From Martelella sp. HB161492 (GTDB taxonomy: Bacteria > Pseudomonadota > Alphaproteobacteria > Rhizobiales > Rhizobiaceae): a stretch of DNA of 64,000 nucleotides. The position numbers were made by a program, and so were the translations under genes. The stretch lies in the NCBI RefSeq assembly GCF_013184775.1, contig NZ_JAATVV010000015.1, positions 1 through 64,000 of the forward strand, given 5' to 3'. The notes under the pieces were generated by a model. The model was not told the DNA's origin. It searched no databases and was given only the letters and a program-made list of their open reading frames with translations. The first letter of the stretch is position 1; the number at the start of each line of letters is the position of its first letter. Of this stretch, positions 1-64,000 are shown piece by piece.

Positions 1-3000
1 CAGCGCCTTCTGCCCGCCGGTTGCAACCCCGCCCATGGAGCGGGTGAAGCCGTACTGATCGCCGGTCGGCTGCTGGATGGTGCTGCCGCCAAGTCCCTTG
101 GCCCAGACGCAGGAGCCATCCGTCAGCATGATCCCGTCGCCCTCGAAGGCGGGGCAGGACAGCACGCTGCTGGCTGCGGCAATGGCGGAAGCGGGCGACA
201 ACGCCACGCCGGCGGCTGCCGTCTGCGAGGCGAGCTGCTGCAGATCGTCGGAGAGAGAGCTGGTGGTCGATTGCTGGAACGAGCCGAAGATCTGGCCGAT
301 GGTGATCTCGTCGGATGCGGTGGCTGAAGCCGTCTCGCCCGCCGAAAGGCGATCCCAGACCTCCTGCAGCCCGCGGGAAACCTCCGAGGCATTCTTGCCG
401 AGCGACAGCCCGGTATCGGTGAAATGGGCGCTGTCGACCGAAAAGCCCTCCCAGCCATCACTACCCGTCGTCACATCGGTGAAGTCATAGATCAGCGATG
501 ACAGCACGGTGATATCGGCAAGATCCGTGCCCTCGACCTTGAGGAAGTCGGTGCGGGTGTTCGGAAGCAGCGACGTTGCATTGACATCCACGCCCCAGCT
601 GCCGGCGAAATCGCCCTCAACCACCAGCGTGTCGCCGGTACCGCTCTCCATATCGACATCAAGGCCGGAGATCAGACCGCCACTGCTGGAAGTCGCTGTG
701 CTCCAGTTTTTCACCGTCGAGCGGCTGTAATAGGTAAAGGCGGTAAAGGCGGCATCAAGGCCGAGCGTCTCGGCATCATAGGTGCTGCCGTAATCGGACG
801 AGCCGATCCCGATGAGATCGCCGGAGAACACCGTCTGGATCACATGGCCTTCACCGCCGAGATTGATGGTGCCCGAATTCAGCACCGTATCAAGGCCGAC
901 GATGGAGCCGGTGACCAGCGTCGCTGCGCCGCGGTTGATCAGCAGCGAACTGCCCGAGGCGGCTGTTGTTGAAAGCGAGACAACGCCGTCGGCGGCCGCC
1001 ACGGTGGTCGAATCATAATTGTCGGAGCTTGTCACGGTGCCTGCGACATTGGTGACGATATTGCCTGAAATCGTTCCGCTGTTGTCGAGCATGACCGTGC
1101 CGCCTGTGTCATGGGCCGCATAGATGGCGCCACCGGTTTCTGACGATGTGGTGCTGCCGCTGATCACGCCGGTGGAGCCGACCGTCACGGAAATGGCGCC
1201 ATCCTGGGTCTGTGTCCAGACGGCCCATGAATTGTCCGATTTTACCTTGACGGTTCCATCGATGGTTATGGCAATGCTTGCATCGGCATTCGAACTGCTG
1301 TTGCGGTGCAGCGAACCGGCATAGGTCTTGCCGTTCTTCTGGAAAATACCGCCCGAACCGGCAATCGACTGGGCGATGATGCCGTCGGCATAGTCGCCGG
1401 TCGTTAAGATCGATGCGCCATCATCAACCGTCACGGTGACGGTTCCGGATGTGCCATTGGTATCGCCGCCAGCATAGCTGTAGCTGCTGTCGGAATTGCT
1501 GACGTAATAGGCATAGAGCCTGCCGGACGAAAGATCGGCAGCAAAGCCACCGCCGCCTGCGACCGACTGGGCAATGATGCCGGCCGCGCCATCGCCGCTG
1601 GTGGTGATGCTCCCGCCATCCTTGAGCGTGACGGTCACATCATCGCTGGAAGCGCGATGCTGTGACGTTTCAAAGCTGACAGAGGCGATACTGGTGCTGG
1701 AGGCAGACAGCATGCCGCCACCGCCGCCGATCGACTGGGCGACAATGCCGAAGGCGCGTGTGCCATAGGTGGTGATTGCGCCATAGCTGGTGACGTCGAC
1801 GGTCCCGCCGTTCAGCGTGTCGGAATTCGTCTGATGCGAACTGGATCCAAGTGTCACCGAAATCACGTCGGAGATGGTGTCGTCATTTTCCGTCGCCGAT
1901 GTGCCAAGCGCCGCAAGGATGATGCCGCCGCCAGCGCCGATGGACTGGCCGATGATGCCGCTGGAATTGTCGCCCTTGGTGGTGATGGTTTCGCTCTTGA
2001 GCAGGGTGACTTCGACTTTTCCGCCATAGCTTTCATCCGCGTCCGATTCCGTTGAACCCAGCGTCACGGCAAGCGATGTCGGCGCATAGCCGCTCATCAC
2101 GCCGATGCCGCCGCCGCCGCCGATCGATTGGGCAATGACGCCGATGGAAGAAAAGCCTGAGGTGTAGATGTTCGAGACATAGGCATAGACGGAACCGCCT
2201 GTTCCGCCGGTTTCAGACGATGTCGTGCCAAGTGTCAGTTTGGCGCTGATGGTGCTGTCTTTGCTGATGACGGCGTCGAGTTCGAGCGACTGGTTTGAGG
2301 AAAGTGAAACCGAGCCACCGCCCGCGCCGATCGATTGCGCGACAACGCCGCTCGACAGGGCACCGGTCGTGGTGATGGTGCCATAGGCAAAATCGGTCTG
2401 ATCCTTTTCGGGGAGGCCGAAGATCACGGTTCCGCCATTGCCGCCATTTCCCCCGGATGCAGCGACAGTTGCCGAAAGCGAGGTGTCGATATCAAGAGAG
2501 GCCTTGATGGTGACGCCATAGCTTTCGATCTTCTTCAGTTCCTTCTCTATGCCGAAGGAATGGGAAACCGATGACGTGCCGGAGCCGCCAATGCCGCCGC
2601 CGCCGCCGATCGACTGGACGACGACACCGCTGGAAGCATCCCCCGACGTGGTGATCTTGCCGGCATTCCAGGCATAGGCCTTGCCGCCGTCGCCGCCGGC
2701 GCCGCCTGTGCCGCCAACACCGATGTTGAGCGTCGTATCCGCATCGACATCGCCGTTGCCGGCCGCGCCGATCCCACCGCCACCGCCAATCGACTGGACG
2801 ATCAGGGCTGCTGAATTATTGCCAGTGGTCTTAATCACGCCGCTGTCGGAGACGCCACCCTTGGCGGTGCCGCCCGAACTGCCCGTGCCGCCGGAGCCGC
2901 CGACCGAATAGGTCAGGGTGAAGGTGGAATCGCCGAACAGGCTGAGCGAGCTGCTTTCGCCAGTGCCGCCATTGCCGCCGCCGCCGCCGATGGACTGCAC

Positions 3001-6000
3001 CAGTATGCCGGTGGCGAAGTCACCCGAAGTGGAGACCGTTCCGAGATTATGGGCATAGGCGAAGCCGCCTTCGCCACCGTTGCCGCCCGTGCCGCCGATC
3101 GAATTTTCGATGTTGAGGGTCACGGATTTGTCTTCGGCTGCCTTTTCGAATTCGGCCCAGCCGCCGCTCAGTTTTTCCACGACGCTGGCCAGCGTGGCTG
3201 TGCCGGAGGCCGCCGTGGAATCACCACCATTGCCGCCGCCGCCGCCGATCGACTGCACCACCAGGCCTTCCGCGCCGTCGCCGGTGGTCGTGATGGATGC
3301 GCCTTGCTCAACCCATGCTTCAGCCTTGCCGCCATTGCCGCCATTGCCAGCATTGCCGCCTTGCGATGTTGCGACCGAAAGCGCGAATGTGTTGCCTTCG
3401 GGATCGATCGGAATGCCGACGGCAAGCGACTTTGCCACGGACGATCCGCCTTCGCCGCCGCCGCCACCGATCGACTGGACCAGGACGCCGGTCGAATCCG
3501 TGCCGCTTGTCGCAATCTTCCCGCCGACATGGGCATAGGCATCGCCGCCATTGCCGCCATCACCACCGGTTCCACCCAGGGCGAAGGAAAAGGACCAGCC
3601 GACCGCGTAGGTGTGCGACTTTGCTGTGCCGCCGGAGCCGCCGCCGCCGCCGATCGACTGTACGATGATGGCCGTTGCATTGTCGCCCGACGTCGAAACC
3701 GAGCCACCGCTGGTCTTCTCATAGGTCGCCGTGCCGCCATCACCGCCGGAGCCGCCGGATCCACCAACCGCAGCACTAACATGGGTGAAGATCGACCAGG
3801 CTGATGCCTTGCCGCCAGCGCCGCCACCGCCACCGATCGACTGGATGATCACGCCTGATGCATAGTCGCCAGAGGTGGTGATCGCCGCGTTGTTATAGAC
3901 GTAGGCATCACCGCCATCACCGCCCGAGCCGCCAGAACCGCCAACGGCGATAAAGAACCCGCTTTTGTTGCGGCCGGTGCCGCCGCCGCCGCCGATCGAC
4001 TGGGCGACAATGCCATGCGCTTCAGATCCATAGGTCGTGAGCGCGGCATAGTTCTTGACGGTGACCGTCGCGCCGTCTGAGCCATCGCCGCCCGAGGAGC
4101 CGGAGCCGCCAATGCCGCCGATTGCACCCGATCCGGTATTGTCGCCGCCGCCGCCGCCGATCGACTGGGCGAGAATGGCGATGCCGCCGCCGAGTGAGAC
4201 ATTGTCGTCATCGCTGGTGTCGGTGTTGGACGCGGAATAGCCGCCATGGGTAGTGATCGCACCCTTGTTGATGACAGTAACATTGGCGCCATCGGCACTG
4301 CCGGCTGAACCGCCAACATTTTGATAGGTGGAGCTGGACGTGATCGCATTATAGCTGTCAGTCGACAGCTTGGAGGTTGATACCAGAAGGCCGCCGCCGC
4401 CGCCGATCGACATGGCGACGATACCATGGGAATCGACGCCGTCGGTTACAATCGTGCCGCTGTTGTAGACATAGACGTCGCTGCTGGTATTCGAGGCGAT
4501 GTTGCTATCGCCCCAGGTGAAGTCGCTGTCGCCGGACCAGGCGTAAACGCCACCGCCAGCACCGGCCGAAATGGCGACAATGCCGTTTGAATTGCTGCCC
4601 TCGGTGGTGATGGAGAAGTCGTTCTTGACGGTCACTGCACCGGCCGTACCCCCGGTGTTGCTGGAGGAGGCCTGAGAGGCGATGCGACCGAGGCCGCCCA
4701 GTGAGACTGCTTTGATGCCGCTTGACGAGGCACCGTAGGTCTTGATGCTGCCAGCACCGGTCAGCGTGACGGTTACGTTGCCGGATGCGCCGCCCTGTTG
4801 GCCGCCGTCATAGCCGTTCTGGCTGGTGCCGCCATAGCTTGCAGCCAGAATGCCGTCTGAGTTGTCGCCAAGTGTTTTCAGCAGCGTCGCCGATGTACCA
4901 TAGACGAGCACTGTCACATCGGCGCCGTCACCGCCATCGAAGTCAACGCCTGAGCCATTGGTGGTCGTCAATCCCCAGCCGCCGCCGCTGATCGCGGTAA
5001 TCGCCGCGCCGCTGTCGCGATCTTCCGATTCCCAGGTCCTGGCGATTTTTCCCGACGCTGTGGTGGTGATCGAACCGGCAAAGGCCTGGCTGGAGGAGCC
5101 CAGGGTTACACTCACCGTGCCAGCCTGTCCGCCGATGCCGCCATTCATCGTCAAGCCGGGAGCGCCGGTGCTTTTCAGCCCGTTTCCGCCGTAAGAGGCT
5201 GCAAATATGCCACCGCCGGCAACTGTCGAGGCAATCGTTTCGACATCGCCGGTGACCGTAATCGTCACCGTTCCGCCGGTGCCGCCCGTGCCGCTATTGG
5301 CGGAAGCGCCAGCGCGGCTGATGGCAAGAATGGCGGTATTGTCAGCCGAGATCGAGGCGCTGTCGGTGATCGTTATCGTTCCGGCAGAGCCGCCATTGGC
5401 GTCGTCATAGGGGCTGCCACCGGCACTGATGGCATAAATGCCATTGCCGACAGTGTTGGTGATGTCACCGCTATTGGTGATCGTGATGTTGCCGCCATCG
5501 CCGCCATTGCTAACCTTGTGCTTCCCGTAATATTTGGAGTTGCCGCCAACCGAAACGACCCGGATCGCGTCAGATTGCTTACGCTTGGCGTCGAAATAAT
5601 TCGTCCCATAGGGCGGATCAAACGATATCAGCGGCGAGACGGTTGCCGCTTCGGTAATATCGATCGTGGCGTCATTGGTGAACGAAATATTCAGGCCGGG
5701 AATGGGTTTCTCAGGCGGCCAGTAATAGCCGGTCTTGTAGTCATAGGGATTGGAGTAGAAAGTCAGCGCGCCGCCATAGACATATTGAGGCGTCGTGACC
5801 GTGCTGCCCGAGGGAATTGTGCAGCTGTAGACGCTTGTCGCCTGGGTCCCGTCAAACACATCTGCATGGGGGATCGAAGACGGATTACAGCTCGCCTGGG
5901 CATAGGCGCGCGAATAAAAGCCGCGACTGTAGAAAGGCAATGGTACACCGGCCAGCGTGCCTGCAAGCGCCGTGGTCTGGAATAACAGGGAAGATGCAAT

Positions 6001-6111
6001 GAAGCTGAGGCGACGCTTTCTGACCGGGCGCTCGCTGAGCGGTTTCAAGTCATTGTCTTGGGTGGGCGAAGAAGATGAGGTTTGACCTTTATACCGCAAC
6101 AGTTCTGCCAC
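1..6111 (-). CDS. Giant repeat-rich autotransporter, 3' end beyond window
   Basis: A single open minus-strand frame of 2037 codons starts at GTG 6111 and leaves the left edge without a stop. An AGGGGA ribosome site lies a few bases upstream of the GTG. The first ~35 residues are hydrophilic; a signal-peptide-like segment follows (RKRR, then FIASSLLFQTTALAG), with possible cleavage near AYAQ. The central part is a ~60-residue repeat of the form ITTSGDxAxGIIVQSIGGGGG, as in large rhizobial type Va autotransporters, forming a beta-helix-like passenger. Toward the left edge the repeats stop and a linker (DDLQQLASQ, SCVWAKGLGG) leads to what should be a beta-barrel outside the window. Role is inferred as surface adhesin or biofilm protein. 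The barrel itself is not visible, so secretion type is inferred. It is transcribed away from the glycan operon. Confidence 0.85.
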   Translation of the reverse strand, partial: MAELLRYKGQTSSSSPTQDNDLKPLSERPVRKRRLSFIASSLLFQTTALAGTLAGVPLPFYSRGFYSRAYAQASCNPSSIPHADVFDGTQATSVYSCTIPSGSTVTTPQYVYGGALTFYSNPYDYKTGYYWPPEKPIPGLNISFTNDATIDITEAATVSPLISFDPPYGTNYFDAKRKQSDAIRVVSVGGNSKYYGKHKVSNGGDGGNITITNSGDITNTVGNGIYAISAGGSPYDDANGGSAGTITITDSASISADNTAILAISRAGASANSGTGGTGGTVTITVTGDVETIASTVAGGGIFAASYGGNGLKSTGAPGLTMNGGIGGQAGTVSVTLGSSSQAFAGSITTTASGKIARTWESEDRDSGAAITAISGGGWGLTTTNGSGVDFDGGDGADVTVLVYGTSATLLKTLGDNSDGILAASYGGTSQNGYDGGQQGGASGNVTVTLTGAGSIKTYGASSSGIKAVSLGGLGRIASQASSSNTGGTAGAVTVKNDFSITTEGSNSNGIVAISAGAGGGVYAWSGDSDFTWGDSNIASNTSSDVYVYNSGTIVTDGVDSHGIVAMSIGGGGGLLVSTSKLSTDSYNAITSSSTYQNVGGSAGSADGANVTVINKGAITTHGGYSASNTDTSDDDNVSLGGGIAILAQSIGGGGGDNTGSGAIGGIGGSGSSGGDGSDGATVTVKNYAALTTYGSEAHGIVAQSIGGGGGTGRNKSGFFIAVGGSGGSGGDGGDAYVYNNAAITTSGDYASGVIIQSIGGGGGAGGKASAWSIFTHVSAAVGGSGGSGGDGGTATYEKTSGGSVSTSGDNATAIIVQSIGGGGGSGGTAKSHTYAVGWSFSFALGGTGGDGGNGGDAYAHVGGKIATSGTDSTGVLVQSIGGGGGEGGSSVAKSLAVGIPIDPEGNTFALSVATSQGGNAGNGGNGGKAEAWVEQGASITTTGDGAEGLVVQSIGGGGGNGGDSTAASGTATLASVVEKLSGGWAEFEKAAEDKSVTLNIENSIGGTGGNGGEGGFAYAHNLGTVSTSGDFATGILVQSIGGGGGNGGTGESSSLSLFGDSTFTLTYSVGGSGGTGSSGGTAKGGVSDSGVIKTTGNNSAALIVQSIGGGGGIGAAGNGDVDADTTLNIGVGGTGGAGGDGGKAYAWNAGKITTSGDASSGVVVQSIGGGGGIGGSGTSSVSHSFGIEKELKKIESYGVTIKASLDIDTSLSATVAASGGNGGNGGTVIFGLPEKDQTDFAYGTITTTGALSSGVVAQSIGAGGGSVSLSSNQSLELDAVISKDSTISAKLTLGTTSSETGGTGGSVYAYVSNIYTSGFSSIGVIAQSIGGGGGIGVMSGYAPTSLAVTLGSTESDADESYGGKVEVTLLKSETITTKGDNSSGIIGQSIGAGGGIILAALGTSATENDDTISDVISVTLGSSSHQTNSDTLNGGTVDVTSYGAITTYGTRAFGIVAQSIGGGGGMLSASSTSIASVSFETSQHRASSDDVTVTLKDGGSITTSGDGAAGIIAQSVAGGGGFAADLSSGRLYAYYVSNSDSSYSYAGGDTNGTSGTVTVTVDDGASILTTGDYADGIIAQSIAGSGGIFQKNGKTYAGSLHRNSSSNADASIAITIDGTVKVKSDNSWAVWTQTQDGAISVTVGSTGVISGSTTSSETGGAIYAAHDTGGTVMLDNSGTISGNIVTNVAGTVTSSDNYDSTTVAAADGVVSLSTTAASGSSLLINRGAATLVTGSIVGLDTVLNSGTINLGGEGHVIQTVFSGDLIGIGSSDYGSTYDAETLGLDAAFTAFTYYSRSTVKNWSTATSSSGGLISGLDVDMESGTGDTLVVEGDFAGSWGVDVNATSLLPNTRTDFLKVEGTDLADITVLSSLIYDFTDVTTGSDGWEGFSVDSAHFTDTGLSLGKNASEVSRGLQEVWDRLSAGETASATASDEITIGQIFGSFQQSTTSSLSDDLQQLASQTAAAGVALSPASAIAAASSVLSCPAFEGDGIMLTDGSCVWAKGLGGSTIQQPTGDQYGFTRSMGGVATGGQKAL
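1361..4415 (-). repeat. About 16 coding repeats ending in QSIGGGGG
   Basis: Inside the autotransporter the peptide QSIGGGGG, or a close variant (QSIAGSGG, QSVAGGGG, MSIGGGGG), recurs about 16 times. Copies sit near 1361, 1551, 1720, 1930, 2113, 2320, 2595, 2780, 2976, 3236, 3455, 3636, 3817, 3982, 4150 and 4395. Spacing is mostly 160-260 bp. On the plus strand each appears as a run of GCC codons followed by GATCGACTGG. The units are diverged between the glycine runs, so they look like old duplications under selection, although the GC-rich core could still recombine. Confidence 0.85.
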
Positions 6112-6425
6112 GCGATTCCCCTGATTATGGCCGTAATATGTTTCGCTGCAGCATATGTTAAGTTTTGTTTACATGTCAGACTTTTTTTGAATACTCGCCG
6201 TACTGAAAACCGGATCATTTGAAATTGGCGTTATTCTTTTCTTTTTCCAGCTGGGGGAAGGCGTGGGGCGATTAAGGCTTCAAGCTTGAGGATGCCCGGA
6301 TGATGTTGTTCCGGAGCCGACTTAAAACTAGAGTGCCGTGCGTCCTTTTTGACGCACGGCACTCTATCTTATTGAATCTACACATTGTTTTTTCGAAAAT
6401 CGATTCCGACTTTCGAGCCGATGCG
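6112..6425. other. Intergenic region upstream of the autotransporter
   Basis: This AT-rich 314-bp gap holds the leader of the autotransporter gene (6112 to about 6250) and, at 6329-6366, a strong hairpin downstream of the glycan operon. No convincing sigma-70 promoter pair stands out. The plus-strand reading frame that crosses it is antisense to the gene at 6426 and has no coding support. Confidence 0.5.
6329..6366 (-). terminator. Perfect 16-bp hairpin downstream of the glycan operon
   Basis: The arms TAGAGTGCCGTGCGTC and GACGCACGGCACTCTA are perfectly complementary around a 6-base loop. On the minus strand the stem is followed by GTTTTAAG, a short U-tract. It lies about 60 bp beyond the stop of the last operon gene (6426), where a factor-independent terminator would be expected. 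GC-rich palindromes of similar look are common between genes in rhizobia, so it may also belong to a dispersed repeat family. Confidence 0.65.
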
Positions 6426-7058
6426 CTAGAGCCAAAGCTCCGGCATTTTTGTGCAAACCATGTCCGGTCTGAACCCGCCGGCCTCGAGCTTGTCGAGTTT
6501 GTCAAGAAACGCCTCGATCTTCGGCTGCCAGCAATCTGGCCGGTCAACGTGATGAAGCTCTGGGGAAACCTGACACAACTTGAAACCGGCATCTCTCAGT
6601 CGCAGAAGCGCGTCATGCGCCAAAGGTTCGCCCGTAAAGCTGTCTACCCAAATCCAGTCGACCCGCTTGTCCTCCTTCTTCAGATAGTCCTGAAGGCGCA
6701 GGGCGGTCTCGATGCTTTCAAACTCCGATACGCGAACTGCAAAATTGGGCAGCCCCTGCAGCGCGAATTTGCGGATAAAAGGCAGGCTTTCATCAAGGAT
6801 GAAATAGTCTTTCACGCCATATTTCTCAAAGAGTTCCAGAAGTTTAGGCTCGAGGCCTTCCTCCTTGACATTGGCAATCATGAAGTGATGGTGGTAGGAA
6901 GCCAGCCATTCCTCAAAATTCACTGCAGCATCGTTGAAAGGATCGTGGAACACGATCAGTTCCTTGCCATGATTGCGCAGGTCTATCTCAACGCCATATT
7001 CCGGCTTGGTCTGCTGCAGCTCGGCAACAGAATTGCGACGATGGTGAATGATGATCAT
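6426..7058 (-). CDS. GDPD/PLC-like phosphodiesterase-fold protein
   Basis: A 210-residue protein resembling the glycerophosphodiester phosphodiesterase TIM-barrel superfamily: HHRRN near the N terminus, EIDLR at 24-28 and HDP at 38-40 match the usual H-R, E-x-D and H-D active-site stations, and a KMPELW segment closes the C terminus. It is shorter than typical GDPDs (~240-250) and the first catalytic segment is abbreviated. It is the last gene of the eight-gene minus-strand operon, 4 bp after the GT2 gene. Small GDPD-like proteins of this kind occur in polysaccharide clusters; activity on a glycerophosphoryl- or polyol-phosphoryl-linked glycan or precursor is an inference. No signal peptide, so probably cytoplasmic. 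Confidence 0.65.
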   Translation of the reverse strand: MIIIHHRRNSVAELQQTKPEYGVEIDLRNHGKELIVFHDPFNDAAVNFEEWLASYHHHFMIANVKEEGLEPKLLELFEKYGVKDYFILDESLPFIRKFALQGLPNFAVRVSEFESIETALRLQDYLKKEDKRVDWIWVDSFTGEPLAHDALLRLRDAGFKLCQVSPELHHVDRPDCWQPKIEAFLDKLDKLEAGGFRPDMVCTKMPELWL

Positions 7059-7062
7059 GGAT

Positions 7063-7779
7063 CTAGTCCTGTTTCCTCAGCGAATCCCGGAATTCGAAAA
7101 TATAGGCGAAGGTTCTGCGAATGAGCTTTATCCGGGTCTTCCAGTTGCCGCCGCCCTTGGCCTCACCGAAGCGCCTTTCTGCGAAAAAGACAGGAACTTC
7201 CAATATCTTGTAGCCATTGGTGACGGCCTGATAGAGCAAAAAGAGATCGAGTGAAAAGTCGTGCGGAGCGCGCTCTTTGACAAAGGTCTCGTAAAACGGT
7301 CGGGTGAACACTTTGGGTTGTGCATTGACATCGGAGAGGTGCACGCCAAGCACCATGGATGCGACCAGCTGCATTCCGAACGTGAAAAACTCCTCCAGCT
7401 TCTTACGGTTCTGGCGTTTTCCTTTCACGATGATCTTGGCGTCTGCTTGCGCGCTCAGCAAGTCGAAAGCCTTGATAACGTCGTAAGGATCCGTCTGCAT
7501 GTCTGCATGTGTCCATGCCAGAACATCAGCGTCACTGGCGGCAAGTCCGCTCAGAATTCCGTAGCCATAGCCCTGATTGACGGGCACATGAATGCTGCGG
7601 ATGAAATCCTTCTCGTTAAGCTCTGCAGCGAGAACCTGCTGCGAGTTGTCGGTCGAGCCGTTGTCGACGAGAATGACCTCAACATCACTCCGCTGTCCGA
7701 TGGTTTCGCGCAAACGCGACACGATGAGCGGGATGTTCTGGCTCTCATTGTAGCTGGGAATGATAATGGCAAGCTTCAT
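7063..7779 (-). CDS. Family 2 glycosyltransferase, polyprenyl-phosphate type
   Basis: A 238-residue GT2 of the DPM1/GtrB kind. It begins MKLAIIIPSYNE; VDNGSTDNS lies near residue 40 and HADMQTDP in the place of the metal-binding DxD. There are no C-terminal membrane helices, as in soluble DPM1-type enzymes. An in-frame start 36 bp upstream is possible, but the ATG at 7779 overlaps the TGA of the preceding gene as ATGA, the junction used through this operon. With a GtrA homologue and a GT-C protein in the same transcript, it most likely loads a sugar or polyol onto undecaprenyl phosphate on the cytoplasmic face. The donor is unknown; the operon suggests a custom nucleotide sugar. Confidence 0.82.
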   Translation of the reverse strand: MKLAIIIPSYNESQNIPLIVSRLRETIGQRSDVEVILVDNGSTDNSQQVLAAELNEKDFIRSIHVPVNQGYGYGILSGLAASDADVLAWTHADMQTDPYDVIKAFDLLSAQADAKIIVKGKRQNRKKLEEFFTFGMQLVASMVLGVHLSDVNAQPKVFTRPFYETFVKERAPHDFSLDLFLLYQAVTNGYKILEVPVFFAERRFGEAKGGGNWKTRIKLIRRTFAYIFEFRDSLRKQD

Positions 7780-8579
7780 GAAACCCACGGTTCCTTCTTT
7801 GCAAACTCTTCCCAATAGCGAATGGTATTCTCATAATTCTCGTATTCTGCAGGCGTTCCCCAGCAGACATAGCGGGAAATCTCGGTGACCCGGACATCAC
7901 AGCCGCGGTTCACGAGATATTTGAAATTCTGATCAACGTAGAACTCGCCGTTGATGCGATCGTTTTCGGCAATCATTGCTTCGCTCGCCTCAATGAACAG
8001 CCTTCCGGTCCTGTACCAGAAGGTGCCGACGACGGCATGATCATTCATCGGTGTATCGCTGATTGGCTGCTTGATCGAAACGCCCGTAACCTGCTCTTCC
8101 GCGACCTTGACCCATCCATATGCCTTGGGATTTTCCAAAACGGCGTCATTGTTTCTGAAGGTAAAAATCAGTGCGTCGGCATTATTGCACTGCTCTTCGA
8201 AATGCTCACGAGAGATGTCCATGCCGTTATCGCAGGCCGCAATGAGCAGTGGAGCGTCGTTGTCGATATAGGATCGGGCCAGCAGGCAGGTGCTGGCCTG
8301 ACCTTCGGTCAGCGCGCTGATAGAGACGAAATGCGCGCGCGGAAACCGTTTCAGAAGTATCTGATCGACACCTGCCTCAAGATGAAAATCGCGCACGACG
8401 AAAATCAGATTGTTCTCAGGATCGTCCAGATCCACCGGCAGATCTTCAGCAGCAGCCACCACCATCGGCACGGTCTTGTTGACCCAGCGACTGCTGACCG
8501 GAATGACCGGCTTATGCTGCTTGTAGCCCGCATCAATGAAGCGCGATCCTGCGCCAGCCATGGGAATAAGGATGTTCAT
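7776..8579 (-). CDS. Sugar-phosphate nucleotidyltransferase-like protein (second copy)
   Basis: A 267-residue nucleotidyltransferase-fold protein beginning MNILIPMAGAGSRF, the glycine-rich nucleotide loop, followed by KPVIPV where the canonical PKxxxP lies. AACDNGMD around residue 115 replaces the usual GD metal site, and GEFYVDQ near 220 and CWGTPAEY near 250 are typical of capsule-cluster nucleotidyltransferases. The start is the ATG at 8579, which overlaps the previous TGA; an upstream in-frame extension has no ribosome site. It shares layout (GSRF, GEYYV/GEFYV, WGTP) with its upstream neighbour, so the two are paralogues. They may act as a heteromer or on two substrates; the base used cannot be read from the sequence. 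Confidence 0.75.
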   Translation of the reverse strand: MNILIPMAGAGSRFIDAGYKQHKPVIPVSSRWVNKTVPMVVAAAEDLPVDLDDPENNLIFVVRDFHLEAGVDQILLKRFPRAHFVSISALTEGQASTCLLARSYIDNDAPLLIAACDNGMDISREHFEEQCNNADALIFTFRNNDAVLENPKAYGWVKVAEEQVTGVSIKQPISDTPMNDHAVVGTFWYRTGRLFIEASEAMIAENDRINGEFYVDQNFKYLVNRGCDVRVTEISRYVCWGTPAEYENYENTIRYWEEFAKKEPWVS

Positions 8580-9352
8580 GCTTGGCGCCTCCGCACCACG
8601 TCCTGCCAGTAGAGATATTCGTTGAGGTCCTCGGGCGTGCCCCATTGGCAGAAATGCTGGACGTTTGCAGGAACAGCCACAGCCAGCCCGTCCCGGACCA
8701 GATGGTTGTAGACCATGCTGACATAATACTCGCCGTTCAGGGCATCATCAGCCTGCATGAGCTTGTTGCAATAGTCCTTCATGATCCGCCCTGAGCCGAA
8801 ATAATATACGCCGGGAGAATGGAGCGCCTTGGTCTTGTCCTTCTCGAAAGAGTATTTTTCGCGAATTTCCTCAAGCAGGCCGTCTGCATTGACACGGCAG
8901 GAGGCATAAAGGTTCTTCGCTGGCAGAAGGTGTGGATGAAAGCCCGTATAGCAAGGGATTGCGCCGGCATAATTGCCCCGCCGCAAGTCGTCCTTGAAGC
9001 CTTTGTAGTCCCATTGCATGTAGAAGTCGCAATAGCTGACCAGAACCGGGCGATCATCATCGATGTGATCGGCAGCCTGCATCAGGGCTGCGACCGGACC
9101 GAGCTTCGCGCCTTCAATCGCGTGAATACGAGCATCGGGCTTCAGCGTTTCCAGTGTTGCCCGCATGGCGGTTTCATTGAGGTGCTGTTCTCGGCAGATA
9201 AATAAGGGAGCGTCCTCCCCCGGAAACATGCGAAGCACCCATTCGATCATCGGACGACCATGCACCTTGATGAGCGGCTTCGGATCTTTATACCCCGCTC
9301 TCACAAAGCGGGACCCCAGCCCGGACATCGGGATTACCAACTGCAAATTCAT
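8576..9352 (-). CDS. Sugar-phosphate nucleotidyltransferase (first copy)
   Basis: A 258-residue nucleotidyltransferase: VIPMSGLGSRF at 6-16 is the nucleotide-binding loop, KPLIKV the sugar-phosphate lysine region, SYCDFYMQWD near 108 the metal-binding segment, and GEYYVSM and WGTPEDLNEY the C-terminal signatures of capsule-type enzymes. It is probably the catalytic copy, because its D-containing SYCDF segment is closer to the canonical form than that of the downstream paralogue. It overlaps the aldolase gene upstream and the second nucleotidyltransferase downstream by ATGA, so translation is coupled. The expected product is a nucleotide-activated sugar or polyol made from the phosphate supplied by the kinase and aldolase in the same operon. 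Confidence 0.8.
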   Translation of the reverse strand: MNLQLVIPMSGLGSRFVRAGYKDPKPLIKVHGRPMIEWVLRMFPGEDAPLFICREQHLNETAMRATLETLKPDARIHAIEGAKLGPVAALMQAADHIDDDRPVLVSYCDFYMQWDYKGFKDDLRRGNYAGAIPCYTGFHPHLLPAKNLYASCRVNADGLLEEIREKYSFEKDKTKALHSPGVYYFGSGRIMKDYCNKLMQADDALNGEYYVSMVYNHLVRDGLAVAVPANVQHFCQWGTPEDLNEYLYWQDVVRRRQA

Positions 9353-10191
9353 GATCCAGATACTTTCTGCCTATATTTTTCAGATTCCATCTGAAGCAGC
9401 CGGTTCCTTTCGGCATCTTCCAGGAATTTCAGTGTCAATCCGATCTTCGGGATGAAACAGGCAAGGAACTGCACGGCCTGCCTTGTCTCAATCCCGGCTC
9501 GCGTCTGCTGCAGCGCGGCATTGCTATGATAAACGGCCTGATCGGGGAACAGCAGCCCGTCAACGGCAACAGTTTCGCAAACGGGGAAATCCAGGGCGGT
9601 ATCAAAATGCGCCCGAATGGTTTCGTTGACCTTTTCATGCAGCGCGAGCGCCGCATCCTCGCTGTCCGCACTCACGATCAGCCCATGATTTTCCAAAAAG
9701 AGAATTCCTGGATGCGTGTCATCCGCCAGGACCGCAATTTTCTTGGTCAGGTCCAGGCCTGGTGTCGCGTAGGGAACCCAGAGCATGTCAGGAAAAAGCG
9801 CTGACGCCAGTTCTTCGCCTTCCTGCGAGCAATTCAGCAGATTGGCCCAGACCGAATGGCTATGCAGCACGCAGCGGCCGAGAATGGCGTGGAAGCCTGT
9901 CTCGATGGAGGATCTGATGGATGGGGTGTCCGACCATGAGCACGCCGTCATCAGCGCCGAATAGTCGTCCTCGCTCATACAGTTTGCGACGTCGCGTTTC
10001 ATCCGCTGCCAGTCCACAGGTATGAAACCGGTTTCGGCGGAAATCCCGTCCAGCAACCGCCCGGAGGCCTTTACATACATGGTGCGCTCGTCGGTCTTGA
10101 TCGACGTGTTGCCGCCGCCGCCCTGAACATAGCCGGTGTTCGAGCCCAGATACCGCGAAACATCGACGAGCTTTTGGATATCAGATGCCAT
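9349..10191 (-). CDS. Class II aldolase/adducin-family protein
   Basis: A 280-residue class II (zinc) aldolase-fold protein. GGGGNTSIK at 25-33 is the phosphate-binding loop, YVKASGRLL the second signature, HSHSVW near 113 carries two zinc-ligand histidines, and LENHGLI near 166 supplies a further histidine. The family reversibly joins or splits sugar phosphates, usually with DHAP, lactaldehyde or glycolaldehyde; some members are epimerases or decarboxylases. A class II aldolase between two nucleotidyltransferases and a kinase fusion suggests that it shapes the carbon skeleton of the sugar that is then activated. It overlaps the kinase-fusion gene by 11 bp and the next gene by 4 bp. Confidence 0.8.
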   Translation of the reverse strand: MASDIQKLVDVSRYLGSNTGYVQGGGGNTSIKTDERTMYVKASGRLLDGISAETGFIPVDWQRMKRDVANCMSEDDYSALMTACSWSDTPSIRSSIETGFHAILGRCVLHSHSVWANLLNCSQEGEELASALFPDMLWVPYATPGLDLTKKIAVLADDTHPGILFLENHGLIVSADSEDAALALHEKVNETIRAHFDTALDFPVCETVAVDGLLFPDQAVYHSNAALQQTRAGIETRQAVQFLACFIPKIGLTLKFLEDAERNRLLQMESEKYRQKVSGS

Positions 10192-12331
10192 TATCAGCCT
10201 CCCAGTCGCTGAAGATACAATAGCTTGCGATCAACTGAATGACACCTTGCCAACCCCCTTCCCAGGCGGGATCATATATCCCGAATTGCTGCAGTCCCTT
10301 TACGTGCTTTTCACCCAGAGCCGCGATATCCTCCAGCTTTGGTGGCGTGTCGAATTCGATGACCTGGGAGTCGTTCTCGTCATAGTAATGGTGAACTGCG
10401 CCTGGATGTGCGTCCATGAGATCCGAAACAACCGGATCAAGGAAATAGGCGTTGGAAAGCGACAGCCGCAGCCATTCGTGGACTTCATAGTCCTTGTTGC
10501 CGATCTGGTCTTCCGGAATTTCCTCCTGCAGCATGAAGGAAATGATGATATCGGCATAGCCTTCCTGCTTGATAATGTACTTTTCGGAATCCCCGCGTCG
10601 TTGCCGGATTGACGCAAGGACCTCTTCCCTGGGGTAATTGCGATTCTCCATATCCCGTAACACCTTGCGGTGAAGCAGAAGTGTGTGGTCCGGCTTCATG
10701 AAGATTTTCAGATCAAAGAGATCGCGTGCCGGCTTCAGGTAGAAGGAATGCAAGCCCTCAAGGATCATCACCGGCCGTGGGTTGACCGGAAGTTCATCCG
10801 TGAAGCGACCGGTATCATGGTCATAATGCCGGCGCCGGATCAGCTTGTTTCGCCGAAGCTGCTTCAGGTAAACGAGCTCATGATGCAGTTCATTTGCCCG
10901 CGGATCCAGATGAGTCAATTCGCTCCAGCGTTTATGCCCTCTCTGCCACTTGTGCATGTCGTCGCCGCAGATCACCCCGAGAAGGTTCAGGCCGAACAGG
11001 TTCTGAAGGCTATCGGAAACCGTAGACTTGCCGGATCCAGAATCTCCGGCGACACCCAGCATGAACGGTCGGGCGATGAGTTTGCTGCTCTGCGGAACAT
11101 GAATGCCCCTGAAATACATCACCACGCTGCTAAGCAGCAGAAATGTCTGCAGTCCGGTGAAAGCGAGATTCACGAACAGCTCCGGATCCCAGCCGCGCCG
11201 GGCAAGCGCGGCATAGGCCGACGGAACGGTAGGCAAGCCCTTAATCTGCAGCAGCTGCGTGAAGTCTGAATTCGGTATCAAACCAAAATAGAGAAAATAG
11301 GACCCCTGCAGAGCAACGATCAGCAACTGGTACGGATAGGGAATGCGAGCGTAAAAATAGGCAAAGAACGGGATAACCCAGAAATACCAGCCCTGGGAAG
11401 GCGGCACGAACAGCAGAATGATGCTGCAGGCAAAACCGACGAATATCAGGAACAGATCCCTGTTCCGAATATGGATATGGCTGGAATATATGATCAGTCC
11501 CGTCAGGACGGACGGAATGATGTAGAAGTGTAGGTCCTGATAACCCGTTGAAATTGCAGCGAGTCCTACCTTGTTCTGCTCGGGGTTCAAGAACACCATG
11601 CCGATGAAGCTGCTGCTGGTCAGAAATGGCAGGTTCAAGATGATGAATACTGCGGCCGAGATCAGAAGATATTTGGCGATCGTCGAGCCACGCTGCGCAT
11701 TCTGCCAAAGATAGACCAGAATGAAGGGCAGCATCAAAAACATGTGCGTTTTGGCACTGATCGCCAGTCCGAACAGGATCGCGGAAGCCAGGGGGCGCCT
11801 GGAAAAGAGGAAGTAGGCGGACAAGAGTGCCAATGCCATCGGAATAGCATCAAGCTGTCCATGCAGGTAGCTGATGTAGAACAGGACTGGGCTGGCCCAA
11901 TAGAGCCAAAGCAATACCTTCACTTTCTGTCGCAGCCATCGGCAAAGAACGAGCAATATTGCCAGATCAGCCAGGAGGAGAGGGATGCGATAGACGAAGA
12001 GCAGGAAATTCTCGTTTTCGGAGGTCAGCCCAACAAGTGAAAGCAGCCAACGCGGGAATGCCATAATATAGAGCATCGCCGCCGGATAAGGGAAATTCAG
12101 CACATCTCCCCTGGACCAGAAGGTATGATAAGGGTTCCGTGTCGGGTCGGCGACAAAAGCTTCCAGAAACGGAATGAAAAGACCGGTCAGATAGCTGGAT
12201 CCGAAGAGGCAGGATGCAACAATCTTGATGACCAGAACGGACCAGAAAACCTTCGATCGGATAACGGCCCGAGTCCAGTTCATTATGCGCGCACTGAAGT
12301 GCGTGTTTGCTGCTGCTGCCTTTTCGATCAT
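10181..12331 (-). CDS. GT-C membrane glycosyltransferase fused to a P-loop sugar/uridine kinase
   Basis: This 716-residue protein has two unrelated halves. Residues ~25-410 are a polytopic membrane domain with about ten helices, a periplasmic loop containing FWSRGDVLNFPYP (71-83) and the HGQLDAIP motif (157-164), resembling polyprenyl-phosphate-sugar GT-C mannosyltransferases. Residues 422-716 form a soluble uridine-kinase/phosphoribulokinase-like P-loop domain: GDSGSGKST (429-437), CGDDMHKW, HLDPRAN, RHYDHDTG (501-508) and VMILEGLHSF (521-530). The open frame is continuous across the junction with no sign of an assembly frameshift. The kinase would face the cytoplasm and the GT active site the periplasm. 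Start ATG 12331 overlaps the GtrA stop. Inferred role: phosphorylating the sugar precursor and transferring the lipid-linked sugar in one polypeptide. Confidence 0.8.
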   Translation of the reverse strand: MIEKAAAANTHFSARIMNWTRAVIRSKVFWSVLVIKIVASCLFGSSYLTGLFIPFLEAFVADPTRNPYHTFWSRGDVLNFPYPAAMLYIMAFPRWLLSLVGLTSENENFLLFVYRIPLLLADLAILLVLCRWLRQKVKVLLWLYWASPVLFYISYLHGQLDAIPMALALLSAYFLFSRRPLASAILFGLAISAKTHMFLMLPFILVYLWQNAQRGSTIAKYLLISAAVFIILNLPFLTSSSFIGMVFLNPEQNKVGLAAISTGYQDLHFYIIPSVLTGLIIYSSHIHIRNRDLFLIFVGFACSIILLFVPPSQGWYFWVIPFFAYFYARIPYPYQLLIVALQGSYFLYFGLIPNSDFTQLLQIKGLPTVPSAYAALARRGWDPELFVNLAFTGLQTFLLLSSVVMYFRGIHVPQSSKLIARPFMLGVAGDSGSGKSTVSDSLQNLFGLNLLGVICGDDMHKWQRGHKRWSELTHLDPRANELHHELVYLKQLRRNKLIRRRHYDHDTGRFTDELPVNPRPVMILEGLHSFYLKPARDLFDLKIFMKPDHTLLLHRKVLRDMENRNYPREEVLASIRQRRGDSEKYIIKQEGYADIIISFMLQEEIPEDQIGNKDYEVHEWLRLSLSNAYFLDPVVSDLMDAHPGAVHHYYDENDSQVIEFDTPPKLEDIAALGEKHVKGLQQFGIYDPAWEGGWQGVIQLIASYCIFSDWEADNGI

Positions 12332-12723
12332 GGCTGAGCTCTGAATACCAACAACCGCGTTCCGAGGAAATTTGTGCAGGTCGTAAGGCAGATCGTGATC
12401 AAATTGCCTAAAAGCGGATCCAAGCCAAATACCTCCACCAGCAACCTGAAAAAGGCTATCCCAAGACCAAGAGATACCATGTAAACGGCGACATATTTCG
12501 AAACCACCGCGAGGGTGGAGGCTTCGCGCACCTGGAATGTCCAGATTTTGTTGAATATGTAACCGAAACCCAAACCCGCCAGAAAGCCCACCACGAATGC
12601 CAGAGAATAGTCGGTGCCGGCAAGCTCAAATAGTACATAAAAAAAACAATAGTTGATAACTGTTGATGCCCCGCCCACGATCAGGAATCTGAGGAGCGGA
12701 GAACTGGGAATACTTTTAATCAC
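12328..12723 (-). CDS. GtrA-like four-helix membrane protein
   Basis: A 131-residue GtrA-family protein with four predicted transmembrane helices. RFLIVGGASTVINY near the N terminus is the family signature, GFGYIFNKIWTF lies in the middle, and the C terminus (TNFLGTRLLVF) matches the usual NFxxxRxxVF ending. GtrA proteins are thought to move undecaprenyl-phosphate-linked sugars to the periplasmic face for O-antigen or other surface-glycan decoration. It overlaps the HAD gene upstream and the GT-C/kinase gene downstream by ATGA, so flippase, periplasmic transferase and, further down, the polyprenyl-type GT2 are co-expressed. Confidence 0.88.
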   Translation of the reverse strand: MIKSIPSSPLLRFLIVGGASTVINYCFFYVLFELAGTDYSLAFVVGFLAGLGFGYIFNKIWTFQVREASTLAVVSKYVAVYMVSLGLGIAFFRLLVEVFGLDPLLGNLITICLTTCTNFLGTRLLVFRAQP

Positions 12724-13394
12724 GCGGCCGCCATTTCATTAAGATCTACCCGATAGCCCCGAATCCCGAGAGACAAAGCGCCTCTCACATCCTTTTTGAA
12801 GCTGTCTCCCAACATGATTGCGTCACGCGCATCAATGCCAAGCTTCTGTAAAGCCAGACTGAACATTCGGGCGTCAGGTTTCTCAGCGCCAACTTCTTCT
12901 GAGGTGACAAGCTGGTCAATAAATTTCCCGATACCGAGACGGTCGATCTTTCTGATCTGCACATGGGCTGTCATGTCGGTCACAATACAGACAGGGAGTT
13001 GCAGTTCCTTGCATCTTGCCAGAAAACCGAGAGCGGAGGCATGGGGTGTCATAACGGACAGAAATGTGTCCCAATAGACCTGATCCAGAGTGAACGCCTG
13101 TTCAAAAGGCTTTCTACAGTTGAGGTCTTCGCACATCATTTGAAAGGCGAAAAGCCTTGAGCGGCAGGCACCCTGACCAGCGAGACGTTTCGTCACCGCC
13201 GTCCGGCACGCTCTGTATGTGTTGAAGTAGTCATCCTTGGACAGTCCGAGATTGTCTCGTGAAAATGCGGCATCCAGCGCTGAAGCGTGGCAGGGGTCAT
13301 AGCGGTAGATTGTGTCGTCCAGATCAATCAGAACGCCTCGAACCCCTTCAAGAGCGATATCATCAAATGCAACGGTCCTATCCTTGCATTCCAT
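12720..13394 (-). CDS. HAD-superfamily phosphatase, first gene of glycan operon
   Basis: A haloacid-dehalogenase hydrolase of 224 residues from ATG 13394. Motif I is LIDLDDTIY, motif II VTDMT, motif III the lysine in GAEKPDARMF, motif IV LGDSFKKDV. The helical cap between motifs I and II makes it a C1-type pyrimidine-nucleotidase/beta-phosphoglucomutase relative. The ATG at 13394 was chosen because GGAGG sits 6 bases upstream; in-frame starts up to 13433 (TTG) are possible. It heads the operon and overlaps gtrA by ATGA. It could dephosphorylate the aldolase product before or after activation; substrate unknown. Confidence 0.8.
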   Translation of the reverse strand: MECKDRTVAFDDIALEGVRGVLIDLDDTIYRYDPCHASALDAAFSRDNLGLSKDDYFNTYRACRTAVTKRLAGQGACRSRLFAFQMMCEDLNCRKPFEQAFTLDQVYWDTFLSVMTPHASALGFLARCKELQLPVCIVTDMTAHVQIRKIDRLGIGKFIDQLVTSEEVGAEKPDARMFSLALQKLGIDARDAIMLGDSFKKDVRGALSLGIRGYRVDLNEMAAA

Positions 13395-13730
13395 TCTCGT
13401 CCTCCGCATCGCGCTTTCTTTTGATATAGGCAATGATCCGGGCGCTTTGGCCCGTTTGACAGCATTTTCAAGGTTTAGCTAGCTTTTAAACTCAGTTGAC
13501 CGCCAAGTCATTATGCCTCTTTGCAGGTTTTAGGTTCAAGCGCCGAATGTTGCCGGTCTTCGTTGCAGCCTTATGACGACATCTCGTTCGTCCGTTGACA
13601 TGCTCGCATGATCGACGACGTCCAGAAAAATGCGCACCGCCAGGCATGCCATGACTGTCGATGCCAAAAGCCATGCTGCTTGGCCGGCCCCCCTGCTGTA
13701 ACCGAAGGGAAGACGCTTGCCTTGCCTCGT
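13395..13730. other. Gap upstream of glycan operon
   Basis: A 336-bp stretch between the operon head and the stop of the orphan membrane protein. It must hold the operon promoter, read leftward, but I can only point to TTGAAA about 70 bp upstream of the ATG, without a good -10 partner. No coding region is convincing; an 80-codon minus-strand frame overlaps the end of the upstream gene and has no ribosome site. Confidence 0.4.
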
Positions 13731-15485
13731 TCACTCGCTCCCGTTCCGTCCGAAAACGAAGCTATAGGGAATTTTCGAATTCTGATCGCGCATTATCTGC
13801 ACAGGCCTGTCGGGGATCAGCTCAATACTGCGGACATCGGGCACTGGCTTATCGAATGGAATGAACAGCACCCCGCCATTCCCTCCTTTGACCTTGGCAT
13901 AAAGCGGACCGCGGGCATCAATGGCCTGTCCGTTGACGAGAATGTCGAAGCGCATTGTTTCATCGAAGGCACCGACTGTCCTGACATAGAGTAGAAAGCC
14001 CATGACCTCGGCTCCGGGTGCAAGGCGCTGTGTCATGTCGAACTGCATCGGCTGTTCCGGGCTTGCCGTCCCTTCCCAAACCAGCCGGCTCTCGACCGGC
14101 GCAGAATCGAGCAGCGCGCAGCCTTTTGTCGAATATGGTGCGTGGAATGTATAGGGTGTGGGAATACAGAAAGCCCGGCCATCCGGGAACTCCACGGAGC
14201 GCCAACCATCCTGCCACATCGACGCTGTGGCCTCCGCCCGGTACATCAAATCGGGCGGGGCGATTGACCGGCTCCAGCCGTGCAGCATCGCGAAGGCCAG
14301 AACCAGCGGCACGACCCGGGCAAAACCGGGCGCCAGCGGTCCGAGACGACGCGCCAGGCCAGACATCAGGGCATCGACCAGTGCCATGAACAGAACCAGC
14401 ACGAATCCGTAAACGGGAAACACATGGTAGAACAGCATTCCGTCCGTGGTGAGGGCTGCCCAGTTCAGGAAACGTGTGACCACCATCGCCGCCGCTCCGG
14501 CATAGGCCAGGCATATGATCCACGTGCCGAACAGCCCCAGGGCTACGGGGCCACGCCTCAGGTTCACCGCGACAGCGAGTATCAACAGCGCTGCGCCGGC
14601 CAGTGCCGCAGCAATGGCAGACAGCCCCTCGACGCCGAGAAGCTGCATCAGTGCAGTGCCAGGAATGGCCAGGCCGGTGGCCAAACGCTCTGGCAGCGTG
14701 ATGGCCGGGTTCGACAGCCAGGAGCTCATGCCCGGATTGCGGACCGCCACCGTGACGGCAACAGCAAGATTTGCGAGTGTCAGCAGGATCATGATGCCGG
14801 CCAGCAGGCGTCCGGTCCCGCGCTGCCGCACAAAGGCCAGCACCTGCAGCGGCAAGGTAATTACCGACAGAATCTTGGTAAGCGAGAGCACGCAGGCAAC
14901 CATGAGAAGTCGTTCGATCCGCTGCCCCCGCCCCTGGCAGGCGAGTGCAAGGATCAGCGTCATGGCGAAGATCTGTGCATATCCAACATTGTAGACGAAG
15001 CGCAGCTGATGATTGCCGATCGTGACCAGGATAACGACGGCGAGCCAGCGCAGCCCGTCAGAACGCACCAGTGCACGAAAGATATTGAGCGCCAGAAGCC
15101 CGAGCAGCGCTCCTCGTAGCAGCGCACCGATGACCTGGTAGAAGAGACCCGCCTCGGCAGGCCTGATGTGCAGAAACTCGCCCACTCCGGCCAGCAGGCG
15201 CGGGATGAGGGAGATGTAGTTGAAATCCGGCCTGAAGATGGTGCGCAGTCCGTTCCACTCCGCATCCCTGAAAAAGGCCAGCTGGTCGGAAAACAGAGCC
15301 GTGCCGGGCTCGAAGAGCTCCGGGTAGCGCAGGTAATCGAGGAACAGTGTGCCAGCGGCGCAGGCTAGAACGATCGCAAACGCATAGCGGGTTCCGAACT
15401 CTGCCCGGTCAAAGTCGACCGGTGACAGGATATCCCGTAGCAACCTGAAAACTCGCCGTTGTTCGGTTGCGGCTTGCCTTTGCAT
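13731..15485 (-). CDS. Polytopic membrane protein, GT-C-like layout, unknown function
   Basis: A 584-residue protein from ATG 15485, chosen because GAGAGGA lies nine bases upstream; in-frame starts at 15530 and 15509 lack one. After a short basic N terminus come about eleven hydrophobic helices up to roughly residue 420, then a ~150-residue soluble C-terminal domain with two cysteines (AFCIPTP, KGCALL) and a beta-rich pattern. The first periplasmic loop carries acidic residues (FSDQLAFFRDAEW), as in GT-C enzymes, but no diagnostic motif is present, so glycosyltransferase is only a possibility. It stands alone upstream of the glycan operon on the same strand, 336 bp away. Confidence 0.7.
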   Translation of the reverse strand: MQRQAATEQRRVFRLLRDILSPVDFDRAEFGTRYAFAIVLACAAGTLFLDYLRYPELFEPGTALFSDQLAFFRDAEWNGLRTIFRPDFNYISLIPRLLAGVGEFLHIRPAEAGLFYQVIGALLRGALLGLLALNIFRALVRSDGLRWLAVVILVTIGNHQLRFVYNVGYAQIFAMTLILALACQGRGQRIERLLMVACVLSLTKILSVITLPLQVLAFVRQRGTGRLLAGIMILLTLANLAVAVTVAVRNPGMSSWLSNPAITLPERLATGLAIPGTALMQLLGVEGLSAIAAALAGAALLILAVAVNLRRGPVALGLFGTWIICLAYAGAAAMVVTRFLNWAALTTDGMLFYHVFPVYGFVLVLFMALVDALMSGLARRLGPLAPGFARVVPLVLAFAMLHGWSRSIAPPDLMYRAEATASMWQDGWRSVEFPDGRAFCIPTPYTFHAPYSTKGCALLDSAPVESRLVWEGTASPEQPMQFDMTQRLAPGAEVMGFLLYVRTVGAFDETMRFDILVNGQAIDARGPLYAKVKGGNGGVLFIPFDKPVPDVRSIELIPDRPVQIMRDQNSKIPYSFVFGRNGSE

Positions 15486-15765
15486 GTTGCGCGTCCTCTC
15501 ACATGCCATTGCGGTGATTCTGAAGCGCAAGTTATCTCAGATTGATGCGGGCGCACAATGTGACTTTCTCATGATTCGAATAGCTAAATACGGTTTCTAC
15601 TGCTGAAAGCGCAGTATACCGTTTCATCGCCGTTCAGACAGAAAGGTCTCCTCAGATAAAGACGGCAGAAATGGCGATGGAATAGGCTCGCGTATCGCAG
15701 CCGCCCTCGGTATCCGTTTTCGTCTCAGAATAGTGACGAAGCTCTCTGCCTGATGGCCCGCAGGC
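15486..15765. other. Intergenic gap with an interrupted hairpin at 15590-15622
   Basis: Between the orphan membrane protein and the VOC gene, ACGGT-ttc-TACTGC (15590-15603) pairs with GCAGTA-t-ACCGT (15611-15622) around a 7-base loop. It lies about 145 bp beyond the VOC stop, read leftward, and about 105 bp upstream of the membrane-protein start. Without a U-tract it could be a weak terminator or an operator for the membrane-protein gene. No coding sequence is apparent. Confidence 0.35.
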
Positions 15766-16149
15766 TCATGCGGGGCCCTGAAAGACCGCTTCGATGTTAT
15801 TTCCGGCCGGGTCGATAATGAAGGCCGCGAAATAGGCATCGTGATACTTCACGCGTATGCCCGGTCCGCCGTTGTCCACGCCGCCGGCGGTCAGGGCGGC
15901 TGCATGAAAGGCCACGACCTGCGCGCGGTCGCAGGCGCGAAAGGCCAGGTGAACCGGCGTCGGCTCTGCCCCTGGCGCCCCGCCGATGAAGAACTCGGCA
16001 CGGTCGCGTCCAAAGCCGGCAATACCGCCCTCGGGTCGATCAACGAAGAACTTCCGCTCAATGCCCAGGGGCGCGAGTGCCGCTTCGTAGAAGCGCTGCA
16101 TTTCCGTCAGGCGGGTAGTCTTGAGGCTGACGTGATCGAAGATGCTCAT
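15766..16149 (-). CDS. VOC/glyoxalase-family protein
   Basis: A 127-residue vicinal-oxygen-chelate protein. It begins MSIFDHVSLKTTRL with a metal-ligand histidine, carries PVHLAFRA (second histidine) in the middle and ends DPAGNNIEAVF, supplying the glutamate ligand. Single-module VOC proteins of this size form dimeric metal sites and act as lyases, isomerases or dioxygenases on small molecules. ATG 16149 has a GAGAGGA site; an in-frame start at 16188 would crowd the upstream gene. It follows the SDR gene by 47 bp on the same strand and is probably co-transcribed. Substrate unknown. Confidence 0.8.
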   Translation of the reverse strand: MSIFDHVSLKTTRLTEMQRFYEAALAPLGIERKFFVDRPEGGIAGFGRDRAEFFIGGAPGAEPTPVHLAFRACDRAQVVAFHAAALTAGGVDNGGPGIRVKYHDAYFAAFIIDPAGNNIEAVFQGPA

Positions 16150-16196
16150 TTCGGTTTCCTCTCGTTCATTGTTTATGCGGGCCTGCACGCAAGGGG

Positions 16197-17006
16197 TCAG
16201 GTCGTCGGCAGCATTCCGCCGTCGAGGCGGAGGTTCGAACCGGTGATGTATGCGGCGCGCGGACTTGCCAGGAAGGCGATGGCATCGGCAATCTCATCCA
16301 ACGTGCCGACCCGTCCGACGGGAACCTCGGCGAACAGCGGCAGGACTTCGGCTTCGATCTCTTTCCATGGCGCATCAGGTGATAGGTTCCTCTTCCGCGC
16401 GGCTGCGCGAAACGCCTTGTCGAGCTTTTCGCTGTGGATCGTGCCGGGCGACACGGTGTTCACCGTTATCCCCTCGGCGGCCACTGCCTTGGCCATGGAG
16501 GCCGACATTGCCAGCATTGCCGCCTTGGCAGCAGAATAATCCGGGTTCACCGCCGGTGGCATCAGGCCGGCGAGACTGGAGATATTGATGATCCGTCCCC
16601 ACCGGGCGTGGCGCATCGGCGGCAGCACCGCCTTTGCCAGGCGCATGGCGGCGAGCACGTTGGCATCATAGGTCGATGCCCATGCTGCGGCCTCGGTCGT
16701 GCTCCAGTCGGAGCCACCACCCGAACCACCGGCGTTGTTGACGAGGATCTCAATGTCGCCGACAGCTGTGCGGGTCTCGGCCAGCATTGCATCAATCTGC
16801 CTTTCGTCAGTGAGGTCGCCGCTGATTGCATGGGCGGCTCCACCGTCCGCCTCAATCTGCCCGGCGACACTGCGGGTCAGGTCCGGGTCGCGCCCGTGGA
16901 CGATGACAATTGCCCCCTCCCGGGCCAGCCCGCGTGCAATTCCGGCGCCGATGCCCTTGCTGCTGCCGGTTATCAGGGCAATCTTGCCCTTCAGGTCTAG
17001 ATCCAT
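16197..17006 (-). CDS. Short-chain dehydrogenase/reductase
   Basis: A classical 269-residue SDR. TGSSKGIGAGIA (14-25) is the Rossmann cofactor loop, NNAGG near 92 the structural motif, S near 144 with YSAAK near 157 the catalytic Ser-Tyr-Lys set, and SPGTIHSEKL the substrate/cofactor loop. The residue pattern after beta-strand 2 (HGRDPD) suggests NADP may be preferred. It is divergent from a LysR regulator and followed by a VOC protein, which suggests a small inducible detoxification or catabolic unit. Substrate cannot be named. Confidence 0.85.
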   Translation of the reverse strand: MDLDLKGKIALITGSSKGIGAGIARGLAREGAIVIVHGRDPDLTRSVAGQIEADGGAAHAISGDLTDERQIDAMLAETRTAVGDIEILVNNAGGSGGGSDWSTTEAAAWASTYDANVLAAMRLAKAVLPPMRHARWGRIINISSLAGLMPPAVNPDYSAAKAAMLAMSASMAKAVAAEGITVNTVSPGTIHSEKLDKAFRAAARKRNLSPDAPWKEIEAEVLPLFAEVPVGRVGTLDEIADAIAFLASPRAAYITGSNLRLDGGMLPTT

Positions 17007-17446
17007 GATCTGGCTCCTCTTGTCTTACGTCGGTGATGTAGGAGTGCTGTGATGGCTGGCGCAAGAACGCACTAAAAGGTGCCTATCAGTGAACTGGACA
17101 GACGCGCCTGTCTCGGGCCGGATGGTGACGTCGCCCATCTGACCCGTTGCCTGATGAGGCGCAAGAATATCCCGTGCGGTATCGCCCTTTGCAGCGCCCG
17201 CGATCGCGGCAGTCCCGGCGGGCGTCGGCGGTGCGATCGCAATCACCATTGCGGAATCTTGCGTTCATATGCGGGGTGTCAGGGAGGTGTTCGACCCCGC
17301 GGCCCTCCCGATCAGGACGAGACCGATCAGGGCTGGGAGTTCACATTCGCCGACTTTACCGGCGTTTTGAAAGGTGCCAACATCAAGATCTCGTTGGATG
17401 GCAAGGGCGCAGGGCGGGTAACAATCATTTTCGACGGGGGGATGTC
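17007..17446. other. Divergent regulatory gap between SDR and LysR genes
   Basis: A 440-bp gap that should contain both promoters and the LysR operator. I could not settle on one T-N11-A site among several weak ones. Open frames run through it in several phases because of GC-rich codons, including one continuing into the LysR gene, but none shows a recognisable domain or a ribosome site. Confidence 0.4.
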
Positions 17447-18355
17447 GTGGCTTCACTGGAACTCAGGCACTGGGCGGCCTTCGTCATGCTCTCGGAAATC
17501 CGCCATTTCGGCCTTGCTGCCGAGCGGCTCGGGATCAGCCAGCCGGCGCTGAGCCAGCTCGTCAGGACCGCTGAAACCCATTTCGGAACCAGGCTTTTCG
17601 ATCGCTCCCGCCGCCGCGTCGGCTTGACCGAGGCCGGCCAGGCGCTGTTGCCGGATGCGCGGGCGACGCTGGAACAGGCCCGCCGCGCCGAGCGGACGGG
17701 CGAGCTGTCCGGTCGTGGTGCCAATCGTGTCCTGACCATGGGGTATGTCGGTTCAGCCCCGCTCAATCCGCGCTTTCTCGCACTCGTGCGTGCGCTCAGC
17801 AGCCATGCGGAGGGGATCACGCTGTCGCTCGACCAGAGCCCGGTGACCGATCAGGTCGAGGCGGTCACCGAGCGCCGGCTCGATCTCGGCGTCATCCGCT
17901 CGCCGATGCCAGCGATCGATCCCTCGCTTGCCTCGGTCAATCTCGCACGTGAAAACATGATACTGGCATTGCCGGCAACGCATGAGCTTGCCCGGGCAGG
18001 GGAGGTTGCCCGGCTTGCGGATTTTGCCGCCGAGGTCTTCATCCAGTATCGGCCGCAGACAAGCGGCGGGCTCAACCTTCTGGTCAGGCGCACCTGCGAA
18101 ATGGCTGGTTTCGCCCCCCGCGTTGTCCAGACCGTGCCGCAGATCGCCACCATGCTCTGCCTTGTCGGCACGGGGCTCGGCGTTGCGCTGGTGCCATCCT
18201 CGGCTACCCGGCTCGCGCTGCCCGACGTTGTCTACAAGCACCTTCCGGAACCCGTCGGGACCGATCTCAACCTGATCTACCGGCGCAGTGATACCGCGCC
18301 GGCGGTGAGGCTTGCGGTGCAGATAACCCGCCATTTCGATAAGCTGAACTTATGA
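17447..18355 (+). CDS. LysR-family transcriptional regulator
   Basis: A 302-residue LysR regulator from GTG 17447, which has GGGGGA just upstream and gives the normal family length; the open frame extends 100 codons further upstream without family similarity. The N-terminal winged helix-turn-helix is clear (ELRHWAAFVMLSE, AAERLGISQPALSQLVRTAE, GTRLFDR). A two-lobed effector domain follows from about residue 90. It lies divergent to the SDR-VOC pair and about 140 bp ahead of an ABC transporter operon on its own strand, so either may be its target. Confidence 0.85.
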   Translation: MASLELRHWAAFVMLSEIRHFGLAAERLGISQPALSQLVRTAETHFGTRLFDRSRRRVGLTEAGQALLPDARATLEQARRAERTGELSGRGANRVLTMGYVGSAPLNPRFLALVRALSSHAEGITLSLDQSPVTDQVEAVTERRLDLGVIRSPMPAIDPSLASVNLARENMILALPATHELARAGEVARLADFAAEVFIQYRPQTSGGLNLLVRRTCEMAGFAPRVVQTVPQIATMLCLVGTGLGVALVPSSATRLALPDVVYKHLPEPVGTDLNLIYRRSDTAPAVRLAVQITRHFDKLNL

Positions 18356-18491
18356 AAACTACACCCGGCGCGGCTTGGATGCCGCCGCCGCTGGGCTATT
18401 CTTCGCAGCGCTCGTCCGTTTGAGGAGTACCGCGGCTCAGATGCCGTGGTGTGACGGAGCGCGCAATGCCAAGGGTTGAGGAGGAACCTGA

Positions 18492-19325
18492 ATGAACGCC
18501 TTTTTCAAACTGTCCCTCGCTGGACTGACGCTGGCGCTTGCCGCCGGACCGGTGATGGCCGATGGCTTGCTGCCAGCCGGTGCCCGCCTGGTCGTGCCCG
18601 GCCAGCTGACGGTCGCCTATCGCACCGATGACCGCCCGGTCTCCTTCGTCGATGATCAGGGGCGGCCGGCCGGCTTTCTGGTCGATATCGAGACGAAGAT
18701 TGCCGACGCACTCGGCCTCAAGGTTGAATTCGTTGCCACCGATTTCGCCAGCATGCTGCCGGCGATCCGCAATGATCTCTACGACACCGCCGCCTTTCAG
18801 GTTCTGGTGACGCCGGAACGCGAAGAAGTGGTGGCCTTCACCACGCCGGTCGGCTTTTCCCAGGCGCGGCTCGTCTCCCGCAAGGATGCCCCGATTGCCG
18901 AAATCACCGGCGCCGTCGGCAAGGCCGTGGCCATCACCCGCGGCAGCGCGCTGATCCCGAAGCTTCAGGAGCTGGCGCCCGGCGTCGAAGTGCGTGAATT
19001 TCCCAACATTGCCTCGAGCCTCAACGCGCTGATCGCCGGTCAGGTCGACGGGCTGTTCACCGGGCTCAACACAGCGGCAAGTCTCGTCGAGGAGCATGAG
19101 GAGCTGACCGGATCTCAGGTGGTTTCCACCGGCCACAGTGCCTTCCCGGTGGCGATCGACAATCCCGACCTGAAACAGGCCCTCGACGCTGTTCTGAAAA
19201 AAATCATGCTCGATGGAACCTTCACCCGCACTTACGCCGAGTGGATATCGGCCTCCGTGCCGATCCCGGATGAGCTCTATGCCCAGTATCCGGGCATGCC
19301 GCGACTTGAAACTATCGCCAAGTAA
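18492..19325 (+). CDS. Amino-acid-type ABC transporter substrate-binding protein
   Basis: A 277-residue periplasmic binding protein of solute-binding family 3. A signal peptide spans residues 1-23 (LAAGPVMA, then DG). The mature protein opens with LTVAYRTDDRPVSFVDDQGRPAGF and has the family's LPAIRNDLYD, EEVVAFTTP and INRGSA-like (ITRGSALIPKL) segments. GAGGAGGA supplies a strong ribosome site. It is followed by permease, ATPase, lyase and hydrolase genes in one operon. Polar amino acids or related carboxylates are the usual ligands; this one is unknown. Confidence 0.88.
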   Translation: MNAFFKLSLAGLTLALAAGPVMADGLLPAGARLVVPGQLTVAYRTDDRPVSFVDDQGRPAGFLVDIETKIADALGLKVEFVATDFASMLPAIRNDLYDTAAFQVLVTPEREEVVAFTTPVGFSQARLVSRKDAPIAEITGAVGKAVAITRGSALIPKLQELAPGVEVREFPNIASSLNALIAGQVDGLFTGLNTAASLVEEHEELTGSQVVSTGHSAFPVAIDNPDLKQALDAVLKKIMLDGTFTRTYAEWISASVPIPDELYAQYPGMPRLETIAK

Positions 19326-19337
19326 CCGGGACGAGGG

Positions 19338-20069
19338 ATGATGTTCGAAAGCCTGAGCCGGGTCCAGCAGACCTTCTTCGACTGGCATATCATTGCCAGG
19401 GTGATGCCGCAGCTGATCACAGTGGGGCTACCCAACACGCTTCTTCTTGCCGTCCTTTCCAGCCTGATCGGCGTGGTGATCGGCATGATCGTGGCTGTCG
19501 GGCTGTCTTCGCGCAGCCTCGGCATGCGCACGCCCTGTCGCATCTATGTCGATATCCTGCGCGGGCTGCCGCACATTCTCACCGTCTACATCATCGGGCA
19601 GGGCCTGCCGATCGCTGGCCTCGCCCTGTTCGGCCGCTCGCCTTACGCCTATGCGGCGATCGCCATCGGCATCATCGAGGCGGCCTATATGGCGGAGATT
19701 TTCCGCGCCGGCCTGCAGAGCGTGCAGAAGGGGCAGATCGAAGCCGCGCGCTCGCTTGGCATGTCGAAGGCGAGCACGCTGCGCTACATCATCATCCCGC
19801 AAGGGGTGCGCCGCGTGCTGCCGCCGCTGACCGGCCAGTTCATCCTCGTCATCAAGGCGACCTCGCTGGTCTTCCTGCTCGGGCTGACGACGAAACAGCG
19901 CGAACTCTTCTCGATTGCCCAGGATGCGGCGATCAATGGCGCCAACCTTTCACCGCTGACCGCCGCCGGCCTTCTCTATCTGATGCTGACGGTGCCGATG
20001 ACCTATGCCGTCAACGCCTGGGAACGGCGCATGGGGCTTTCGGGATCAAGGGGACAGGCCGATGACTGA
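19338..20069 (+). CDS. ABC transporter permease, HisM/GltK family
   Basis: A 243-residue inner-membrane permease with about five helices. The EAA loop that contacts the ATPase reads [25 protein letters not shown], preceded by [13 protein letters not shown], typical of polar amino-acid permeases. Only one permease gene is present, so the transporter is probably a homodimer in the membrane. It starts 12 bp after the binding-protein gene and overlaps the ATPase gene by 8 bp. Confidence 0.9.
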
Positions 20070-20817
20070 AATCACGACAGAAAGGCCGATGAGCGAGATT
20101 CGTTTCGACGCGCTCAACAAGAGCTTCGGTGCGCTTCAGGTCCTGTTCGACATCTCGCTCACCATTCCCGCCGCGGCGACGACCTGCATCATCGGCCCGT
20201 CCGGCTCGGGCAAGTCGACGCTGCTGCGCTGCACCAACCTTCTCGAACGGCCCGAGAGCGGACGGATCTTCCTCGGCGCGGAGGAGGTGACCGCACCGGC
20301 AACCGATATCGACCGGCTGCGTCGCCGGGTCGGCATGGTGTTCCAGCATTTCTACCTGTTCGAACATCTCGACGTGATGGGCAATGTGACGCTTGCCCTC
20401 AGAAAGGTGCGCGGCATGGGGCGGGAGGAAGCCGAGGCCCATGCCATGGCCCGGCTGGATTCGGTTGGCCTCAAGGGCTTCGAACGGCGCAAGCCAGCGG
20501 CTCTTTCCGGCGGCCAGCAGCAGCGCGTTGCCATTGCCCGTTCGCTTGCCATGGATCCCGACGTGATGCTGTTCGATGAGGCGACCTCGGCGCTCGATCC
20601 GGAACTGGTGAAGGGCATTCTCGAATTGATGGGGGAGCTTGCCCGCTCGGGCATGACGATGATGGTGGTGACCCATGAAATGCGCTTTGCCCGCGAGGTC
20701 GCCGGCAAGGCGGTGTTCATGGATCAGGGCCGGATCATCGAGGAGGGGGCGCCGGACGATCTCTTTGACCGTCCGCAAAGCCCGCGCCTGAAGCATTTTC
20801 TCGACCAGGTTCTGTGA
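20062..20817 (+). CDS. ABC transporter ATP-binding protein, GlnQ family
   Basis: A 251-residue ATPase: Walker [11 protein letters not shown]-loop [11 protein letters not shown], signature [15 protein letters not shown], Walker [15 protein letters not shown] and the H-loop VTHEM. It ends with the family's [19 protein letters not shown] 20062 was chosen because AGGGGA precedes it and it overlaps the permease stop; the frame is open further upstream. It energises the permease encoded just before it. Confidence 0.92.
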
Positions 20818-22178
20818 GCGAAAGGCAATTCATGACCCTGAACACCGAAGGGCTACCCACCACGCTCGCCGAGGTCTCCGGCCTGTTCGAACGCCGCGCG
20901 ACTTGGCAGAGCTGGCTTGATGTCGAAGCCAGTCTGGCCCTGGTTCAGGCGGAGCTGGGGCTGATCCCCGCTGCCGCGGCCCGGGAGATCGCGGCGAAGG
21001 CGAATTTCACCGCGATCGATCCGGGAGCGCTTGCCGCCGATATCGAAGAGACCCGGGCGCCGGTGGTTTCGCTCACCCGGGCGCTTGCGGCTGCCTGTGC
21101 CGGAGACGCCGGCGGCTATGTCCATTGGGGTGCCACGACCCAGAACGTGATGCAGACCGGGCTCGTGCTGCAGATGAAGAAGGCCGATGCCGCCTTCATG
21201 GCGCGCTTCGACGCGCTGCTCGTTGCGCTGGCCGACCTGGCGGAAAAGACCGCGACGACCGTGACGGTGGCGCGCACCAATCAGCGTCACGCATTGCCGG
21301 TCACCTTCGGCTTCAAGGTCGCCGCCTGGATCGAGGAGCTGCTGCGCCACCGCGAGCGCTTCGCCGAGGTTCGCAAGCGCGCCTTCCGGGCGCAGTGGGG
21401 CGGTACCGTCGGGGCCATGCATGTGATGGGCAGGGACGGGCCGGCGCTCAACCTGGTGCTTGCCGCCCGTCTCGGCCTCGGCGCCTATGAGGTGCCTTCA
21501 CGCGCCGCCCTCGATGGGCTGGGGGAATATGGCATCTCGCTCGGCCTCTTTGCTGCGAGCGCCGGCAAGATCGCCCGCAATCTCTATCAGCTGATGGGCG
21601 ACGAGACGGAGGAGGTTCAGGAGGCGCTTGGCGAGGCGGTGGTCGGCTCCAGCACCATGCCGCACAAGATCAACCCGAAATATTCGGTGCGGGTGATCGC
21701 GCTTGCCGCCGAGATCCGCGGCCGCGCGCCGGTGATCCTGGAGGCGATGCAGCCGAGCCATGAGGGCGATGCGGCCGCCAATTTCGTGCTCACCGATGCA
21801 ATCGAGACGCTTTCACCTCAGGCTTTCGCGCTTGCGGATCAGATGGCCGACCTCATCGGCCGGATCGTCATCAATCCGGAAGCGATGCGCCGCAACCTTG
21901 CACTCAAGGGCGAACTCATCGCCTCGGAAAACGTGATGATGGCGCTTGCGCCAAAGCTCGGGCGCAACAAAGCCCATGATCTCGTCCATGACGCTGCGAC
22001 GCAATCGCTCAGGACCGGCGCGCCGCTGATTTCGGTGCTGATGGAGGATGAGGCGGTGGCGGGCCTGGCCGATCAGGAGGCGATCCGCAAGGCCGCCGAA
22101 CCGGAGCACTATCTCGGCCTCAGCGTTGCGCTGGCCGAGAAGATGGCGGCCCGCGCCCGGGAGGCGGTGGCGGGTTGA
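20814..22178 (+). CDS. Fumarase/aspartase-superfamily lyase (adenylosuccinate lyase/PcaB-like)
   Basis: A 454-residue lyase of the fumarase superfamily. The signature [14 protein letters not shown] carries the mobile catalytic serine, [13 protein letters not shown] near 103 is the second conserved region, and [12 protein letters not shown] the third. Members eliminate fumarate, ammonia or a carboxylate from amino- or carboxy-substituted succinates. GTG 20814 overlaps the ATPase stop (GTGA); ATG 20832 is an alternative. Coupling to an amino-acid-type ABC importer suggests that it degrades the imported compound, for instance an N-substituted aspartate or a succinate adduct. A second, distinct superfamily member in the window is the pcaB product. 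Confidence 0.82.
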
Positions 22179-22202
22179 AGAGGGGACAAAAGGGAGGGAC
22201 CC

Positions 22203-23723
22203 ATGACAGTCACGCATCTTATTCTGACCATCGGCAACAGCCACACCATCGGCCGCGACGATGCGCTTTCGACCGACAGCTTCGCGGCAAAGGTGCTGCA
22301 ATGGACGCAGGCCGGCGTGCTTTCGGCCCCCGGTGCGGGAGGTGCCGCACCAGGGCCGGCCATGCTCGACCATGTCAATCCCTATGACGGTGATTTCAGC
22401 CCTGACCTCTCCTTTGCCGAAGACTATCTTGCGGCCAATCCATCGGTCGACCGGCTGGTCTTCGTCCCGCATGCGGAAGGTGCAACGGCATTCTTCTCCG
22501 ATACCTCCGAGCGCCGCTGGAGCGTCGATGCACTTTCGTCGGACAATCTGCTGAAACAGGCGACCGACCGGTTCAACGCCGCCCATGCCGCGCTCGTTTC
22601 GGCGGGCGACACCGTGGTTTCGGCGGCGATCCTGCTGCATTTCGCCAATCCGGACTACGACAACGCCCCCTTGTTTTCGGCAACGCCCTTCACGGCGCAT
22701 CAGGAACAGATCGAGGCTTTCGTCGCCTATGTCCGTGGCGGGGCGCTCACGGGGGTGACGTCCTCGACGCCGGTGGTGATCGGCGGCGGCATGAACGAGG
22801 GCGAGTTCGATACGATCCCGGTCAATCAGGTGCTCTATCAGGCCAATCTCCTGGGATCGCACAAACGCAACGACCATGTCGGCACCTATGATACGATCAA
22901 TCCGCGCTATGGCTATTCGACCGGTCTGCCCGTGCCGATGGTCGACAGCCATCACGCGACCCGCGCCGGCGACATCACCAAGGGACATTTGCGCTTCCAG
23001 GCACTTCAGCGTGCTGCGGCCAACAGTGCCTGCCATGCGCCTTTTTCCGGCCTTTCCTTCTTTTCACCGGCGACGACTACCGCGCTCTGGGATTTCCGCA
23101 CCGGCACACCGCTCGATATCTCCGGCAATGGCAATCACCTGATCCGCTCAACAGAAAGCAATCCGCCGCTCTACCGGGTCGATCCGAAGACGGGGACGGC
23201 GCCGGCGCTCGATGAGCTCGCCTGGACGCGCACCGCCACCTCCACCCATCGGGTGCACCAGCTGCCGATGGCGCTGCCCGCCGCCTACACCATCGCGGTC
23301 TATCAGCGCTTCGATCAGCTGACCTCGGCCATGGCCTTCCTGCAGAAGGCCGACGGGGCGACCGCCAGCCAGCACCGCTTCCAGTTCAGCGCCTCCAACA
23401 ACGATGTCCGCGCCGGCCACGGATCGGCGGCCGATACCGTCTCCTTCTCCGCAGCGGGCGTGCTCGACACGACCAGCTTTCATCTTCTGATGCTGAGTTT
23501 CGACGGCACGACGATGCGGCTCTATCACAACGGCACGCTGAAGGATCAGGCGGCCTCGGCCGCGCATGCCTCGCAAGCGGAAAGCTATCTCGGCGCGGCG
23601 ACCGGCACGCCCGGAAATCCGCTGATCGGCACCATGGCCTTCGCGATGGTCGCTTCGCGCGCATTGACCTCAATCGAGGTCAGCGAACTCTGGACGACTG
23701 CACAGTCACTGCTGGCACCCTGA
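22203..23723 (+). CDS. SGNH-like hydrolase with C-terminal LamG/concanavalin-like domain
   Basis: A 506-residue protein of unusual build. Residues 1-~275 resemble the sialate O-acetylesterase/CE6 SGNH fold: LTIGNSHTIG near the start (nucleophile Ser in GNSH instead of the common GQSN), VIGGGMNEGEF in the middle and DSHHATRAGD as the Asp-His end. Residues ~290-506 look like a LamG/concanavalin-like jelly roll (ALWDFRTGTPLDISGNGNHL, MRLYHNGTL). No signal peptide is visible, odd for a carbohydrate-active enzyme. It is 24 bp after the lyase with a GGGAGGGA site. An O-acyl esterase is plausible; the substrate is unknown. Confidence 0.65.
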   Translation: MTVTHLILTIGNSHTIGRDDALSTDSFAAKVLQWTQAGVLSAPGAGGAAPGPAMLDHVNPYDGDFSPDLSFAEDYLAANPSVDRLVFVPHAEGATAFFSDTSERRWSVDALSSDNLLKQATDRFNAAHAALVSAGDTVVSAAILLHFANPDYDNAPLFSATPFTAHQEQIEAFVAYVRGGALTGVTSSTPVVIGGGMNEGEFDTIPVNQVLYQANLLGSHKRNDHVGTYDTINPRYGYSTGLPVPMVDSHHATRAGDITKGHLRFQALQRAAANSACHAPFSGLSFFSPATTTALWDFRTGTPLDISGNGNHLIRSTESNPPLYRVDPKTGTAPALDELAWTRTATSTHRVHQLPMALPAAYTIAVYQRFDQLTSAMAFLQKADGATASQHRFQFSASNNDVRAGHGSAADTVSFSAAGVLDTTSFHLLMLSFDGTTMRLYHNGTLKDQAASAAHASQAESYLGAATGTPGNPLIGTMAFAMVASRALTSIEVSELWTTAQSLLAP

Positions 23724-24161
23724 AGCGCCCGGCAATCCCGTTTTGGCACGATGAGCAATGTTCCGTCTCGACGGCTCTGGCTATCGATCAACATGAAACG
23801 GGCAATCTACTCCTCCAGCATGGTCATCGGCGAGGCCTGCGCTGCCACCCGTAATGGTGGCGGCGCAAGCAAGGCTGGAAGTCGTTGAGCAAAAGGCAGG
23901 GAACTGTTCAGACAACCGTGTCGGTTCTCGGTGTCCAGACGCGCTGCGACACCACGCGCGGGCAGGCGGGGCGGTGATCGGTTGGGCGCGATGCGGTGCT
24001 GATCGTCAACTGCCGAAGGGCCCGATTCTGCGCCCGGTGATTGCCTTGCAACACAGAAAGATCATTGCGTTCCGGGGCGTGTTGGGGTAGCAGAAAATCT
24101 TGTAAAACGCGTTCGAAGCGGCCTGTATTATTACAGACTACTACATGTCGAGAAGTGATTG
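23724..24161. other. Gap ahead of the heptose genes
   Basis: A 438-bp gap that closes the ABC/lyase operon and opens the polysaccharide island. The left part is GC-rich with no recognisable gene, possibly decayed sequence. The last ~60 bp turn AT-rich, with TATTAT close to the gmhA start as a candidate -10 but no well-spaced -35. It marks a compositional boundary. Confidence 0.4.
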
Positions 24162-24773
24162 ATGTCTGATATAAATGATATTGTTATGCTAAAATGTGAT
24201 GAAGCCGCGGTCAACGCTTATCTGACCGAAGCTGCCAAAAGTGTTTCTGATACGAAGAGCATCGCAGCCGATATCGTTGCGGCTGCTGAGCTCTGCATCG
24301 CATCGCTGAAATCGGGCGGGAAAATCATCTTTTGTGGGAATGGCGGCTCTGCTGCTGATGCCCAGCATCTTGCCGCGGAACTGATGGGACGTTTCCTGAT
24401 TGATCGCGACCCTTTGCCAGCGTTGTCTTTGACCGTCGATACCTCCGCCCTGACGGCGATCGGCAATGATTACGGTTATGAGAAGGTGTTTTCACGACAG
24501 CTTCGCGGTATCGCGCAAAAGGGTGATGTCCTGTTTGGCCTCTCGACCAGCGGCAACAGCAAGAATGTCGTTGAGGCATTCGCGGTCGCAAAGTCGCTTG
24601 GGGTGAGCACCATTGCGCTGACCGGGGCAAAAGGCGGGAAAATGGCTGAGGGAGCTGATGTCCTGCTTGCCGTTCCACATGACAAGACAAATCATATTCA
24701 GGAAGCTCATATTGCCGTTGGACATCTGATCTGTGCTTTCGTAGAGGCCGCATTGTGCTCACCCAAGCTGTAA
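24162..24773 (+). CDS. gmhA: Sedoheptulose-7-phosphate isomerase
   Basis: A 203-residue SIS-domain protein of the GmhA family, turning sedoheptulose 7-phosphate into D-glycero-D-manno-heptose 7-phosphate. FCGNGGSAADAQHLAAELMGRF carries the phosphate loop and metal-site histidine, DTSALTAIGNDYGYE follows, GLSTSGNSKNV is the second phosphate loop, and HIQEAHIAVGHLIC near the C terminus holds the catalytic His-Glu. The ATG at 24162 is preceded by a weak GAGAAG; a TTG lies directly before it. It overlaps the next gene by 19 bp, starting a three-gene heptose set. Confidence 0.93.
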   Translation: MSDINDIVMLKCDEAAVNAYLTEAAKSVSDTKSIAADIVAAAELCIASLKSGGKIIFCGNGGSAADAQHLAAELMGRFLIDRDPLPALSLTVDTSALTAIGNDYGYEKVFSRQLRGIAQKGDVLFGLSTSGNSKNVVEAFAVAKSLGVSTIALTGAKGGKMAEGADVLLAVPHDKTNHIQEAHIAVGHLICAFVEAALCSPKL

Positions 24774-26002
24774 TTCTCTGTGGTGGTCTCGGAACGCGTC
24801 TGGGGACGTTGACCGCGTCGACACCGAAACCGATGCTGCCGGTGGCCGGTCGCCCGTTTCTCGACACGCTGATCCAGGAAGTCGCGCGCTACGGTTTCGA
24901 TGAAATCGTGCTGCTGGCCGGCCGCTTCGGCGAGCAGATCGTCGAACGTTACGATGCCACTCAGGTCCTTGGCGCGACAATCAAGGTTCTTGTCGAGCCG
25001 AAGCCGCTGGGGACGGGTGGTGCCCTGCGTTTTGCAGCCGATCATCTCCGTCAGGAATTTGTGCTTCTCAACGGTGATACCTGGATCAATGCCGACCTGA
25101 CTGTCTTTGCGCAGCACTGGCTGGAGGCGAAGCGGAAAGATCCTGCGCTGTCTGCGCAGCTGCTTCTGCAACATGTGGATGAACCCGGGCGTTTTGGTGC
25201 TGTCGAGTTCGATCAGGGTCGTGTCACCGCCTTTCGCGAGAAGGATCCTTCCGCTGCGGCGGTGCCGGGTTACATCAATGCCGGCGTCTACTGTCTGGAC
25301 CGGAAGATTGTATCGGCCATGGCGCCCGGCGAGGCTATCTCGCTCGAAACCGACATTCTGCCCGGACTGGTCGAAAAGGCGTCGGTGGCAGCTTTTCCTG
25401 CGCGCAAGGGCGCTTATTTCATCGATATCGGGGTTCCCGAGAGCTACGCCCAGGCGCAGCGCGAGCTTGAGGAAGAACGGCGGAAGCCTGCTCTCTTTCT
25501 CGATCGCGACGGAACGCTGAACGAGGATGATGGCTACACCCACAAGGCCGAGGATCTGCTCTGGAAAGAAGGGGCGCGGGAAGCGATCCGCTTTGCCAAT
25601 GATGCCGGCTATTATGTGTTCGTGGTAACCAATCAGGCCGGCGTCGCCCATGGCTATTATACCGAGGCCGATGTCATCGCCTTCCACGCCGCCATGAAGG
25701 CATCGCTTGTCGAGATCGGCGCTCATATCGATGCCTTCGAGTGGTGTCCCTACCACCCTGAGGCCAAGCTGGAAGATTTCAGGCAGAAAAGCCCGAGACG
25801 GAAGCCCGAACCCGGGATGCTGCTCGATCTGGCGACGAAATTTCCGATCGATCTTCCGAACAGTATTATGGTTGGCAATGCCGAATCGGATGTTGCGGCA
25901 GGCGAAGCCGCCAATATCCGCGGCATCCTCTATTCGGACGGCTCGCTTCTGGATCTTGTGAAGCGGGAAATACCAAAGCGAGACAACATCAATGTGGATT
26001 AG
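24755..26002 (+). CDS. Fused heptose-1-phosphate nucleotidyltransferase / heptose bisphosphate phosphatase
   Basis: A 415-residue two-domain protein. Residues 1-240 are an HddC-like nucleotidyltransferase: LCGGLGTRLGTLTASTPKPMLPV (8-30), EPKPLGTGGAL (81-91), LLNGDTWIN (104-112) and FIDIGVPESY (222-231). Residues 245-415 are a GmhB-type HAD phosphatase: FLDRDGTLNEDDG (248-260), VVTNQAGV (290-297) and MVGNAESDV near the end. The GmhB zinc knuckle is half lost: CPYH (331-334) is present, but the later C-x-C is replaced by KSPR (345-348). GTG 24755 starts inside gmhA. The domains catalyse the last and second-last steps to NDP-D,D-heptose, probably GDP-linked, given the adjacent HddA-type kinase. 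Confidence 0.88.
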   Translation: MLTQAVILCGGLGTRLGTLTASTPKPMLPVAGRPFLDTLIQEVARYGFDEIVLLAGRFGEQIVERYDATQVLGATIKVLVEPKPLGTGGALRFAADHLRQEFVLLNGDTWINADLTVFAQHWLEAKRKDPALSAQLLLQHVDEPGRFGAVEFDQGRVTAFREKDPSAAAVPGYINAGVYCLDRKIVSAMAPGEAISLETDILPGLVEKASVAAFPARKGAYFIDIGVPESYAQAQRELEEERRKPALFLDRDGTLNEDDGYTHKAEDLLWKEGAREAIRFANDAGYYVFVVTNQAGVAHGYYTEADVIAFHAAMKASLVEIGAHIDAFEWCPYHPEAKLEDFRQKSPRRKPEPGMLLDLATKFPIDLPNSIMVGNAESDVAAGEAANIRGILYSDGSLLDLVKREIPKRDNINVD

Positions 26003-26987
26003 CAAGACCCCCCTGCGTGCCAGTTTTCTGGGAGGCGGGACCGACTATCCGTCGTATTTTCACAAGCAGCCTGGTGCTGTCCTTGGCGGTACGATCGACA
26101 AGTTTGTCTACATTCAGGCTTTGCCTCTGGCGCATATCGCCGAGCAGAAGTACCGAATTACCTATCGGACGACTGAGAGTGTTGACAACATCGATGCCAT
26201 TCAGCATCCGGTGATCCGGGAGGGGCTGCGCCATTACAAATGGGAACAGCCCCTGAATATCGCAACCATGTCGGATCTGCCCGGTGGTACCGGTCTTGGA
26301 AGCTCTTCGGCGTTTACCGTTGGGCTGATCAATCTTTTGCACAAGATGCGCGGTATCGAACTGACGCGCTATGAGCTGGCGCGGCAATCCATCTTCATGG
26401 AGCAGGAAATCCTGCATGAGAAAGTTGGCGTTCAGGATCAGATCCACGCAGCGTTTGGCGGTTTATCGCGTTACGAATTCGTCGGCGATACGATTTCAAT
26501 CGAGCCGCTGCGCGTCACCACAAGCCGTCTGACGACACTAAATCGCTCTCTTCTGCTGGTTTATACGGGTGGAGAAAGGCGGGCGACCGAGGTGACGGAA
26601 GAGCAGGAAAAGCGCACGCGCGCTGGTGACAATGAGGCCTACTTGCGTGAAATGTACGAAATGACCCGCATTGGCGCCGGTGTTCTGGAAGCCACGGGTG
26701 ATGATGTGAAAGCGCTGCAAAGGTTTGGCGATCTCCTCAATCATGGCTGGGAACTGAAGCGGAATCTCGGCAATACCATCTCGAATGCGCAGATCGACGA
26801 GATCTATCTTGCCGGGCGCGAAATGGGGGCATGGGGTGGCAAGCTGCTTGGTGCAGGGGGGAGCGGATTCGTGCTATTCATGGCCGATCCCGAGCTTCAC
26901 CCGGCTTTTGTCGAGCGGTTTGGCAAGGATCGTGTGGTTCCGATCGAACTCGTCAGCTATGGTTCCCAGGTGCTCCAGCAAATCTAG
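25992..26987 (+). CDS. hddA: D-glycero-D-manno-heptose 7-phosphate kinase
   Basis: A 331-residue GHMP kinase. The N terminus WISKTPLRASFLGGGTDYP is the family substrate region, DLPGGTGLGSSSAFTVG (near 94) the ATP loop, and LGAGGSGFVLFM near the C terminus motif 3. This is the HddA type that phosphorylates heptose 7-phosphate at the anomeric position, feeding the phosphatase and nucleotidyltransferase domains encoded just upstream. It overlaps the previous gene by 11 bp. Together GmhA, HddA and the fusion complete the route to activated D,D-heptose in three polypeptides. Confidence 0.9.
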   Translation: MWISKTPLRASFLGGGTDYPSYFHKQPGAVLGGTIDKFVYIQALPLAHIAEQKYRITYRTTESVDNIDAIQHPVIREGLRHYKWEQPLNIATMSDLPGGTGLGSSSAFTVGLINLLHKMRGIELTRYELARQSIFMEQEILHEKVGVQDQIHAAFGGLSRYEFVGDTISIEPLRVTTSRLTTLNRSLLLVYTGGERRATEVTEEQEKRTRAGDNEAYLREMYEMTRIGAGVLEATGDDVKALQRFGDLLNHGWELKRNLGNTISNAQIDEIYLAGREMGAWGGKLLGAGGSGFVLFMADPELHPAFVERFGKDRVVPIELVSYGSQVLQQI

Positions 26988-27039
26988 TGCATGTTCTTCG
27001 GCGGGTGGGATGCGCGAACAGATTTAGAATCCAAAGAGA

Positions 27040-30000
27040 ATGACAGTGAAAGACAATTCAGCAAATCCCTATCGTGAACGCTTGCCTCATTGGCTCGAGG
27101 ACGAGACTATCCAGAATTTCGGGGATTATCTCTCTGAATACTTTGCCAGCCGTCTTTTTCTGCGGATCCCGCGATTGCCGGGAGAGGTTCGCATCGTCGG
27201 AAGCTATCTGGATGACGGTCTGATCTGGCCGACGATCAACGAGCTAAAGACTGATAAATTCCCCCAACGGGCCTGCCTTACGGCATGGGGCGGCGGCGTT
27301 CGACAGCCAGGGGGAATCTCGAGTGAAGTTCTGGCCCAGATTGATATATTGTCGGTGCGTGGCCGGTTGAGTGCCAACGAACTTGAACTCGGGGATAGCG
27401 TGCCGATTGGTGATCCCGGTCTTTTGCTGCCGGCGCTTTATTCGCCGAAGACCGACAGCCGGTTTCATGGCAAGGGCATTTGCGTTCCGCATTTCAATGA
27501 TCACCGGGCAGATCTCGAGATTGCGGAAATCACGGGTGCCGACGCGATCTTGAGGCCGACGGTCAAGAGCAATCATCAGGAAATCGAGAATTTCATTGAT
27601 GCATTGACGACCGCCGATTTTGTGCTTTGCGGTTCTCTGCATGCTGCTATCGTTGCTGCTGCTTATGGAACCCCATTCGCTTTCTGGAACAGCGGGTGCA
27701 TCGATCTGCCGTTCAAATGGCAGGACTTTGCCGATTCAATCGGGATTCCCTGTCGCTTTGTGGATGATCTCGCCGAGGGGCGGTCCTTTTATCAGACGGA
27801 CATCACGCCGAAGCTGAACTTTCCATCGATGTGGCCGATGCTTGCCGCAGCACCCTATCCGATCCGCCCTGAAGCGCTGTTGAGCCTGATCGCTTGGGAT
27901 GCTCAACGTCTGGGTATTTCCGAGACGAGCCTGCTCCGCGAGATTCGCGACAACTTTGGTCGCAAGCGTTGGGCCCAGGACGATATCGCGGCAGATTCGA
28001 ACCTCCAGGTCGACACACTCTGGGAAATGCATCGGACCAATGCCGAAACGCAAAAGGCCCTGTCCGAAGAGATCGCTGCGCTTCAGCACGAGCGTGCGGA
28101 GACGAGCGCCGCGCTAGAGCAGCTGAAAGTTTCTTCTGCCGAAGAACAACAGGCGCTGCTGGAGCGGATTGCCGCTTTGCAGGTCGAAATTGCCGAGCAG
28201 GCTAAATCGGCGTCTGCGATAGCGTCAGCAGAGGCCAGCAGCCGGATTGATGAGCTTGAGCAGCAGCTCAGTGCAAGTCGGACAGATCTGTCGAGGGCGG
28301 AAACAGTAAAGGCGGAGTATGAAAGGCGAATAGCAGGCCTCATGGGCAAGCTCGCTGCCACGATGAGTGAACTCACTCAGTTGCGGCAGCTCGGCGAGCA
28401 GGCCTATTTTCAATTGTACAAGGCCTATCGCCGACCAATGCGGCCGTTCAAACTCTATTTCGAGCGCGCCCTCTTACGACTGGCACTGCTGTTTCGTTTT
28501 GCAATGCCGAAGAAAATGTCCCGTCGGTTCAAAAAGTCGCTCAACAAGCGGAAACCGAAAACCTTGCTGCTCGATTGGCAAAAGCGGTCAAGCGATCTCC
28601 GTTTGCGGAATGTGACGTCAGAGGCCAACGACGAATCAAGTTTGCTTCTTGGCAGGCCTCCGGCCATGACGGCCGAAGACCGGGTCCGGCAGAACAGCAT
28701 TCTGGTAATCGATTATCGCTTGCCCCAGCCGGATGTTTCCGCAGGCGAAAAAGCAACCCTGGGCATGCTGCGCGATCTCGCCGCACTTGGATATCGCGTC
28801 ACTTTCCTTGCAACCGATATGGAAAGACGTTCTCCATATTTCGAGGACGTGCAGGCGCTTGGCGTTGAGGTTGTAACACGCATGAAAGATGTCGAATGGG
28901 CTGATCAGTTCATTCGCAAAAACGGACATAAATTCGGCGTTTTCTACATCATGCGCGTCGATGTCGCCGAGCAAACCTTGACTGCCGCGCGCGAAGCTTC
29001 TCCATCTGCACGGATTATCTTCCATGCACCGGATCTCTATTTCTTCCGTGAAGGGCGTGCTGCTGCCCTCTCTGGCGATCCGGCTCAGATCAAGCAGGCA
29101 GAGGAAACCAAGCTTCGCGAACTATCGATGATGAATGCCGCTGACCATGTCGTTCTGGTCAGTCCGGCGGAGGTGCCGAAGCTCGTCGACAACGGCCTTA
29201 GCGAGGACAAGATCTCTGTCTTTCCGGCGCTCTACAGTGCGGTTGTTGCCCAGCCAGCCGGCTTTTCGGAACGCAAGCACATCTTTTTCCTTGGCGGTTT
29301 CGGACATACGCCGAATATCGATTCCGTACTCTGGTTTGCACAAAATGTCTGGCCGCAGATCTACGCGGCAAATCCGGAGATCGAGTTTCATGTCATCGGC
29401 GCCGAAGCGCCGGATGCAATCCGGGCGCTGGATGAGCAACCCGGTATTCGTTTCATCGGCTTCGTGCGCGATATTGATGCGGCCATGTCTGCCTATCGTC
29501 TGTCTGTCGCGCCGCTGATCTATGGCGCGGGTATCAAGGGCAAGGTCGGTGCCGCCATGGGAGCCGGAATTCCGACCATCTGCACGACGATAGCGGCCGA
29601 AGGCATGCATATTGTTGATGGAATTCATACGCTTGTAGCCGACAGGCCGGAAGACTTCGCGAATGCTGTACTGAAGCTCTATCCCGATGAGGACCTTTGG
29701 AACCGCTTCTCGCAGAACGGGCGCCGGCTGATCGACGAGAATTTCGGCAACGAGGCCAACCGTGCCTCCTATCTGAGGGCGCTTGATCGGGCACGGGCAT
29801 TGCCGATAGATCGCATCGTCTCCTATTGCCAGGACGAGACACGTACGATCGCATTCCCTGAATATGATGCAGATCAGCCGATCGATGTTTCGGTCATCAT
29901 CCCGGTCTATAACAAATGGTCGCTGACGAGGGCCTGTCTTGCCTCCGTTGCCCTTGCCGGGCGCGCCGGCGGGATCAGTTACGAGGTGATCATCGCCAAT

Positions 30001-32499
30001 GATGGTTCCACGGACGAGACCGAGCGCGAGGCGGCTCTTATCCCAGGGCTGAAAATCGCGACCACGCCGGAGAATCTTGGTTTCCTGCGCAACTGCAACA
30101 ATGCGGCCTCCACGGCGCGCGGCAAGAACCTGCTTTTCCTGAACAATGACACGATCGTCATGCCGAACTGGCTGAACGCGCTTGTCGAGACAATGGATAG
30201 TGAAGCCAAGGCCGGCATTGTCGGTTCGAAACTGGTCTATCCGGATGGGAAAATTCAGGAAGCAGGCGGTTTGCTGTTCAGCAACGCACAGGGCGGCAAT
30301 TTCGGGCGCGGCCGGGAGCGTGAAGATCCGGATTGCGTCACCCAGCGCGATGTCGATTACATCTCTGGCGCCTCAATCCTTGTCAATGGCGCGTTTTGGG
30401 CAAAGGTCGGCGGGTTTGATGAACGATATCAGCCGGCCTATTGCGAGGATTCGGATCTCGCCATGGCAGCCAGAGCCAATGGCTTCCGGGTTATCTATGT
30501 TCCGGGTTCTGAGGTCGTTCATTTTGAGCACAGCTCCTATGGCGATGAACTGTCATCGCGTCCGAAGCAGCTGATGACCGATAACAACAAGAAGCTGTTC
30601 CAGAAGTGGCAGGAGCAGTTTGAAAGCGAGCATATTCCGCACCAGTGCGGCGATGTGCTGGCGGCGGCCAATGCCGATCGTCTGCCTTCGCGCAAGGCGC
30701 GGGAAAGGCGACGTTCCGGCAGGCTGAATGTCCTCTATTTCAGCCCGTTTCCCCCGCGTCAGGGCGAAGACGGCAGTCAGGCGGCGAGTGAGGCCTTCTG
30801 CAAAAACATTCAGGCTCTGGGCCATAAAGTTCATTTCGGGCTCTTGCAGACCCCTTTCTGCGAACGTTCAGTCTTGACTGAGATGTGTTCGACCTGGGAT
30901 AGCCTCGATATCCTTCCAAACTCCTATCTCCTGAGCGCAAATGGCGAAGACATTCCCTTCGACGGCTGGTATGAGGACGGTCTGGGCGAGAACATCCGTA
31001 TTCTCTGCGCGCGCTACGATATCGATGTTGTTATCTGTTCCTATATTTTCCAGTCAAAGCTGCTGGAATTCGTTCCGGAACATGTTCTGAAGATTATCGA
31101 CACCCACGACAAGACGGGTGACCGCTATGACATGTTGCGTAAAAACAAGCAGAAGCTTGAATTCTTTTGCCGCAGTCCGGAAGAAGAAGGCCGCTATCTG
31201 CGGCGTGCCGACTATGTCGTGGCCAGAAGACGTGAGGATGCGGAGTATTTCAACGCGGTGAGCGGTCTCGACAATGCGGTCGTTATTCCGCATTTTGAGG
31301 AGCCACGGTTCTCTGCGCGCACCTTCTCTTCGCTGAAGCATGTCGGGCTTGTCGCAAGCGCCAACCGCATCGACCTTGACCTGATGCTTGAGTTCCTCAA
31401 GTCTCTGGAAAAGAGCCTTCAGGGCAGACCATGTCCCTTCAAGGTTCACATCGCTGGCCAGGTGAAGGACATGGTGGGCGAACTTCCGCAGAAAGATGCT
31501 GCCTATTTTGCCGCTGGCCACGTCACCATGCATGGCTTTGTGCGCAATATTGCTGATTTCTACGCATTGGTCGATGTGGTCGTTTCGCCAGTAACGATGG
31601 GCACGGGCATCAATGGGAAAACCGTGCAGGCGATGGCGTTTGGCATGCCACTTCTGACCACCGCCGCGGGCAGCCAGGGCATAGAAACAGGCGAACCGTT
31701 TCATCATCACGAAACGCTTGATGAATTGTGTGCGAGCCTTCTCGTCCTCAGCGGCGATCCTTCTGCTCTCGAGCGTCTGGCCCGCGTCAGCCGGGAACGC
31801 TACAGCGCTTTCCATCAGGATGGTGTCAATGCCATCAACGATCTGATGGCTCGCGTTGAAACCTATGACGATGTTGACCGCGTGGCGGCTGCGCCTGAGC
31901 GGGACTTCTACAGTCTTTCCGAAGCGGAGCGCATTGCCGCCACAAAATCGGTGATCGCCACGAAAACAAGTCTGGTCGAACGCTGGAAGATGCTCGGAAC
32001 GGCCAATCTGGACAAGGAAGGAACGCAACCCTGGTCAGAGCGATCCGCCAAAGCTGCAGATTATCTGTCTGAAGCGAAGTCGGTGACAGATTTCGGCTGT
32101 GGAACAATGCCGCTAAAGCAGTTTCTGAAGAGCGATCAACGCTACACGCCCGTCGACATTGTCAGCCGCGATGCGCAGACGATCGTCTGTGATTTCAATG
32201 TTGATGAGCCTCCGGTCACGGGAACGGAGGCTGCGGTCTGTCTTGGGTTGCTCGAATATCTCCATGACCCGCTGGCGTTCCTGAAATTTGTCAGCGAACA
32301 TCATCGCCTGGTGGTTTTGAGTTACTGCACCACGGATTCCCCGATACCGCTGGAGCCGCGGCTTGCGCATGCCTGGGTCAATGCCCTCAGTCAGGCGGAG
32401 ATCGAAGCGCTGTTTGCCGAAGCGGGTCTGCAAATTGTCACGAGTGAGCAGATCGATAACGGGCAGCGCCTCTGGCAGCTTCTGGGCAAGGCATTGTGA
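27040..32499 (+). CDS. 1819-residue multimodular polysaccharide assembly protein (PPT-CC-GT4-GT2-GT4-MT)
   Basis: One uninterrupted frame with six recognisable parts. Residues 20-300: polysaccharide pyruvyl-transferase-like fold (IQNFGDY, PIGDPGLLLPAL, CGSLHAAIVAAAYG). 330-450: coiled coil. 550-920: GT4-like glycosyltransferase (RLPQPDVSAGEK, FLGGFGHTPNIDSV, GAGIKGKVGAAMGAGIP). 948-1200: GT2 (VSVIIPVYNKW, ANDGSTDET, FLNNDTIV as DxD region). 1228-1600: second GT4-like module (FSPFPPRQGEDGSQAA, PVTMGTGINGKTVQAMAFG). 1645-1815: methyltransferase-like domain with VTDFGCGTMPLKQF as SAM motif I. A basic segment (460-510) after the coiled coil may touch the membrane. It lies 52 bp after hddA and probably builds or caps a heptose-containing chain. 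It could alternatively be several separately ancestral genes; each boundary is approximate. Confidence 0.85.
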   Translation: MTVKDNSANPYRERLPHWLEDETIQNFGDYLSEYFASRLFLRIPRLPGEVRIVGSYLDDGLIWPTINELKTDKFPQRACLTAWGGGVRQPGGISSEVLAQIDILSVRGRLSANELELGDSVPIGDPGLLLPALYSPKTDSRFHGKGICVPHFNDHRADLEIAEITGADAILRPTVKSNHQEIENFIDALTTADFVLCGSLHAAIVAAAYGTPFAFWNSGCIDLPFKWQDFADSIGIPCRFVDDLAEGRSFYQTDITPKLNFPSMWPMLAAAPYPIRPEALLSLIAWDAQRLGISETSLLREIRDNFGRKRWAQDDIAADSNLQVDTLWEMHRTNAETQKALSEEIAALQHERAETSAALEQLKVSSAEEQQALLERIAALQVEIAEQAKSASAIASAEASSRIDELEQQLSASRTDLSRAETVKAEYERRIAGLMGKLAATMSELTQLRQLGEQAYFQLYKAYRRPMRPFKLYFERALLRLALLFRFAMPKKMSRRFKKSLNKRKPKTLLLDWQKRSSDLRLRNVTSEANDESSLLLGRPPAMTAEDRVRQNSILVIDYRLPQPDVSAGEKATLGMLRDLAALGYRVTFLATDMERRSPYFEDVQALGVEVVTRMKDVEWADQFIRKNGHKFGVFYIMRVDVAEQTLTAAREASPSARIIFHAPDLYFFREGRAAALSGDPAQIKQAEETKLRELSMMNAADHVVLVSPAEVPKLVDNGLSEDKISVFPALYSAVVAQPAGFSERKHIFFLGGFGHTPNIDSVLWFAQNVWPQIYAANPEIEFHVIGAEAPDAIRALDEQPGIRFIGFVRDIDAAMSAYRLSVAPLIYGAGIKGKVGAAMGAGIPTICTTIAAEGMHIVDGIHTLVADRPEDFANAVLKLYPDEDLWNRFSQNGRRLIDENFGNEANRASYLRALDRARALPIDRIVSYCQDETRTIAFPEYDADQPIDVSVIIPVYNKWSLTRACLASVALAGRAGGISYEVIIANDGSTDETEREAALIPGLKIATTPENLGFLRNCNNAASTARGKNLLFLNNDTIVMPNWLNALVETMDSEAKAGIVGSKLVYPDGKIQEAGGLLFSNAQGGNFGRGREREDPDCVTQRDVDYISGASILVNGAFWAKVGGFDERYQPAYCEDSDLAMAARANGFRVIYVPGSEVVHFEHSSYGDELSSRPKQLMTDNNKKLFQKWQEQFESEHIPHQCGDVLAAANADRLPSRKARERRRSGRLNVLYFSPFPPRQGEDGSQAASEAFCKNIQALGHKVHFGLLQTPFCERSVLTEMCSTWDSLDILPNSYLLSANGEDIPFDGWYEDGLGENIRILCARYDIDVVICSYIFQSKLLEFVPEHVLKIIDTHDKTGDRYDMLRKNKQKLEFFCRSPEEEGRYLRRADYVVARRREDAEYFNAVSGLDNAVVIPHFEEPRFSARTFSSLKHVGLVASANRIDLDLMLEFLKSLEKSLQGRPCPFKVHIAGQVKDMVGELPQKDAAYFAAGHVTMHGFVRNIADFYALVDVVVSPVTMGTGINGKTVQAMAFGMPLLTTAAGSQGIETGEPFHHHETLDELCASLLVLSGDPSALERLARVSRERYSAFHQDGVNAINDLMARVETYDDVDRVAAAPERDFYSLSEAERIAATKSVIATKTSLVERWKMLGTANLDKEGTQPWSERSAKAADYLSEAKSVTDFGCGTMPLKQFLKSDQRYTPVDIVSRDAQTIVCDFNVDEPPVTGTEAAVCLGLLEYLHDPLAFLKFVSEHHRLVVLSYCTTDSPIPLEPRLAHAWVNALSQAEIEALFAEAGLQIVTSEQIDNGQRLWQLLGKAL

Positions 32500-32765
32500 T
32501 CCTGGCGAAATCTGCTTCCTGCCCGCTGGTTCGCTCTGAGCTGCCGGCGCAGGTGGCGATCCGGGCTGGCGCCCCGCTTGCGCTCGGGGGCGGGCTGTCT
32601 GCCCGTCGTGCGCGCACCGCCTGTCGACTGGCTGTGTGATCTGGAAGATGCGCAGTCGGGACGCCAGCGCCCCGGCTGCAAGATCTCTAGGCGGCCGAAA
32701 TGAACTCAGAACAGGCTAATTTCAGGAGGCCGGGGCGCGGCGGCGAACTTGCTTACGCCACCTGG

Positions 32766-34472
32766 TCACGACGAAACCAGCAGCAAACCCTTGAGCATCG
32801 CGTTCCGCTTTTTCTTGCGGCGCTTGTTGTAGGGCAAAAGAATGTAGCCGGCCATTGCGAACCTTTTGCCGACTCCAACCCGGCTCAGCTTGTCGCGTGA
32901 GATGACGCGCTGGTCGCTGTCAGCTGGTGACGCATCGCGGCTTTGCAATGCCAGTGCCATGCAGCGCAGCTTGCGCTTTCTTCGTCCGTTATAAGGTGCG
33001 ACGATATAAGAGAGCGCCTTAACTCTCGATTTTTTGCGGCCTAGGTGCACCAGTGGTGCTGCCGGGGAGACTGGTACCAGGCTGGTGACATTTTCGGTCT
33101 CAAGCGGTTCGTCCGGGTCAGTGGAAACGCCTTCGGTCTCAAACGGCTCGGTCGGGCCAGTGGAATCGCCTTCGGCCCCGGGAGGTTCCGCCTGACCCAT
33201 GGAATTGCGCGCGTCCGCGGCCTTTTTCTCAAGCCCGGCAAGCGCAAGCTCAAGGTTTCGTCGATAAAGCTCAACGTCATCACGCGACTTCTGAAGCTCT
33301 ACATGGAGGCTCTCTGCCACATGTGCACTTTCGTTATGCTTCTGCTGCAGCGCTTCAAAAGATGAGCGCAACTCTGACAACTGCCTTTCGAGGTCGACAG
33401 TTTCCCTGGAATGCTGGGTCGTCATCTGATCAATTTCGACCTGAAGCCCCCGAGACTGCTCCACCAGCGCAGCCGTGCTCTGCTCGAGTTTCCGCCGCTC
33501 TTCTGCCGAGGTCATGAGCCGTTTGACCGCTGCCCAGCTTTCGAGGCCAATCGCAGCCTGAACAGAGGTTCCGACAGAGAGTTCCAGCGCTTCTTCGCCA
33601 TATCTGCGAAGGTCAGCAATGGCCGTCTGCAGCAGAGGCTGCTGACGCACGGGAAACGGTGCGACGCAGAGAATTGGCAGAAGCGGCGGGATCTTTATTT
33701 TCGGCGCAATTTGCTGAGCATAGGCTTCCCTTGCTTCCTCTGCCGTCGCACAAAATATGCAGGGAATACCGACGCTGGCTGAAAAATCCCGCCATTTGAA
33801 TTCGATATCGATTTCACCACTATCCCAATAGGCAAACGGGATGCCGTAGGCGAGAGCTGCGATTGCCGCATGCAGCGATGCCGTAAGCACAAAATCCGCC
33901 GACACCAATTCATCCAGGAAAGCTTCAACCGCCAAGGCGGATCGTTCGATGGATGGGCGCAGGAGTGCGTCGCAGCCACTCATCTTCAGAAGTTCTTCGT
34001 CGGATTTTTGGCTGTTGAAATGCGGGACCAATAGCGTACGCCCGGCGAATGTGCGCAGCGTCTTTGGCGTATATAGCGCTGGCAGCAGAAGTCCCGGGTC
34101 ACCGATCGGAATGCTCTCGCCAAGCTGAAGCGTGGAACGGCTTAGCGGGCCGCGAACGCAGAGTATGGTGCACTCTTCCTTCGCTTCCGCAGACATGCTG
34201 TGTTCGGTGCGAAGGCCGCAGCCCCAGAGCGCAACCATATCACCATGGCTGCCGGTCAGTGTAATGTCATGCTCAATGTCACGGCCGATGTGATTGTCAT
34301 CCAAGGCACTTCCGACAACACGAACCAGTTTGGCCGGCAGTCCGACGCCGTAAAACAGCCGTTCTCTGAAATATTCCGTCAGGTAGTCGCCAAAATTTTG
34401 GATCTTTTTGTCTTGCCGCCAGAACGGCATTGCATCATCGAACATTGTGTATTTTTCTTCCGGATCTTTCAC
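32766..34472 (-). CDS. Polysaccharide pyruvyl-transferase-like protein with coiled coil and basic C-terminal repeats
   Basis: A 568-residue protein. Residues 20-290 are a pyruvyl-transferase-like domain with the same landmarks at the same residue numbers as the head of the 1819-residue protein (IQNFGDY at 24-30, PIGDPGLLLPAL at 122-133, SLHAA at 199-203). Residues 320-420 are a coiled coil. 425-462 hold 13-residue acidic/proline repeats. Two similar basic segments follow, YIVAPYNGRRKRKLR (489-503) and YILLPYNKRRKKKRN (543-557), possibly membrane-surface anchors. Start GTG 34472 keeps the register with the paralogue; ATG 34445 is an alternative. It is convergent to the giant gene and downstream of the GT4-GT2 gene. 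Catalytic pyruvylation is not certain. Confidence 0.75.
   Translation of the reverse strand: MKDPEEKYTMFDDAMPFWRQDKKIQNFGDYLTEYFRERLFYGVGLPAKLVRVVGSALDDNHIGRDIEHDITLTGSHGDMVALWGCGLRTEHSMSAEAKEECTILCVRGPLSRSTLQLGESIPIGDPGLLLPALYTPKTLRTFAGRTLLVPHFNSQKSDEELLKMSGCDALLRPSIERSALAVEAFLDELVSADFVLTASLHAAIAALAYGIPFAYWDSGEIDIEFKWRDFSASVGIPCIFCATAEEAREAYAQQIAPKIKIPPLLPILCVAPFPVRQQPLLQTAIADLRRYGEEALELSVGTSVQAAIGLESWAAVKRLMTSAEERRKLEQSTAALVEQSRGLQVEIDQMTTQHSRETVDLERQLSELRSSFEALQQKHNESAHVAESLHVELQKSRDDVELYRRNLELALAGLEKKAADARNSMGQAEPPGAEGDSTGPTEPFETEGVSTDPDEPLETENVTSLVPVSPAAPLVHLGRKKSRVKALSYIVAPYNGRRKRKLRCMALALQSRDASPADSDQRVISRDKLSRVGVGKRFAMAGYILLPYNKRRKKKRNAMLKGLLLVSS
33094..33210 (-). repeat. Three 39-bp tandem coding repeats
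   Basis: Three consecutive 39-bp units (33094-33132, 33133-33171, 33172-33210) encode 13-residue repeats of the kind GPTEPFETEGVST in the low-complexity linker of the pyruvyl-transferase-like protein. Units 1 and 2 differ at only a few bases; the third is diverged. Copy number could vary between strains. Confidence 0.7.
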
Positions 34473-34620
34473 CGAAACTAACTCCGTCTATAAGCCACAC
34501 TTCGGAGAAATCCGTTTCTCCACATTGGAGCCGTTGTGGATCGTCCAAACGCTTCAAGGCGCAAGAAAAGATCCAGAACTGCTTAGTCTGCTCCCCACTA
34601 AAAGAGACTTAAGGCATATA

Positions 34621-37239
34621 TCAGGCCGATTCTATCAACATCTGAATGCGCTCTCGATAGTAGCGGTTCGCAACGCCTGCTGGCAATCCAGACATCAACT
34701 GGCAGAGGTTGCGGTTTGAGTTTCCGGATCTGCTCACGAAGTCTCGGATCCATTTCAGGAATCCATAGAATGTCTCTTGATTCTGGTTCTCCGAAACAGA
34801 GGAAAGAAAATTTATAGCAACTCTTGACGCCTCATCAATTGCGGAATCCTCGCAACTATTGCTCTCCATTCGCCAGATCATATGGCCAAGCAGGCAAATG
34901 GCACATTCTTCTTCAAGCGATTTCAGGGAGAATCGTGCAATATTCGAACGGAATCTCTGCCACATCGCGTCATAGCGAAGGACATGCTCACGCGACCAGA
35001 ATGACCGAGAAATGCTTCCGCCGCGATTGCGATAGCCGATTATGGGGTTCGTTAGAAACAGAACATTGTTTGCAGCAGCATAAAGGAATGGCGCATGACA
35101 GAGGTCTTCGTGCTCGCCCGCCGGATAAGCCAGGCCCGTTTCCCGATAGAAATCGAGATCAATCAGCATGCCCCAGGCACGCATTGGCAGATAATTCTCC
35201 TTCGACGTTCCCACGGCTGCGCGGAACGCCTCCTGTCCCTTTAGGAACCCACCGCTCGCATTCATTTTCCCGGCGGCGAAATCCGCATCTCTGTCCCGTC
35301 TTGAGCCGTCATCCATGACGTCGGTACAGGAACCGACAACGACGTCAGCCCGAGATGCACGCGCATTTTTCGTCAGCAAAGTTAGCGCTGACTTGTCGAT
35401 AAAAAAGTCATCGGAATCGAGGAAAAAGAGATAGCGTCCGCTTGCGGCCGCCACGCCTGAATTTCTGGCGGGACCAAGCCCCTGGTTCTTCGCGTGGGTC
35501 ACGATCTTGATGCGTGGATCCGATTTCGCAAAGCGTTCGGCAATCTCGTGGCTGCGGTCCGGTGATGCATCGTCGACCAGAATGATCTCAAGGTTTCGAT
35601 GATCCTGCTCAACAACGCTCTGCAGGCAGTCCTCAAGATAGGGCTCGACATTGTAGAAGGGAATAACAATCGAAATTAACGGTTGATGCTCCGTTCCAGA
35701 TGCGTCTTCCGCAGCCAGATCCGAGAGCACTGGTCCGAAGAGGTCAAACATGGTCAATTTGTTCTTGTCGCAGTATTCCGCGTAGATCTGGACGGACTCG
35801 TCGCGCAATGCGTCCACCAGCTCCGGTTTGACAACCAGTTCCTCGATCAGACCTGCCAGATCTTCGATCGTCTCCGCGTTATGAAAGCGGCTTTGCGTTT
35901 CTATTCCTGCCGCACCAGCGGCCGTGCAGACCAGGGGCACACCGCTTCCAAGTGCCTCCACGGATTTGATCTTTATGCCTGTTCCGCCCCGCTCGGGATT
36001 GATAACCACATCACAACGGGCGAAAAAATCTGCCATTGTGCCGACGCGGCCGAGCATCACTGGCTTGGCTTCTTGCAGAAGCTGCGCCCCGCCAGCAACG
36101 CTGTTCTCGAAGTCGTCGCAAACACCACCGGCGAGAATCACCTCGCTCTGCTCGCGAAGCGTCTCGCTTTTCAGCCAAGCCTCGAGAAACAGCGCAACAT
36201 TGGCTTCATTGATCCAGTTGTGAGAGCCGAGATAGCCGATCCTGAGTTTTCCAGTCTCGCTTGGTATGCGCACAAATGGCCAGGTAGGCAGCATTGGCCG
36301 GACGATCGGAATCTTAGCCGCCTCGCCGACCAGCTCCTTGAAATACGACGCTTCGTTTTCCTGCAGTGCAACGACAGTGTCCGAGCGAAGGCATGCCAGT
36401 TTCTCTCCGCGCCAGTCAAGGCTCGCCCAGCCCTGATCCCCGAAGCCTTCCTTCATCATCCGCCTGTTTCGGTCCGTGAAGGAATCATGCGTAAACAGTA
36501 TCTTCTCTGTATAAGCCGGAATGCGTTCGAACACTGCAGACATGAAGGGATAGTTCACGACCGCCACATCATATTCAAATTGCTGCGTCATTTCCTCTAC
36601 GGCGTCGACAAGTTCGGCGCCGCACCAGTCGTCGACGTGAATGTTCAGACCGACCTTGTTTATTTCATACATTTTTGATCGCAGCGGGACCTTCCGGTAA
36701 AGGTCGCAGTAGTTCATCGGTTTCAGTTCCTCCTGAGGAGAAACGATCCCGTCATCGACTGCATAATATACAACATGGATCTGATAGCCGGCCGCATGCA
36801 GATAGCGCAGCCAGGCCCGCATATTGGTCGTATTGCCTTCTTGGCGTTCCAGATGAAAGCTCGTTATGAAGAGGGCTTTCTTCTGCTTCCGAGGTGCGAA
36901 TTTCCCATCATCGCGGACGATATCATCAGCATGCAGCGCCGATAGGGGCGCATCCTGGCCAATCCAGCGCCAGGCCGCCTTCTTTTTCAGGGGAAACTGC
37001 CGACAAAGATCATAATATGGTGTGTATTCAATACGTTCGGTGAGTTTATGCGCGTCTATATAGTTCCAGATGCTGTAGGTCGTCTCATCAGAACGTTTCC
37101 CTGTGATGATGAAATCAACATCGTCCCGAGAGGTCGCTATTTCTCTGAAACAGTTGAGCAGATTCTCGATGCCGCTGCTCTCTTGACCTAGATCTATAGA
37201 TGCACAAATATATTTTTTGGGGTATTTAAGTTCGACCAT
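34621..37239 (-). CDS. Two-module glycosyltransferase (GT4 then GT2)
   Basis: Reads as 872 residues from ATG 37239, or 893 from an upstream GTG (37302); neither has a strong ribosome site. Numbered from the GTG, residues 24-120 resemble a detached fragment of a GT4 sugar-nucleotide domain (GIENLLNCFREI). Residues 142-525 are a GT4-like module (GYLGSHNWINEANV, NPERGGTGIKIKSVEALGSGVPL), similar to the second GT4 module of the giant protein. Residues 542-790 are a GT2 module (ISIVIPFYNVEPY, VDDASPDRS, FLDSDDFF as DxD). A helical tail follows. It is the upstream partner of the pyruvyl-transferase-like gene, 148 bp apart. Role in surface polysaccharide assembly is inferred; donors and acceptors are unknown. 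Confidence 0.82.
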   Translation of the reverse strand: MVELKYPKKYICASIDLGQESSGIENLLNCFREIATSRDDVDFIITGKRSDETTYSIWNYIDAHKLTERIEYTPYYDLCRQFPLKKKAAWRWIGQDAPLSALHADDIVRDDGKFAPRKQKKALFITSFHLERQEGNTTNMRAWLRYLHAAGYQIHVVYYAVDDGIVSPQEELKPMNYCDLYRKVPLRSKMYEINKVGLNIHVDDWCGAELVDAVEEMTQQFEYDVAVVNYPFMSAVFERIPAYTEKILFTHDSFTDRNRRMMKEGFGDQGWASLDWRGEKLACLRSDTVVALQENEASYFKELVGEAAKIPIVRPMLPTWPFVRIPSETGKLRIGYLGSHNWINEANVALFLEAWLKSETLREQSEVILAGGVCDDFENSVAGGAQLLQEAKPVMLGRVGTMADFFARCDVVINPERGGTGIKIKSVEALGSGVPLVCTAAGAAGIETQSRFHNAETIEDLAGLIEELVVKPELVDALRDESVQIYAEYCDKNKLTMFDLFGPVLSDLAAEDASGTEHQPLISIVIPFYNVEPYLEDCLQSVVEQDHRNLEIILVDDASPDRSHEIAERFAKSDPRIKIVTHAKNQGLGPARNSGVAAASGRYLFFLDSDDFFIDKSALTLLTKNARASRADVVVGSCTDVMDDGSRRDRDADFAAGKMNASGGFLKGQEAFRAAVGTSKENYLPMRAWGMLIDLDFYRETGLAYPAGEHEDLCHAPFLYAAANNVLFLTNPIIGYRNRGGSISRSFWSREHVLRYDAMWQRFRSNIARFSLKSLEEECAICLLGHMIWRMESNSCEDSAIDEASRVAINFLSSVSENQNQETFYGFLKWIRDFVSRSGNSNRNLCQLMSGLPAGVANRYYRERIQMLIESA

Positions 37240-37690
37240 ATTCAGTTCTTTATGTGCGCAATGATATATATTATCAAAGTTTACATGATCCTCTAATTGC
37301 ACGAAAGTGGCTTTAGCGCAACTTGACTGAAAAATCCAATAAGCTAATTAGTATAGCTGTTGAATTTCTCCGTTGTCGACATATCCTGATCGTTTTCGGC
37401 GAGAATTGTCCACCACTCTGTTTTCATTGTTTAGGTTATTTCGGTGATTTTCGCAGTTCCCGGAAACGGCGTGAATAGCTGGGGCCTCTCGCTGACAGGT
37501 CGATTGAAGGACTTATCTTTCATCGTCGCGTAAGTCTCAAGAGGCATATCACGCCGATGCTGCGCTGCACACTCATCTTTTGAGTCTGGCGTCAATGTGC
37601 GCATGCGGCGCAAAGCGGAGCGTCGGCGGGGGAGCCTCATAGCCCGGTTGTTGCCGGCTCTCTGGTGAAATTTTAACGATACGATGCCCA
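37240..37690. other. AT-rich gap closing the polysaccharide island
   Basis: A 451-bp gap between the divergently positioned ends of the island and the IclR gene. The part next to the glycosyltransferase (37240-37440) is clearly AT-rich and should carry its promoter. A minus-strand frame of 86 codons (37431-37691) overlaps the IclR stop and looks spurious. No recognisable gene or hairpin of note. Confidence 0.4.
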
Positions 37691-38446
37691 TCAGATCACG
37701 CGTTTGAGGCTTTCCTGAATTTTCAGGAGGGCTGGCAGATAGGTTGTGACGAGGCTTTCGGGATCGTCCTTTGTGGCTGCCATTCCGGTATTCAGGGCTG
37801 CGACCGTGCGTCCGCGCCCGTCAATCAGCGGTACGGCGATCGAACGCAGCCCGAGCTCGATCTCCTGATCCACCAACGCATAACCAGCCCTTCTGACGTC
37901 AGCGATCCGGGACATTATGGCCTCTGGCGTCGACAGGCTGAAGGGGGTGCGCGGCGCGAGGTTGGCCTGTTCTATCCTCTGGCGGGCATCGGCCTCCGGC
38001 AATGCCGACAGGAGGATGCGCCCCATCGAGGTGGCATGGGCAGGAAGGCGCGAGCCCGGCATCAGGCCGATGGACATCACCCGGCGCTGGGCAGCGCGGG
38101 CAATATAGACGATCTCGCTACCGTCCAGAAGCGCCACCGAGCAGGACTGAGCGATCTGCTCCGACAGCTGATCGAGCCAGGGCTGCACCAGTTGCGGCAG
38201 CGGCAGGGCGTTGAGCGCACTCATGCCCAGCCTGAGCGCCTGCGGTGTCAGGGCGAAATATTTGCCGTCATAGCTGGCATAGCCTTCCTGATGCAGGGTC
38301 AGGAGACAGCGGCGCGCTGTCGCCCGGTCAAGTCCCGTTGCCGCGGCGACATCGGCGATCGAAAGGCGCGGGGTGTCCGCCCCGAAACAGGTGATGACGC
38401 GAAGTCCCTTGGCAAAGGAGGCAATGTGATCGGTTGGTCTGTTCAT
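37691..38446 (-). CDS. IclR-family regulator, PcaR/PobR type
   Basis: A 251-residue IclR regulator from ATG 38446; the frame opens upstream to a TTG at 38500, with no good ribosome site for either. The N-terminal helix-turn-helix is LSIADVAAATGLDRATARRCLLTL. The effector domain has the PcaR/PobR/PcaU look, including SIGLMPGSRLPAHATSMGR and the C-terminal LGLRSIAVPLIDGRGRTVAALN. It is the third gene of a minus-strand set with a TetR regulator and an esterase, beside the quinate/shikimate genes. Control of protocatechuate-pathway genes (quiC cluster or pcaIJF) is the most likely role. Confidence 0.8.
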   Translation of the reverse strand: MNRPTDHIASFAKGLRVITCFGADTPRLSIADVAAATGLDRATARRCLLTLHQEGYASYDGKYFALTPQALRLGMSALNALPLPQLVQPWLDQLSEQIAQSCSVALLDGSEIVYIARAAQRRVMSIGLMPGSRLPAHATSMGRILLSALPEADARQRIEQANLAPRTPFSLSTPEAIMSRIADVRRAGYALVDQEIELGLRSIAVPLIDGRGRTVAALNTGMAATKDDPESLVTTYLPALLKIQESLKRVI

Positions 38447-38515
38447 GCGATAGGGCCCGGCTTGCCGTTTCACTATGGCGCTGGCCGGGCCATGCTGCAA
38501 TCACTTAATCGGATA

Positions 38516-39439
38516 TCAGAAGGCCGAAAGCCATGCGGCCATGGCGCGAAACTTCGCCATCGCCGTCGGGCTGTAACCCATGGAACGCAGGTAGCCGTGG
38601 ATCAGGCCTTCGCCTTCATCGAAGGTGACGGGGACGCCGGCTGCCTCGAGTGCCCTGGCGTAAAGGGCGCCGCTGTCGTGAAGCGGATCATTTTCGGCAA
38701 CGGCGACGAAGGCGGGCGGCAATCCGGCGTGGCTTTCAGCCAGAAGCGGGGCGATGCGGGGATTGGAGAGCCCGGCCGGATCGGGGCTGTACATCGCATT
38801 GACGGCTTTCATGCCGCGTGTCTGCAACAGCGGCGCCTCGGCATTGGCAATCATCGACGGCCGGTCATGTTCGAAATCGCAGGCGGGATAGACCAGAAGC
38901 TGGGCGCAATAGCGGACCGCCGAGCCACGCATGTCGAGCGTTGAGGCGGCGGCGAGATTGCCGCCGGCGCTATCGCCGCCAATAGCGATGCGGGCTGGGT
39001 CGATGCCGAGAGAGGCGGCCTCGTCATGGGCCCATTTCGCCACGGCGTTGACCTGATCGAGTGCGGCAGGGAAGGGGTGTTCCGGCGTTAGCGCATAATC
39101 AACCGAGATCACGGTCTGGCGGTTCCAGTCGGCAATGCGCGCGGTGATATCCCAGTGAGTCTCTGGGCTGCCCTGCATCCAGGCGCCGCCATGGAGGTAA
39201 ATCAGGCAGGCCTGGGTGCCGCCCGCCTTGTGACGGAAGATGCGTGAGCGCACGGGACCGGCCGGGGTTTCCGTCCATTCGACGCGATCCGTCGAGACAT
39301 CTTCTGGCGTTGCCAGGCGCATCTCACTGGCGACGATCTCAAAATGGGCACGGCGCTCCTGCGGCGTTGCGCCCTGTTTCAGTCGCGCCCACTTGCCATT
39401 CCAGTCGGCAAGAAATGCATCGAGCTCGGGATTGATCAT
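38516..39439 (-). CDS. Alpha/beta hydrolase, hormone-sensitive-lipase family
   Basis: A 307-residue HSL-family esterase: oxyanion-hole motif HGGAW near 83, nucleophile elbow GGDSAGGNLA near 152, acid ENDPLHD near 250 and catalytic histidine in LIHGY near 280. No signal peptide, so cytoplasmic. It starts within the TetR stop (ATGA overlap). In this neighbourhood, between quinate/shikimate and hydroxycinnamate catabolism, hydrolysis of an aryl ester such as a caffeoyl-quinate or -shikimate is attractive but unproven. It is not PcaD, which belongs to a different alpha/beta-hydrolase group. Confidence 0.85.
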   Translation of the reverse strand: MINPELDAFLADWNGKWARLKQGATPQERRAHFEIVASEMRLATPEDVSTDRVEWTETPAGPVRSRIFRHKAGGTQACLIYLHGGAWMQGSPETHWDITARIADWNRQTVISVDYALTPEHPFPAALDQVNAVAKWAHDEAASLGIDPARIAIGGDSAGGNLAAASTLDMRGSAVRYCAQLLVYPACDFEHDRPSMIANAEAPLLQTRGMKAVNAMYSPDPAGLSNPRIAPLLAESHAGLPPAFVAVAENDPLHDSGALYARALEAAGVPVTFDEGEGLIHGYLRSMGYSPTAMAKFRAMAAWLSAF

Positions 39440-40125
39440 CGGGTCTCCTCCTCCCTTGGTTTTCTGACATAGGCCAGAATGGTCTCAATGACTTCGCGGC
39501 GCAGTGCCGCCTGGCCTTTCGCGGTGAAAAGAGCGCTGCCGAAATTGGCGCCGAACGTGTCGGCATTGGCAACGTTGAAAACCGAAAAGGCCGAGATCTG
39601 CCAGTGCAGTCGCAGGGGGTCGAGGCCAGCACGAAAGACGCCGTCGGCCTCTCCCCGGGCGATCAGTTTCTCCAGCCGCTCAACGGCCGCACTGTTCATC
39701 TTGGGAATGATTTCGGATCTGCGCAGGTAGTCGGCATGATGAATGTTTTCGATCATCACCATGCGCAGAAAATCGGGATTGTTGCGGTGGTGATCAAAGG
39801 TGAAGCCGACCAGTTTGGCGATGGCTTCCAGTGGTGGCAGATCATCAAGCGAAAGCTTTTTCTCCCCCTCGCGGACCTTGGCATAGGCATATTCCAGCAC
39901 CTGGGCATAGAGCCCTTCCTTGTCGCCGAAATAATAGTAGATCATCCGCTTCGAGGTCTTCATCGAGGCGGCGATGCGATCGACTCTCGCGCCAGACAGA
40001 CCATTCTGAGCGAACTCCGCCATCGCCACGCGAATGATGTCGCGTTTTACCGCTTCGGGGTTCTGCTTCCAGCTCTGTCTTGATTTGTCATTTTCATTCA
40101 ATGGCTTGGCCAAAGCATCCTCCAC
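39436..40125 (-). CDS. TetR-family regulator
   Basis: A TetR regulator of 229 residues from GTG 40125; TTG 40113 (225 residues) is an alternative with a better placed GGAGG five bases upstream. The DNA-binding domain is VAMAEFAQNGLSGARVDRIAASMKTSKRMIYYYFGDKEGLY. The ligand domain begins near residue 85 and includes FTFDHHRNNPDF. It is divergent from the quinate/shikimate dehydrogenase-TRAP-quiC operon, the natural target, and co-transcribed with the esterase and IclR genes. Confidence 0.85.
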   Translation of the reverse strand: MEDALAKPLNENDKSRQSWKQNPEAVKRDIIRVAMAEFAQNGLSGARVDRIAASMKTSKRMIYYYFGDKEGLYAQVLEYAYAKVREGEKKLSLDDLPPLEAIAKLVGFTFDHHRNNPDFLRMVMIENIHHADYLRRSEIIPKMNSAAVERLEKLIARGEADGVFRAGLDPLRLHWQISAFSVFNVANADTFGANFGSALFTAKGQAALRREVIETILAYVRKPREEETR

Positions 40126-40251
40126 TCAATAATTGATCATTATCACGATTGTTTTTAACTATCCAGTACAAAGCGGTTGACATAATTAACTGGCTGGAAC
40201 AATTTGACGCATGAGGAGGCACCTCGCGAGGTTTGGGAGGACCAGGCGAAG
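40126..40251. promoter_or_regulatory. Divergent promoter region, TetR / quinate-shikimate operon
   Basis: This AT-rich gap separates the TetR gene and the dehydrogenase gene. TTGACA at 40177-40182 is a consensus -35 read rightward; 17 bases on, the -10 position is weak (CAATTT), so activation or a different spacing is possible. CCAGT (40163-40167) and ACTGG (40189-40193) form a widely spaced inverted pair flanking the -35 and could be a regulator half-site pair. Confidence 0.4.
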
Positions 40252-41130
40252 ATGACCGAGATGAGCGCAGCCGGCGGCCCGTCTGAAATGGGCCGTTATC
40301 CGGCGCAGACTGTCCATGTGGGACTTGTCGGCAAGGGAATTCAGGGATCGCGGACGCCATCCATGCATATGGCTGAAGGCGCGGCCCAGGGGCTTGCCTA
40401 CCGCTATGATCTGATCGACGTTGACGCCATGGCGGCCGCGGCGACTCTCAGGGAGATTGTCGAGCGCGCCGAGGCAGACGGCTTTGCCGGCCTCAATGTT
40501 ACGTTTCCCTTCAAGAAGGACGTGATCGCCTTTGTCGATCACCTGTCCGACAATGCAAGGCGGGTTGGTGCTGTCAACACGATTGTGTTTCGTCAGGGCC
40601 GGCGTTTTGGTCACAATACCGATTTCTGGGGTTTCGCCGAAAGTCTGCGGCGTGGCCTGGGCGAGGCGGATCGCCGCCATGTTCTATTGCTTGGCGCCGG
40701 TGGCGCCGGCGGCGCGCTTGCCCATGCGCTGCTGTCGCTGGGTGTCGTTGATCTGATGATTGCCGACAGCAACCTGCAGGCGGCTGCAGCGCTGGCGGAT
40801 CAGGTGGGCGGGCGCGTCGCCGTCGATATGGCCGAAGCGGCGAACCGGGCTGATGGCATCGTCAATGCAACACCGATGGGCATGGCGAAAATGCCGGGTA
40901 CGGCCATTGATCCGTCGCTTCTTCAGCCGCGCCACTGGGTCAACGATATCGTTTATTTTCCGCTCGAAACAGAGCTTCTGCGGCAGGCACGCCTGCGTGG
41001 ATGCCGGGTTTTGAGCGGCGCGGGCATGGCCGTGTTTCAGGCCGTGCGCGCATTTGAACTCTTCACGGGGCTTGAGGCGGATCCGGCGCGCATGCGTCTC
41101 GCTTTCGAAGCATTCGCGAAGACCGATTGA
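40252..41130 (+). CDS. Catabolic quinate/shikimate dehydrogenase (AroE superfamily)
   Basis: A 292-residue AroE-fold enzyme from ATG 40252; an in-frame TTG lies 48 bp upstream. VGLVGKGIQGSRTPSMH holds the substrate hydroxyl-binding residues in the S-R-T arrangement of catabolic quinate/shikimate dehydrogenases, where biosynthetic AroE has S-x-S. NVTFPFKK carries the catalytic lysine and NTDFWGF the catalytic aspartate. The cofactor loop GAGGAGG is followed by IADSN at the end of beta-strand 2; an acidic residue there suggests NAD rather than NADP. It heads an operon with a TRAP transporter and QuiC, consistent with oxidising shikimate to 3-dehydroshikimate or quinate to 3-dehydroquinate. Confidence 0.82.
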   Translation: MTEMSAAGGPSEMGRYPAQTVHVGLVGKGIQGSRTPSMHMAEGAAQGLAYRYDLIDVDAMAAAATLREIVERAEADGFAGLNVTFPFKKDVIAFVDHLSDNARRVGAVNTIVFRQGRRFGHNTDFWGFAESLRRGLGEADRRHVLLLGAGGAGGALAHALLSLGVVDLMIADSNLQAAAALADQVGGRVAVDMAEAANRADGIVNATPMGMAKMPGTAIDPSLLQPRHWVNDIVYFPLETELLRQARLRGCRVLSGAGMAVFQAVRAFELFTGLEADPARMRLAFEAFAKTD

Positions 41131-41150
41131 ACGCAGCAAGGGAGGAGAGC

Positions 41151-42146
41151 ATGCGTCTCATGACTAACAGGTTCAAGACAGGGGTGGCCGCAATGGCCAT
41201 GACCATGATCGGCAGTGCGGCACTGGCGCAGCAGCCGATCGAGCTCATCTATTCGGACACGGTTTCGCAAAATGACATACGATCGACCACGCTGAAGGAG
41301 CAGTTTGGCGATTGCCTGGGCGATGGCTTTGTTTTCAAACCCTATTTTGGTGCAACCCTGTTCAAGCAGGGCACCGAGCTGACCGCGATGCAACGCGGCA
41401 ATCTCGATATGGGCAATCTGGCCATCTATGATTTCCAGAACCAGGTTCCCTCGACATCCGTCCTCGGCATGCCATTCCTGTTCCGCGACTATGCCCATAT
41501 GCGCGCGGTCTATGATGGCGATGTGCTGAACGACATGCTGGCCGAGATTGAGGACAAGGCCAAGGTCAAGGTGCTGGCGTTCCCCTATATCGGCTCGCGC
41601 GAACTTGGCTATAAGGGCGACAAGGAGATCATGACGCCGGATGACCTGAAGGGCGTCAAACTGCGCATGCCGCCGGGTGAGGGCTGGCAGTTTGCCGGTG
41701 AGGCCATGGGGGCGACACCGGTGCCGGTACCATTCACGGAAGTCTATACCGCGCTTCAGACCGGTGCGATCGACGGGCAGGACAATGCGCTCCCGGCCAC
41801 CGACGCGATGAAATTCTACGAAGTGATCAACAAGATCGGCATGACCAACCATCTGATTTCGGCGAATCTCTTCACCATCTCGCTGTCCAAATGGAACAAG
41901 ATGGATGCCGAGCAGCAGGCCAAGGTGCAGCAATGCGCCGATAATTTCGAGGCATCGCTCGACAAGATCACGCTTGATCAGGAAGCAACCCTGCAGGACA
42001 AGTTCAAGGGCGTCGGCATCGATATCTATACGCCGGACAATGCCGCCTTCCAGCAGCGCGTGCTGAAAGCCTATCTCGATTCCGACTATTCCAAGGACTG
42101 GCCGGACGGTCTCGTTGACCAGATCATTGCCGTCGGCAAGAACTGA
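41151..42146 (+). CDS. TRAP transporter substrate-binding protein (DctP family), quinate/shikimate locus
   Basis: A 331-residue DctP-type binding protein. ATG 41151 has a GGGAGGAG site; the frame opens slightly upstream. The signal peptide ends at GSAALAQQ. The conserved arginine that salt-bridges a substrate carboxylate lies in GVKLRMPP, and QTGAIDGQDNAL is the family signature. Cysteines in FGDCLGD and QQCADN may form a disulfide. Context predicts shikimate, quinate or dehydroshikimate as ligand. Confidence 0.88.
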   Translation: MRLMTNRFKTGVAAMAMTMIGSAALAQQPIELIYSDTVSQNDIRSTTLKEQFGDCLGDGFVFKPYFGATLFKQGTELTAMQRGNLDMGNLAIYDFQNQVPSTSVLGMPFLFRDYAHMRAVYDGDVLNDMLAEIEDKAKVKVLAFPYIGSRELGYKGDKEIMTPDDLKGVKLRMPPGEGWQFAGEAMGATPVPVPFTEVYTALQTGAIDGQDNALPATDAMKFYEVINKIGMTNHLISANLFTISLSKWNKMDAEQQAKVQQCADNFEASLDKITLDQEATLQDKFKGVGIDIYTPDNAAFQQRVLKAYLDSDYSKDWPDGLVDQIIAVGKN

Positions 42147-42211
42147 AACAGAGAGCAGACGGGCCATGCTGCCCGTCTGCCACGCATCACCAACGCGACA
42201 GGAATACGGAC

Positions 42212-42733
42212 ATGGCCAGGCTGACAGCGGTTTACCGTTGGTTCGGCAGACGGGCGGAGAATTTGCTTGCCCTTTTGCTTGCCTCTCTTTTTGTGGCATT
42301 TCTTCTGCAGATCGTCTTTCGCTATCTGCTGAACCTGCCGGTCGGCTGGACGGTGGAATGGGTCACGATCGCCTGGCTCTGGGGCATCCTGTTCGGCTAT
42401 GCCTTCGTCATTCGCGAGACGGATATCATCCGTCTTGATATTATCTACAGCGCCTGTCCGCGCGGCATGCGCCGTGCCTTCGATGTCATTTCGGGCGGCA
42501 TCATTGCGGCGATCTTCATCTACAGTCTCGTGCCGACATGGGATTATATCACCTTCATGTCGATCGAGCGGACCGCATATCTGAGGATCCCGTTCTCCTA
42601 TGTCTTCGCCATCTACATGCCCTTCGCCTTTTCGGTGATCGTGCGTTCCCTGCTCATGGTCTGGGCGGGACTGAGCGGTTCCGGCCGTCGTCACGACACT
42701 GAACATTCAGCCGAAAGTCACGACTATGACTGA
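42212..42733 (+). CDS. TRAP transporter small permease (DctQ family)
   Basis: A 173-residue four-helix membrane protein of the DctQ family. The helices lie roughly at 15-37, 48-66, 87-110 and 130-150, with VGWTVEWVTIAWLWGILFGYAF typical of the second helix region. It forms the transporter core with the large subunit, whose gene overlaps its stop codon by 8 bp. It lies 65 bp after the binding-protein gene. Confidence 0.88.
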   Translation: MARLTAVYRWFGRRAENLLALLLASLFVAFLLQIVFRYLLNLPVGWTVEWVTIAWLWGILFGYAFVIRETDIIRLDIIYSACPRGMRRAFDVISGGIIAAIFIYSLVPTWDYITFMSIERTAYLRIPFSYVFAIYMPFAFSVIVRSLLMVWAGLSGSGRRHDTEHSAESHDYD

Positions 42734-44021
42734 TCCCTTCGCGCTCTGCCTCATCATCATTGTCGTGCTCTCGCTGATGGGCGCGTCCGTTGGCATTGCC
42801 ATGGTGGCCGGGTCGATCGTCTATCTCGGCATGGCCGGTTTTGATCCGTCGATAGCATCGGAAACCCTGCTGCAGGGCCTGTTCAACAGCTATACGCTGC
42901 TGGCCATTCCGCTTTTCATCCTGGCGGCCGACATCATGAATATGGGCAGCCTTGCAGACCGGCTGCTGGCTTTCAGCCAGGCGCTGGTCGGGCGTTTTCG
43001 CGGCGGCCTTGGCCATGTCAATGTCGTGTCCTCGGTGATCTTTTCCGGCATGTCGGGTTCGGCGATTGCCGATGCCGTCGGCATGGGGCGGATCATCATC
43101 AACATGATGACCAAGGACGGGCGCTATCCCGCCTCCTATGCGGCGGCGATCACGGCGGCGACTGCGACCGTCGGCCCGGTGATCCCGCCCTCCATTCCGA
43201 TGGTGCTCTATGCGCTCGTCTCGGATCAGTCGATCAGCTATCTGTTCGCCGCCGGTCTTCTGCCCGGGCTGCTGATGGCGCTGGTGATGGCGGTGATGAA
43301 TTTCACCATTGCCCGCCGTCGCAATTTCCCGGTCGATGAGGTCGTGCCGATCAGGAAGCTGCCGGGCATCACCTGGCGGGCATTGCCGGCGCTGATGCTG
43401 CCCGTCATTCTTCTGGGCGGGATCTATGGCGGCATTACCACGCCGACAGAAGCCGCAGCGGTCGCCGCTTTCTACGCGCTGTTCGTCTCGGTGGTGGTCT
43501 ATCGTTCGGTCCGGTTTGGCGACTTCTATTACGCTCTTCTCGGCTCGGCGAAATCGACCGCATCGGTCGGCGTGCTTGTTGCCGGTGCCATCACCTTCAA
43601 TTACGTCATCACCCGGGAGAACCTGCCGGATACGATCTCGGCCTTTATCGCGCACTATCATTTCTCGCAAGTCGGCTTCCTGATTGCCATCAATGTCCTG
43701 CTGCTGCTGCTCGGCATGTTTCTGGAGGGCGGCGCGATCCTGCTGATCATCGTGCCGATCCTGATCCCGACCGTGCAGGCCATGGGGATCGATCTTGTTC
43801 ATTTCGGCGTCATCGTCGTCGTCAACACCATGATCGGCCTGATCACGCCACCCTACGGGCTATTGCTCTTCGTCACGGCCAACATCACCAAGGAGCCGAT
43901 CAGCGCGATCATTCGCGATGTGGTGCCGTTCATCATCGCGCTGATCGTGGCGCTCGGCATCATTACCTTCTCGCCCGATTTCGTGCTCTTCCTGCCACGT
44001 CTGCTCGGATATCAGGGGTAA
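42726..44021 (+). CDS. TRAP transporter large permease (DctM family)
   Basis: A 431-residue DctM protein with about 11-12 membrane helices. Family landmarks include PLFILAADIMN, SGSAIADAVGMGRIIINMM, ATVGPVIPPSIPMVLYAL and GITTPTEAAAVAAFYALF. It couples substrate import to the ion gradient. Start ATG 42726 overlaps the small-permease stop; the quiC gene follows 4 bp later, so importer and catabolic enzyme are translated together. Confidence 0.92.
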   Translation: MTDPFALCLIIIVVLSLMGASVGIAMVAGSIVYLGMAGFDPSIASETLLQGLFNSYTLLAIPLFILAADIMNMGSLADRLLAFSQALVGRFRGGLGHVNVVSSVIFSGMSGSAIADAVGMGRIIINMMTKDGRYPASYAAAITAATATVGPVIPPSIPMVLYALVSDQSISYLFAAGLLPGLLMALVMAVMNFTIARRRNFPVDEVVPIRKLPGITWRALPALMLPVILLGGIYGGITTPTEAAAVAAFYALFVSVVVYRSVRFGDFYYALLGSAKSTASVGVLVAGAITFNYVITRENLPDTISAFIAHYHFSQVGFLIAINVLLLLLGMFLEGGAILLIIVPILIPTVQAMGIDLVHFGVIVVVNTMIGLITPPYGLLLFVTANITKEPISAIIRDVVPFIIALIVALGIITFSPDFVLFLPRLLGYQG

Positions 44022-44025
44022 GCTC

Positions 44026-45909
44026 ATGAAAATGTCGATTGCCACCGTCTCGATTTCCGGCACGCTGACCGAAAAGCTCACGGCCATCGCCGCCGCTGGC
44101 TATGACGGGATCGAGATATTCGAGCAGGATTTCATCGCCGATGTCGCCAGTCCGCGGGAGATCGGCAATATGGTGCGCGATCACGGCCTGACAATCACGC
44201 TGTTTCAGCCCTTCCGCGATTTCGAGGGCCTGCCCGAGCCGCTCAGGGCCAAGGCCTTCGACCGGGCAGAGCGGAAGTTTGACCTGATGCAGGAACTTGG
44301 CACCGATCTCATCCTGATCTGTTCTTCGGTTCATCCCCAGGCTCTGGGTGGCGTCGACAGGGCGGCGGCCGACCTTGCCGCCCTGGGGGAGCGGGCGGCC
44401 GCGCGAGGCCTGAAGATCGGCTATGAGGCGCTGGCCTGGGGGCGGCATGTCTCTGACCATCGCGATGCATGGGAGATCGTGCGCCGGGCCGACAATCCGG
44501 CGGTTGGGCTGATCCTTGACAGCTTTCACACGCTCAGCCGCAAGATTGATCCCGAGACGATCCGTTCCATTCCAGGAGACCGGATTTTCTTCGTCCAGCT
44601 GGCCGATGCTCCGGCGATCGACATGGATCTCCTCTACTGGTCGCGCCACTTCCGGAACATGCCGGGTGAGGGCGATCTGGATGTTGCCCGTTTCATGCGG
44701 GCGGTGATGGCGACCGGCTATGCGGGGCCGATCAGCCTGGAAATCTTCAACGATCAGTTCCGCGGTGGTTCTGCCGAAAACATCGCCCGCGATGGCTATC
44801 GGTCGCTGGTCGCGCTGATGGATGAGGTGCGGCGTGCCGAACCGTCTCTTGCGATCGATCTTGCTGACATGCCGCCGCCGATCCGTCCGGAAGGCGTATC
44901 CTTCATCGAGTTCGCGACCCGTGGCGCTGAAGCCGAAACCCTTGCAAAGGCGCTGGCTGCCATGGGCTTTGTCGCGACAGCCCGGCATCGCAACAAGGCG
45001 GTAACGGTCTTCCAGCAGGGCGATATCCGCATCGTTCTGAACGGAGAGACCGAGGGGCATGCTGATACGACCTATCGGGTGCGTGGCACGACCGTCTGCG
45101 ATATCGGTCTGAAAGTGCCGTCAGAGGCCGAGGCTGTTGCCCGTGCCGTGGCGCTGGGTGCCGAGCCTTTCAGCCAGCCGCCGGGGCCGGGTGAAATGGA
45201 GATTCCGGCCATTCGCGGGCTTTCCGGCAGCGTCATCCACTTCGTCAGCTCCCTATCGGGGCGCGACAAGGTCTGGGAGACCGAATTCGTGCCGACGGGT
45301 GAACTGCCAGGCCAAGATCTGCTTGCGGTTGACCACATGGCACAGACCATGAGCTATGATGACATGCTCAGTCTGACCCTGTTTTACACGACGCTGTTCG
45401 ATATGGGCAAATCGCCGATTGTCGATGTCATCGATCCGAACGGGCTGGTGCGCAGCCAGGTGGTGGAAAGCGCCGATGGCGCCCTGCGGGTGACGCTCAA
45501 TGGCGCCGACAGCCATCGCACGCTGGCGGGCAATTTCCTCACCGAAACCTTCGGCGCATCGGTTCAGCATATCGCGCTCTCCACTGACGACATTTTCGCG
45601 ACGCTGGAAAAGCTTGCGAAAAAGGGGTTTGCCCCGCTGCCGATCTCGCCGAACTATTATGATGATCTGGCGGCAAGGTTTGATTTTCCGCCGGGCCTTC
45701 TTACCCGGCTTCAGGCGATGAATGTGCTTTATGACCGCGATGCAGGCGGCGCGTTCTTCCAGTGCTACAGCCGCTCGGTGCCGGGTGGGCTGTTCTTCGA
45801 AATCGTTCAGCGCGAGCCCGGCTATCGGGGTTTCGGCGGGCCCAATGCGCCTTTCCGCATCGCTGCGCAGAAGCGGCTGATGCGACCGAAAGGCATGCCG
45901 CTGGCCTGA
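44026..45909 (+). CDS. quiC: 3-Dehydroshikimate dehydratase with HPPD-like C-terminal domain
   Basis: A 627-residue protein matching the bacterial QuiC1 type in length and layout. Residues 1-280 are a TIM barrel of the sugar-phosphate isomerase/AP endonuclease family; metal ligands appear at Glu134 (GYEALAWG), Asp165 (LILDSFHTL), Gln191 (FVQLADAP) and Glu239 (ISLEIF), the positions I recall for the Pseudomonas enzyme. Residues 290-627 are a 4-hydroxyphenylpyruvate dioxygenase-like VOC domain with DHMAQTM, VQHIALST and LFFEIVQRE as the His-His-Glu stations. It converts 3-dehydroshikimate to protocatechuate, joining the shikimate/quinate route to the pca genes. Its stop lies 7 bp from the convergent acyl-CoA dehydrogenase stop. 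Confidence 0.92.
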   Translation: MKMSIATVSISGTLTEKLTAIAAAGYDGIEIFEQDFIADVASPREIGNMVRDHGLTITLFQPFRDFEGLPEPLRAKAFDRAERKFDLMQELGTDLILICSSVHPQALGGVDRAAADLAALGERAAARGLKIGYEALAWGRHVSDHRDAWEIVRRADNPAVGLILDSFHTLSRKIDPETIRSIPGDRIFFVQLADAPAIDMDLLYWSRHFRNMPGEGDLDVARFMRAVMATGYAGPISLEIFNDQFRGGSAENIARDGYRSLVALMDEVRRAEPSLAIDLADMPPPIRPEGVSFIEFATRGAEAETLAKALAAMGFVATARHRNKAVTVFQQGDIRIVLNGETEGHADTTYRVRGTTVCDIGLKVPSEAEAVARAVALGAEPFSQPPGPGEMEIPAIRGLSGSVIHFVSSLSGRDKVWETEFVPTGELPGQDLLAVDHMAQTMSYDDMLSLTLFYTTLFDMGKSPIVDVIDPNGLVRSQVVESADGALRVTLNGADSHRTLAGNFLTETFGASVQHIALSTDDIFATLEKLAKKGFAPLPISPNYYDDLAARFDFPPGLLTRLQAMNVLYDRDAGGAFFQCYSRSVPGGLFFEIVQREPGYRGFGGPNAPFRIAAQKRLMRPKGMPLA

Positions 45910-45916
45910 AGAAAGT

Positions 45917-47485
45917 TCAGGGCATGATGGCAGGGAAGGGGGCGGCGAGAACCCGCTCCTTCAGCTCTTTCATTTCGCCCGCATCAGCCCTGCCAATGGC
46001 TGCGGCAGCGATCCTGCACCAGATTGCGCGATAGAGGATTGCCGCTGTCGCAGTGGCAAAATCATGCGCCTGCGGGCGCGGATCGGCGCATGTCACCAGC
46101 TGCTGTCGCCAGCGGTTCCAGCCATCCAGCAGCGCGGCAACATCGCTATCTCCCTGCGACAGCCGGGCAACGAGGCTGGCGAACGCGTCCGCACCGAGGC
46201 CCGCCTGATGCGTCAGGCCGCGCGTTGCAATGGTGAGTGCGTGAATGCCATTGGCGCCTTCATAGATGGCGGTGATGCGGGCATCGCGCCAGATCTGGCT
46301 CATGCCATATTCGGTGAGATAGCCATAGCCGCCCAGCACCTGAATGCCGAGATCGGCGGCGCGAATGCCTGCTTCCGTCGCGAAAAGCTTCACGACCGGT
46401 GTGAGGAAATCGGCAAGCGCAGGCCTTTCGCCGAGACAGGACTCCACCAGCGCCAGATGGGCCATGGCCCGGCTGCCGATCGTCAGCGCCCTCTGTTCGC
46501 CAAGCATGCGCCTGATATCGGCGTGGTCGGACAAGAGGGCCGCCGAACCATCCGTTTTTCGCCCCTGCTGGCGTTCGCCGGCATAGGTGCTGGCGATGTG
46601 GAAGGCGCGGGCGGCATGGGCAACGCCCTGCAGCGCCACATCGATGCGGGCGTGGTTCATGACGGTGAACATTGCCTTCAGTCCGTCGCCTTCCGCGCCA
46701 ATCCGTTCAGCCGGCGTGTCAACGAAGGCCATCTGGCAGGTGGGGGAGGCGTGAAGGCCGAGCTTTTCCTCAATGCGGGTGATGCTGAGCGTTTCGCCAG
46801 CCGTTATGCGATCGGTCAGGAATAGCGTCAGCCCCTTCACCCCGGAAGAGGCATCGCCGGTGCGCGCCAGCACCAGATGCAGGATATTTTCGCTCATATC
46901 CTGATCACCGCCCGAGATGAAGATCTTCTCGCCGGTCAGCCTGTAGCTCTCGCCGTCACGGTGCGCGAGCGTGCGGATGCGCGACAGATCCGAGCCCGCT
47001 CCCGGCTCCGTCAGGCACATGGTGGCAAGCGTCGAGCCATCGGCAAGGGGTGGGATCCATCGCTGCCTCTGCGTGTCACTGCCAAAATGAAGAAGTGTCT
47101 CGATCGCACCCGGAACGAGGTTGCAGACCATCTGCAGCGCGTGATTGGCGCCGGAAAAAATCTCGGAAATCCCTGCTGCGATCACCGGTGAAAGCCCCAT
47201 GCCGCCATAATCTTCAGGCGCTGAGAGCCCCTGCCAGCCGGCGTCCGCCAGTTCGCGATAGGCGGCGGCAAACCCCTTCGGCATGCGCACGCGTCCATCT
47301 TCGAAATGGCAGCCTTCGGCATCGCCGCCGGCATTGAGCGGTGCGATCACGCCTTCGGCAAAGGCGGCGAAATGGACGAGAATATCGCTGGTCGTCTCCG
47401 CGTCGAAGTCGGGCAGGCGGCCGGCATCGGCGATGTCAACGAGCGCGAAAAGGATATCCTCGACGGGAGCGGTAAACGGGATCAC
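45917..47485 (-). CDS. Acyl-CoA dehydrogenase
   Basis: A 522-residue FAD acyl-CoA dehydrogenase from GTG 47485, one base after the preceding stop, with GGAGG eight bases upstream; an ATG at 47518 would run into the previous gene. TEPGAGSDLS is the flavin/substrate signature, KIFISGGDQD follows, and IYEGANGIHALTIATR near 415 carries the catalytic glutamate. It is the last gene of the hydroxycinnamate operon. Since p-coumaroyl- and feruloyl-CoA are already unsaturated, it probably desaturates side-chain-saturated analogues such as dihydroferuloyl- or phloretoyl-CoA. I do not know it as part of the characterised Agrobacterium pathway. Confidence 0.88.
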   Translation of the reverse strand: MIPFTAPVEDILFALVDIADAGRLPDFDAETTSDILVHFAAFAEGVIAPLNAGGDAEGCHFEDGRVRMPKGFAAAYRELADAGWQGLSAPEDYGGMGLSPVIAAGISEIFSGANHALQMVCNLVPGAIETLLHFGSDTQRQRWIPPLADGSTLATMCLTEPGAGSDLSRIRTLAHRDGESYRLTGEKIFISGGDQDMSENILHLVLARTGDASSGVKGLTLFLTDRITAGETLSITRIEEKLGLHASPTCQMAFVDTPAERIGAEGDGLKAMFTVMNHARIDVALQGVAHAARAFHIASTYAGERQQGRKTDGSAALLSDHADIRRMLGEQRALTIGSRAMAHLALVESCLGERPALADFLTPVVKLFATEAGIRAADLGIQVLGGYGYLTEYGMSQIWRDARITAIYEGANGIHALTIATRGLTHQAGLGADAFASLVARLSQGDSDVAALLDGWNRWRQQLVTCADPRPQAHDFATATAAILYRAIWCRIAAAAIGRADAGEMKELKERVLAAPFPAIMP

Positions 47486-47486
47486 C

Positions 47487-48362
47487 TCAGGCCTCCACAC
47501 CAAGAAGACGCATGGCATTCTCCTTGAGGATCAACGGTCTGACCTCATCGCGAAACGGGGCCTTGTCGAAGGCGTCGAGCCATTTTTCCGGCGCGATCAT
47601 CGGCCAGTCGGAGCCGAACAGCATCTTCTTTTTCAGCAGCGTGTTGGCATAACGCACAAGGATTTCCGGGAAGTATTTCGGCGACCATCCTGACAGGTCG
47701 ATATAGACATTCGGCTTGTGGGTGGCGACGGACAGCGATTCCTCCTGCCAGGGGAAGGAGGGATGGGCGAGGATGATCGGCATGTCGGGGAAATCAACGG
47801 CGACATCATCGATATACATCGGATCGGAATATTTCAGCCGCATGCCGTTGCCGCCGCGCATGCCGGAGCCGACGCCGGTCTGGCCGGTATGGAACAGCGC
47901 CGGTTTGCCGGTCTCGGCAATCGCTTCGTAGAGCGGATAGGCCATGCGGTCATTGGGGTAGAAGCCCTGCATGGTGGGATGAAACTTGAAACCCTGAATA
48001 CCGTGATTTTCAACGAGATCGCGGGCTTCGCGGGCACCGAGCTTTCCCTTGGCGGGATCGATCGAGGCGAAGGGAATGAGGATGTCGGATTCCCTGGCGC
48101 AGGCCTCTGCCACTTCATAGTTGGAGTAGCGGCGAAAGCCCGTTTCGCGTTCGCTGTCGACCGGGAAGATCACAGCGGCAATGTTCATCGCGCGATAATG
48201 GGCGGCGGTCTCGGGAATGGTTGGCGGATGCGCCCAGGGGGCGTTGAAATATTTCGCCATCGATGTCTGCAGATCATCATAGCCATCATCGGCATGGCAG
48301 CCGCAGGGCTCTTCTGCATGGGTGTGGAAATCGATGGCGCGGACTTTGGAAAAATCGACCAT
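47487..48362 (-). CDS. couO: TIM-barrel metal hydrolase, probable 4-hydroxyphenyl-beta-ketoacyl-CoA hydrolase
   Basis: A 291-residue amidohydrolase-2 family protein: FHTHAEEP near 12 (metal HxH), GFKFHPTMQGF near 133, HTGQTG near 167, LAHPSFPW near 204 and FGSDWPM near 258 (Asp ligand). In Agrobacterium fabrum a protein of this superfamily is reported as the beta-ketoacyl-CoA hydrolase that releases 4-hydroxybenzoate or vanillate in the beta-oxidative deacetylation route. The flanking synthase, hydratase and dehydrogenase genes match that pathway, which is my reason for the call. It lies 11 bp after the synthase gene. Confidence 0.72.
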   Translation of the reverse strand: MVDFSKVRAIDFHTHAEEPCGCHADDGYDDLQTSMAKYFNAPWAHPPTIPETAAHYRAMNIAAVIFPVDSERETGFRRYSNYEVAEACARESDILIPFASIDPAKGKLGAREARDLVENHGIQGFKFHPTMQGFYPNDRMAYPLYEAIAETGKPALFHTGQTGVGSGMRGGNGMRLKYSDPMYIDDVAVDFPDMPIILAHPSFPWQEESLSVATHKPNVYIDLSGWSPKYFPEILVRYANTLLKKKMLFGSDWPMIAPEKWLDAFDKAPFRDEVRPLILKENAMRLLGVEA

Positions 48363-48373
48363 GGGAAAAGCCT

Positions 48374-50191
48374 TTATACGCGGATGAGTGCCGGATCCTG
48401 GTTGTCATAAAGCCGTTCGAGAAGATCGTGACGGCGGGTGATGATCCGGCGGATATTGAGGGAACCCTTGTCGGTGATCTCACCGTCCTTCAGGCTCGGC
48501 GGCTCGGCGAGAATGATGGCGCGGGCGATGCGTCGTGCCGAACCGGTGGCCTTTCGCGCCAGCATCCGCAGTTCCCAGTGGATCGCCGCCTGAAGATGTT
48601 CATCAATCACCGCGCCTTCGGACGTGTTGCCATCATGAACCATTTCGGGATCGGGAAAGATGAACAGGCCGATCTCGCCGCGATCATGGCCGCAGACCAC
48701 CAGATCGCGTACCAGCCCGCGCAGAACCTCCAGTGCTTCCAGGCGAAGGGTTCCGGCCTGCACCCAGGTGCCGGTCATGAGTTTGAAATCCTCCGAGACG
48801 CGGCCGTCAAAGACGAGGCCCCGGTCCGGATCGTCGGCGGCAACGAAACGCACCGCATCACCGGTGATCATGAAGCCTTCCGCGTCGAAGGCCTCCGCCG
48901 TCTTCTGCGGATCGTCGAGATAGCCTGGCATGACATTGATGCCCTTGACCCGGAGCTCGCAACGCATCTCGTCATCGGGCAGAAGCTTGATCTGTGTACC
49001 CGGCAGCGGCACGCCAATGACACCGGAGCGGCCGATCTGCTCATGCAGCATGATGGTCGCTGGTGCCGTCTCGGTCATGCCCCAGGAGGAGATCATCAGC
49101 GGCAGCCGGCCCTGAACCTCCATCGCCATATCCTCCAGCCGCGTCCAGATATCCTGCGGCAGCGAGGCACCGGCATAGAAGATCATGTCGAGATCGCCGA
49201 AATAGGCACGGCGCAGCGCCAGATCGTTTTCCATGGCATGCACCAGCATGGAAAAGCCGACCGGCACGTTGAAGGCCAGATTGCCGGGATGCATCTTGAT
49301 GTTTTCGATCGAGGTCGGGAAGGCCTTTGCCGTCGGTTTGCCGTGGTCGATATAGAGCGAGCCGCCATGGGCCAGCATCATGTTGACATTATGCGAGCCG
49401 CCAAAGACGTGGTTCCAGGGCAGCCAGTCGCAGATGACCGGCGGGCGCTCCTTGATGAAAGGCAGCACCGAGGCCATCTGGCTCTGATTGGCGCACATCA
49501 TCTTCTGCGTCGTCATCACCGCTTTCGGGTTTGACGTCGAACCGGAGGTGAAAAGCAGTTTTGCCAGCGTATCGGGGCCGACCCGTTCGTGCGTGGACGC
49601 AAGATCGACGCTGGCATCCCCTTTCAAAAGATCGGCGAAGGCGATGACCGGACGCGGCGCGCCTTCAGTGCTGACGGCGATGATGTCGATATCGTCGAAT
49701 TCCGGGCGCGACAGCGCCGCTGCGTAGCGCGCGGCATCATCGACAAAGGCAAGCGCCGGGCGCAATTTGCCAATCGCATAGGCAAGCCGTCCGTGCGCCT
49801 CCTCGATCAGCGAATATTGTTCGGCAAGCGGCGCTGTCGGAATGCCGGCATATTGCGCGGCAAAGGACAGGATGGCGTGATCGACGCCATTGCCGGACAT
49901 GATCAGGATCGGCCGGTCCGGCCCGTAGCCACGCCCGACAAGGGCGCTGGCAACCGCGCGCACCATGTCGCTGATTTCGCCATAGCCATGTTCGCGCCAG
50001 CCGGCGCCCGCTCGTTCTGCCAGAAACACCCGCGACGGCGCCGTTCTGGCCCAGTGATCAAGCCAGATGCCGGTATGGGCGACAACCGGATCCAGCGGCA
50101 CATTGGATGTGGCCAGCAATGCCCCGTCGGCCCTTTTCTCAAGGTTGACCGAATGCGCGATGAGTGTCAGCTCTTTGGCAAGAACTTCCAT
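48374..50191 (-). CDS. couL: Feruloyl/hydroxycinnamoyl-CoA synthase
   Basis: A 605-residue AMP-forming acyl-CoA synthetase of the feruloyl-CoA synthase group, from ATG 50191 with GGAGGAGGG four bases upstream. The adenylation motif is LLFTSGSTSNPKAVMTT, with SSWGMTETAPA and FDGRVSEDFKLMTGTWV further on; the last segment, where usual family members have GRxxDxIK, has the feruloyl-CoA synthase form. The C-terminal lysine lies in KDGEITDKGSLN. It activates hydroxycinnamates such as ferulate, p-coumarate and caffeate with CoA and ATP. It is flanked by the MarR gene upstream and the beta-ketoacyl-CoA hydrolase gene downstream. Confidence 0.88.
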   Translation of the reverse strand: MEVLAKELTLIAHSVNLEKRADGALLATSNVPLDPVVAHTGIWLDHWARTAPSRVFLAERAGAGWREHGYGEISDMVRAVASALVGRGYGPDRPILIMSGNGVDHAILSFAAQYAGIPTAPLAEQYSLIEEAHGRLAYAIGKLRPALAFVDDAARYAAALSRPEFDDIDIIAVSTEGAPRPVIAFADLLKGDASVDLASTHERVGPDTLAKLLFTSGSTSNPKAVMTTQKMMCANQSQMASVLPFIKERPPVICDWLPWNHVFGGSHNVNMMLAHGGSLYIDHGKPTAKAFPTSIENIKMHPGNLAFNVPVGFSMLVHAMENDLALRRAYFGDLDMIFYAGASLPQDIWTRLEDMAMEVQGRLPLMISSWGMTETAPATIMLHEQIGRSGVIGVPLPGTQIKLLPDDEMRCELRVKGINVMPGYLDDPQKTAEAFDAEGFMITGDAVRFVAADDPDRGLVFDGRVSEDFKLMTGTWVQAGTLRLEALEVLRGLVRDLVVCGHDRGEIGLFIFPDPEMVHDGNTSEGAVIDEHLQAAIHWELRMLARKATGSARRIARAIILAEPPSLKDGEITDKGSLNIRRIITRRHDLLERLYDNQDPALIRV

Positions 50192-50272
50192 AAATCCCTC
50201 CTCCAAGGCCATCCCTCCCCGGATCGCCTTTCATGGTCTGTCAGCAGATGGCCTTACCCGCCCTTTAGCCGC

Positions 50273-50752
50273 TCAGGAGCCAGTGCCGATGCGGCGCAGA
50301 AGATCGCGCAGCAGGTTCTGTTCATTGGCGTCGAGCGTGCCGGCAAAGAGTGCCGTTTCATGGTCGCGCACCGTCTGCCGGGCCTTTTCAAACAGCCGTC
50401 TGCCCTTCGGTGTGGCCCGCAGCGCGTAGGTGCGGCGGTCGCCGGGAACGCGGTTGCGCGAAATCAGCTCGGCATCTTCCAGTGCGTCGACAAGCACGAC
50501 CATGCCGGAGCGTTCCAGTTTCAGCGCCTGGCTCAGCTGGGTCTGCGAGATGTCCGGATTTTCGACGATGATCGACAGGACGGAGAAATCCATGATCTTG
50601 AGGCCGAGCGGCTCCAGCACACGGCGCATGTCGTCACGGATCAGCAGGAAGGCGCGCTTCATGTTGTAGCCGATGAACTCGCGCAGAATGTCGTCGCTTG
50701 GTCCTGTGGCGCTATCCTGCTGTGTGGGTTTCATCCTTGCAGTCTCGCTCAT
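50273..50752 (-). CDS. couR: MarR-family regulator of the hydroxycinnamate operon
   Basis: A 159-residue MarR protein. The winged helix covers SIIVENPDISQTQLSQALKLERSGMVVLVDALEDAELI, and the wing reads RNRVPGDRRTYALRATPKG. MarR repressors that release DNA on binding hydroxycinnamoyl-CoA (CouR, FerR/FerC types) sit next to synthase and hydratase genes, as here. It lies between the TRAP large-permease gene (17 bp) and the synthase gene (81 bp) on the same strand, so it probably regulates its own operon. The symbol is by context. Confidence 0.82.
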   Translation of the reverse strand: MSETARMKPTQQDSATGPSDDILREFIGYNMKRAFLLIRDDMRRVLEPLGLKIMDFSVLSIIVENPDISQTQLSQALKLERSGMVVLVDALEDAELISRNRVPGDRRTYALRATPKGRRLFEKARQTVRDHETALFAGTLDANEQNLLRDLLRRIGTGS

Positions 50753-50769
50753 CGTTTCTCTTCCTCTTG

Positions 50770-52092
50770 CTATCGTGCAACCAGATCCACCAGCCAGAAG
50801 CTCAGAGCCGGGAAACTGATCAATAGGATGATGCGCAGCATCTCCGACAGGATAAAGGGCACCGTGCCGATAAAAATGGAGCGCAGGGGTATGTGTTTCG
50901 CCATTGATGAAATGACGAAAAGGTTCATGCCGACCGGTGGCGTGATCATGCCGACTTCCACCACCACCAGCGTGATGATGCCGAACCAGAGCGCGGTATG
51001 TTCCGGCGTCATGCCGAAATCCAGCGCCATGATGGTCGGGAAGAACACCGGAACCGTCAGCAGGATCATCGACAGGCTGTCCATGACGCAGCCCATGATC
51101 AGGTAGAAGACCACGATTGCCAGCATCACCACCATCGGCGAAAGACCGGCCGTGCCGAACCAGGCGGCGATGTCGCTCGGCATGCGGCTGAGCGCCAGCG
51201 CGACGTTGAAGATATCGGCGCCGAAGACGATGGCGAAGATCATCGCCGAGGATGCCGCCGTATCGATCAGCGATCCGATAATATCGCGGAAACCGAGGCC
51301 GCCGGTCACGACGCCGACGATCAGCGTCAGCACGACGCCGATGGAGGCGCCCTCGGCAGGGGTGAAGAAGCCGCCATAAATGCCGCCCAGAACGACGACG
51401 AAGATGCCGACAATGTGCCAGATGCCGAGTGTCGCCCGGATGCGTTGGCCGAAGGGCACCGGTTCATGATCCGGGCCCTGATCGGGGAAAAGCCGGACAT
51501 AAAGGGCGATGGCAATGAAAAAGCCGATGACCGCGAGTGTTGCCGGTATGGTCGCGGCGAGAAACAGCTTGACGATATTCTGCTCCGTCAGGAGCGCATA
51601 GATGATCAGCACGACCGAGGGCGGGATCAGAATGCCGAGCGTGCCGCCGGCAGCCAGTGATCCGGCCGAGAGTGCGCCGGCATAGCCATGGCGGCGCATT
51701 TCCGGCAGGGCGACGCGGGCCATGGTCGATGCGGTTGCCAGCGATGATCCCGAAATCGAGCCGAACATGGCACAACCGGCAACCGCCGCCATGGCGAGCC
51801 CGCCACGAAAATGGCCGACCCAGGCATTCGATGCGGAGAATAGCCGTGCCGAAATGCCGGAGCGGGTGGCGATATGGCCCATCAGGATGAAGAGCGGCAC
51901 GATCGCAAGCTCATAGGACGTGAATTTGTCGACCCAGGCGGTATCGATGTAAAAAAGCAGGCTTTGCGGCGTCGACAGCAGCATGTAGCCGACGGCTCCG
52001 ACCCCACCCATAGCAAGCGCGATCGGCATGCGCAGGAAGATCAGCGCCAGCAGCACGACAATCATCAATATGGCAATCACCATCGGTGTCAT
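50770..52092 (-). CDS. TRAP transporter large permease (DctM family), hydroxycinnamate operon
   Basis: A 440-residue DctM protein with about 12 helices: PLFILMGHIATRSG, SGSSLATASTMARVALPEM, GTLGILIPPSVVLIIYALL and GGFFTPAEGASIGVV are the family landmarks. ATG 52092 was chosen because it overlaps the small-permease TGA (TGATG). With its partners it probably imports hydroxycinnamates or related aromatic acids. Confidence 0.9.
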   Translation of the reverse strand: MTPMVIAILMIVVLLALIFLRMPIALAMGGVGAVGYMLLSTPQSLLFYIDTAWVDKFTSYELAIVPLFILMGHIATRSGISARLFSASNAWVGHFRGGLAMAAVAGCAMFGSISGSSLATASTMARVALPEMRRHGYAGALSAGSLAAGGTLGILIPPSVVLIIYALLTEQNIVKLFLAATIPATLAVIGFFIAIALYVRLFPDQGPDHEPVPFGQRIRATLGIWHIVGIFVVVLGGIYGGFFTPAEGASIGVVLTLIVGVVTGGLGFRDIIGSLIDTAASSAMIFAIVFGADIFNVALALSRMPSDIAAWFGTAGLSPMVVMLAIVVFYLIMGCVMDSLSMILLTVPVFFPTIMALDFGMTPEHTALWFGIITLVVVEVGMITPPVGMNLFVISSMAKHIPLRSIFIGTVPFILSEMLRIILLISFPALSFWLVDLVAR

Positions 52093-52643
52093 CACGACAC
52101 CTCCGTCGTCTGCCACACCGGCCGGCGCGCACGCAGATCGTCAATCCCGGTCGCCAGCGCGATGATCGCTGAAAGGCCGGTTCCGATAATGGCTGGCAGA
52201 TAGATCATCCAGACGGGGAAGTTCAGCAGCATTGTTCTGTCGCCATAATCCAGCATGGTCAGCATGCCGTGGCAGAGACGCCAGCTTAAGATGGCCCAGG
52301 CAGCGGCGAACAGCAGTGTCCAGAGACCATCCAGACGGCGCTGGCCGCGTGTTGGCATCCATGTGGTGAACAGGTCCACCATCACATGGCCCTTGCTGTA
52401 TTGGCACAGCGGCAGAAACAGCGACGCACAGGCGGCGCAGACAAGCTGCATGGCCTCGAAATCGCCGCGTATGCCGCCAAGCCCGAGCGCGCGCAGCAGA
52501 ACCGAGATGGTGACCATGATGGCGGCGGCAAAGGCGGCCAGGCCGCCAAGGCCTGCCGAGACAAGGCTGAGCCGATAGAGCCAGAGGAAGCGGGGACGCA
52601 AGTCCCCCGCCGCCTTCAACTCGGCTGGTTTGGTCTCAGCCAT
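52092..52643 (-). CDS. TRAP transporter small permease (DctQ family), hydroxycinnamate operon
   Basis: A 183-residue DctQ-type protein with four helices, beginning near residue 24 (LYRLSLVSAGLGGLAAFAAAIMVTISVLLRA). The segment QLVCAACASLFLPLCQYSKGHVMVDL matches the second-helix region of the family. It sits between binding-protein and large-permease genes, 2 bp after the former. Confidence 0.87.
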   Translation of the reverse strand: MAETKPAELKAAGDLRPRFLWLYRLSLVSAGLGGLAAFAAAIMVTISVLLRALGLGGIRGDFEAMQLVCAACASLFLPLCQYSKGHVMVDLFTTWMPTRGQRRLDGLWTLLFAAAWAILSWRLCHGMLTMLDYGDRTMLLNFPVWMIYLPAIIGTGLSAIIALATGIDDLRARRPVWQTTEVS

Positions 52644-52645
52644 TT

Positions 52646-53695
52646 TCAGCCCTGATCCAGCAGTTCATTGGCGCGTTTCAGGATTGCCGCACCGTCATAG
52701 CCCTTGTCATCGAGCTTGCTCTGCCAGGCGGCGACAATCGGTTCGGAAGCCGTGCGCCACATCGCGATTTCCTCGCTCGGGATCTCGACGATCGTGTTGC
52801 CATTCGCTTCCACCACGGCCCTTCCGGCGGCTTCGAACTGATCGAAGTTTTCACCCATGCGCTTTGAGAGCGACGGACCGGAATGATCATCGATCACCTT
52901 GCGCAGATCATCCGGAAGGCCTTCATAGCGCCGCTCATTCATCACCAGGGCAAAGGTGTTGGTGTAGAGACCGCGTGCCCCTGGGGCCGGGGCTGCGGAG
53001 AACTCGGTCAGTTCCTGCAGCTTGTAGGCCGGGACGACCTCATAGGGCAGGCAGCAACCGTCAATCACGCCATTGGACAGGCCGACCACCATCTCCGTGA
53101 CCGGGAAGAAGACGACATCGGCGCCGAGTTCGGTCAGGAGCGCGCCGGTGGACTGGTTGGGCGCGCGCAGCTTCCGGCCCGCCATATCGGCCTTGGACAG
53201 GATCGGCGTATTGCGTGTGTGCAGTTTTCCGCCTGCATGGGTGTGGAAAGCAAGCGGCGTCATGCCCTTATATTCGGCCATGCCGAATTCGCGCATCAGC
53301 TGGTCCATGACGATCGAGGTCTTGGCGGCATCTGTCACCATGAAGGGCAGGGCCATTGTTTCAGCGACCGGATAGCGGTCTGGCGTATAGACCGGCAATG
53401 TCCAGGCAATGTCGACAATGCCCTGGCGCGCCTGATCGGCAAGTTGCGGTGCCGCGCCGCCAAGCTGCATGGATGGATAGAGCTGCACTTCGATCGCGCC
53501 ACCCGATGCATCGGCGAGTTCCGCGGCCCAGATCTCGAAGAAATTCTTCTGGATCGGTGCCATGGCGGGCAAAAAGTGATGCAGTTTCAGGGTCACCTCG
53601 GCCGCATGGGCCTGGCGCAGAAAGGCGGGGGCCGCAAGCGTTGCACCCAAGGCTGCAAGTGCCGTGCGGCGGGTCATTTTCAGGCTGTTTGTCAT
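52646..53695 (-). CDS. TRAP transporter substrate-binding protein (DctP family), hydroxycinnamate operon
   Basis: A 349-residue binding protein from ATG 53695 with a GGGAGGAG site; the frame runs 77 codons further upstream without meaning. The signal peptide contains MTRRTALAALGATLAAPAFLRQAHA, a twin-arginine-like N region. The carboxylate-binding arginine is in GRKLRAPNQ, and SNGVIDGCCLPYE is the family signature. It is only distantly similar to the other binding protein in the window, fitting a different aromatic ligand. Confidence 0.88.
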   Translation of the reverse strand: MTNSLKMTRRTALAALGATLAAPAFLRQAHAAEVTLKLHHFLPAMAPIQKNFFEIWAAELADASGGAIEVQLYPSMQLGGAAPQLADQARQGIVDIAWTLPVYTPDRYPVAETMALPFMVTDAAKTSIVMDQLMREFGMAEYKGMTPLAFHTHAGGKLHTRNTPILSKADMAGRKLRAPNQSTGALLTELGADVVFFPVTEMVVGLSNGVIDGCCLPYEVVPAYKLQELTEFSAAPAPGARGLYTNTFALVMNERRYEGLPDDLRKVIDDHSGPSLSKRMGENFDQFEAAGRAVVEANGNTIVEIPSEEIAMWRTASEPIVAAWQSKLDDKGYDGAAILKRANELLDQG

Positions 53696-53870
53696 GTCGG
53701 TACTCCTCCCAGAACCGGTTGATCCGAAACCGCTGCGGCCCGCTGGAGCAAAGCAGAGGCTTCGGCATGTCAAAACCGCGCAGACGTCCAGAGCACAAGC
53801 GAGATCAGGCTCCTGCGGCTGCGGCGGGCATGCATCCCGGCCCTCCTCAAGGCCAGGTCTGCGGATCGGC

Positions 53871-54641
53871 CTAACGAAAGACCGGTGCGCGTTTTTCCAG
53901 AAATGCGTTGAGGCCCTCCTCGGCATCAGCGCTTGTCTGGGAAAGGGCGGCGCAGAGGCTCTCGGTAAAAAGTCCGTCGGCGCGCGACATATCGGCGATC
54001 CGGCTGATCGCCTGGATCATCATGTAATTCGAGAGCCCGGCATTGCGGGCGATCCTGCCAGCGAGTTTGCGGGCCAGGTCCATCGCCTCGCCATCGCCGA
54101 CGCTGTAATGGGTCAGGCCGAGGCGCAGGCCGTCCTCCGCGCCATATTTGCGGCCGGTCAGCATCATTTCGCGCATCCGGTCGGCGCCGAGAATGCGGCC
54201 GACGCCGACCGTGGCGCCACCACCGACAAAGATTCCGCGCATGCCCTCCGGCAGCTGGAAAATCGTCGAGGGTTCGGCGATGCGCACATGGGTGGCGGAG
54301 GCAAGTTCCAGCCCGCCGCCAATCACCGCACCGAACATGGCCGAGACCACCGGCAGGCCGGAAAACTGGATTCGCTCCATCACCCGGTGCCAGTTGCGGG
54401 AGTGATACATGGTCGTTTCGGCATCGCGTGCAACATGTTCGGAAAGATCGAGCCCGGAGCAGTAATGACCGCCGGCACCCGTCAGGATCACCACCCGCAC
54501 CGCTTTCGGCGGGTCCGAGAAAAACCGGTCAAGCGCTTCGAGAAGTGCATCGCACATGGCGTTGCGTTTCTCAGGCCGGTTCATCGTCAGTGTCGCCACC
54601 GGTCCGTCAATCTCGATCTGCAGTGTGTCGGATGTTTCCAT
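53871..54641 (-). CDS. couM: Enoyl-CoA hydratase/isomerase-family protein, hydroxycinnamoyl-CoA hydratase
   Basis: A 256-residue crotonase from ATG 54641; an in-frame ATG at 54659 is possible. The oxyanion-hole segments are GAGGHYCSGLDLSEH near 60 and MFGAVIGGGLELASATHVRIAE near 105, with a glutamate in LPEGMRGIFVGGG at the catalytic position. It would hydrate feruloyl- or coumaroyl-CoA to the beta-hydroxy thioester. A retro-aldol hydratase-lyase is an alternative, but no aldehyde dehydrogenase is nearby and a beta-hydroxyacyl-CoA dehydrogenase is, so the oxidative route is favoured. 175 bp without an evident gene separate it from the TRAP binding-protein gene. Confidence 0.83.
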   Translation of the reverse strand: METSDTLQIEIDGPVATLTMNRPEKRNAMCDALLEALDRFFSDPPKAVRVVILTGAGGHYCSGLDLSEHVARDAETTMYHSRNWHRVMERIQFSGLPVVSAMFGAVIGGGLELASATHVRIAEPSTIFQLPEGMRGIFVGGGATVGVGRILGADRMREMMLTGRKYGAEDGLRLGLTHYSVGDGEAMDLARKLAGRIARNAGLSNYMMIQAISRIADMSRADGLFTESLCAALSQTSADAEEGLNAFLEKRAPVFR

Positions 54642-54665
54642 GTCCGCTTCTCTTTTCATTCCGTT

Positions 54666-55430
54666 TCATTTCGGCGGCATGCGTGCCCCGCCATCCAGGC
54701 GGATCACGGAGCCATTCAGCATCGGATTATCGATGATCTGTTCGACAAGCCGGGCATATTCGTCAGGCAGTCCCATGCGGGACGGAAAAGGAACGGCCTG
54801 CAGGATTTCGGCGCGGATATCGTCCGGCAATCCGGCGCTCATGCCTGTCTCGAACAGTCCCGGCGCAATCGTCATCACCCGGATGCCGAAACGGGCCAGT
54901 TCACGCGCTGCCGGAAGGGTCATGGAGGCCACGCCGCCCTTTGATGCTGCATAGGCCGCCTGGCCGATCTGCCCATCCTCATAGGCAACGGAGGCGGTAT
55001 TGATGATCACGCCGCGGGCGCCATCTTCATCAACGGTTTCCGCCGCTGCCATCGCCCGGGCACAGATATTCATCACCGTATAGGTGCCGATCAGATTGAC
55101 CCGCACAGCCTGTTCGAAAGACGCAATTGTCAGCGCACCGTCACGCGGCAGAATACGGCTTGCCGTGCCGATGCCGGCGCAGGACACCACAATGCGCGGC
55201 ACGCCGAGGGCGGCGCTGGCGCTGGCAAGAATGGCTTCCATCCGGGCACTGTCGGCGACATCGCCGGCAAAACCGAGCCCGTCCGTTGCCTGAGCCGTTT
55301 TCGCAGCGGCATCGGCGGACAGGTCAATTGCGACGATCTTCGCGCCTCTTGTCGCAAGCCTTGATGCTGTGGCCGCACCAAGTCCGCTACCGGCGCCGGT
55401 GACAAGTGCCACGCTGCCTTCGATCTGCAT
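54666..55430 (-). CDS. couN: SDR beta-hydroxyacyl-CoA dehydrogenase, 17beta-HSD10-like
   Basis: A 254-residue SDR close in layout to 3-hydroxyacyl-CoA dehydrogenases of the HSD10 type: TGAGSGLGAATA cofactor loop, VAIDLSADAA with an aspartate that selects NAD, INTASVAYEDG with the serine, YAASKGGV with the Tyr-Lys pair, and APGLFETGM. It probably oxidises the 3-hydroxy-3-arylpropionyl-CoA made by the hydratase, giving the beta-ketoacyl-CoA for the hydrolase encoded downstream. It heads the minus-strand operon, divergent from pobA. Confidence 0.8.
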   Translation of the reverse strand: MQIEGSVALVTGAGSGLGAATASRLATRGAKIVAIDLSADAAAKTAQATDGLGFAGDVADSARMEAILASASAALGVPRIVVSCAGIGTASRILPRDGALTIASFEQAVRVNLIGTYTVMNICARAMAAAETVDEDGARGVIINTASVAYEDGQIGQAAYAASKGGVASMTLPAARELARFGIRVMTIAPGLFETGMSAGLPDDIRAEILQAVPFPSRMGLPDEYARLVEQIIDNPMLNGSVIRLDGGARMPPK

Positions 55431-55492
55431 GTCTCCTCCCGATCTCCCTGATGTGAGATTAGATGGTGAATTAATTGTTTTGTCAATGAACA

Positions 55493-55506
55493 GTTATTCG
55501 AATAAC
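55493..55506. promoter_or_regulatory. Perfect 14-bp palindrome between hydroxycinnamate operon and pobA
   Basis: GTTATTCGAATAAC is a perfect palindrome in the 123-bp divergent gap, 63 bp upstream of the operon's first start codon and 48 bp upstream of the pobA start. The surrounding sequence is AT-rich (TTAATTGTTTTGTCAATG to its left). Size and symmetry suit a MarR dimer, so CouR is the first candidate; an IclR-type PobR is another. No experimental support. Confidence 0.45.
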
Positions 55507-55553
55507 GTATCATTCCGTAAGGCAGAGGCATGCATGAAGGGGAGGAGACTTTC

Positions 55554-56723
55554 ATGGACACTGAAGTCGTTATCATCGGCGGCGGGCCATCTGGCCTGCT
55601 GCTGTCACAGCTTTTGAACCGCAATGGCATTGCGACCGTCATTCTGGAGCGGTCGTCGCGGGCCCATGTCCTGTCGCGCATTCGTGCCGGCATTATCGAA
55701 TGGGGCGCGGTTGAAACTTTCCGGGAGGCCGGCGCTGGCGCGCGCATGGATCGCGAGGGCATTCCCCATAATGGCTGCGTTCTATCCCATGATGCGCTTG
55801 CCGTCAGGATTGATTTCGAGGAACTTACCGGTCGCAAGGTGATGGTCTACGGTCAGACGGAAATTACCGCCGACCTCTATGCCGCCCAGGATGCGATCGG
55901 CACGCCGATCTTTCACGATGTTGATGATGTCGTCATCGAGGATGTGCTGACGTCGCGCCCGGCGGTCAGCTTCACGGTCGACGGTGAGCGGCGGCGGCTT
56001 GAATGTGCCTTTGTCGCGGGCTGCGACGGTTTCCATGGTGTCTCCCGACAGGTGATCCCGGCGGAAAAGCGCCGTGAATTCGAGCGCATTTATCCCTTCG
56101 GCTGGCTCGGTCTGCTGGCGCATACGCCACCGGTCCATGAGGAATTGATCTATGCCGGGTCCGAGCGCGGCTTCGCGCTGGCATCGATGCGCAGCCAGAC
56201 ACTCAGCCGCTATTATATCCAGGTTCCGCTTGCCGACCGGCCGGACGACTGGAGCGATGCGGCGTTCTGGGAAGAGCTGAAACGGCGGCTTCCGGCGGCG
56301 GCCGCGCAGCAGCTGGTCACGGGACCGTCCATTGAAAAGAGCATCGCGCCGTTACGCTCTTTCGTGTCGGAGCCGCTGCGCTACGGCAGGCTGTTTCTGG
56401 TGGGCGATGCCGCGCATATCGTCCCGCCAACGGGCGCCAAGGGGCTGAACCTTGCCGTCTCCGATGTCTTTTATCTCGCGGAGGCCCTGGTGCCGGCGCT
56501 GAAACATCAAGCCAGTGCGGGCATTGATGGCTATTCGGCGCGCGCGCTTGCCCGAATCTGGAATGCCATGCGTTTCAGCTGGCAGATGACGCTGATGCTG
56601 CATCGCTTTGATGGCGAGGACAGCTTTGCGGCGGCCATGCGCAAGGCGACCTTCATGCATCTTCAGCGCTCCGAGACGGCAAGGCGCGATCTTGCCGAAA
56701 ACTATATCGGGCTTCCCTATTGA
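55554..56723 (+). CDS. pobA: 4-Hydroxybenzoate 3-monooxygenase
   Basis: A 389-residue flavoprotein hydroxylase from ATG 55554 (GGGGAGGAG upstream). GGGPSGLLLSQLL near residue 9 is the ADP-binding loop, GCDGFHGVSR near 160 the DG motif, and FLVGDAAHIVPPTGAKGLNLAVSDV near 280 the second FAD motif; length and sequence match PobA. It hydroxylates 4-hydroxybenzoate, the product of p-coumarate shortening, to protocatechuate with NADPH and oxygen. It is convergent with pcaQ and overlaps its end by 7 bp, and is divergent from the hydroxycinnamate operon, which supplies its substrate. Confidence 0.95.
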   Translation: MDTEVVIIGGGPSGLLLSQLLNRNGIATVILERSSRAHVLSRIRAGIIEWGAVETFREAGAGARMDREGIPHNGCVLSHDALAVRIDFEELTGRKVMVYGQTEITADLYAAQDAIGTPIFHDVDDVVIEDVLTSRPAVSFTVDGERRRLECAFVAGCDGFHGVSRQVIPAEKRREFERIYPFGWLGLLAHTPPVHEELIYAGSERGFALASMRSQTLSRYYIQVPLADRPDDWSDAAFWEELKRRLPAAAAQQLVTGPSIEKSIAPLRSFVSEPLRYGRLFLVGDAAHIVPPTGAKGLNLAVSDVFYLAEALVPALKHQASAGIDGYSARALARIWNAMRFSWQMTLMLHRFDGEDSFAAAMRKATFMHLQRSETARRDLAENYIGLPY

Positions 56724-57664
56724 TGATCGGCCTGTCGAAGATCGGCCTGTTGATGGCTGAGGCTCTCGGCGGCGTGGACCAGCGCTTCGAGAAACAGCTT
56801 CTGCTCGGCGGTTACGGTGCTGTTCATCCGCATCGAGACGCCGACAGGGCCGCTGAGCAGATTGTCCTCGATCGCCATTTTCGTGAGCAGGCCGCGCGAC
56901 AGTTCATCGCGCACGACGCCCTCGGAAATGAACCAGACCGTGTCGGACAAGAGTACGACGCGGCGGCCGAAGGAGAGACTGACGCTCTCGTAGGCCGGTT
57001 CGGGGCGCGTCAGGCCAATGGAATGAAGATAGGCGCTGACGAGCGGCGCGATCACCGCGCCCGGTGGCGGCAGCATCAGCGGGAAGGCGGCAAGGGCCGT
57101 GGCGTCGGGGGGCTTTCCGGCGAGCGGATGATCTGGCCGGACGACGGCGATGATCGGTTCGCTTGCCAGCGGGCGGAAGGACAGGCCTTCCATCACCTGG
57201 GCGCCGGCCATGCGGCCGACGACCATATCGAGTGTCCCTTCGCGCAGCTGCGACAGCAAAAGCCAGTTCGGCCCGGTCGTTACCCGCAGCATGCATTCCG
57301 GCGCCGTGTCGTGAAGGCTGAGGGCGGCGCGCGGCACCAGATCAGTCGAGGCGGTCGGCAGGGCGCCGACGATCAGCCTGGTGCGCCTCACCGGGCGTTC
57401 GCGCACCAGATCCTCCGCCCGGCCAAGATCGATAAAGGCAGCGCCGACATGCTGCTGGAACGTCTTACCTGCGGGTGTGAGCGTCAGGCGACGCGAACTG
57501 CGCGCAAACAGGGTGACGTTGAGGATATCTTCCAGCTCACGGATCGTTTTCGATGCCGCCGGCTGGCTGACATGAAGACTGGCCGCCGCCGCGCTCAGCG
57601 AGCCGCCACGGGCGGTTTCGAGAAAGCAGCGGAGATGGCGCATGCGAATGCGGGGATCAATCAT
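56717..57664 (-). CDS. pcaQ: LysR-type activator of protocatechuate genes
   Basis: A 315-residue LysR regulator from ATG 57664; its start (MIDPRIRMRHLRCFLE) matches the usual PcaQ N terminus, while the frame stays open 166 codons further upstream across the pcaC gene without support. The helix-turn-helix is LSAAAASLHVSQPAASKTIRELED. PcaQ activates the pca operon in response to beta-carboxy-cis,cis-muconate in Agrobacterium and Sinorhizobium. It is divergent from pcaCHGB with a matching operator in between. The start codon is crowded by AAGG directly upstream. Confidence 0.9.
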   Translation of the reverse strand: MIDPRIRMRHLRCFLETARGGSLSAAAASLHVSQPAASKTIRELEDILNVTLFARSSRRLTLTPAGKTFQQHVGAAFIDLGRAEDLVRERPVRRTRLIVGALPTASTDLVPRAALSLHDTAPECMLRVTTGPNWLLLSQLREGTLDMVVGRMAGAQVMEGLSFRPLASEPIIAVVRPDHPLAGKPPDATALAAFPLMLPPPGAVIAPLVSAYLHSIGLTRPEPAYESVSLSFGRRVVLLSDTVWFISEGVVRDELSRGLLTKMAIEDNLLSGPVGVSMRMNSTVTAEQKLFLEALVHAAESLSHQQADLRQADHQ

Positions 57665-57666
57665 CC

Positions 57667-57682
57667 TTAACCTATGGGTTAT
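57667..57682. promoter_or_regulatory. PcaQ operator, ATAACC-N4-GGTTAA
   Basis: The plus strand reads TTAACCTATGGGTTAT, the minus strand ATAACCCATAGGTTAA, which matches the ATAACC-N4-GGTTAA site described for Sinorhizobium PcaQ. It lies 3 bp upstream of the pcaQ start codon and ends 16 bp before the -10 of the pca operon. That places it over the -35 region for activation of pcaC and makes autorepression of pcaQ likely. Confidence 0.85.
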
Positions 57683-57698
57683 GCGTTTTTCCGATAAA

Positions 57699-57704
57699 TA
57701 TAAT
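57699..57704 (+). promoter_or_regulatory. -10 element of the pcaCHGB promoter
   Basis: A perfect TATAAT lies 47 bp upstream of the pcaC start. The -35 position, 17 bp before it, falls in the PcaQ operator (GGGTTA) and has no TTGACA, as expected for an activator-dependent promoter. Confidence 0.6.
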
Positions 57705-57751
57705 TTTTTCGACAGGGTTTCCATGGCAAAACGAATGCGGAGGAGAAAGCC

Positions 57752-58138
57752 ATGACTGACCGTTATGCCAATGGCATGCGGGTCCGACGTGCTGTGCTGG
57801 GAGACGCGCATGTTGAGCGCGCCGAGGCGGCGAGGACACCGCTTGATGATGCATTTCAGACCCTGATTACCGAAAGCGCCTGGGGCAATGTCTGGGCCTC
57901 CGATGCGATCAGCCGGCGCGAGCGTTCCATGCTGACGCTCGCTCTTCTGGCGGCGACCGGCAATTTCGAGGAAATCCCGATGCATATCCGGGCGACCCGC
58001 CGCACGGGCGCCAGCCCGCAGGATGTGGTGGAGGCCTTTCAGCACGTGGCGATCTATGCCGGCGTGCCGCGCGCCAACCACGCGCTGAAACTGGCAAAGG
58101 CAACCTTTGCCGCGATGGAGGAGGAAGACGATGACTGA
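57752..58138 (+). CDS. pcaC: 4-Carboxymuconolactone decarboxylase
   Basis: A 128-residue AhpD-like-fold decarboxylase. WGNVWASDAISRRERSMLTLALLAATG is the family signature, and HIRATRRTGASPQDVVEAFQHVAIYAGVPRAN holds the conserved histidine near the active site. It converts gamma-carboxymuconolactone to beta-ketoadipate enol-lactone. It has a GGAGGAG site, is the first gene after the PcaQ-controlled promoter and overlaps pcaH by 8 bp. In related rhizobia pcaD usually precedes it; here it does not. Confidence 0.94.
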   Translation: MTDRYANGMRVRRAVLGDAHVERAEAARTPLDDAFQTLITESAWGNVWASDAISRRERSMLTLALLAATGNFEEIPMHIRATRRTGASPQDVVEAFQHVAIYAGVPRANHALKLAKATFAAMEEEDDD

Positions 58139-58859
58139 TCTCGGCGCGCTTGTGCCGCGCAATCGCGCGGTGCATCCCCCGGCCTATGCGCCGGACTACA
58201 AGACCTCGGTGACGCGTTCACCGAGCCTGCCGCTCCTGTCGCTGGAAAGCGGTCCGTCCGAGGAGACCGGGCCGGTCTTCGGCCATAACCGCTTCGGGGC
58301 GCTGGACAATAACCTGATCCTCAACTGGTCGAAGGGTGCGGCCCCTGCCGTGGGCGAGCGTATCCTCGTTTACGGCCGTGTGCTCGATGAGCGCGGGCGT
58401 GCGGTTCCCAATACGCTGATCGAGATCTGGCAGGCCAATGCCGGTGGCCGGTACCGGCATGTGAAGGATACCTATTTTGCACCGCTCGATCCGAATTTCG
58501 GTGGCTGCGGCCGGGCTCTCACCGATGATCAGGGCCAGTATCAGTTTCTGACGATCCGGCCCGGCGCCTATCCCTGGCCCAATCGCGCCAATGACTGGCG
58601 GCCGATGCATATCCATATCTCGGTCTATGGCCATTCATTCGGCCAGCGGCTGATCACCCAGATGTATTTCGAGGGGGATCCGCTGATCGCGCTTTGTCCG
58701 ATCGCCAATACGATCCGCGAGCGCAGCAATCTCGATCGCCTGGTGGCGCCGCTTGATATGACCATGGCCCGGCCACTCGATTTCCTTGCCTATAAATTTG
58801 ACATCGTGCTCCGCGGACGGCGTCAGACCATGTTCGAAAACCGTCTGGAGGGCTTGTGA
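58131..58859 (+). CDS. pcaH: Protocatechuate 3,4-dioxygenase beta subunit
   Basis: A 242-residue intradiol dioxygenase subunit. The non-haem iron ligands are visible: Tyr in GGRYRHVKD, Tyr in PGAYPWP, and the two histidines in RPMHIHISVYG. The N terminus (VHPPAYAPDYKTSVTRSP) is characteristic of the beta subunit. With PcaG it forms the cytoplasmic enzyme that cleaves protocatechuate between the hydroxyls to beta-carboxy-cis,cis-muconate. Start ATG 58131 (GGAGGAGGA upstream) overlaps the pcaC stop; pcaG starts one base after its stop. Confidence 0.95.
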   Translation: MTDLGALVPRNRAVHPPAYAPDYKTSVTRSPSLPLLSLESGPSEETGPVFGHNRFGALDNNLILNWSKGAAPAVGERILVYGRVLDERGRAVPNTLIEIWQANAGGRYRHVKDTYFAPLDPNFGGCGRALTDDQGQYQFLTIRPGAYPWPNRANDWRPMHIHISVYGHSFGQRLITQMYFEGDPLIALCPIANTIRERSNLDRLVAPLDMTMARPLDFLAYKFDIVLRGRRQTMFENRLEGL

Positions 58860-58860
58860 G

Positions 58861-59460
58861 ATGGTGCAATCGCTGAACAATCTTTCGGAAACGCCGTCAC
58901 AGACGGCCGGGCCTTACGTCCATATCGGCTGCATGCCGACCTTTGCCGGCAATGCCGGTGCCTATGACGAGGAGATCGGCACCAGTCCGATCGCCGATGG
59001 CGTGACAGGCGAGATCATCGAAATCTCTGGTTCCGTCTTCGACGGCACGGGCACGGCGTTGCGGGATGCGATGCTTGAAAGCTGGCAACCGGATGCAGGC
59101 GGCCTGTTTCCCGGTCAGCCGGGCGCCGATCCGGCCGTCTCCGGCCTTTGCCGTTTCGCCGCCGACGGCGTGAGTGGCGAATACAGGCTGCGGACCGTCA
59201 AGCCGGGTGGTTTTTCGGGCCGGGGCGGCAAATGGTCAGCGCCGCATATCTCGCTCTGGATTGTCGCGCGCGGCATCAATATCGGTCTCAACACCCGCAT
59301 CTATTTCGACGACGAGGATAACAGCGCCGATCCGCTGCTGAATGCGATCGAACTGAAGGTCCGCATTCCGACGCTGATTGCGAAAAAGACCGGCCCCGGC
59401 CAGTATCGTTTCGATATCAGGCTGCAGGGGGAAGGCGAAACGGTGTTTCTCGACATCTGA
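58861..59460 (+). CDS. pcaG: Protocatechuate 3,4-dioxygenase alpha subunit
   Basis: A 199-residue alpha subunit: SETPSQTAGPYVHIG at the start, LESWQPDAGG in the position of the beta subunit's IEIWQANAGG, and APHISLWIVARGIN, where the iron histidine pair is reduced to one histidine, as expected for the non-catalytic subunit. Start ATG 58861 has GGAGGG nine bases upstream. It pairs with PcaH and completes the active site. Confidence 0.95.
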   Translation: MVQSLNNLSETPSQTAGPYVHIGCMPTFAGNAGAYDEEIGTSPIADGVTGEIIEISGSVFDGTGTALRDAMLESWQPDAGGLFPGQPGADPAVSGLCRFAADGVSGEYRLRTVKPGGFSGRGGKWSAPHISLWIVARGINIGLNTRIYFDDEDNSADPLLNAIELKVRIPTLIAKKTGPGQYRFDIRLQGEGETVFLDI

Positions 59461-60648
59461 CGAGAGCGGGCAGGGCGCGTGAAAATGCTGCGCTGCCCGG
59501 ATGAACGCCCAGGCGAAAAGGAGCGACCCATGTCGGTTTCGGTTTTCAGCCACCCATGGCTCGGAGGCTATTTTGGCGATCAGGCCATCGAAAATCTCTG
59601 GTCGGGGGAACGCCAGCTGCGCCACATGCTGACATTCGAAGCGGCATGGAGCCGGGCGATGGGGCATGCCGGTCTGTTCGACCGGCAGGCGGCAGAAACG
59701 GCGGCAGGGATCATCGAGACCGCCACCATCGAGCCCTGCCGGCTGCGCGCCGGCATGGCCGAAGACGGCGTGCCGGTGCCGGCGCTGGTCCGATATCTCA
59801 AGGGCATTGCGCCCGCCGAAGCCGTGCATAAGGGGGCGACCTCTCAGGATGTGGTGGATACGGCCCTTGCCCTGACGCTGAAAGACGTCACCGATATTCT
59901 GCTGCGACGGATCTCCACGCTGAGAACGGCGCTTGCCGGGCTTGATGACCGTTTTGGCCAGAAGCCGATGATGGGGCGGACACGCATGCAGGCGGCGCGC
60001 ATCATCGCTGTCCGTGACAGGCTCAGGACATGGCAGATGCCGCTTGCCGAACATGCCGAGCGGCTGGAGGCGCTCAGGAAACGCGTCGAACGGGTTCAGA
60101 TTGGCGGCGCTGCCGGTGACCGCGCGGCGCTGGGGGACAAGGCTGACCGGATTGTTGCGGACGTGGCGTCAACACTTGGCCTCAAGCCGACGGCCAAGGC
60201 CTGGCATGCCATGCGCGACGGTATTGCCGACTATGCAGCCACGCTCTCGCTGATCACCGGGACGCTTGGCAAGATGGGGCAGGATATCGCACTGATGGCG
60301 CAGCAGGGTCTTGACGAGATTGCACTTGTCGGCGGCGGCTCATCCTCCGCCATGCCGGAGAAGAATAATCCGGTTCTCGCTGAACTGCTGGTGACGCTCG
60401 CCCGCTTCAACGCCGTGCAGCTTTCCGGCATGCATCAGGCGCTTGTCCATGAACAGGAGCGTTCCGGCGCCGCCTGGAGCCTTGAATGGATGATCCTGCC
60501 GCAGATGACGGTGGCAACCGGTCGGGCGCTTGACGCAGCGGTCACGCTCTGCGGCAAGGTCGAACGGATCGGCCGGCCTGAACCGCAATCAAGGCCAGCC
60601 GAAGGCGTTTCAGAGACAGCCCGTCCGTCTTCCGATTGCGTCGTTCAG

Positions 60649-61848
<1,200 letters not shown>

Positions 61849-61851
61849 CGC

Positions 61852-62535
61852 TCAGACCTCCGCCACGGCAAGATCCTCGACCGTGCCGTCAATGTGGAGC
61901 GGTGCACCCGTGACCGCCTGCAGATCATCAAGGGACAGCGCGGCCAGTTTTTCGCGCAGCACGAAATGGCGGTCGACAACATCGATCACGGCCAGCGACG
62001 TGTAGATGCGGGTGACACAGCCAATGCCGGTCAGCGGCAGCGTGCAGCGCTTCATCAATTTCGGCGCACCGGTCTTGCTGACATGATCCATCACCACGGC
62101 GACGCGCTTTGCGCCATGGACCAGATCCATGGCGCCACCGACGGCCGGGACGCCGCCCTTGCCGGTGGACCAGTTGGCAAGGTCGCCATTTTCAGCCACC
62201 TCATAGGCGCCGAGGATCGCGACATCGAGATGGCCGCCGCGCACCATGGCAAAGCTGTCGGCATGGTGGAAAAAGGCGGTGCCGGGTTTCAGCGTGATGG
62301 CGCGTTTCCCGGCATTGATCAGATCCCAGTCCTCCTCGCCTTCGGGCGGGCTGCCGCCGAAATCGAGCACGCCATTTTCGGTATGGAAAATCGCCTGCCG
62401 TCCTGAAGGCTGGAAGCGGGCCACCATTTCGGGGAAACCGATCCCGAGATTGACATAGGCGCCGTCTTCAATGTCCTGTGCCGCGCGCCAGGCAATCTTT
62501 GCATTGGAAAGCTTTATCGCTGCGATATCGGTCAT
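61852..62535 (-). CDS. pcaJ: 3-Oxoadipate CoA-transferase subunit B
   Basis: A 227-residue family I CoA-transferase beta subunit. VNLGIGFPEMV near 28 is the oxyanion loop and HTENGVLDFG near 51 carries the catalytic glutamate that forms the CoA thioester. GGAMDLVHGAKRVAVVMDH is the usual later signature. It transfers CoA from succinyl-CoA to beta-ketoadipate with PcaI. Its ATG overlaps the pcaI stop by 4 bp. Confidence 0.93.
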   Translation of the reverse strand: MTDIAAIKLSNAKIAWRAAQDIEDGAYVNLGIGFPEMVARFQPSGRQAIFHTENGVLDFGGSPPEGEEDWDLINAGKRAITLKPGTAFFHHADSFAMVRGGHLDVAILGAYEVAENGDLANWSTGKGGVPAVGGAMDLVHGAKRVAVVMDHVSKTGAPKLMKRCTLPLTGIGCVTRIYTSLAVIDVVDRHFVLREKLAALSLDDLQAVTGAPLHIDGTVEDLAVAEV

Positions 62536-63239
62536 GGATAATGTGCCTCCTTTCGGGTCAGGATCTCTTCCTGGGCGGGGTCTGGAACATGAACCACCGT
62601 GTCGACAAAAATACCCGGCGTGATCACCTGTTCGGGATTGATCTCACCCGGGGGCACGATGTGGCTCGCCTGAACAATGGTCCGGCTTGCGGCCATCGCC
62701 ATCAGGGGTGCGAAATTCCGCGCGGCCATCCGAAAGGAGAGATTGCCGTGGAGGTCAGCGCATTCCGCCTTGATCAGGGCGAAATCGGCCTTCAGCCAGC
62801 GTTCCTGCACGTAAGAGCGGCCGTCGAACTCCGCCACCGGCTTGCCCTCCGCCAGTTCCGTACCAAAGCCTGTCGGGGTGTAAAAAGCGGGGATGCCGGC
62901 GCCACCGGCGCGGATGCGCTCGGCAAGCGTGCCCTGCGGCACGAGTTCAAGCGCGATGCGGTTCGAAAGATAGCGCTCGTTGAAAACCGTGGCATTGGAC
63001 GAGCGCGGAAACGAGCAGATCATCTTTGCCACGCGGTCCTGTTCTATCAGCGCCGCGAGACCCACATGGCCGTTGCCGGCATTGTTGTTGATGACGGTGA
63101 GATCGCGCGCACCGTGGTCTATCAGCGCATGAATGAGCTCAATGGGAGATCCGGCGCCGCCAAAGCCACCGATCATCACCGTTGCGCCATCAAAAATTTC
63201 CGCAACTGCTGCGCGGAGCGAGGGGCTTGTCTTGTCCAT
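62532..63239 (-). CDS. pcaI: 3-Oxoadipate CoA-transferase subunit A
   Basis: A 235-residue CoA-transferase alpha subunit with GATVMIGGFGGAGSPIELI near 18 as the CoA-binding signature, VINNNAGNGHVGL near 48, and PGEINPEQVITPGIFVD near the end. It heads the pcaIJF set and has a GGAGG site. It forms a heterodimer or heterotetramer with PcaJ. Confidence 0.93.
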   Translation of the reverse strand: MDKTSPSLRAAVAEIFDGATVMIGGFGGAGSPIELIHALIDHGARDLTVINNNAGNGHVGLAALIEQDRVAKMICSFPRSSNATVFNERYLSNRIALELVPQGTLAERIRAGGAGIPAFYTPTGFGTELAEGKPVAEFDGRSYVQERWLKADFALIKAECADLHGNLSFRMAARNFAPLMAMAASRTIVQASHIVPPGEINPEQVITPGIFVDTVVHVPDPAQEEILTRKEAHYP

Positions 63240-63425
63240 GGATCAACCTCCGTCCATGGAGCAATCCTAGAAACACGATCAGGTCGGCGCCAGCGAAATG
63301 TTCGTAATGTGATTTTTGTTCAATATATGAATGGATCTGTGCGGCATGCGCACGGCGGCTGGGCTCCCGCATGGGCGAAAGCGCTTGCCGGGGTACCCTA
63401 AAGCCTTCAAGGCAGAAAATTGCCG
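63240..63425. promoter_or_regulatory. pcaIJF promoter region
   Basis: This 186-bp gap holds the leftward pcaI promoter. TTCA-ATATA-TGAA (63319-63331) is a short symmetric element about 80 bp upstream of the start, next to AT-rich TTTTTGTTC. An IclR (PcaR-type) or XRE operator is possible. No PcaQ-like ATAACC-N4-GGTTAA site is present here, so pcaIJF is probably regulated differently from pcaCHGB. Confidence 0.35.
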
Positions 63426-64000
63426 TCAGCCGCGCAACGGGCTGACGACATTGGAACAGACCCACAGGATCGTTGCCGGCTGTTGCGATGTGCTGACCAG
63501 CGCATGGCCCATCATGCTGTCGAAATAGCAACTGTCGCCGGCTTCGAGTTCCGAAGGAGCATAGAGCTCGGTAAAGAGGGTCAGCTTGCCATCGAGAACA
63601 TAGATGAACTCTTCTCCGGCATGGGTGGAGAAGGGAACGAATTCCTCGACCGAGCGGGCATTCACCTTGGTGAGCAGGGGGACGAGCTTCTTGTTGGCGA
63701 TATCGGCGCAGAGCAGTTCATATTCATAATGCTGCGTTTCCATCTTCGCGCCGCCGTCTTTGCGGGTGATGGCGCGGCGGCCGGAGATCGGCGCACTGGG
63801 CTTGTGGGCGAAGAGCTCGGACACATCAACGCCAAGCCCTGCTGCCAGAGACAGAATGGTCTCATAGGTCGGCGACATCTGGCCGTTTTCGATTTTCGAA
63901 AGCGTCGAAGGTGCAAGCCCGCTACGCTCTGCCAGCTCGGCCAAGCTCAGGCCTTCATCCTGACGAAGCTGCCGCACGATCAATGCCAGCGCCTGATCAG
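63426..64000 (-). CDS. XRE-cupin transcriptional regulator, 5' end beyond window
   Basis: At least 191 residues. The N-terminal helix-turn-helix is LSLAELAERSGLAPSTLSKIENGQMSPTYETILSLAAGL; a C-terminal cupin-2 sensor domain has HAGEEFIYVLDGKLTL and FDSMMGHAL. The frame remains open to the right edge and the helix before the HTH is cut short there, so the true start lies outside the window. Regulators of this build usually control genes for small-molecule or amino-acid catabolism. A link to pcaIJF, 186 bp away on the same strand, is possible but not shown. Confidence 0.85.
   Translation of the reverse strand, partial: DQALALIVRQLRQDEGLSLAELAERSGLAPSTLSKIENGQMSPTYETILSLAAGLGVDVSELFAHKPSAPISGRRAITRKDGGAKMETQHYEYELLCADIANKKLVPLLTKVNARSVEEFVPFSTHAGEEFIYVLDGKLTLFTELYAPSELEAGDSCYFDSMMGHALVSTSQQPATILWVCSNVVSPLRG

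Follow-up and report, generated by a model that had tools for sequence, protein, structure and literature searches.

A compact eight-gene cassette common to distant bacteria probably makes a rare ketose and attaches it to a surface polysaccharide

On the minus strand of the window, a 64,000-nucleotide stretch of Martelella sp. HB161492 contig NZ_JAATVV010000015.1, we examined a compact cassette of eight coupled genes (13394 to 6426) that is common to distant bacteria. It probably produces a rare ketose for itself, a five-carbon sugar being the likeliest, and then loads this onto lipid and attaches it to a surface polysaccharide. More specifically, we hold with middling confidence that this is a mobile Gtr-like cassette for making and attaching a ketofuranose, with a pentulose (xylulose or ribulose) as the likeliest candidate. 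The original prediction of eight coupled genes on one strand was borne out, with all open reading frames present as predicted and six of the seven junctions overlapping. ATGA overlaps join GtrA to the GT-C gene, the aldolase to nucleotidyltransferase 1 (NT1), NT1 to NT2, and NT2 to GT2; the HAD/GtrA junction is a GTGA overlap, the GT-C-kinase/aldolase junction is an 11-base overlap, and a 4-base gap between GT2 and the GDPD-like gene is the sole non-overlapping junction. Most of the predicted family names are backed by Pfam; NT2, which has no Pfam match, is placed as a homologue of NT1, and the GDPD-like protein is named from a structural model rather than from Pfam.

The cassette is a real unit that is inherited as such and is mobile. 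We compared gene content, families, conserved active-site columns, inheritance and mobility directly across a set of 86 relative loci. All nine domains occur together at 50 of these. The set recurs as a unit well outside Hyphomicrobiales, the group in which the original prediction had placed this check. Pairwise distances of eight domains (GtrA left out) correlate with r 0.79-0.94 over 53 loci, and in a 398-genome sample of the phylum the five genomes with the GT-C/kinase fusion all fall within the seven that have the GDPD-like gene. Given this conserved linkage, genome co-occurrence and correlated divergence, we rejected chance clustering. Titles of the loci name Prochlorococcus, MAGs labelled Acidobacteria and others, and proteobacterial genera that we take to be Alpha-, Beta- and Gammaproteobacteria. 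Carriers include Hirschia baltica ATCC 49814, Azospirillum brasilense, a Lysobacter and Yersinia proxima. The GDPD-like gene is patchy: of 385 genomes in the class, its own counted, 6 have it; the fusion gene was found in none of the 12 congeners searched, and one of 25 Yersinia genomes has a true cassette member. At L034, neither NTs nor an aldolase was found within 10 kb.

Copies of the cassette are present on some plasmids, and two viral contigs carry it in phage DNA; a third viral contig, L104, is merely sister-like (29% identity, NT 90-91 bits, GDPD 93 bits). The sheath, baseplate and mutS-like proteins of L098/L103 matched no open reading frame at other loci (86 loci plus the window's first 24 kb), so phage flanks are established for L102 and L103/L098 only. 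A tblastn search of 50,697 phage records with the GDPD-like protein of L054 gave no match, even though viral contigs have the cassette.

In Shigella and Salmonella phages, serotype-converting gtrABC cassettes for O-antigen glucosylation combine a GtrA flippase, a polyprenyl-phosphate GT2 and a variable large membrane transferase. The cassette resembles these in its GtrA flippase and in putative counterparts of the other two parts, and it is likewise mobile, some copies being phage-borne. The GtrA-type flippase (12328..12723, minus strand) belongs to the GtrA family (GtrA_DPMS_TM, PF04138, 83 bits), with a GtrA match at 59 of the 86 relative loci. GT2 (7063..7779, minus strand; Glycos_transf_2, PF00535, 75 bits) is a putative DPM1/GtrB-like polyprenyl-phosphate glycosyltransferase with H91-A-D93 at the usual DxD place and D150, a catalytic-type Asp, invariant in seven of seven rows. 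The hydropathy maximum of GT2 over 19 residues is 1.48, with no clear transmembrane stretch, whereas GtrB has membrane helices (PMC4728340). For the cassette, arsenosugar and mycofactocin glycosyltransferase identities were rejected on weak NCBIfam hits. It also differs from gtrABC in bringing along a kinase, a phosphatase, an aldolase, two NTs and a GDPD-like enzyme of its own, and in having one constant GT-C domain that is joined to the kinase. Eight loci (seven Roseomonas/Pseudoroseomonas/Belnapia and one Polynucleobacter) lack GT2 and GtrA next to the remaining genes, and no orthologous GT2 was found in the seven of these genomes that were searched; such loci count against a simple Gtr picture.

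Outside the eight genes lies a large multi-pass membrane protein (13731..15530, minus strand) with relatives beside other cassettes, including the neighbour of the E. coli cassette (E 1.6e-9). Its family occurs at 12 of the 86 loci (L103 duplicates L098), at 18-23% identity to the window protein. It is probably a ninth cassette part and possibly an acceptor-specific, Gtr-type-like transferase; its structure model is poor (pLDDT 53) and the fold unreliable. At 55 of 85 loci, a large open reading frame with at least seven transmembrane segments lies no more than 3.5 kb away; these frames fall into many sequence clusters, and some are unrelated genes, such as an apparent permease near L054. Among gtr cassettes, GtrC families share little homology (PMC3688519).

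The third gene (10181..12331, minus strand) encodes a fusion of a GT-C membrane glycosyltransferase (approximately residues 1-410; ALG3, 24 bits) and a phosphoribulokinase-like kinase (approximately residues 420-716; PRK, PF00485, 119 bits), which form one protein in 79 of the 81 relatives where both were seen. The kinase domain matches phosphoribulokinase 6hzk in the PDB (E 1e-37), scoring 133 bits against 60 for uridine-cytidine kinases, on which ground uridine kinase identity was rejected; 9qkn, a PDB entry named uridine kinase, reaches 110 bits. In NCBIfam, phosphoribulokinase is likewise the best family for the window kinase (187 bits versus 82 for uridine kinase) and for that of L054 (214 versus 98). 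Neither reaches the curated cut-off of 236, so we regard the kinase as a phosphoribulokinase relative, not a filed member. It aligns with the Calvin-cycle enzymes 6hzk and 6kev along the catalytic domain, including the P-loop and the DxxHxxxR ... KxxRDxxxR motif that we take to be the Ru5P-site pattern, assuming the residue roles of R. sphaeroides PRK to hold in this comparison. Six of the seven positions are widely kept: D457, H460, K556, R559, D560 and R564 in 75-76 of 78 rows, whereas R464 is present in four of four rows of a smaller alignment but in <95% of the 78. Unlike Calvin-cycle phosphoribulokinase, the cassette kinase is fused to a GT-C membrane domain, has a C-terminal extension and sits in a glycan cassette without Rubisco.

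The HAD phosphatase (12720..13394, minus strand; Pfam HAD, 74 bits) is nearest to ribulose-1,5-bisphosphate (RuBP) 5-phosphatase, NCBIfam NF053830, at 162 bits against a cut-off of 330, with the second-best family at 101. This family was the top match for all four HAD proteins tested (156-182 bits, all below the cut-off). D37, D39, T152, K185 and D210, numbered from the TTG and presumably the HAD-type catalytic residues, are kept in 74-76 of 76 rows. The class II (zinc) aldolase (9349..10191, minus strand; Aldolase_II, PF00596, 64 bits) has a rhamnulose-1-phosphate aldolase-like N-terminal domain and is nearest to rhamnulose-1-phosphate aldolase-type fusions, scoring 77 bits against TIGR02632/PRK08324-type families, far under their cut-offs. 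It has a class II zinc site: E97, H110, H112 and H169 are kept in 71 of 71 rows, and by analogy with FucA/RhaD we take the histidines to be the three zinc ligands and E97 the catalytic Glu. An AraD-type epimerase was rejected, since Glu replaces what we assume to be the AraD Asp.

A similar pairing is found in the haloarchaeal non-carboxylating pentose bisphosphate pathway. In PMC9700705, an operon of a HAD RuBP phosphatase and a class II ribulose-1-phosphate aldolase, with RuBP and ribulose-1-phosphate as substrates, is described as a demonstrated pathway, and cleavage of ribulose-1-phosphate by the aldolase as a proposed reaction. That pathway is catabolic and is supplied with RuBP by ribose-1,5-bisphosphate isomerase (PMC9700705), whereas the cassette links a phosphoribulokinase-like domain to genes for glycan assembly.

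NT1 (8576..9352, minus strand; NTP_transf_3, PF12804, 39 bits) keeps G11, G13, R15, K25 and D109 in 73 of 73 rows. NT2 (7776..8579, minus strand) is 27% identical to NT1 (E 6e-27), and the two form one protein in 72 of 76 relatives; K23, D117 and D216 of NT2 are invariant in five of five rows and the equivalent columns, under other numbering, in 78 of 78. The last gene (6426..7058, minus strand) is predicted to encode a small, divergent GDPD/PI-PLC-like TIM-barrel phosphodiesterase. The Pfam GDPD profile does not match it; its AlphaFold2 model (pLDDT 95) has a GDPD fold, with GDPD 3ks6 as the top Foldseek hit (E 7.6e-8). This modelled barrel carries the H-R, E-x-D and H residues that we take to be catalytic in GDPD, with H6, R7, E24, D26, H38 and K65 kept in 83-85 of 85 rows. 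At the presumed metal site E-x-K, the Glu is absent and N63-x-K65 is found in 85 of 85 rows.

From these genes we infer the following reactions, sugar and acceptor, and an order for the third and fourth steps. The phosphoribulokinase domain would phosphorylate a pentulose-5-phosphate at C1, and the HAD enzyme would take off the 5-phosphate to give pentulose-1-phosphate. The aldolase may then reset stereochemistry or swap the aldehyde part, by retro-aldol and aldol reactions via DHAP and glycolaldehyde, after which NT1, NT2 and the GDPD-like enzyme would convert the ketose-1-phosphate to a nucleotide-activated form. GT2 would load this onto undecaprenyl phosphate, GtrA would flip the lipid-linked ketose, and its transfer to a surface polysaccharide would fall to the GT-C domain, to the variable membrane protein next to the cassette, or to both. 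To our knowledge, no product or activity is known for any cassette member.

That the product decorates a surface is suggested by GtrA, GT2 and GT-C together, the large neighbours with seven or more transmembrane segments and the phage location of two copies. The pentulose is suggested by the affinity of the kinase to phosphoribulokinase and most of the Ru5P pattern, by the HAD enzyme, with the haloarchaeal operon as precedent (PMC9700705), and by two variant front ends. L142 keeps NT-NT, GT2 and GDPD, and in place of the kinase, HAD enzyme and aldolase it has, beside them, a protein that combines P-loop-like, F_bP_aldolase and ribulose-phosphate 3-epimerase parts. At L147, that core of NT-NT, GT2 and GDPD surrounds two genes on the opposite strand, one for an FGGY kinase and one for an L-rhamnose isomerase (556 bits, cut-off 647); the genome is 71% complete, and the pair may simply serve rhamnose use as an ordinary operon. 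The original prediction of a Gtr-like cassette carrying a sugar pathway of its own is largely supported, and the set recurs as a unit; in place of its "unusual sugar or polyol", the kinase, HAD and aldolase point to pentulose phosphate, and a ketose is likelier than a polyol. Several observations weigh against this explanation: the kinase, HAD enzyme and aldolase fall short of the curated thresholds for the families they most resemble, R464 is less kept, some loci lack GT2 and GtrA, L034 has gaps, the haloarchaeal aldolase step is catabolic, the front end of L142 is a single case (one of 48 genomes of its order) and the L147 pair may be unrelated.

The same Gtr-like machine might instead add a phospho-polyol-like or short-chain decoration, the aldolase cutting ribulose-1-phosphate and the NTs activating a product of two or three carbons (glycolaldehyde, DHAP or a derived polyol phosphate); we find this unlikely. 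This would fit the retention of the presumed aldolase-type Glu and all zinc ligands, as well as the modelled GDPD fold, since such folds act on glycerol phosphodiesters; ribulose-1-phosphate cleavage is also proposed in haloarchaea (PMC9700705). However, the cassette genes include no reductase, glycosyl donors are the expected substrates of a DPM1/GtrB-like GT2 and of a GT-C enzyme, and the 3-epimerase domain of L142 would be pointless if the carbon chain were cut. A different ketose or 6-deoxyketose, made from DHAP and another aldehyde (e.g. lactaldehyde, giving rhamnulose- or fuculose-1-phosphate) while the kinase and phosphatase just trim phosphates, would agree with the nearest relatives of the aldolase and with the L147 isomerase and FGGY kinase amid module genes. 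It leaves the Ru5P pattern and the RuBP-phosphatase-like HAD unexplained, and seems quite improbable.

We disfavour, as very improbable indeed, an ordinary O-antigen or capsule fragment that makes a common nucleotide sugar and carries kinase, aldolase and phosphatase as housekeeping passengers. Some loci do adjoin gmd-like, wzm or wzt genes, and a distant NT/GDPD/HAD module was found in capsule-type clusters, but the conserved linkage, the correlated divergence, the GT-C/kinase fusion, the position of L054 away from O-antigen genes and the copies on plasmids and phage DNA all speak against it.

The favoured product class, a pentulofuranose, has counterparts in nature. Xylulose occurs in surface polysaccharides of Devosia, E. 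coli O95, Y. enterocolitica O:10, where it is a side chain, and C. jejuni RM1221; in the accessible parts of these sources no xylulose gene set is given, nor are xylulose-making genes shown in the O:10 O-antigen cluster (PMC8707391, PMC11380512). We found no solved glycan of a cassette carrier, and tied no genome with a solved xylulose glycan to the cassette. By title or abstract, our searches found no paper on a bacterial CDP-, UDP- or GDP-xylulose, CDP-ribulose, or CDP- or UDP-fructose donor, and no account of bacterial donor formation for xylulose or other ketofuranoses in surface glycans. No paper was found joining at least three of GtrA, class II aldolase, nucleotidyltransferase and phosphoribulokinase, and a search for at least three of nucleotidyltransferase, phosphoribulokinase, glycerophosphodiester phosphodiesterase and O-antigen returned merely an unrelated genome paper.

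We know of no nucleotide-sugar route that needs two nucleotidyltransferases and a phosphodiesterase. Speculatively, and with considerable doubt, the NT-NT/GDPD core might be a general, unrecognised ketose activation: NT1 would make an NDP-1-ketose from ketose-1-phosphate, the GDPD-like enzyme would expel the nucleotide via the anomeric 2-OH to give a 1,2-cyclic and then an anomeric 2-phosphate, and NT2 would form an NDP-2-ketofuranose as GT2 donor. Which ketose-1-phosphate enters this core would depend on the front end (PRK/HAD/aldolase; kinase-like/aldolase/pentulose epimerase; isomerase/FGGY kinase), and a sister version would serve capsule clusters. The cassette offers a defined eight-gene candidate for ketofuranose donor synthesis, which makes the activation question testable, and it would represent recruitment of phosphoribulokinase and RuBP-phosphatase relatives into a mobile surface-modification system on phage DNA and plasmids.

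Finally, the four 2-kb bins that span 6001 to 14000 have a GC content of 0.51-0.55. Among the remaining 28 bins of the window, 18 lie at 0.60-0.65, and 24-38 kb is likewise low (0.52-0.58). The HAD gene starts with ATG at 13394, and its frame stays open up to a TTG at 13433.

The eight genes of the cassette lie coupled on the minus strand, as the original prediction had described, and run from 13394 to 6426 in the order HAD phosphatase, GtrA, a 716-aa fusion of a GT-C membrane glycosyltransferase with a phosphoribulokinase-like kinase, class II aldolase, nucleotidyltransferases 1 and 2 (NT1 and NT2), GT2 and a GDPD-like protein of 210 aa. Adjacent genes overlap at six of the seven junctions, by 4 bases at five of them and by 11 at one; the last junction is a 4-base gap. 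GC content is 0.51-0.55 within the cassette and 0.60-0.65 in 18 of the 28 other two-kilobase bins of the window; it is also low (0.52-0.58) at 24-38 kb. Among 61 genomes (the window's own and 60 relatives), the full-length fusion gene was found only in the window's own, with 16 others matching over the kinase domain only, and none of 12 congeners gave any match to this query. One congener (G007) matches the DNA downstream at 94% up to window position 6018, where the match ends, so that the cassette looks like an acquired block beside a shared gene.

Just past the cassette end, at 6328-6400, we observed a dispersed repeat some 73 bases long that forms part of an inverted repeat and has dozens of copies, roughly 78-88% alike, in this genome and congeners. 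Further downstream, minus-strand positions 1-6111 are rich in short repeats, with a GTG start seen by eye near 6111, and probably encode a single large secreted protein, rich in repeats, that extends beyond the window; stretches like it are found at several sites in the same genome and in congeners.

A tblastn search of plasmids found the gene set, rearranged and 26-49% identical, on an Escherichia coli IncR plasmid and on plasmids of Azospirillum brasilense and Hirschia baltica, each with NT1 and NT2 in one protein (NT-NT). A scan of genome contigs with an alignment of the GDPD-like protein identified 136 encoding relatives, and the best 80 of these, together with three viral contigs and the three plasmids, made up 86 loci (at most 85 independent, since L103 repeats L098 at 99.98% over 14.7 kb) whose domains were scored with profiles from four cassettes. 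In this set, which includes the best 80 of 136, all nine domains were present at 50 of 86 loci; at 10 only a GtrA match was missing and at 18 other parts were missing, several of these at contig ends. At one locus (L034), the 10 kb to each side contained neither NT nor aldolase. GT-C and kinase were fused in 79 of 81 cases and NT1 and NT2 in 72 of 76. Four loci, from Brucella pecoris, Aureimonas and two Acetobacter, encode NT1 and NT2 separately. Their genes stand in the same order as in the window, and among the best 80 of 136 they come closest to it in every one of the eight domains tested (GtrA left out; 42-72% identity). Across 53 loci of the same set, pairwise distances of these eight domains correlated (r 0.79-0.94), and the observed kinase-GDPD value was reached in 0 of 999 permutations.

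As the 86 loci were picked through the GDPD-like gene, a sample of complete genome assemblies was examined as well. Of 398 from the phylum, the window's own included, 7 had the GDPD-like gene and 5 had the fusion (E up to 1e-60, two candidates scored per genome), these 5 all being among the GDPD-positive 7; within the class, the GDPD-like gene occurred in 6 of 385 genomes, own included. Ten GDPD-positive genomes besides the window's own, at least two of them already in the locus set (G414 and G786, the sources of L087 and L122), comprised seven with an adjoining fusion, two with another front end (G487 and G091) and one, G786, of a sister type. Linkage among the seven was incomplete: the L148 stretch lacked HAD (genome 79% complete), L153 lacked aldolase and NT, and L144, L148 and L150 gave no GtrA match. 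The expectation that the gene set recurs as a unit was borne out, and the cassette is almost certainly a genuine unit.

Over its catalytic part, the kinase domain scored 133 bits against cyanobacterial phosphoribulokinase, 60 against uridine-cytidine kinases and 110 against 9qkn, an entry named uridine kinase; in NCBIfam the phosphoribulokinase score was 187 versus 82 bits, and 214 versus 98 for the kinase of locus L054. Residues D457-H460-R464 and K556-R559-D560-R564 reproduce the patterns DxxHxxxR and KxxRDxxxR, which we take to be the ribulose-5-phosphate site of the Rhodobacter sphaeroides enzyme. Six of these seven positions were kept in 75-76 of 78 rows, whereas R464, invariant in a four-row alignment, fell below 95%; such conservation counts take in the window and omit L103, weak matches such as L104 and fragments under a set length. 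The HAD protein was nearest to haloarchaeal ribulose-1,5-bisphosphate 5-phosphatase in all four cassettes tested (156-182 bits; next best 93-117), and the aldolase, whose zinc site was kept in 71 of 71 rows, was nearest to rhamnulose-1-phosphate aldolase/dehydrogenase fusions. Because all three score under the curated cut-offs of their nearest families, their pentulose-phosphate roles are leads by relationship, not assignments. The passages available of a haloarchaeal study (PMC9700705) describe a HAD ribulose-1,5-bisphosphate phosphatase and a FucA-type aldolase in one operon, the former yielding ribulose-1-phosphate and the latter handling ribulose-1-phosphate, DHAP and glycolaldehyde. The cassette resembles this arrangement with a phosphoribulokinase relative put in front, and its kinase-like domain would convert ribulose-5-phosphate to ribulose-1,5-bisphosphate, from which the HAD enzyme would release ribulose-1-phosphate.

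Two genomes carried part of the cassette with different partners. The G487 locus (L142) keeps NT-NT (223/177 bits), GT2 (183) and GDPD (272). The 19 kb read there gave no match to the profiles of kinase, aldolase, GT-C or GtrA, and its sole HAD match is weak (18 bits) and lies about 5 kb off. Adjoining these genes is a 1293-aa protein (L142:2775-6656) whose N-terminal region gives a weak P-loop match (19 bits, under cut-off) and which also contains domains of class II fructose-bisphosphate aldolase (32 bits) and of ribulose-phosphate 3-epimerase (90 bits in Pfam, 94 in NCBIfam); on the other side lies an oppositely directed inositol-monophosphatase-type protein. This front end occurred in 1 of 48 genomes of G487's order, and no other copy of the 1293-aa protein was found in those 48 genomes, plasmids or viral contigs. 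In L147, from the 71% complete genome G091, an FGGY kinase, an ASRT protein and an L-rhamnose isomerase (556 bits against a cut-off of 647) run in the opposite direction between the NT-NT, GT2 and GDPD genes, and the 14.5 kb read contained no kinase-fusion, HAD or aldolase match. Its relative L148, next to a gene that by eye is of the same type as the one beside L147, carries the normal kinase fusion and aldolase. An isomerase together with an FGGY kinase is a common route to a ketose-1-phosphate. Given these replacements, NT-NT, GDPD and GT2 seem to form a constant core with an exchangeable front end, and we read this core as handling ketose-1-phosphates.

Both NT1 and NT2 keep the GxGxR, Lys and Asp that we presume to be expected of sugar nucleotidyltransferases. 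Modelling gave the GDPD-like protein a TIM barrel with high confidence (pLDDT 95), and the solved structures that match it best are GDPDs (3ks6, E 7.6e-8, 14% identity); the protein keeps H6-R7, E24-x-D26 and H38 and carries N63 at what we take to be the position of a metal-binding Glu in classical GDPDs. An ordinary nucleotide sugar would hardly call for two NTs and a phosphodiesterase; the combination would be understandable if the C1 phosphate of a ketose must reach the anomeric C2, a tentative and rather improbable scheme running hypothetically from NDP-1-ketose through a 1,2-cyclic phosphate and a 2-phosphate to NDP-2-ketose. GDPD and PI-PLC folds make cyclic phosphates. We consider a ketose the probable added sugar and give a pentulose an even chance, the L142 epimerase lending the latter independent support. 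The sections seen of one paper (PMC8707391) place D-xylulofuranose in a Devosia polysaccharide and xylulose in E. coli O95, Y. enterocolitica O:10, Campylobacter jejuni RM1221 and Eubacterium saburreum. In O:10, L-xylulose is attached to D-rhamnose as a side chain; the genes given for the O-antigen cluster in the portions consulted are D-rhamnose, ABC-transporter, methyltransferase and glycosyltransferase genes, with no xylulose-making gene named among them (PMC11380512). Among 25 Yersinia genomes, the cassette occurred in Y. proxima only, with one other match 32% identical. The literature searched, mostly outside subscription journals and partly as excerpts, described neither the gene set nor a xylulose donor. 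The original finding is real and better than first described, as a conserved, mobile, Gtr-like and probably ketose-making cassette.

The cassette moves like a gtr cassette. At L102 it runs on into a phage head scaffolding/protease gene, and at L103 it is bounded by tail sheath and CI-like repressor genes at one end and by spanin, tail fibre and baseplate genes at the other; in L098 this block stops at a gene that by eye is MutS-like. Of 5426 complete E. coli genomes, 2 carried the E. coli copy, each time on a plasmid, and a Yersinia query gave the same two. An IS26 transposase comes after the copy on the IncR plasmid, which was obtained from a human stool isolate (L019:13224-18000), and a 100% identical cassette lies on a plasmid of an isolate from a bullfrog. 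In Y. proxima the cassette sits between apparent histidine-use genes (by eye) and others, with no O-antigen genes recognised.

We consider it likely that the cassette decorates a surface glycan through a lipid-linked sugar. At 55 of 85 loci (best 80 of 136 included), a large ORF predicted to have at least seven membrane stretches lay within 3.5 kb; these ORFs fall into many sequence clusters, and some are certainly other genes. Such variable neighbours are what a replaceable acceptor-specific transferase would look like, recalling the Salmonella GtrC families, which share little homology in the excerpts seen (PMC3688519). The window's own 599-aa membrane protein (15530-13731, minus strand), upstream of the cassette, belongs to one such family (E 1.6e-9 to that of the E. 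coli cassette; poor structure model). Counting the Azospirillum locus that supplied the probes, gmd-like genes lay near 10 loci (some matches only 27-36% identical) and wzm and wzt near 3 and 4. Against the simple lipid-loading picture count eight loci, in Roseomonas, Pseudoroseomonas, Belnapia and one Polynucleobacter (set including the best 80 of 136), where GT2 and GtrA are absent beside the rest. In seven of these genomes (L058 left out), a GT2 query found distant GT2s only in five (60-70 bits, against 432 for the true Yersinia GT2) and no match at E 1e-15 in two; here another GT2 may use the donor, or there may be no lipid step. A methyltransferase-like protein of Hirschia (L021:14511-15326), found in or near the cassette at 11 further loci (52-55% identical), may methylate the added sugar.

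A sister module lies in capsule-type clusters on plasmids of Rhizobium, Pseudomonas aeruginosa, Scandinavium and Tropicibacter (L120:8842-12549, L121:8238-11071, L122:3463-10270 and L123:8950-12465). It combines a distant GDPD-like protein (27-29% identical to the window's), between one and three NT-like domains, and a HAD protein, which in the single case tested resembles beta-phosphoglucomutase. None of 25 genes tested in these clusters, and no ORF in the Scandinavium stretch read through G786, matched the cassette kinase, aldolase, GT2 or GtrA profiles. In Rhizobium K1/93, the module follows, by eye, apparent erythritol-use operon genes.
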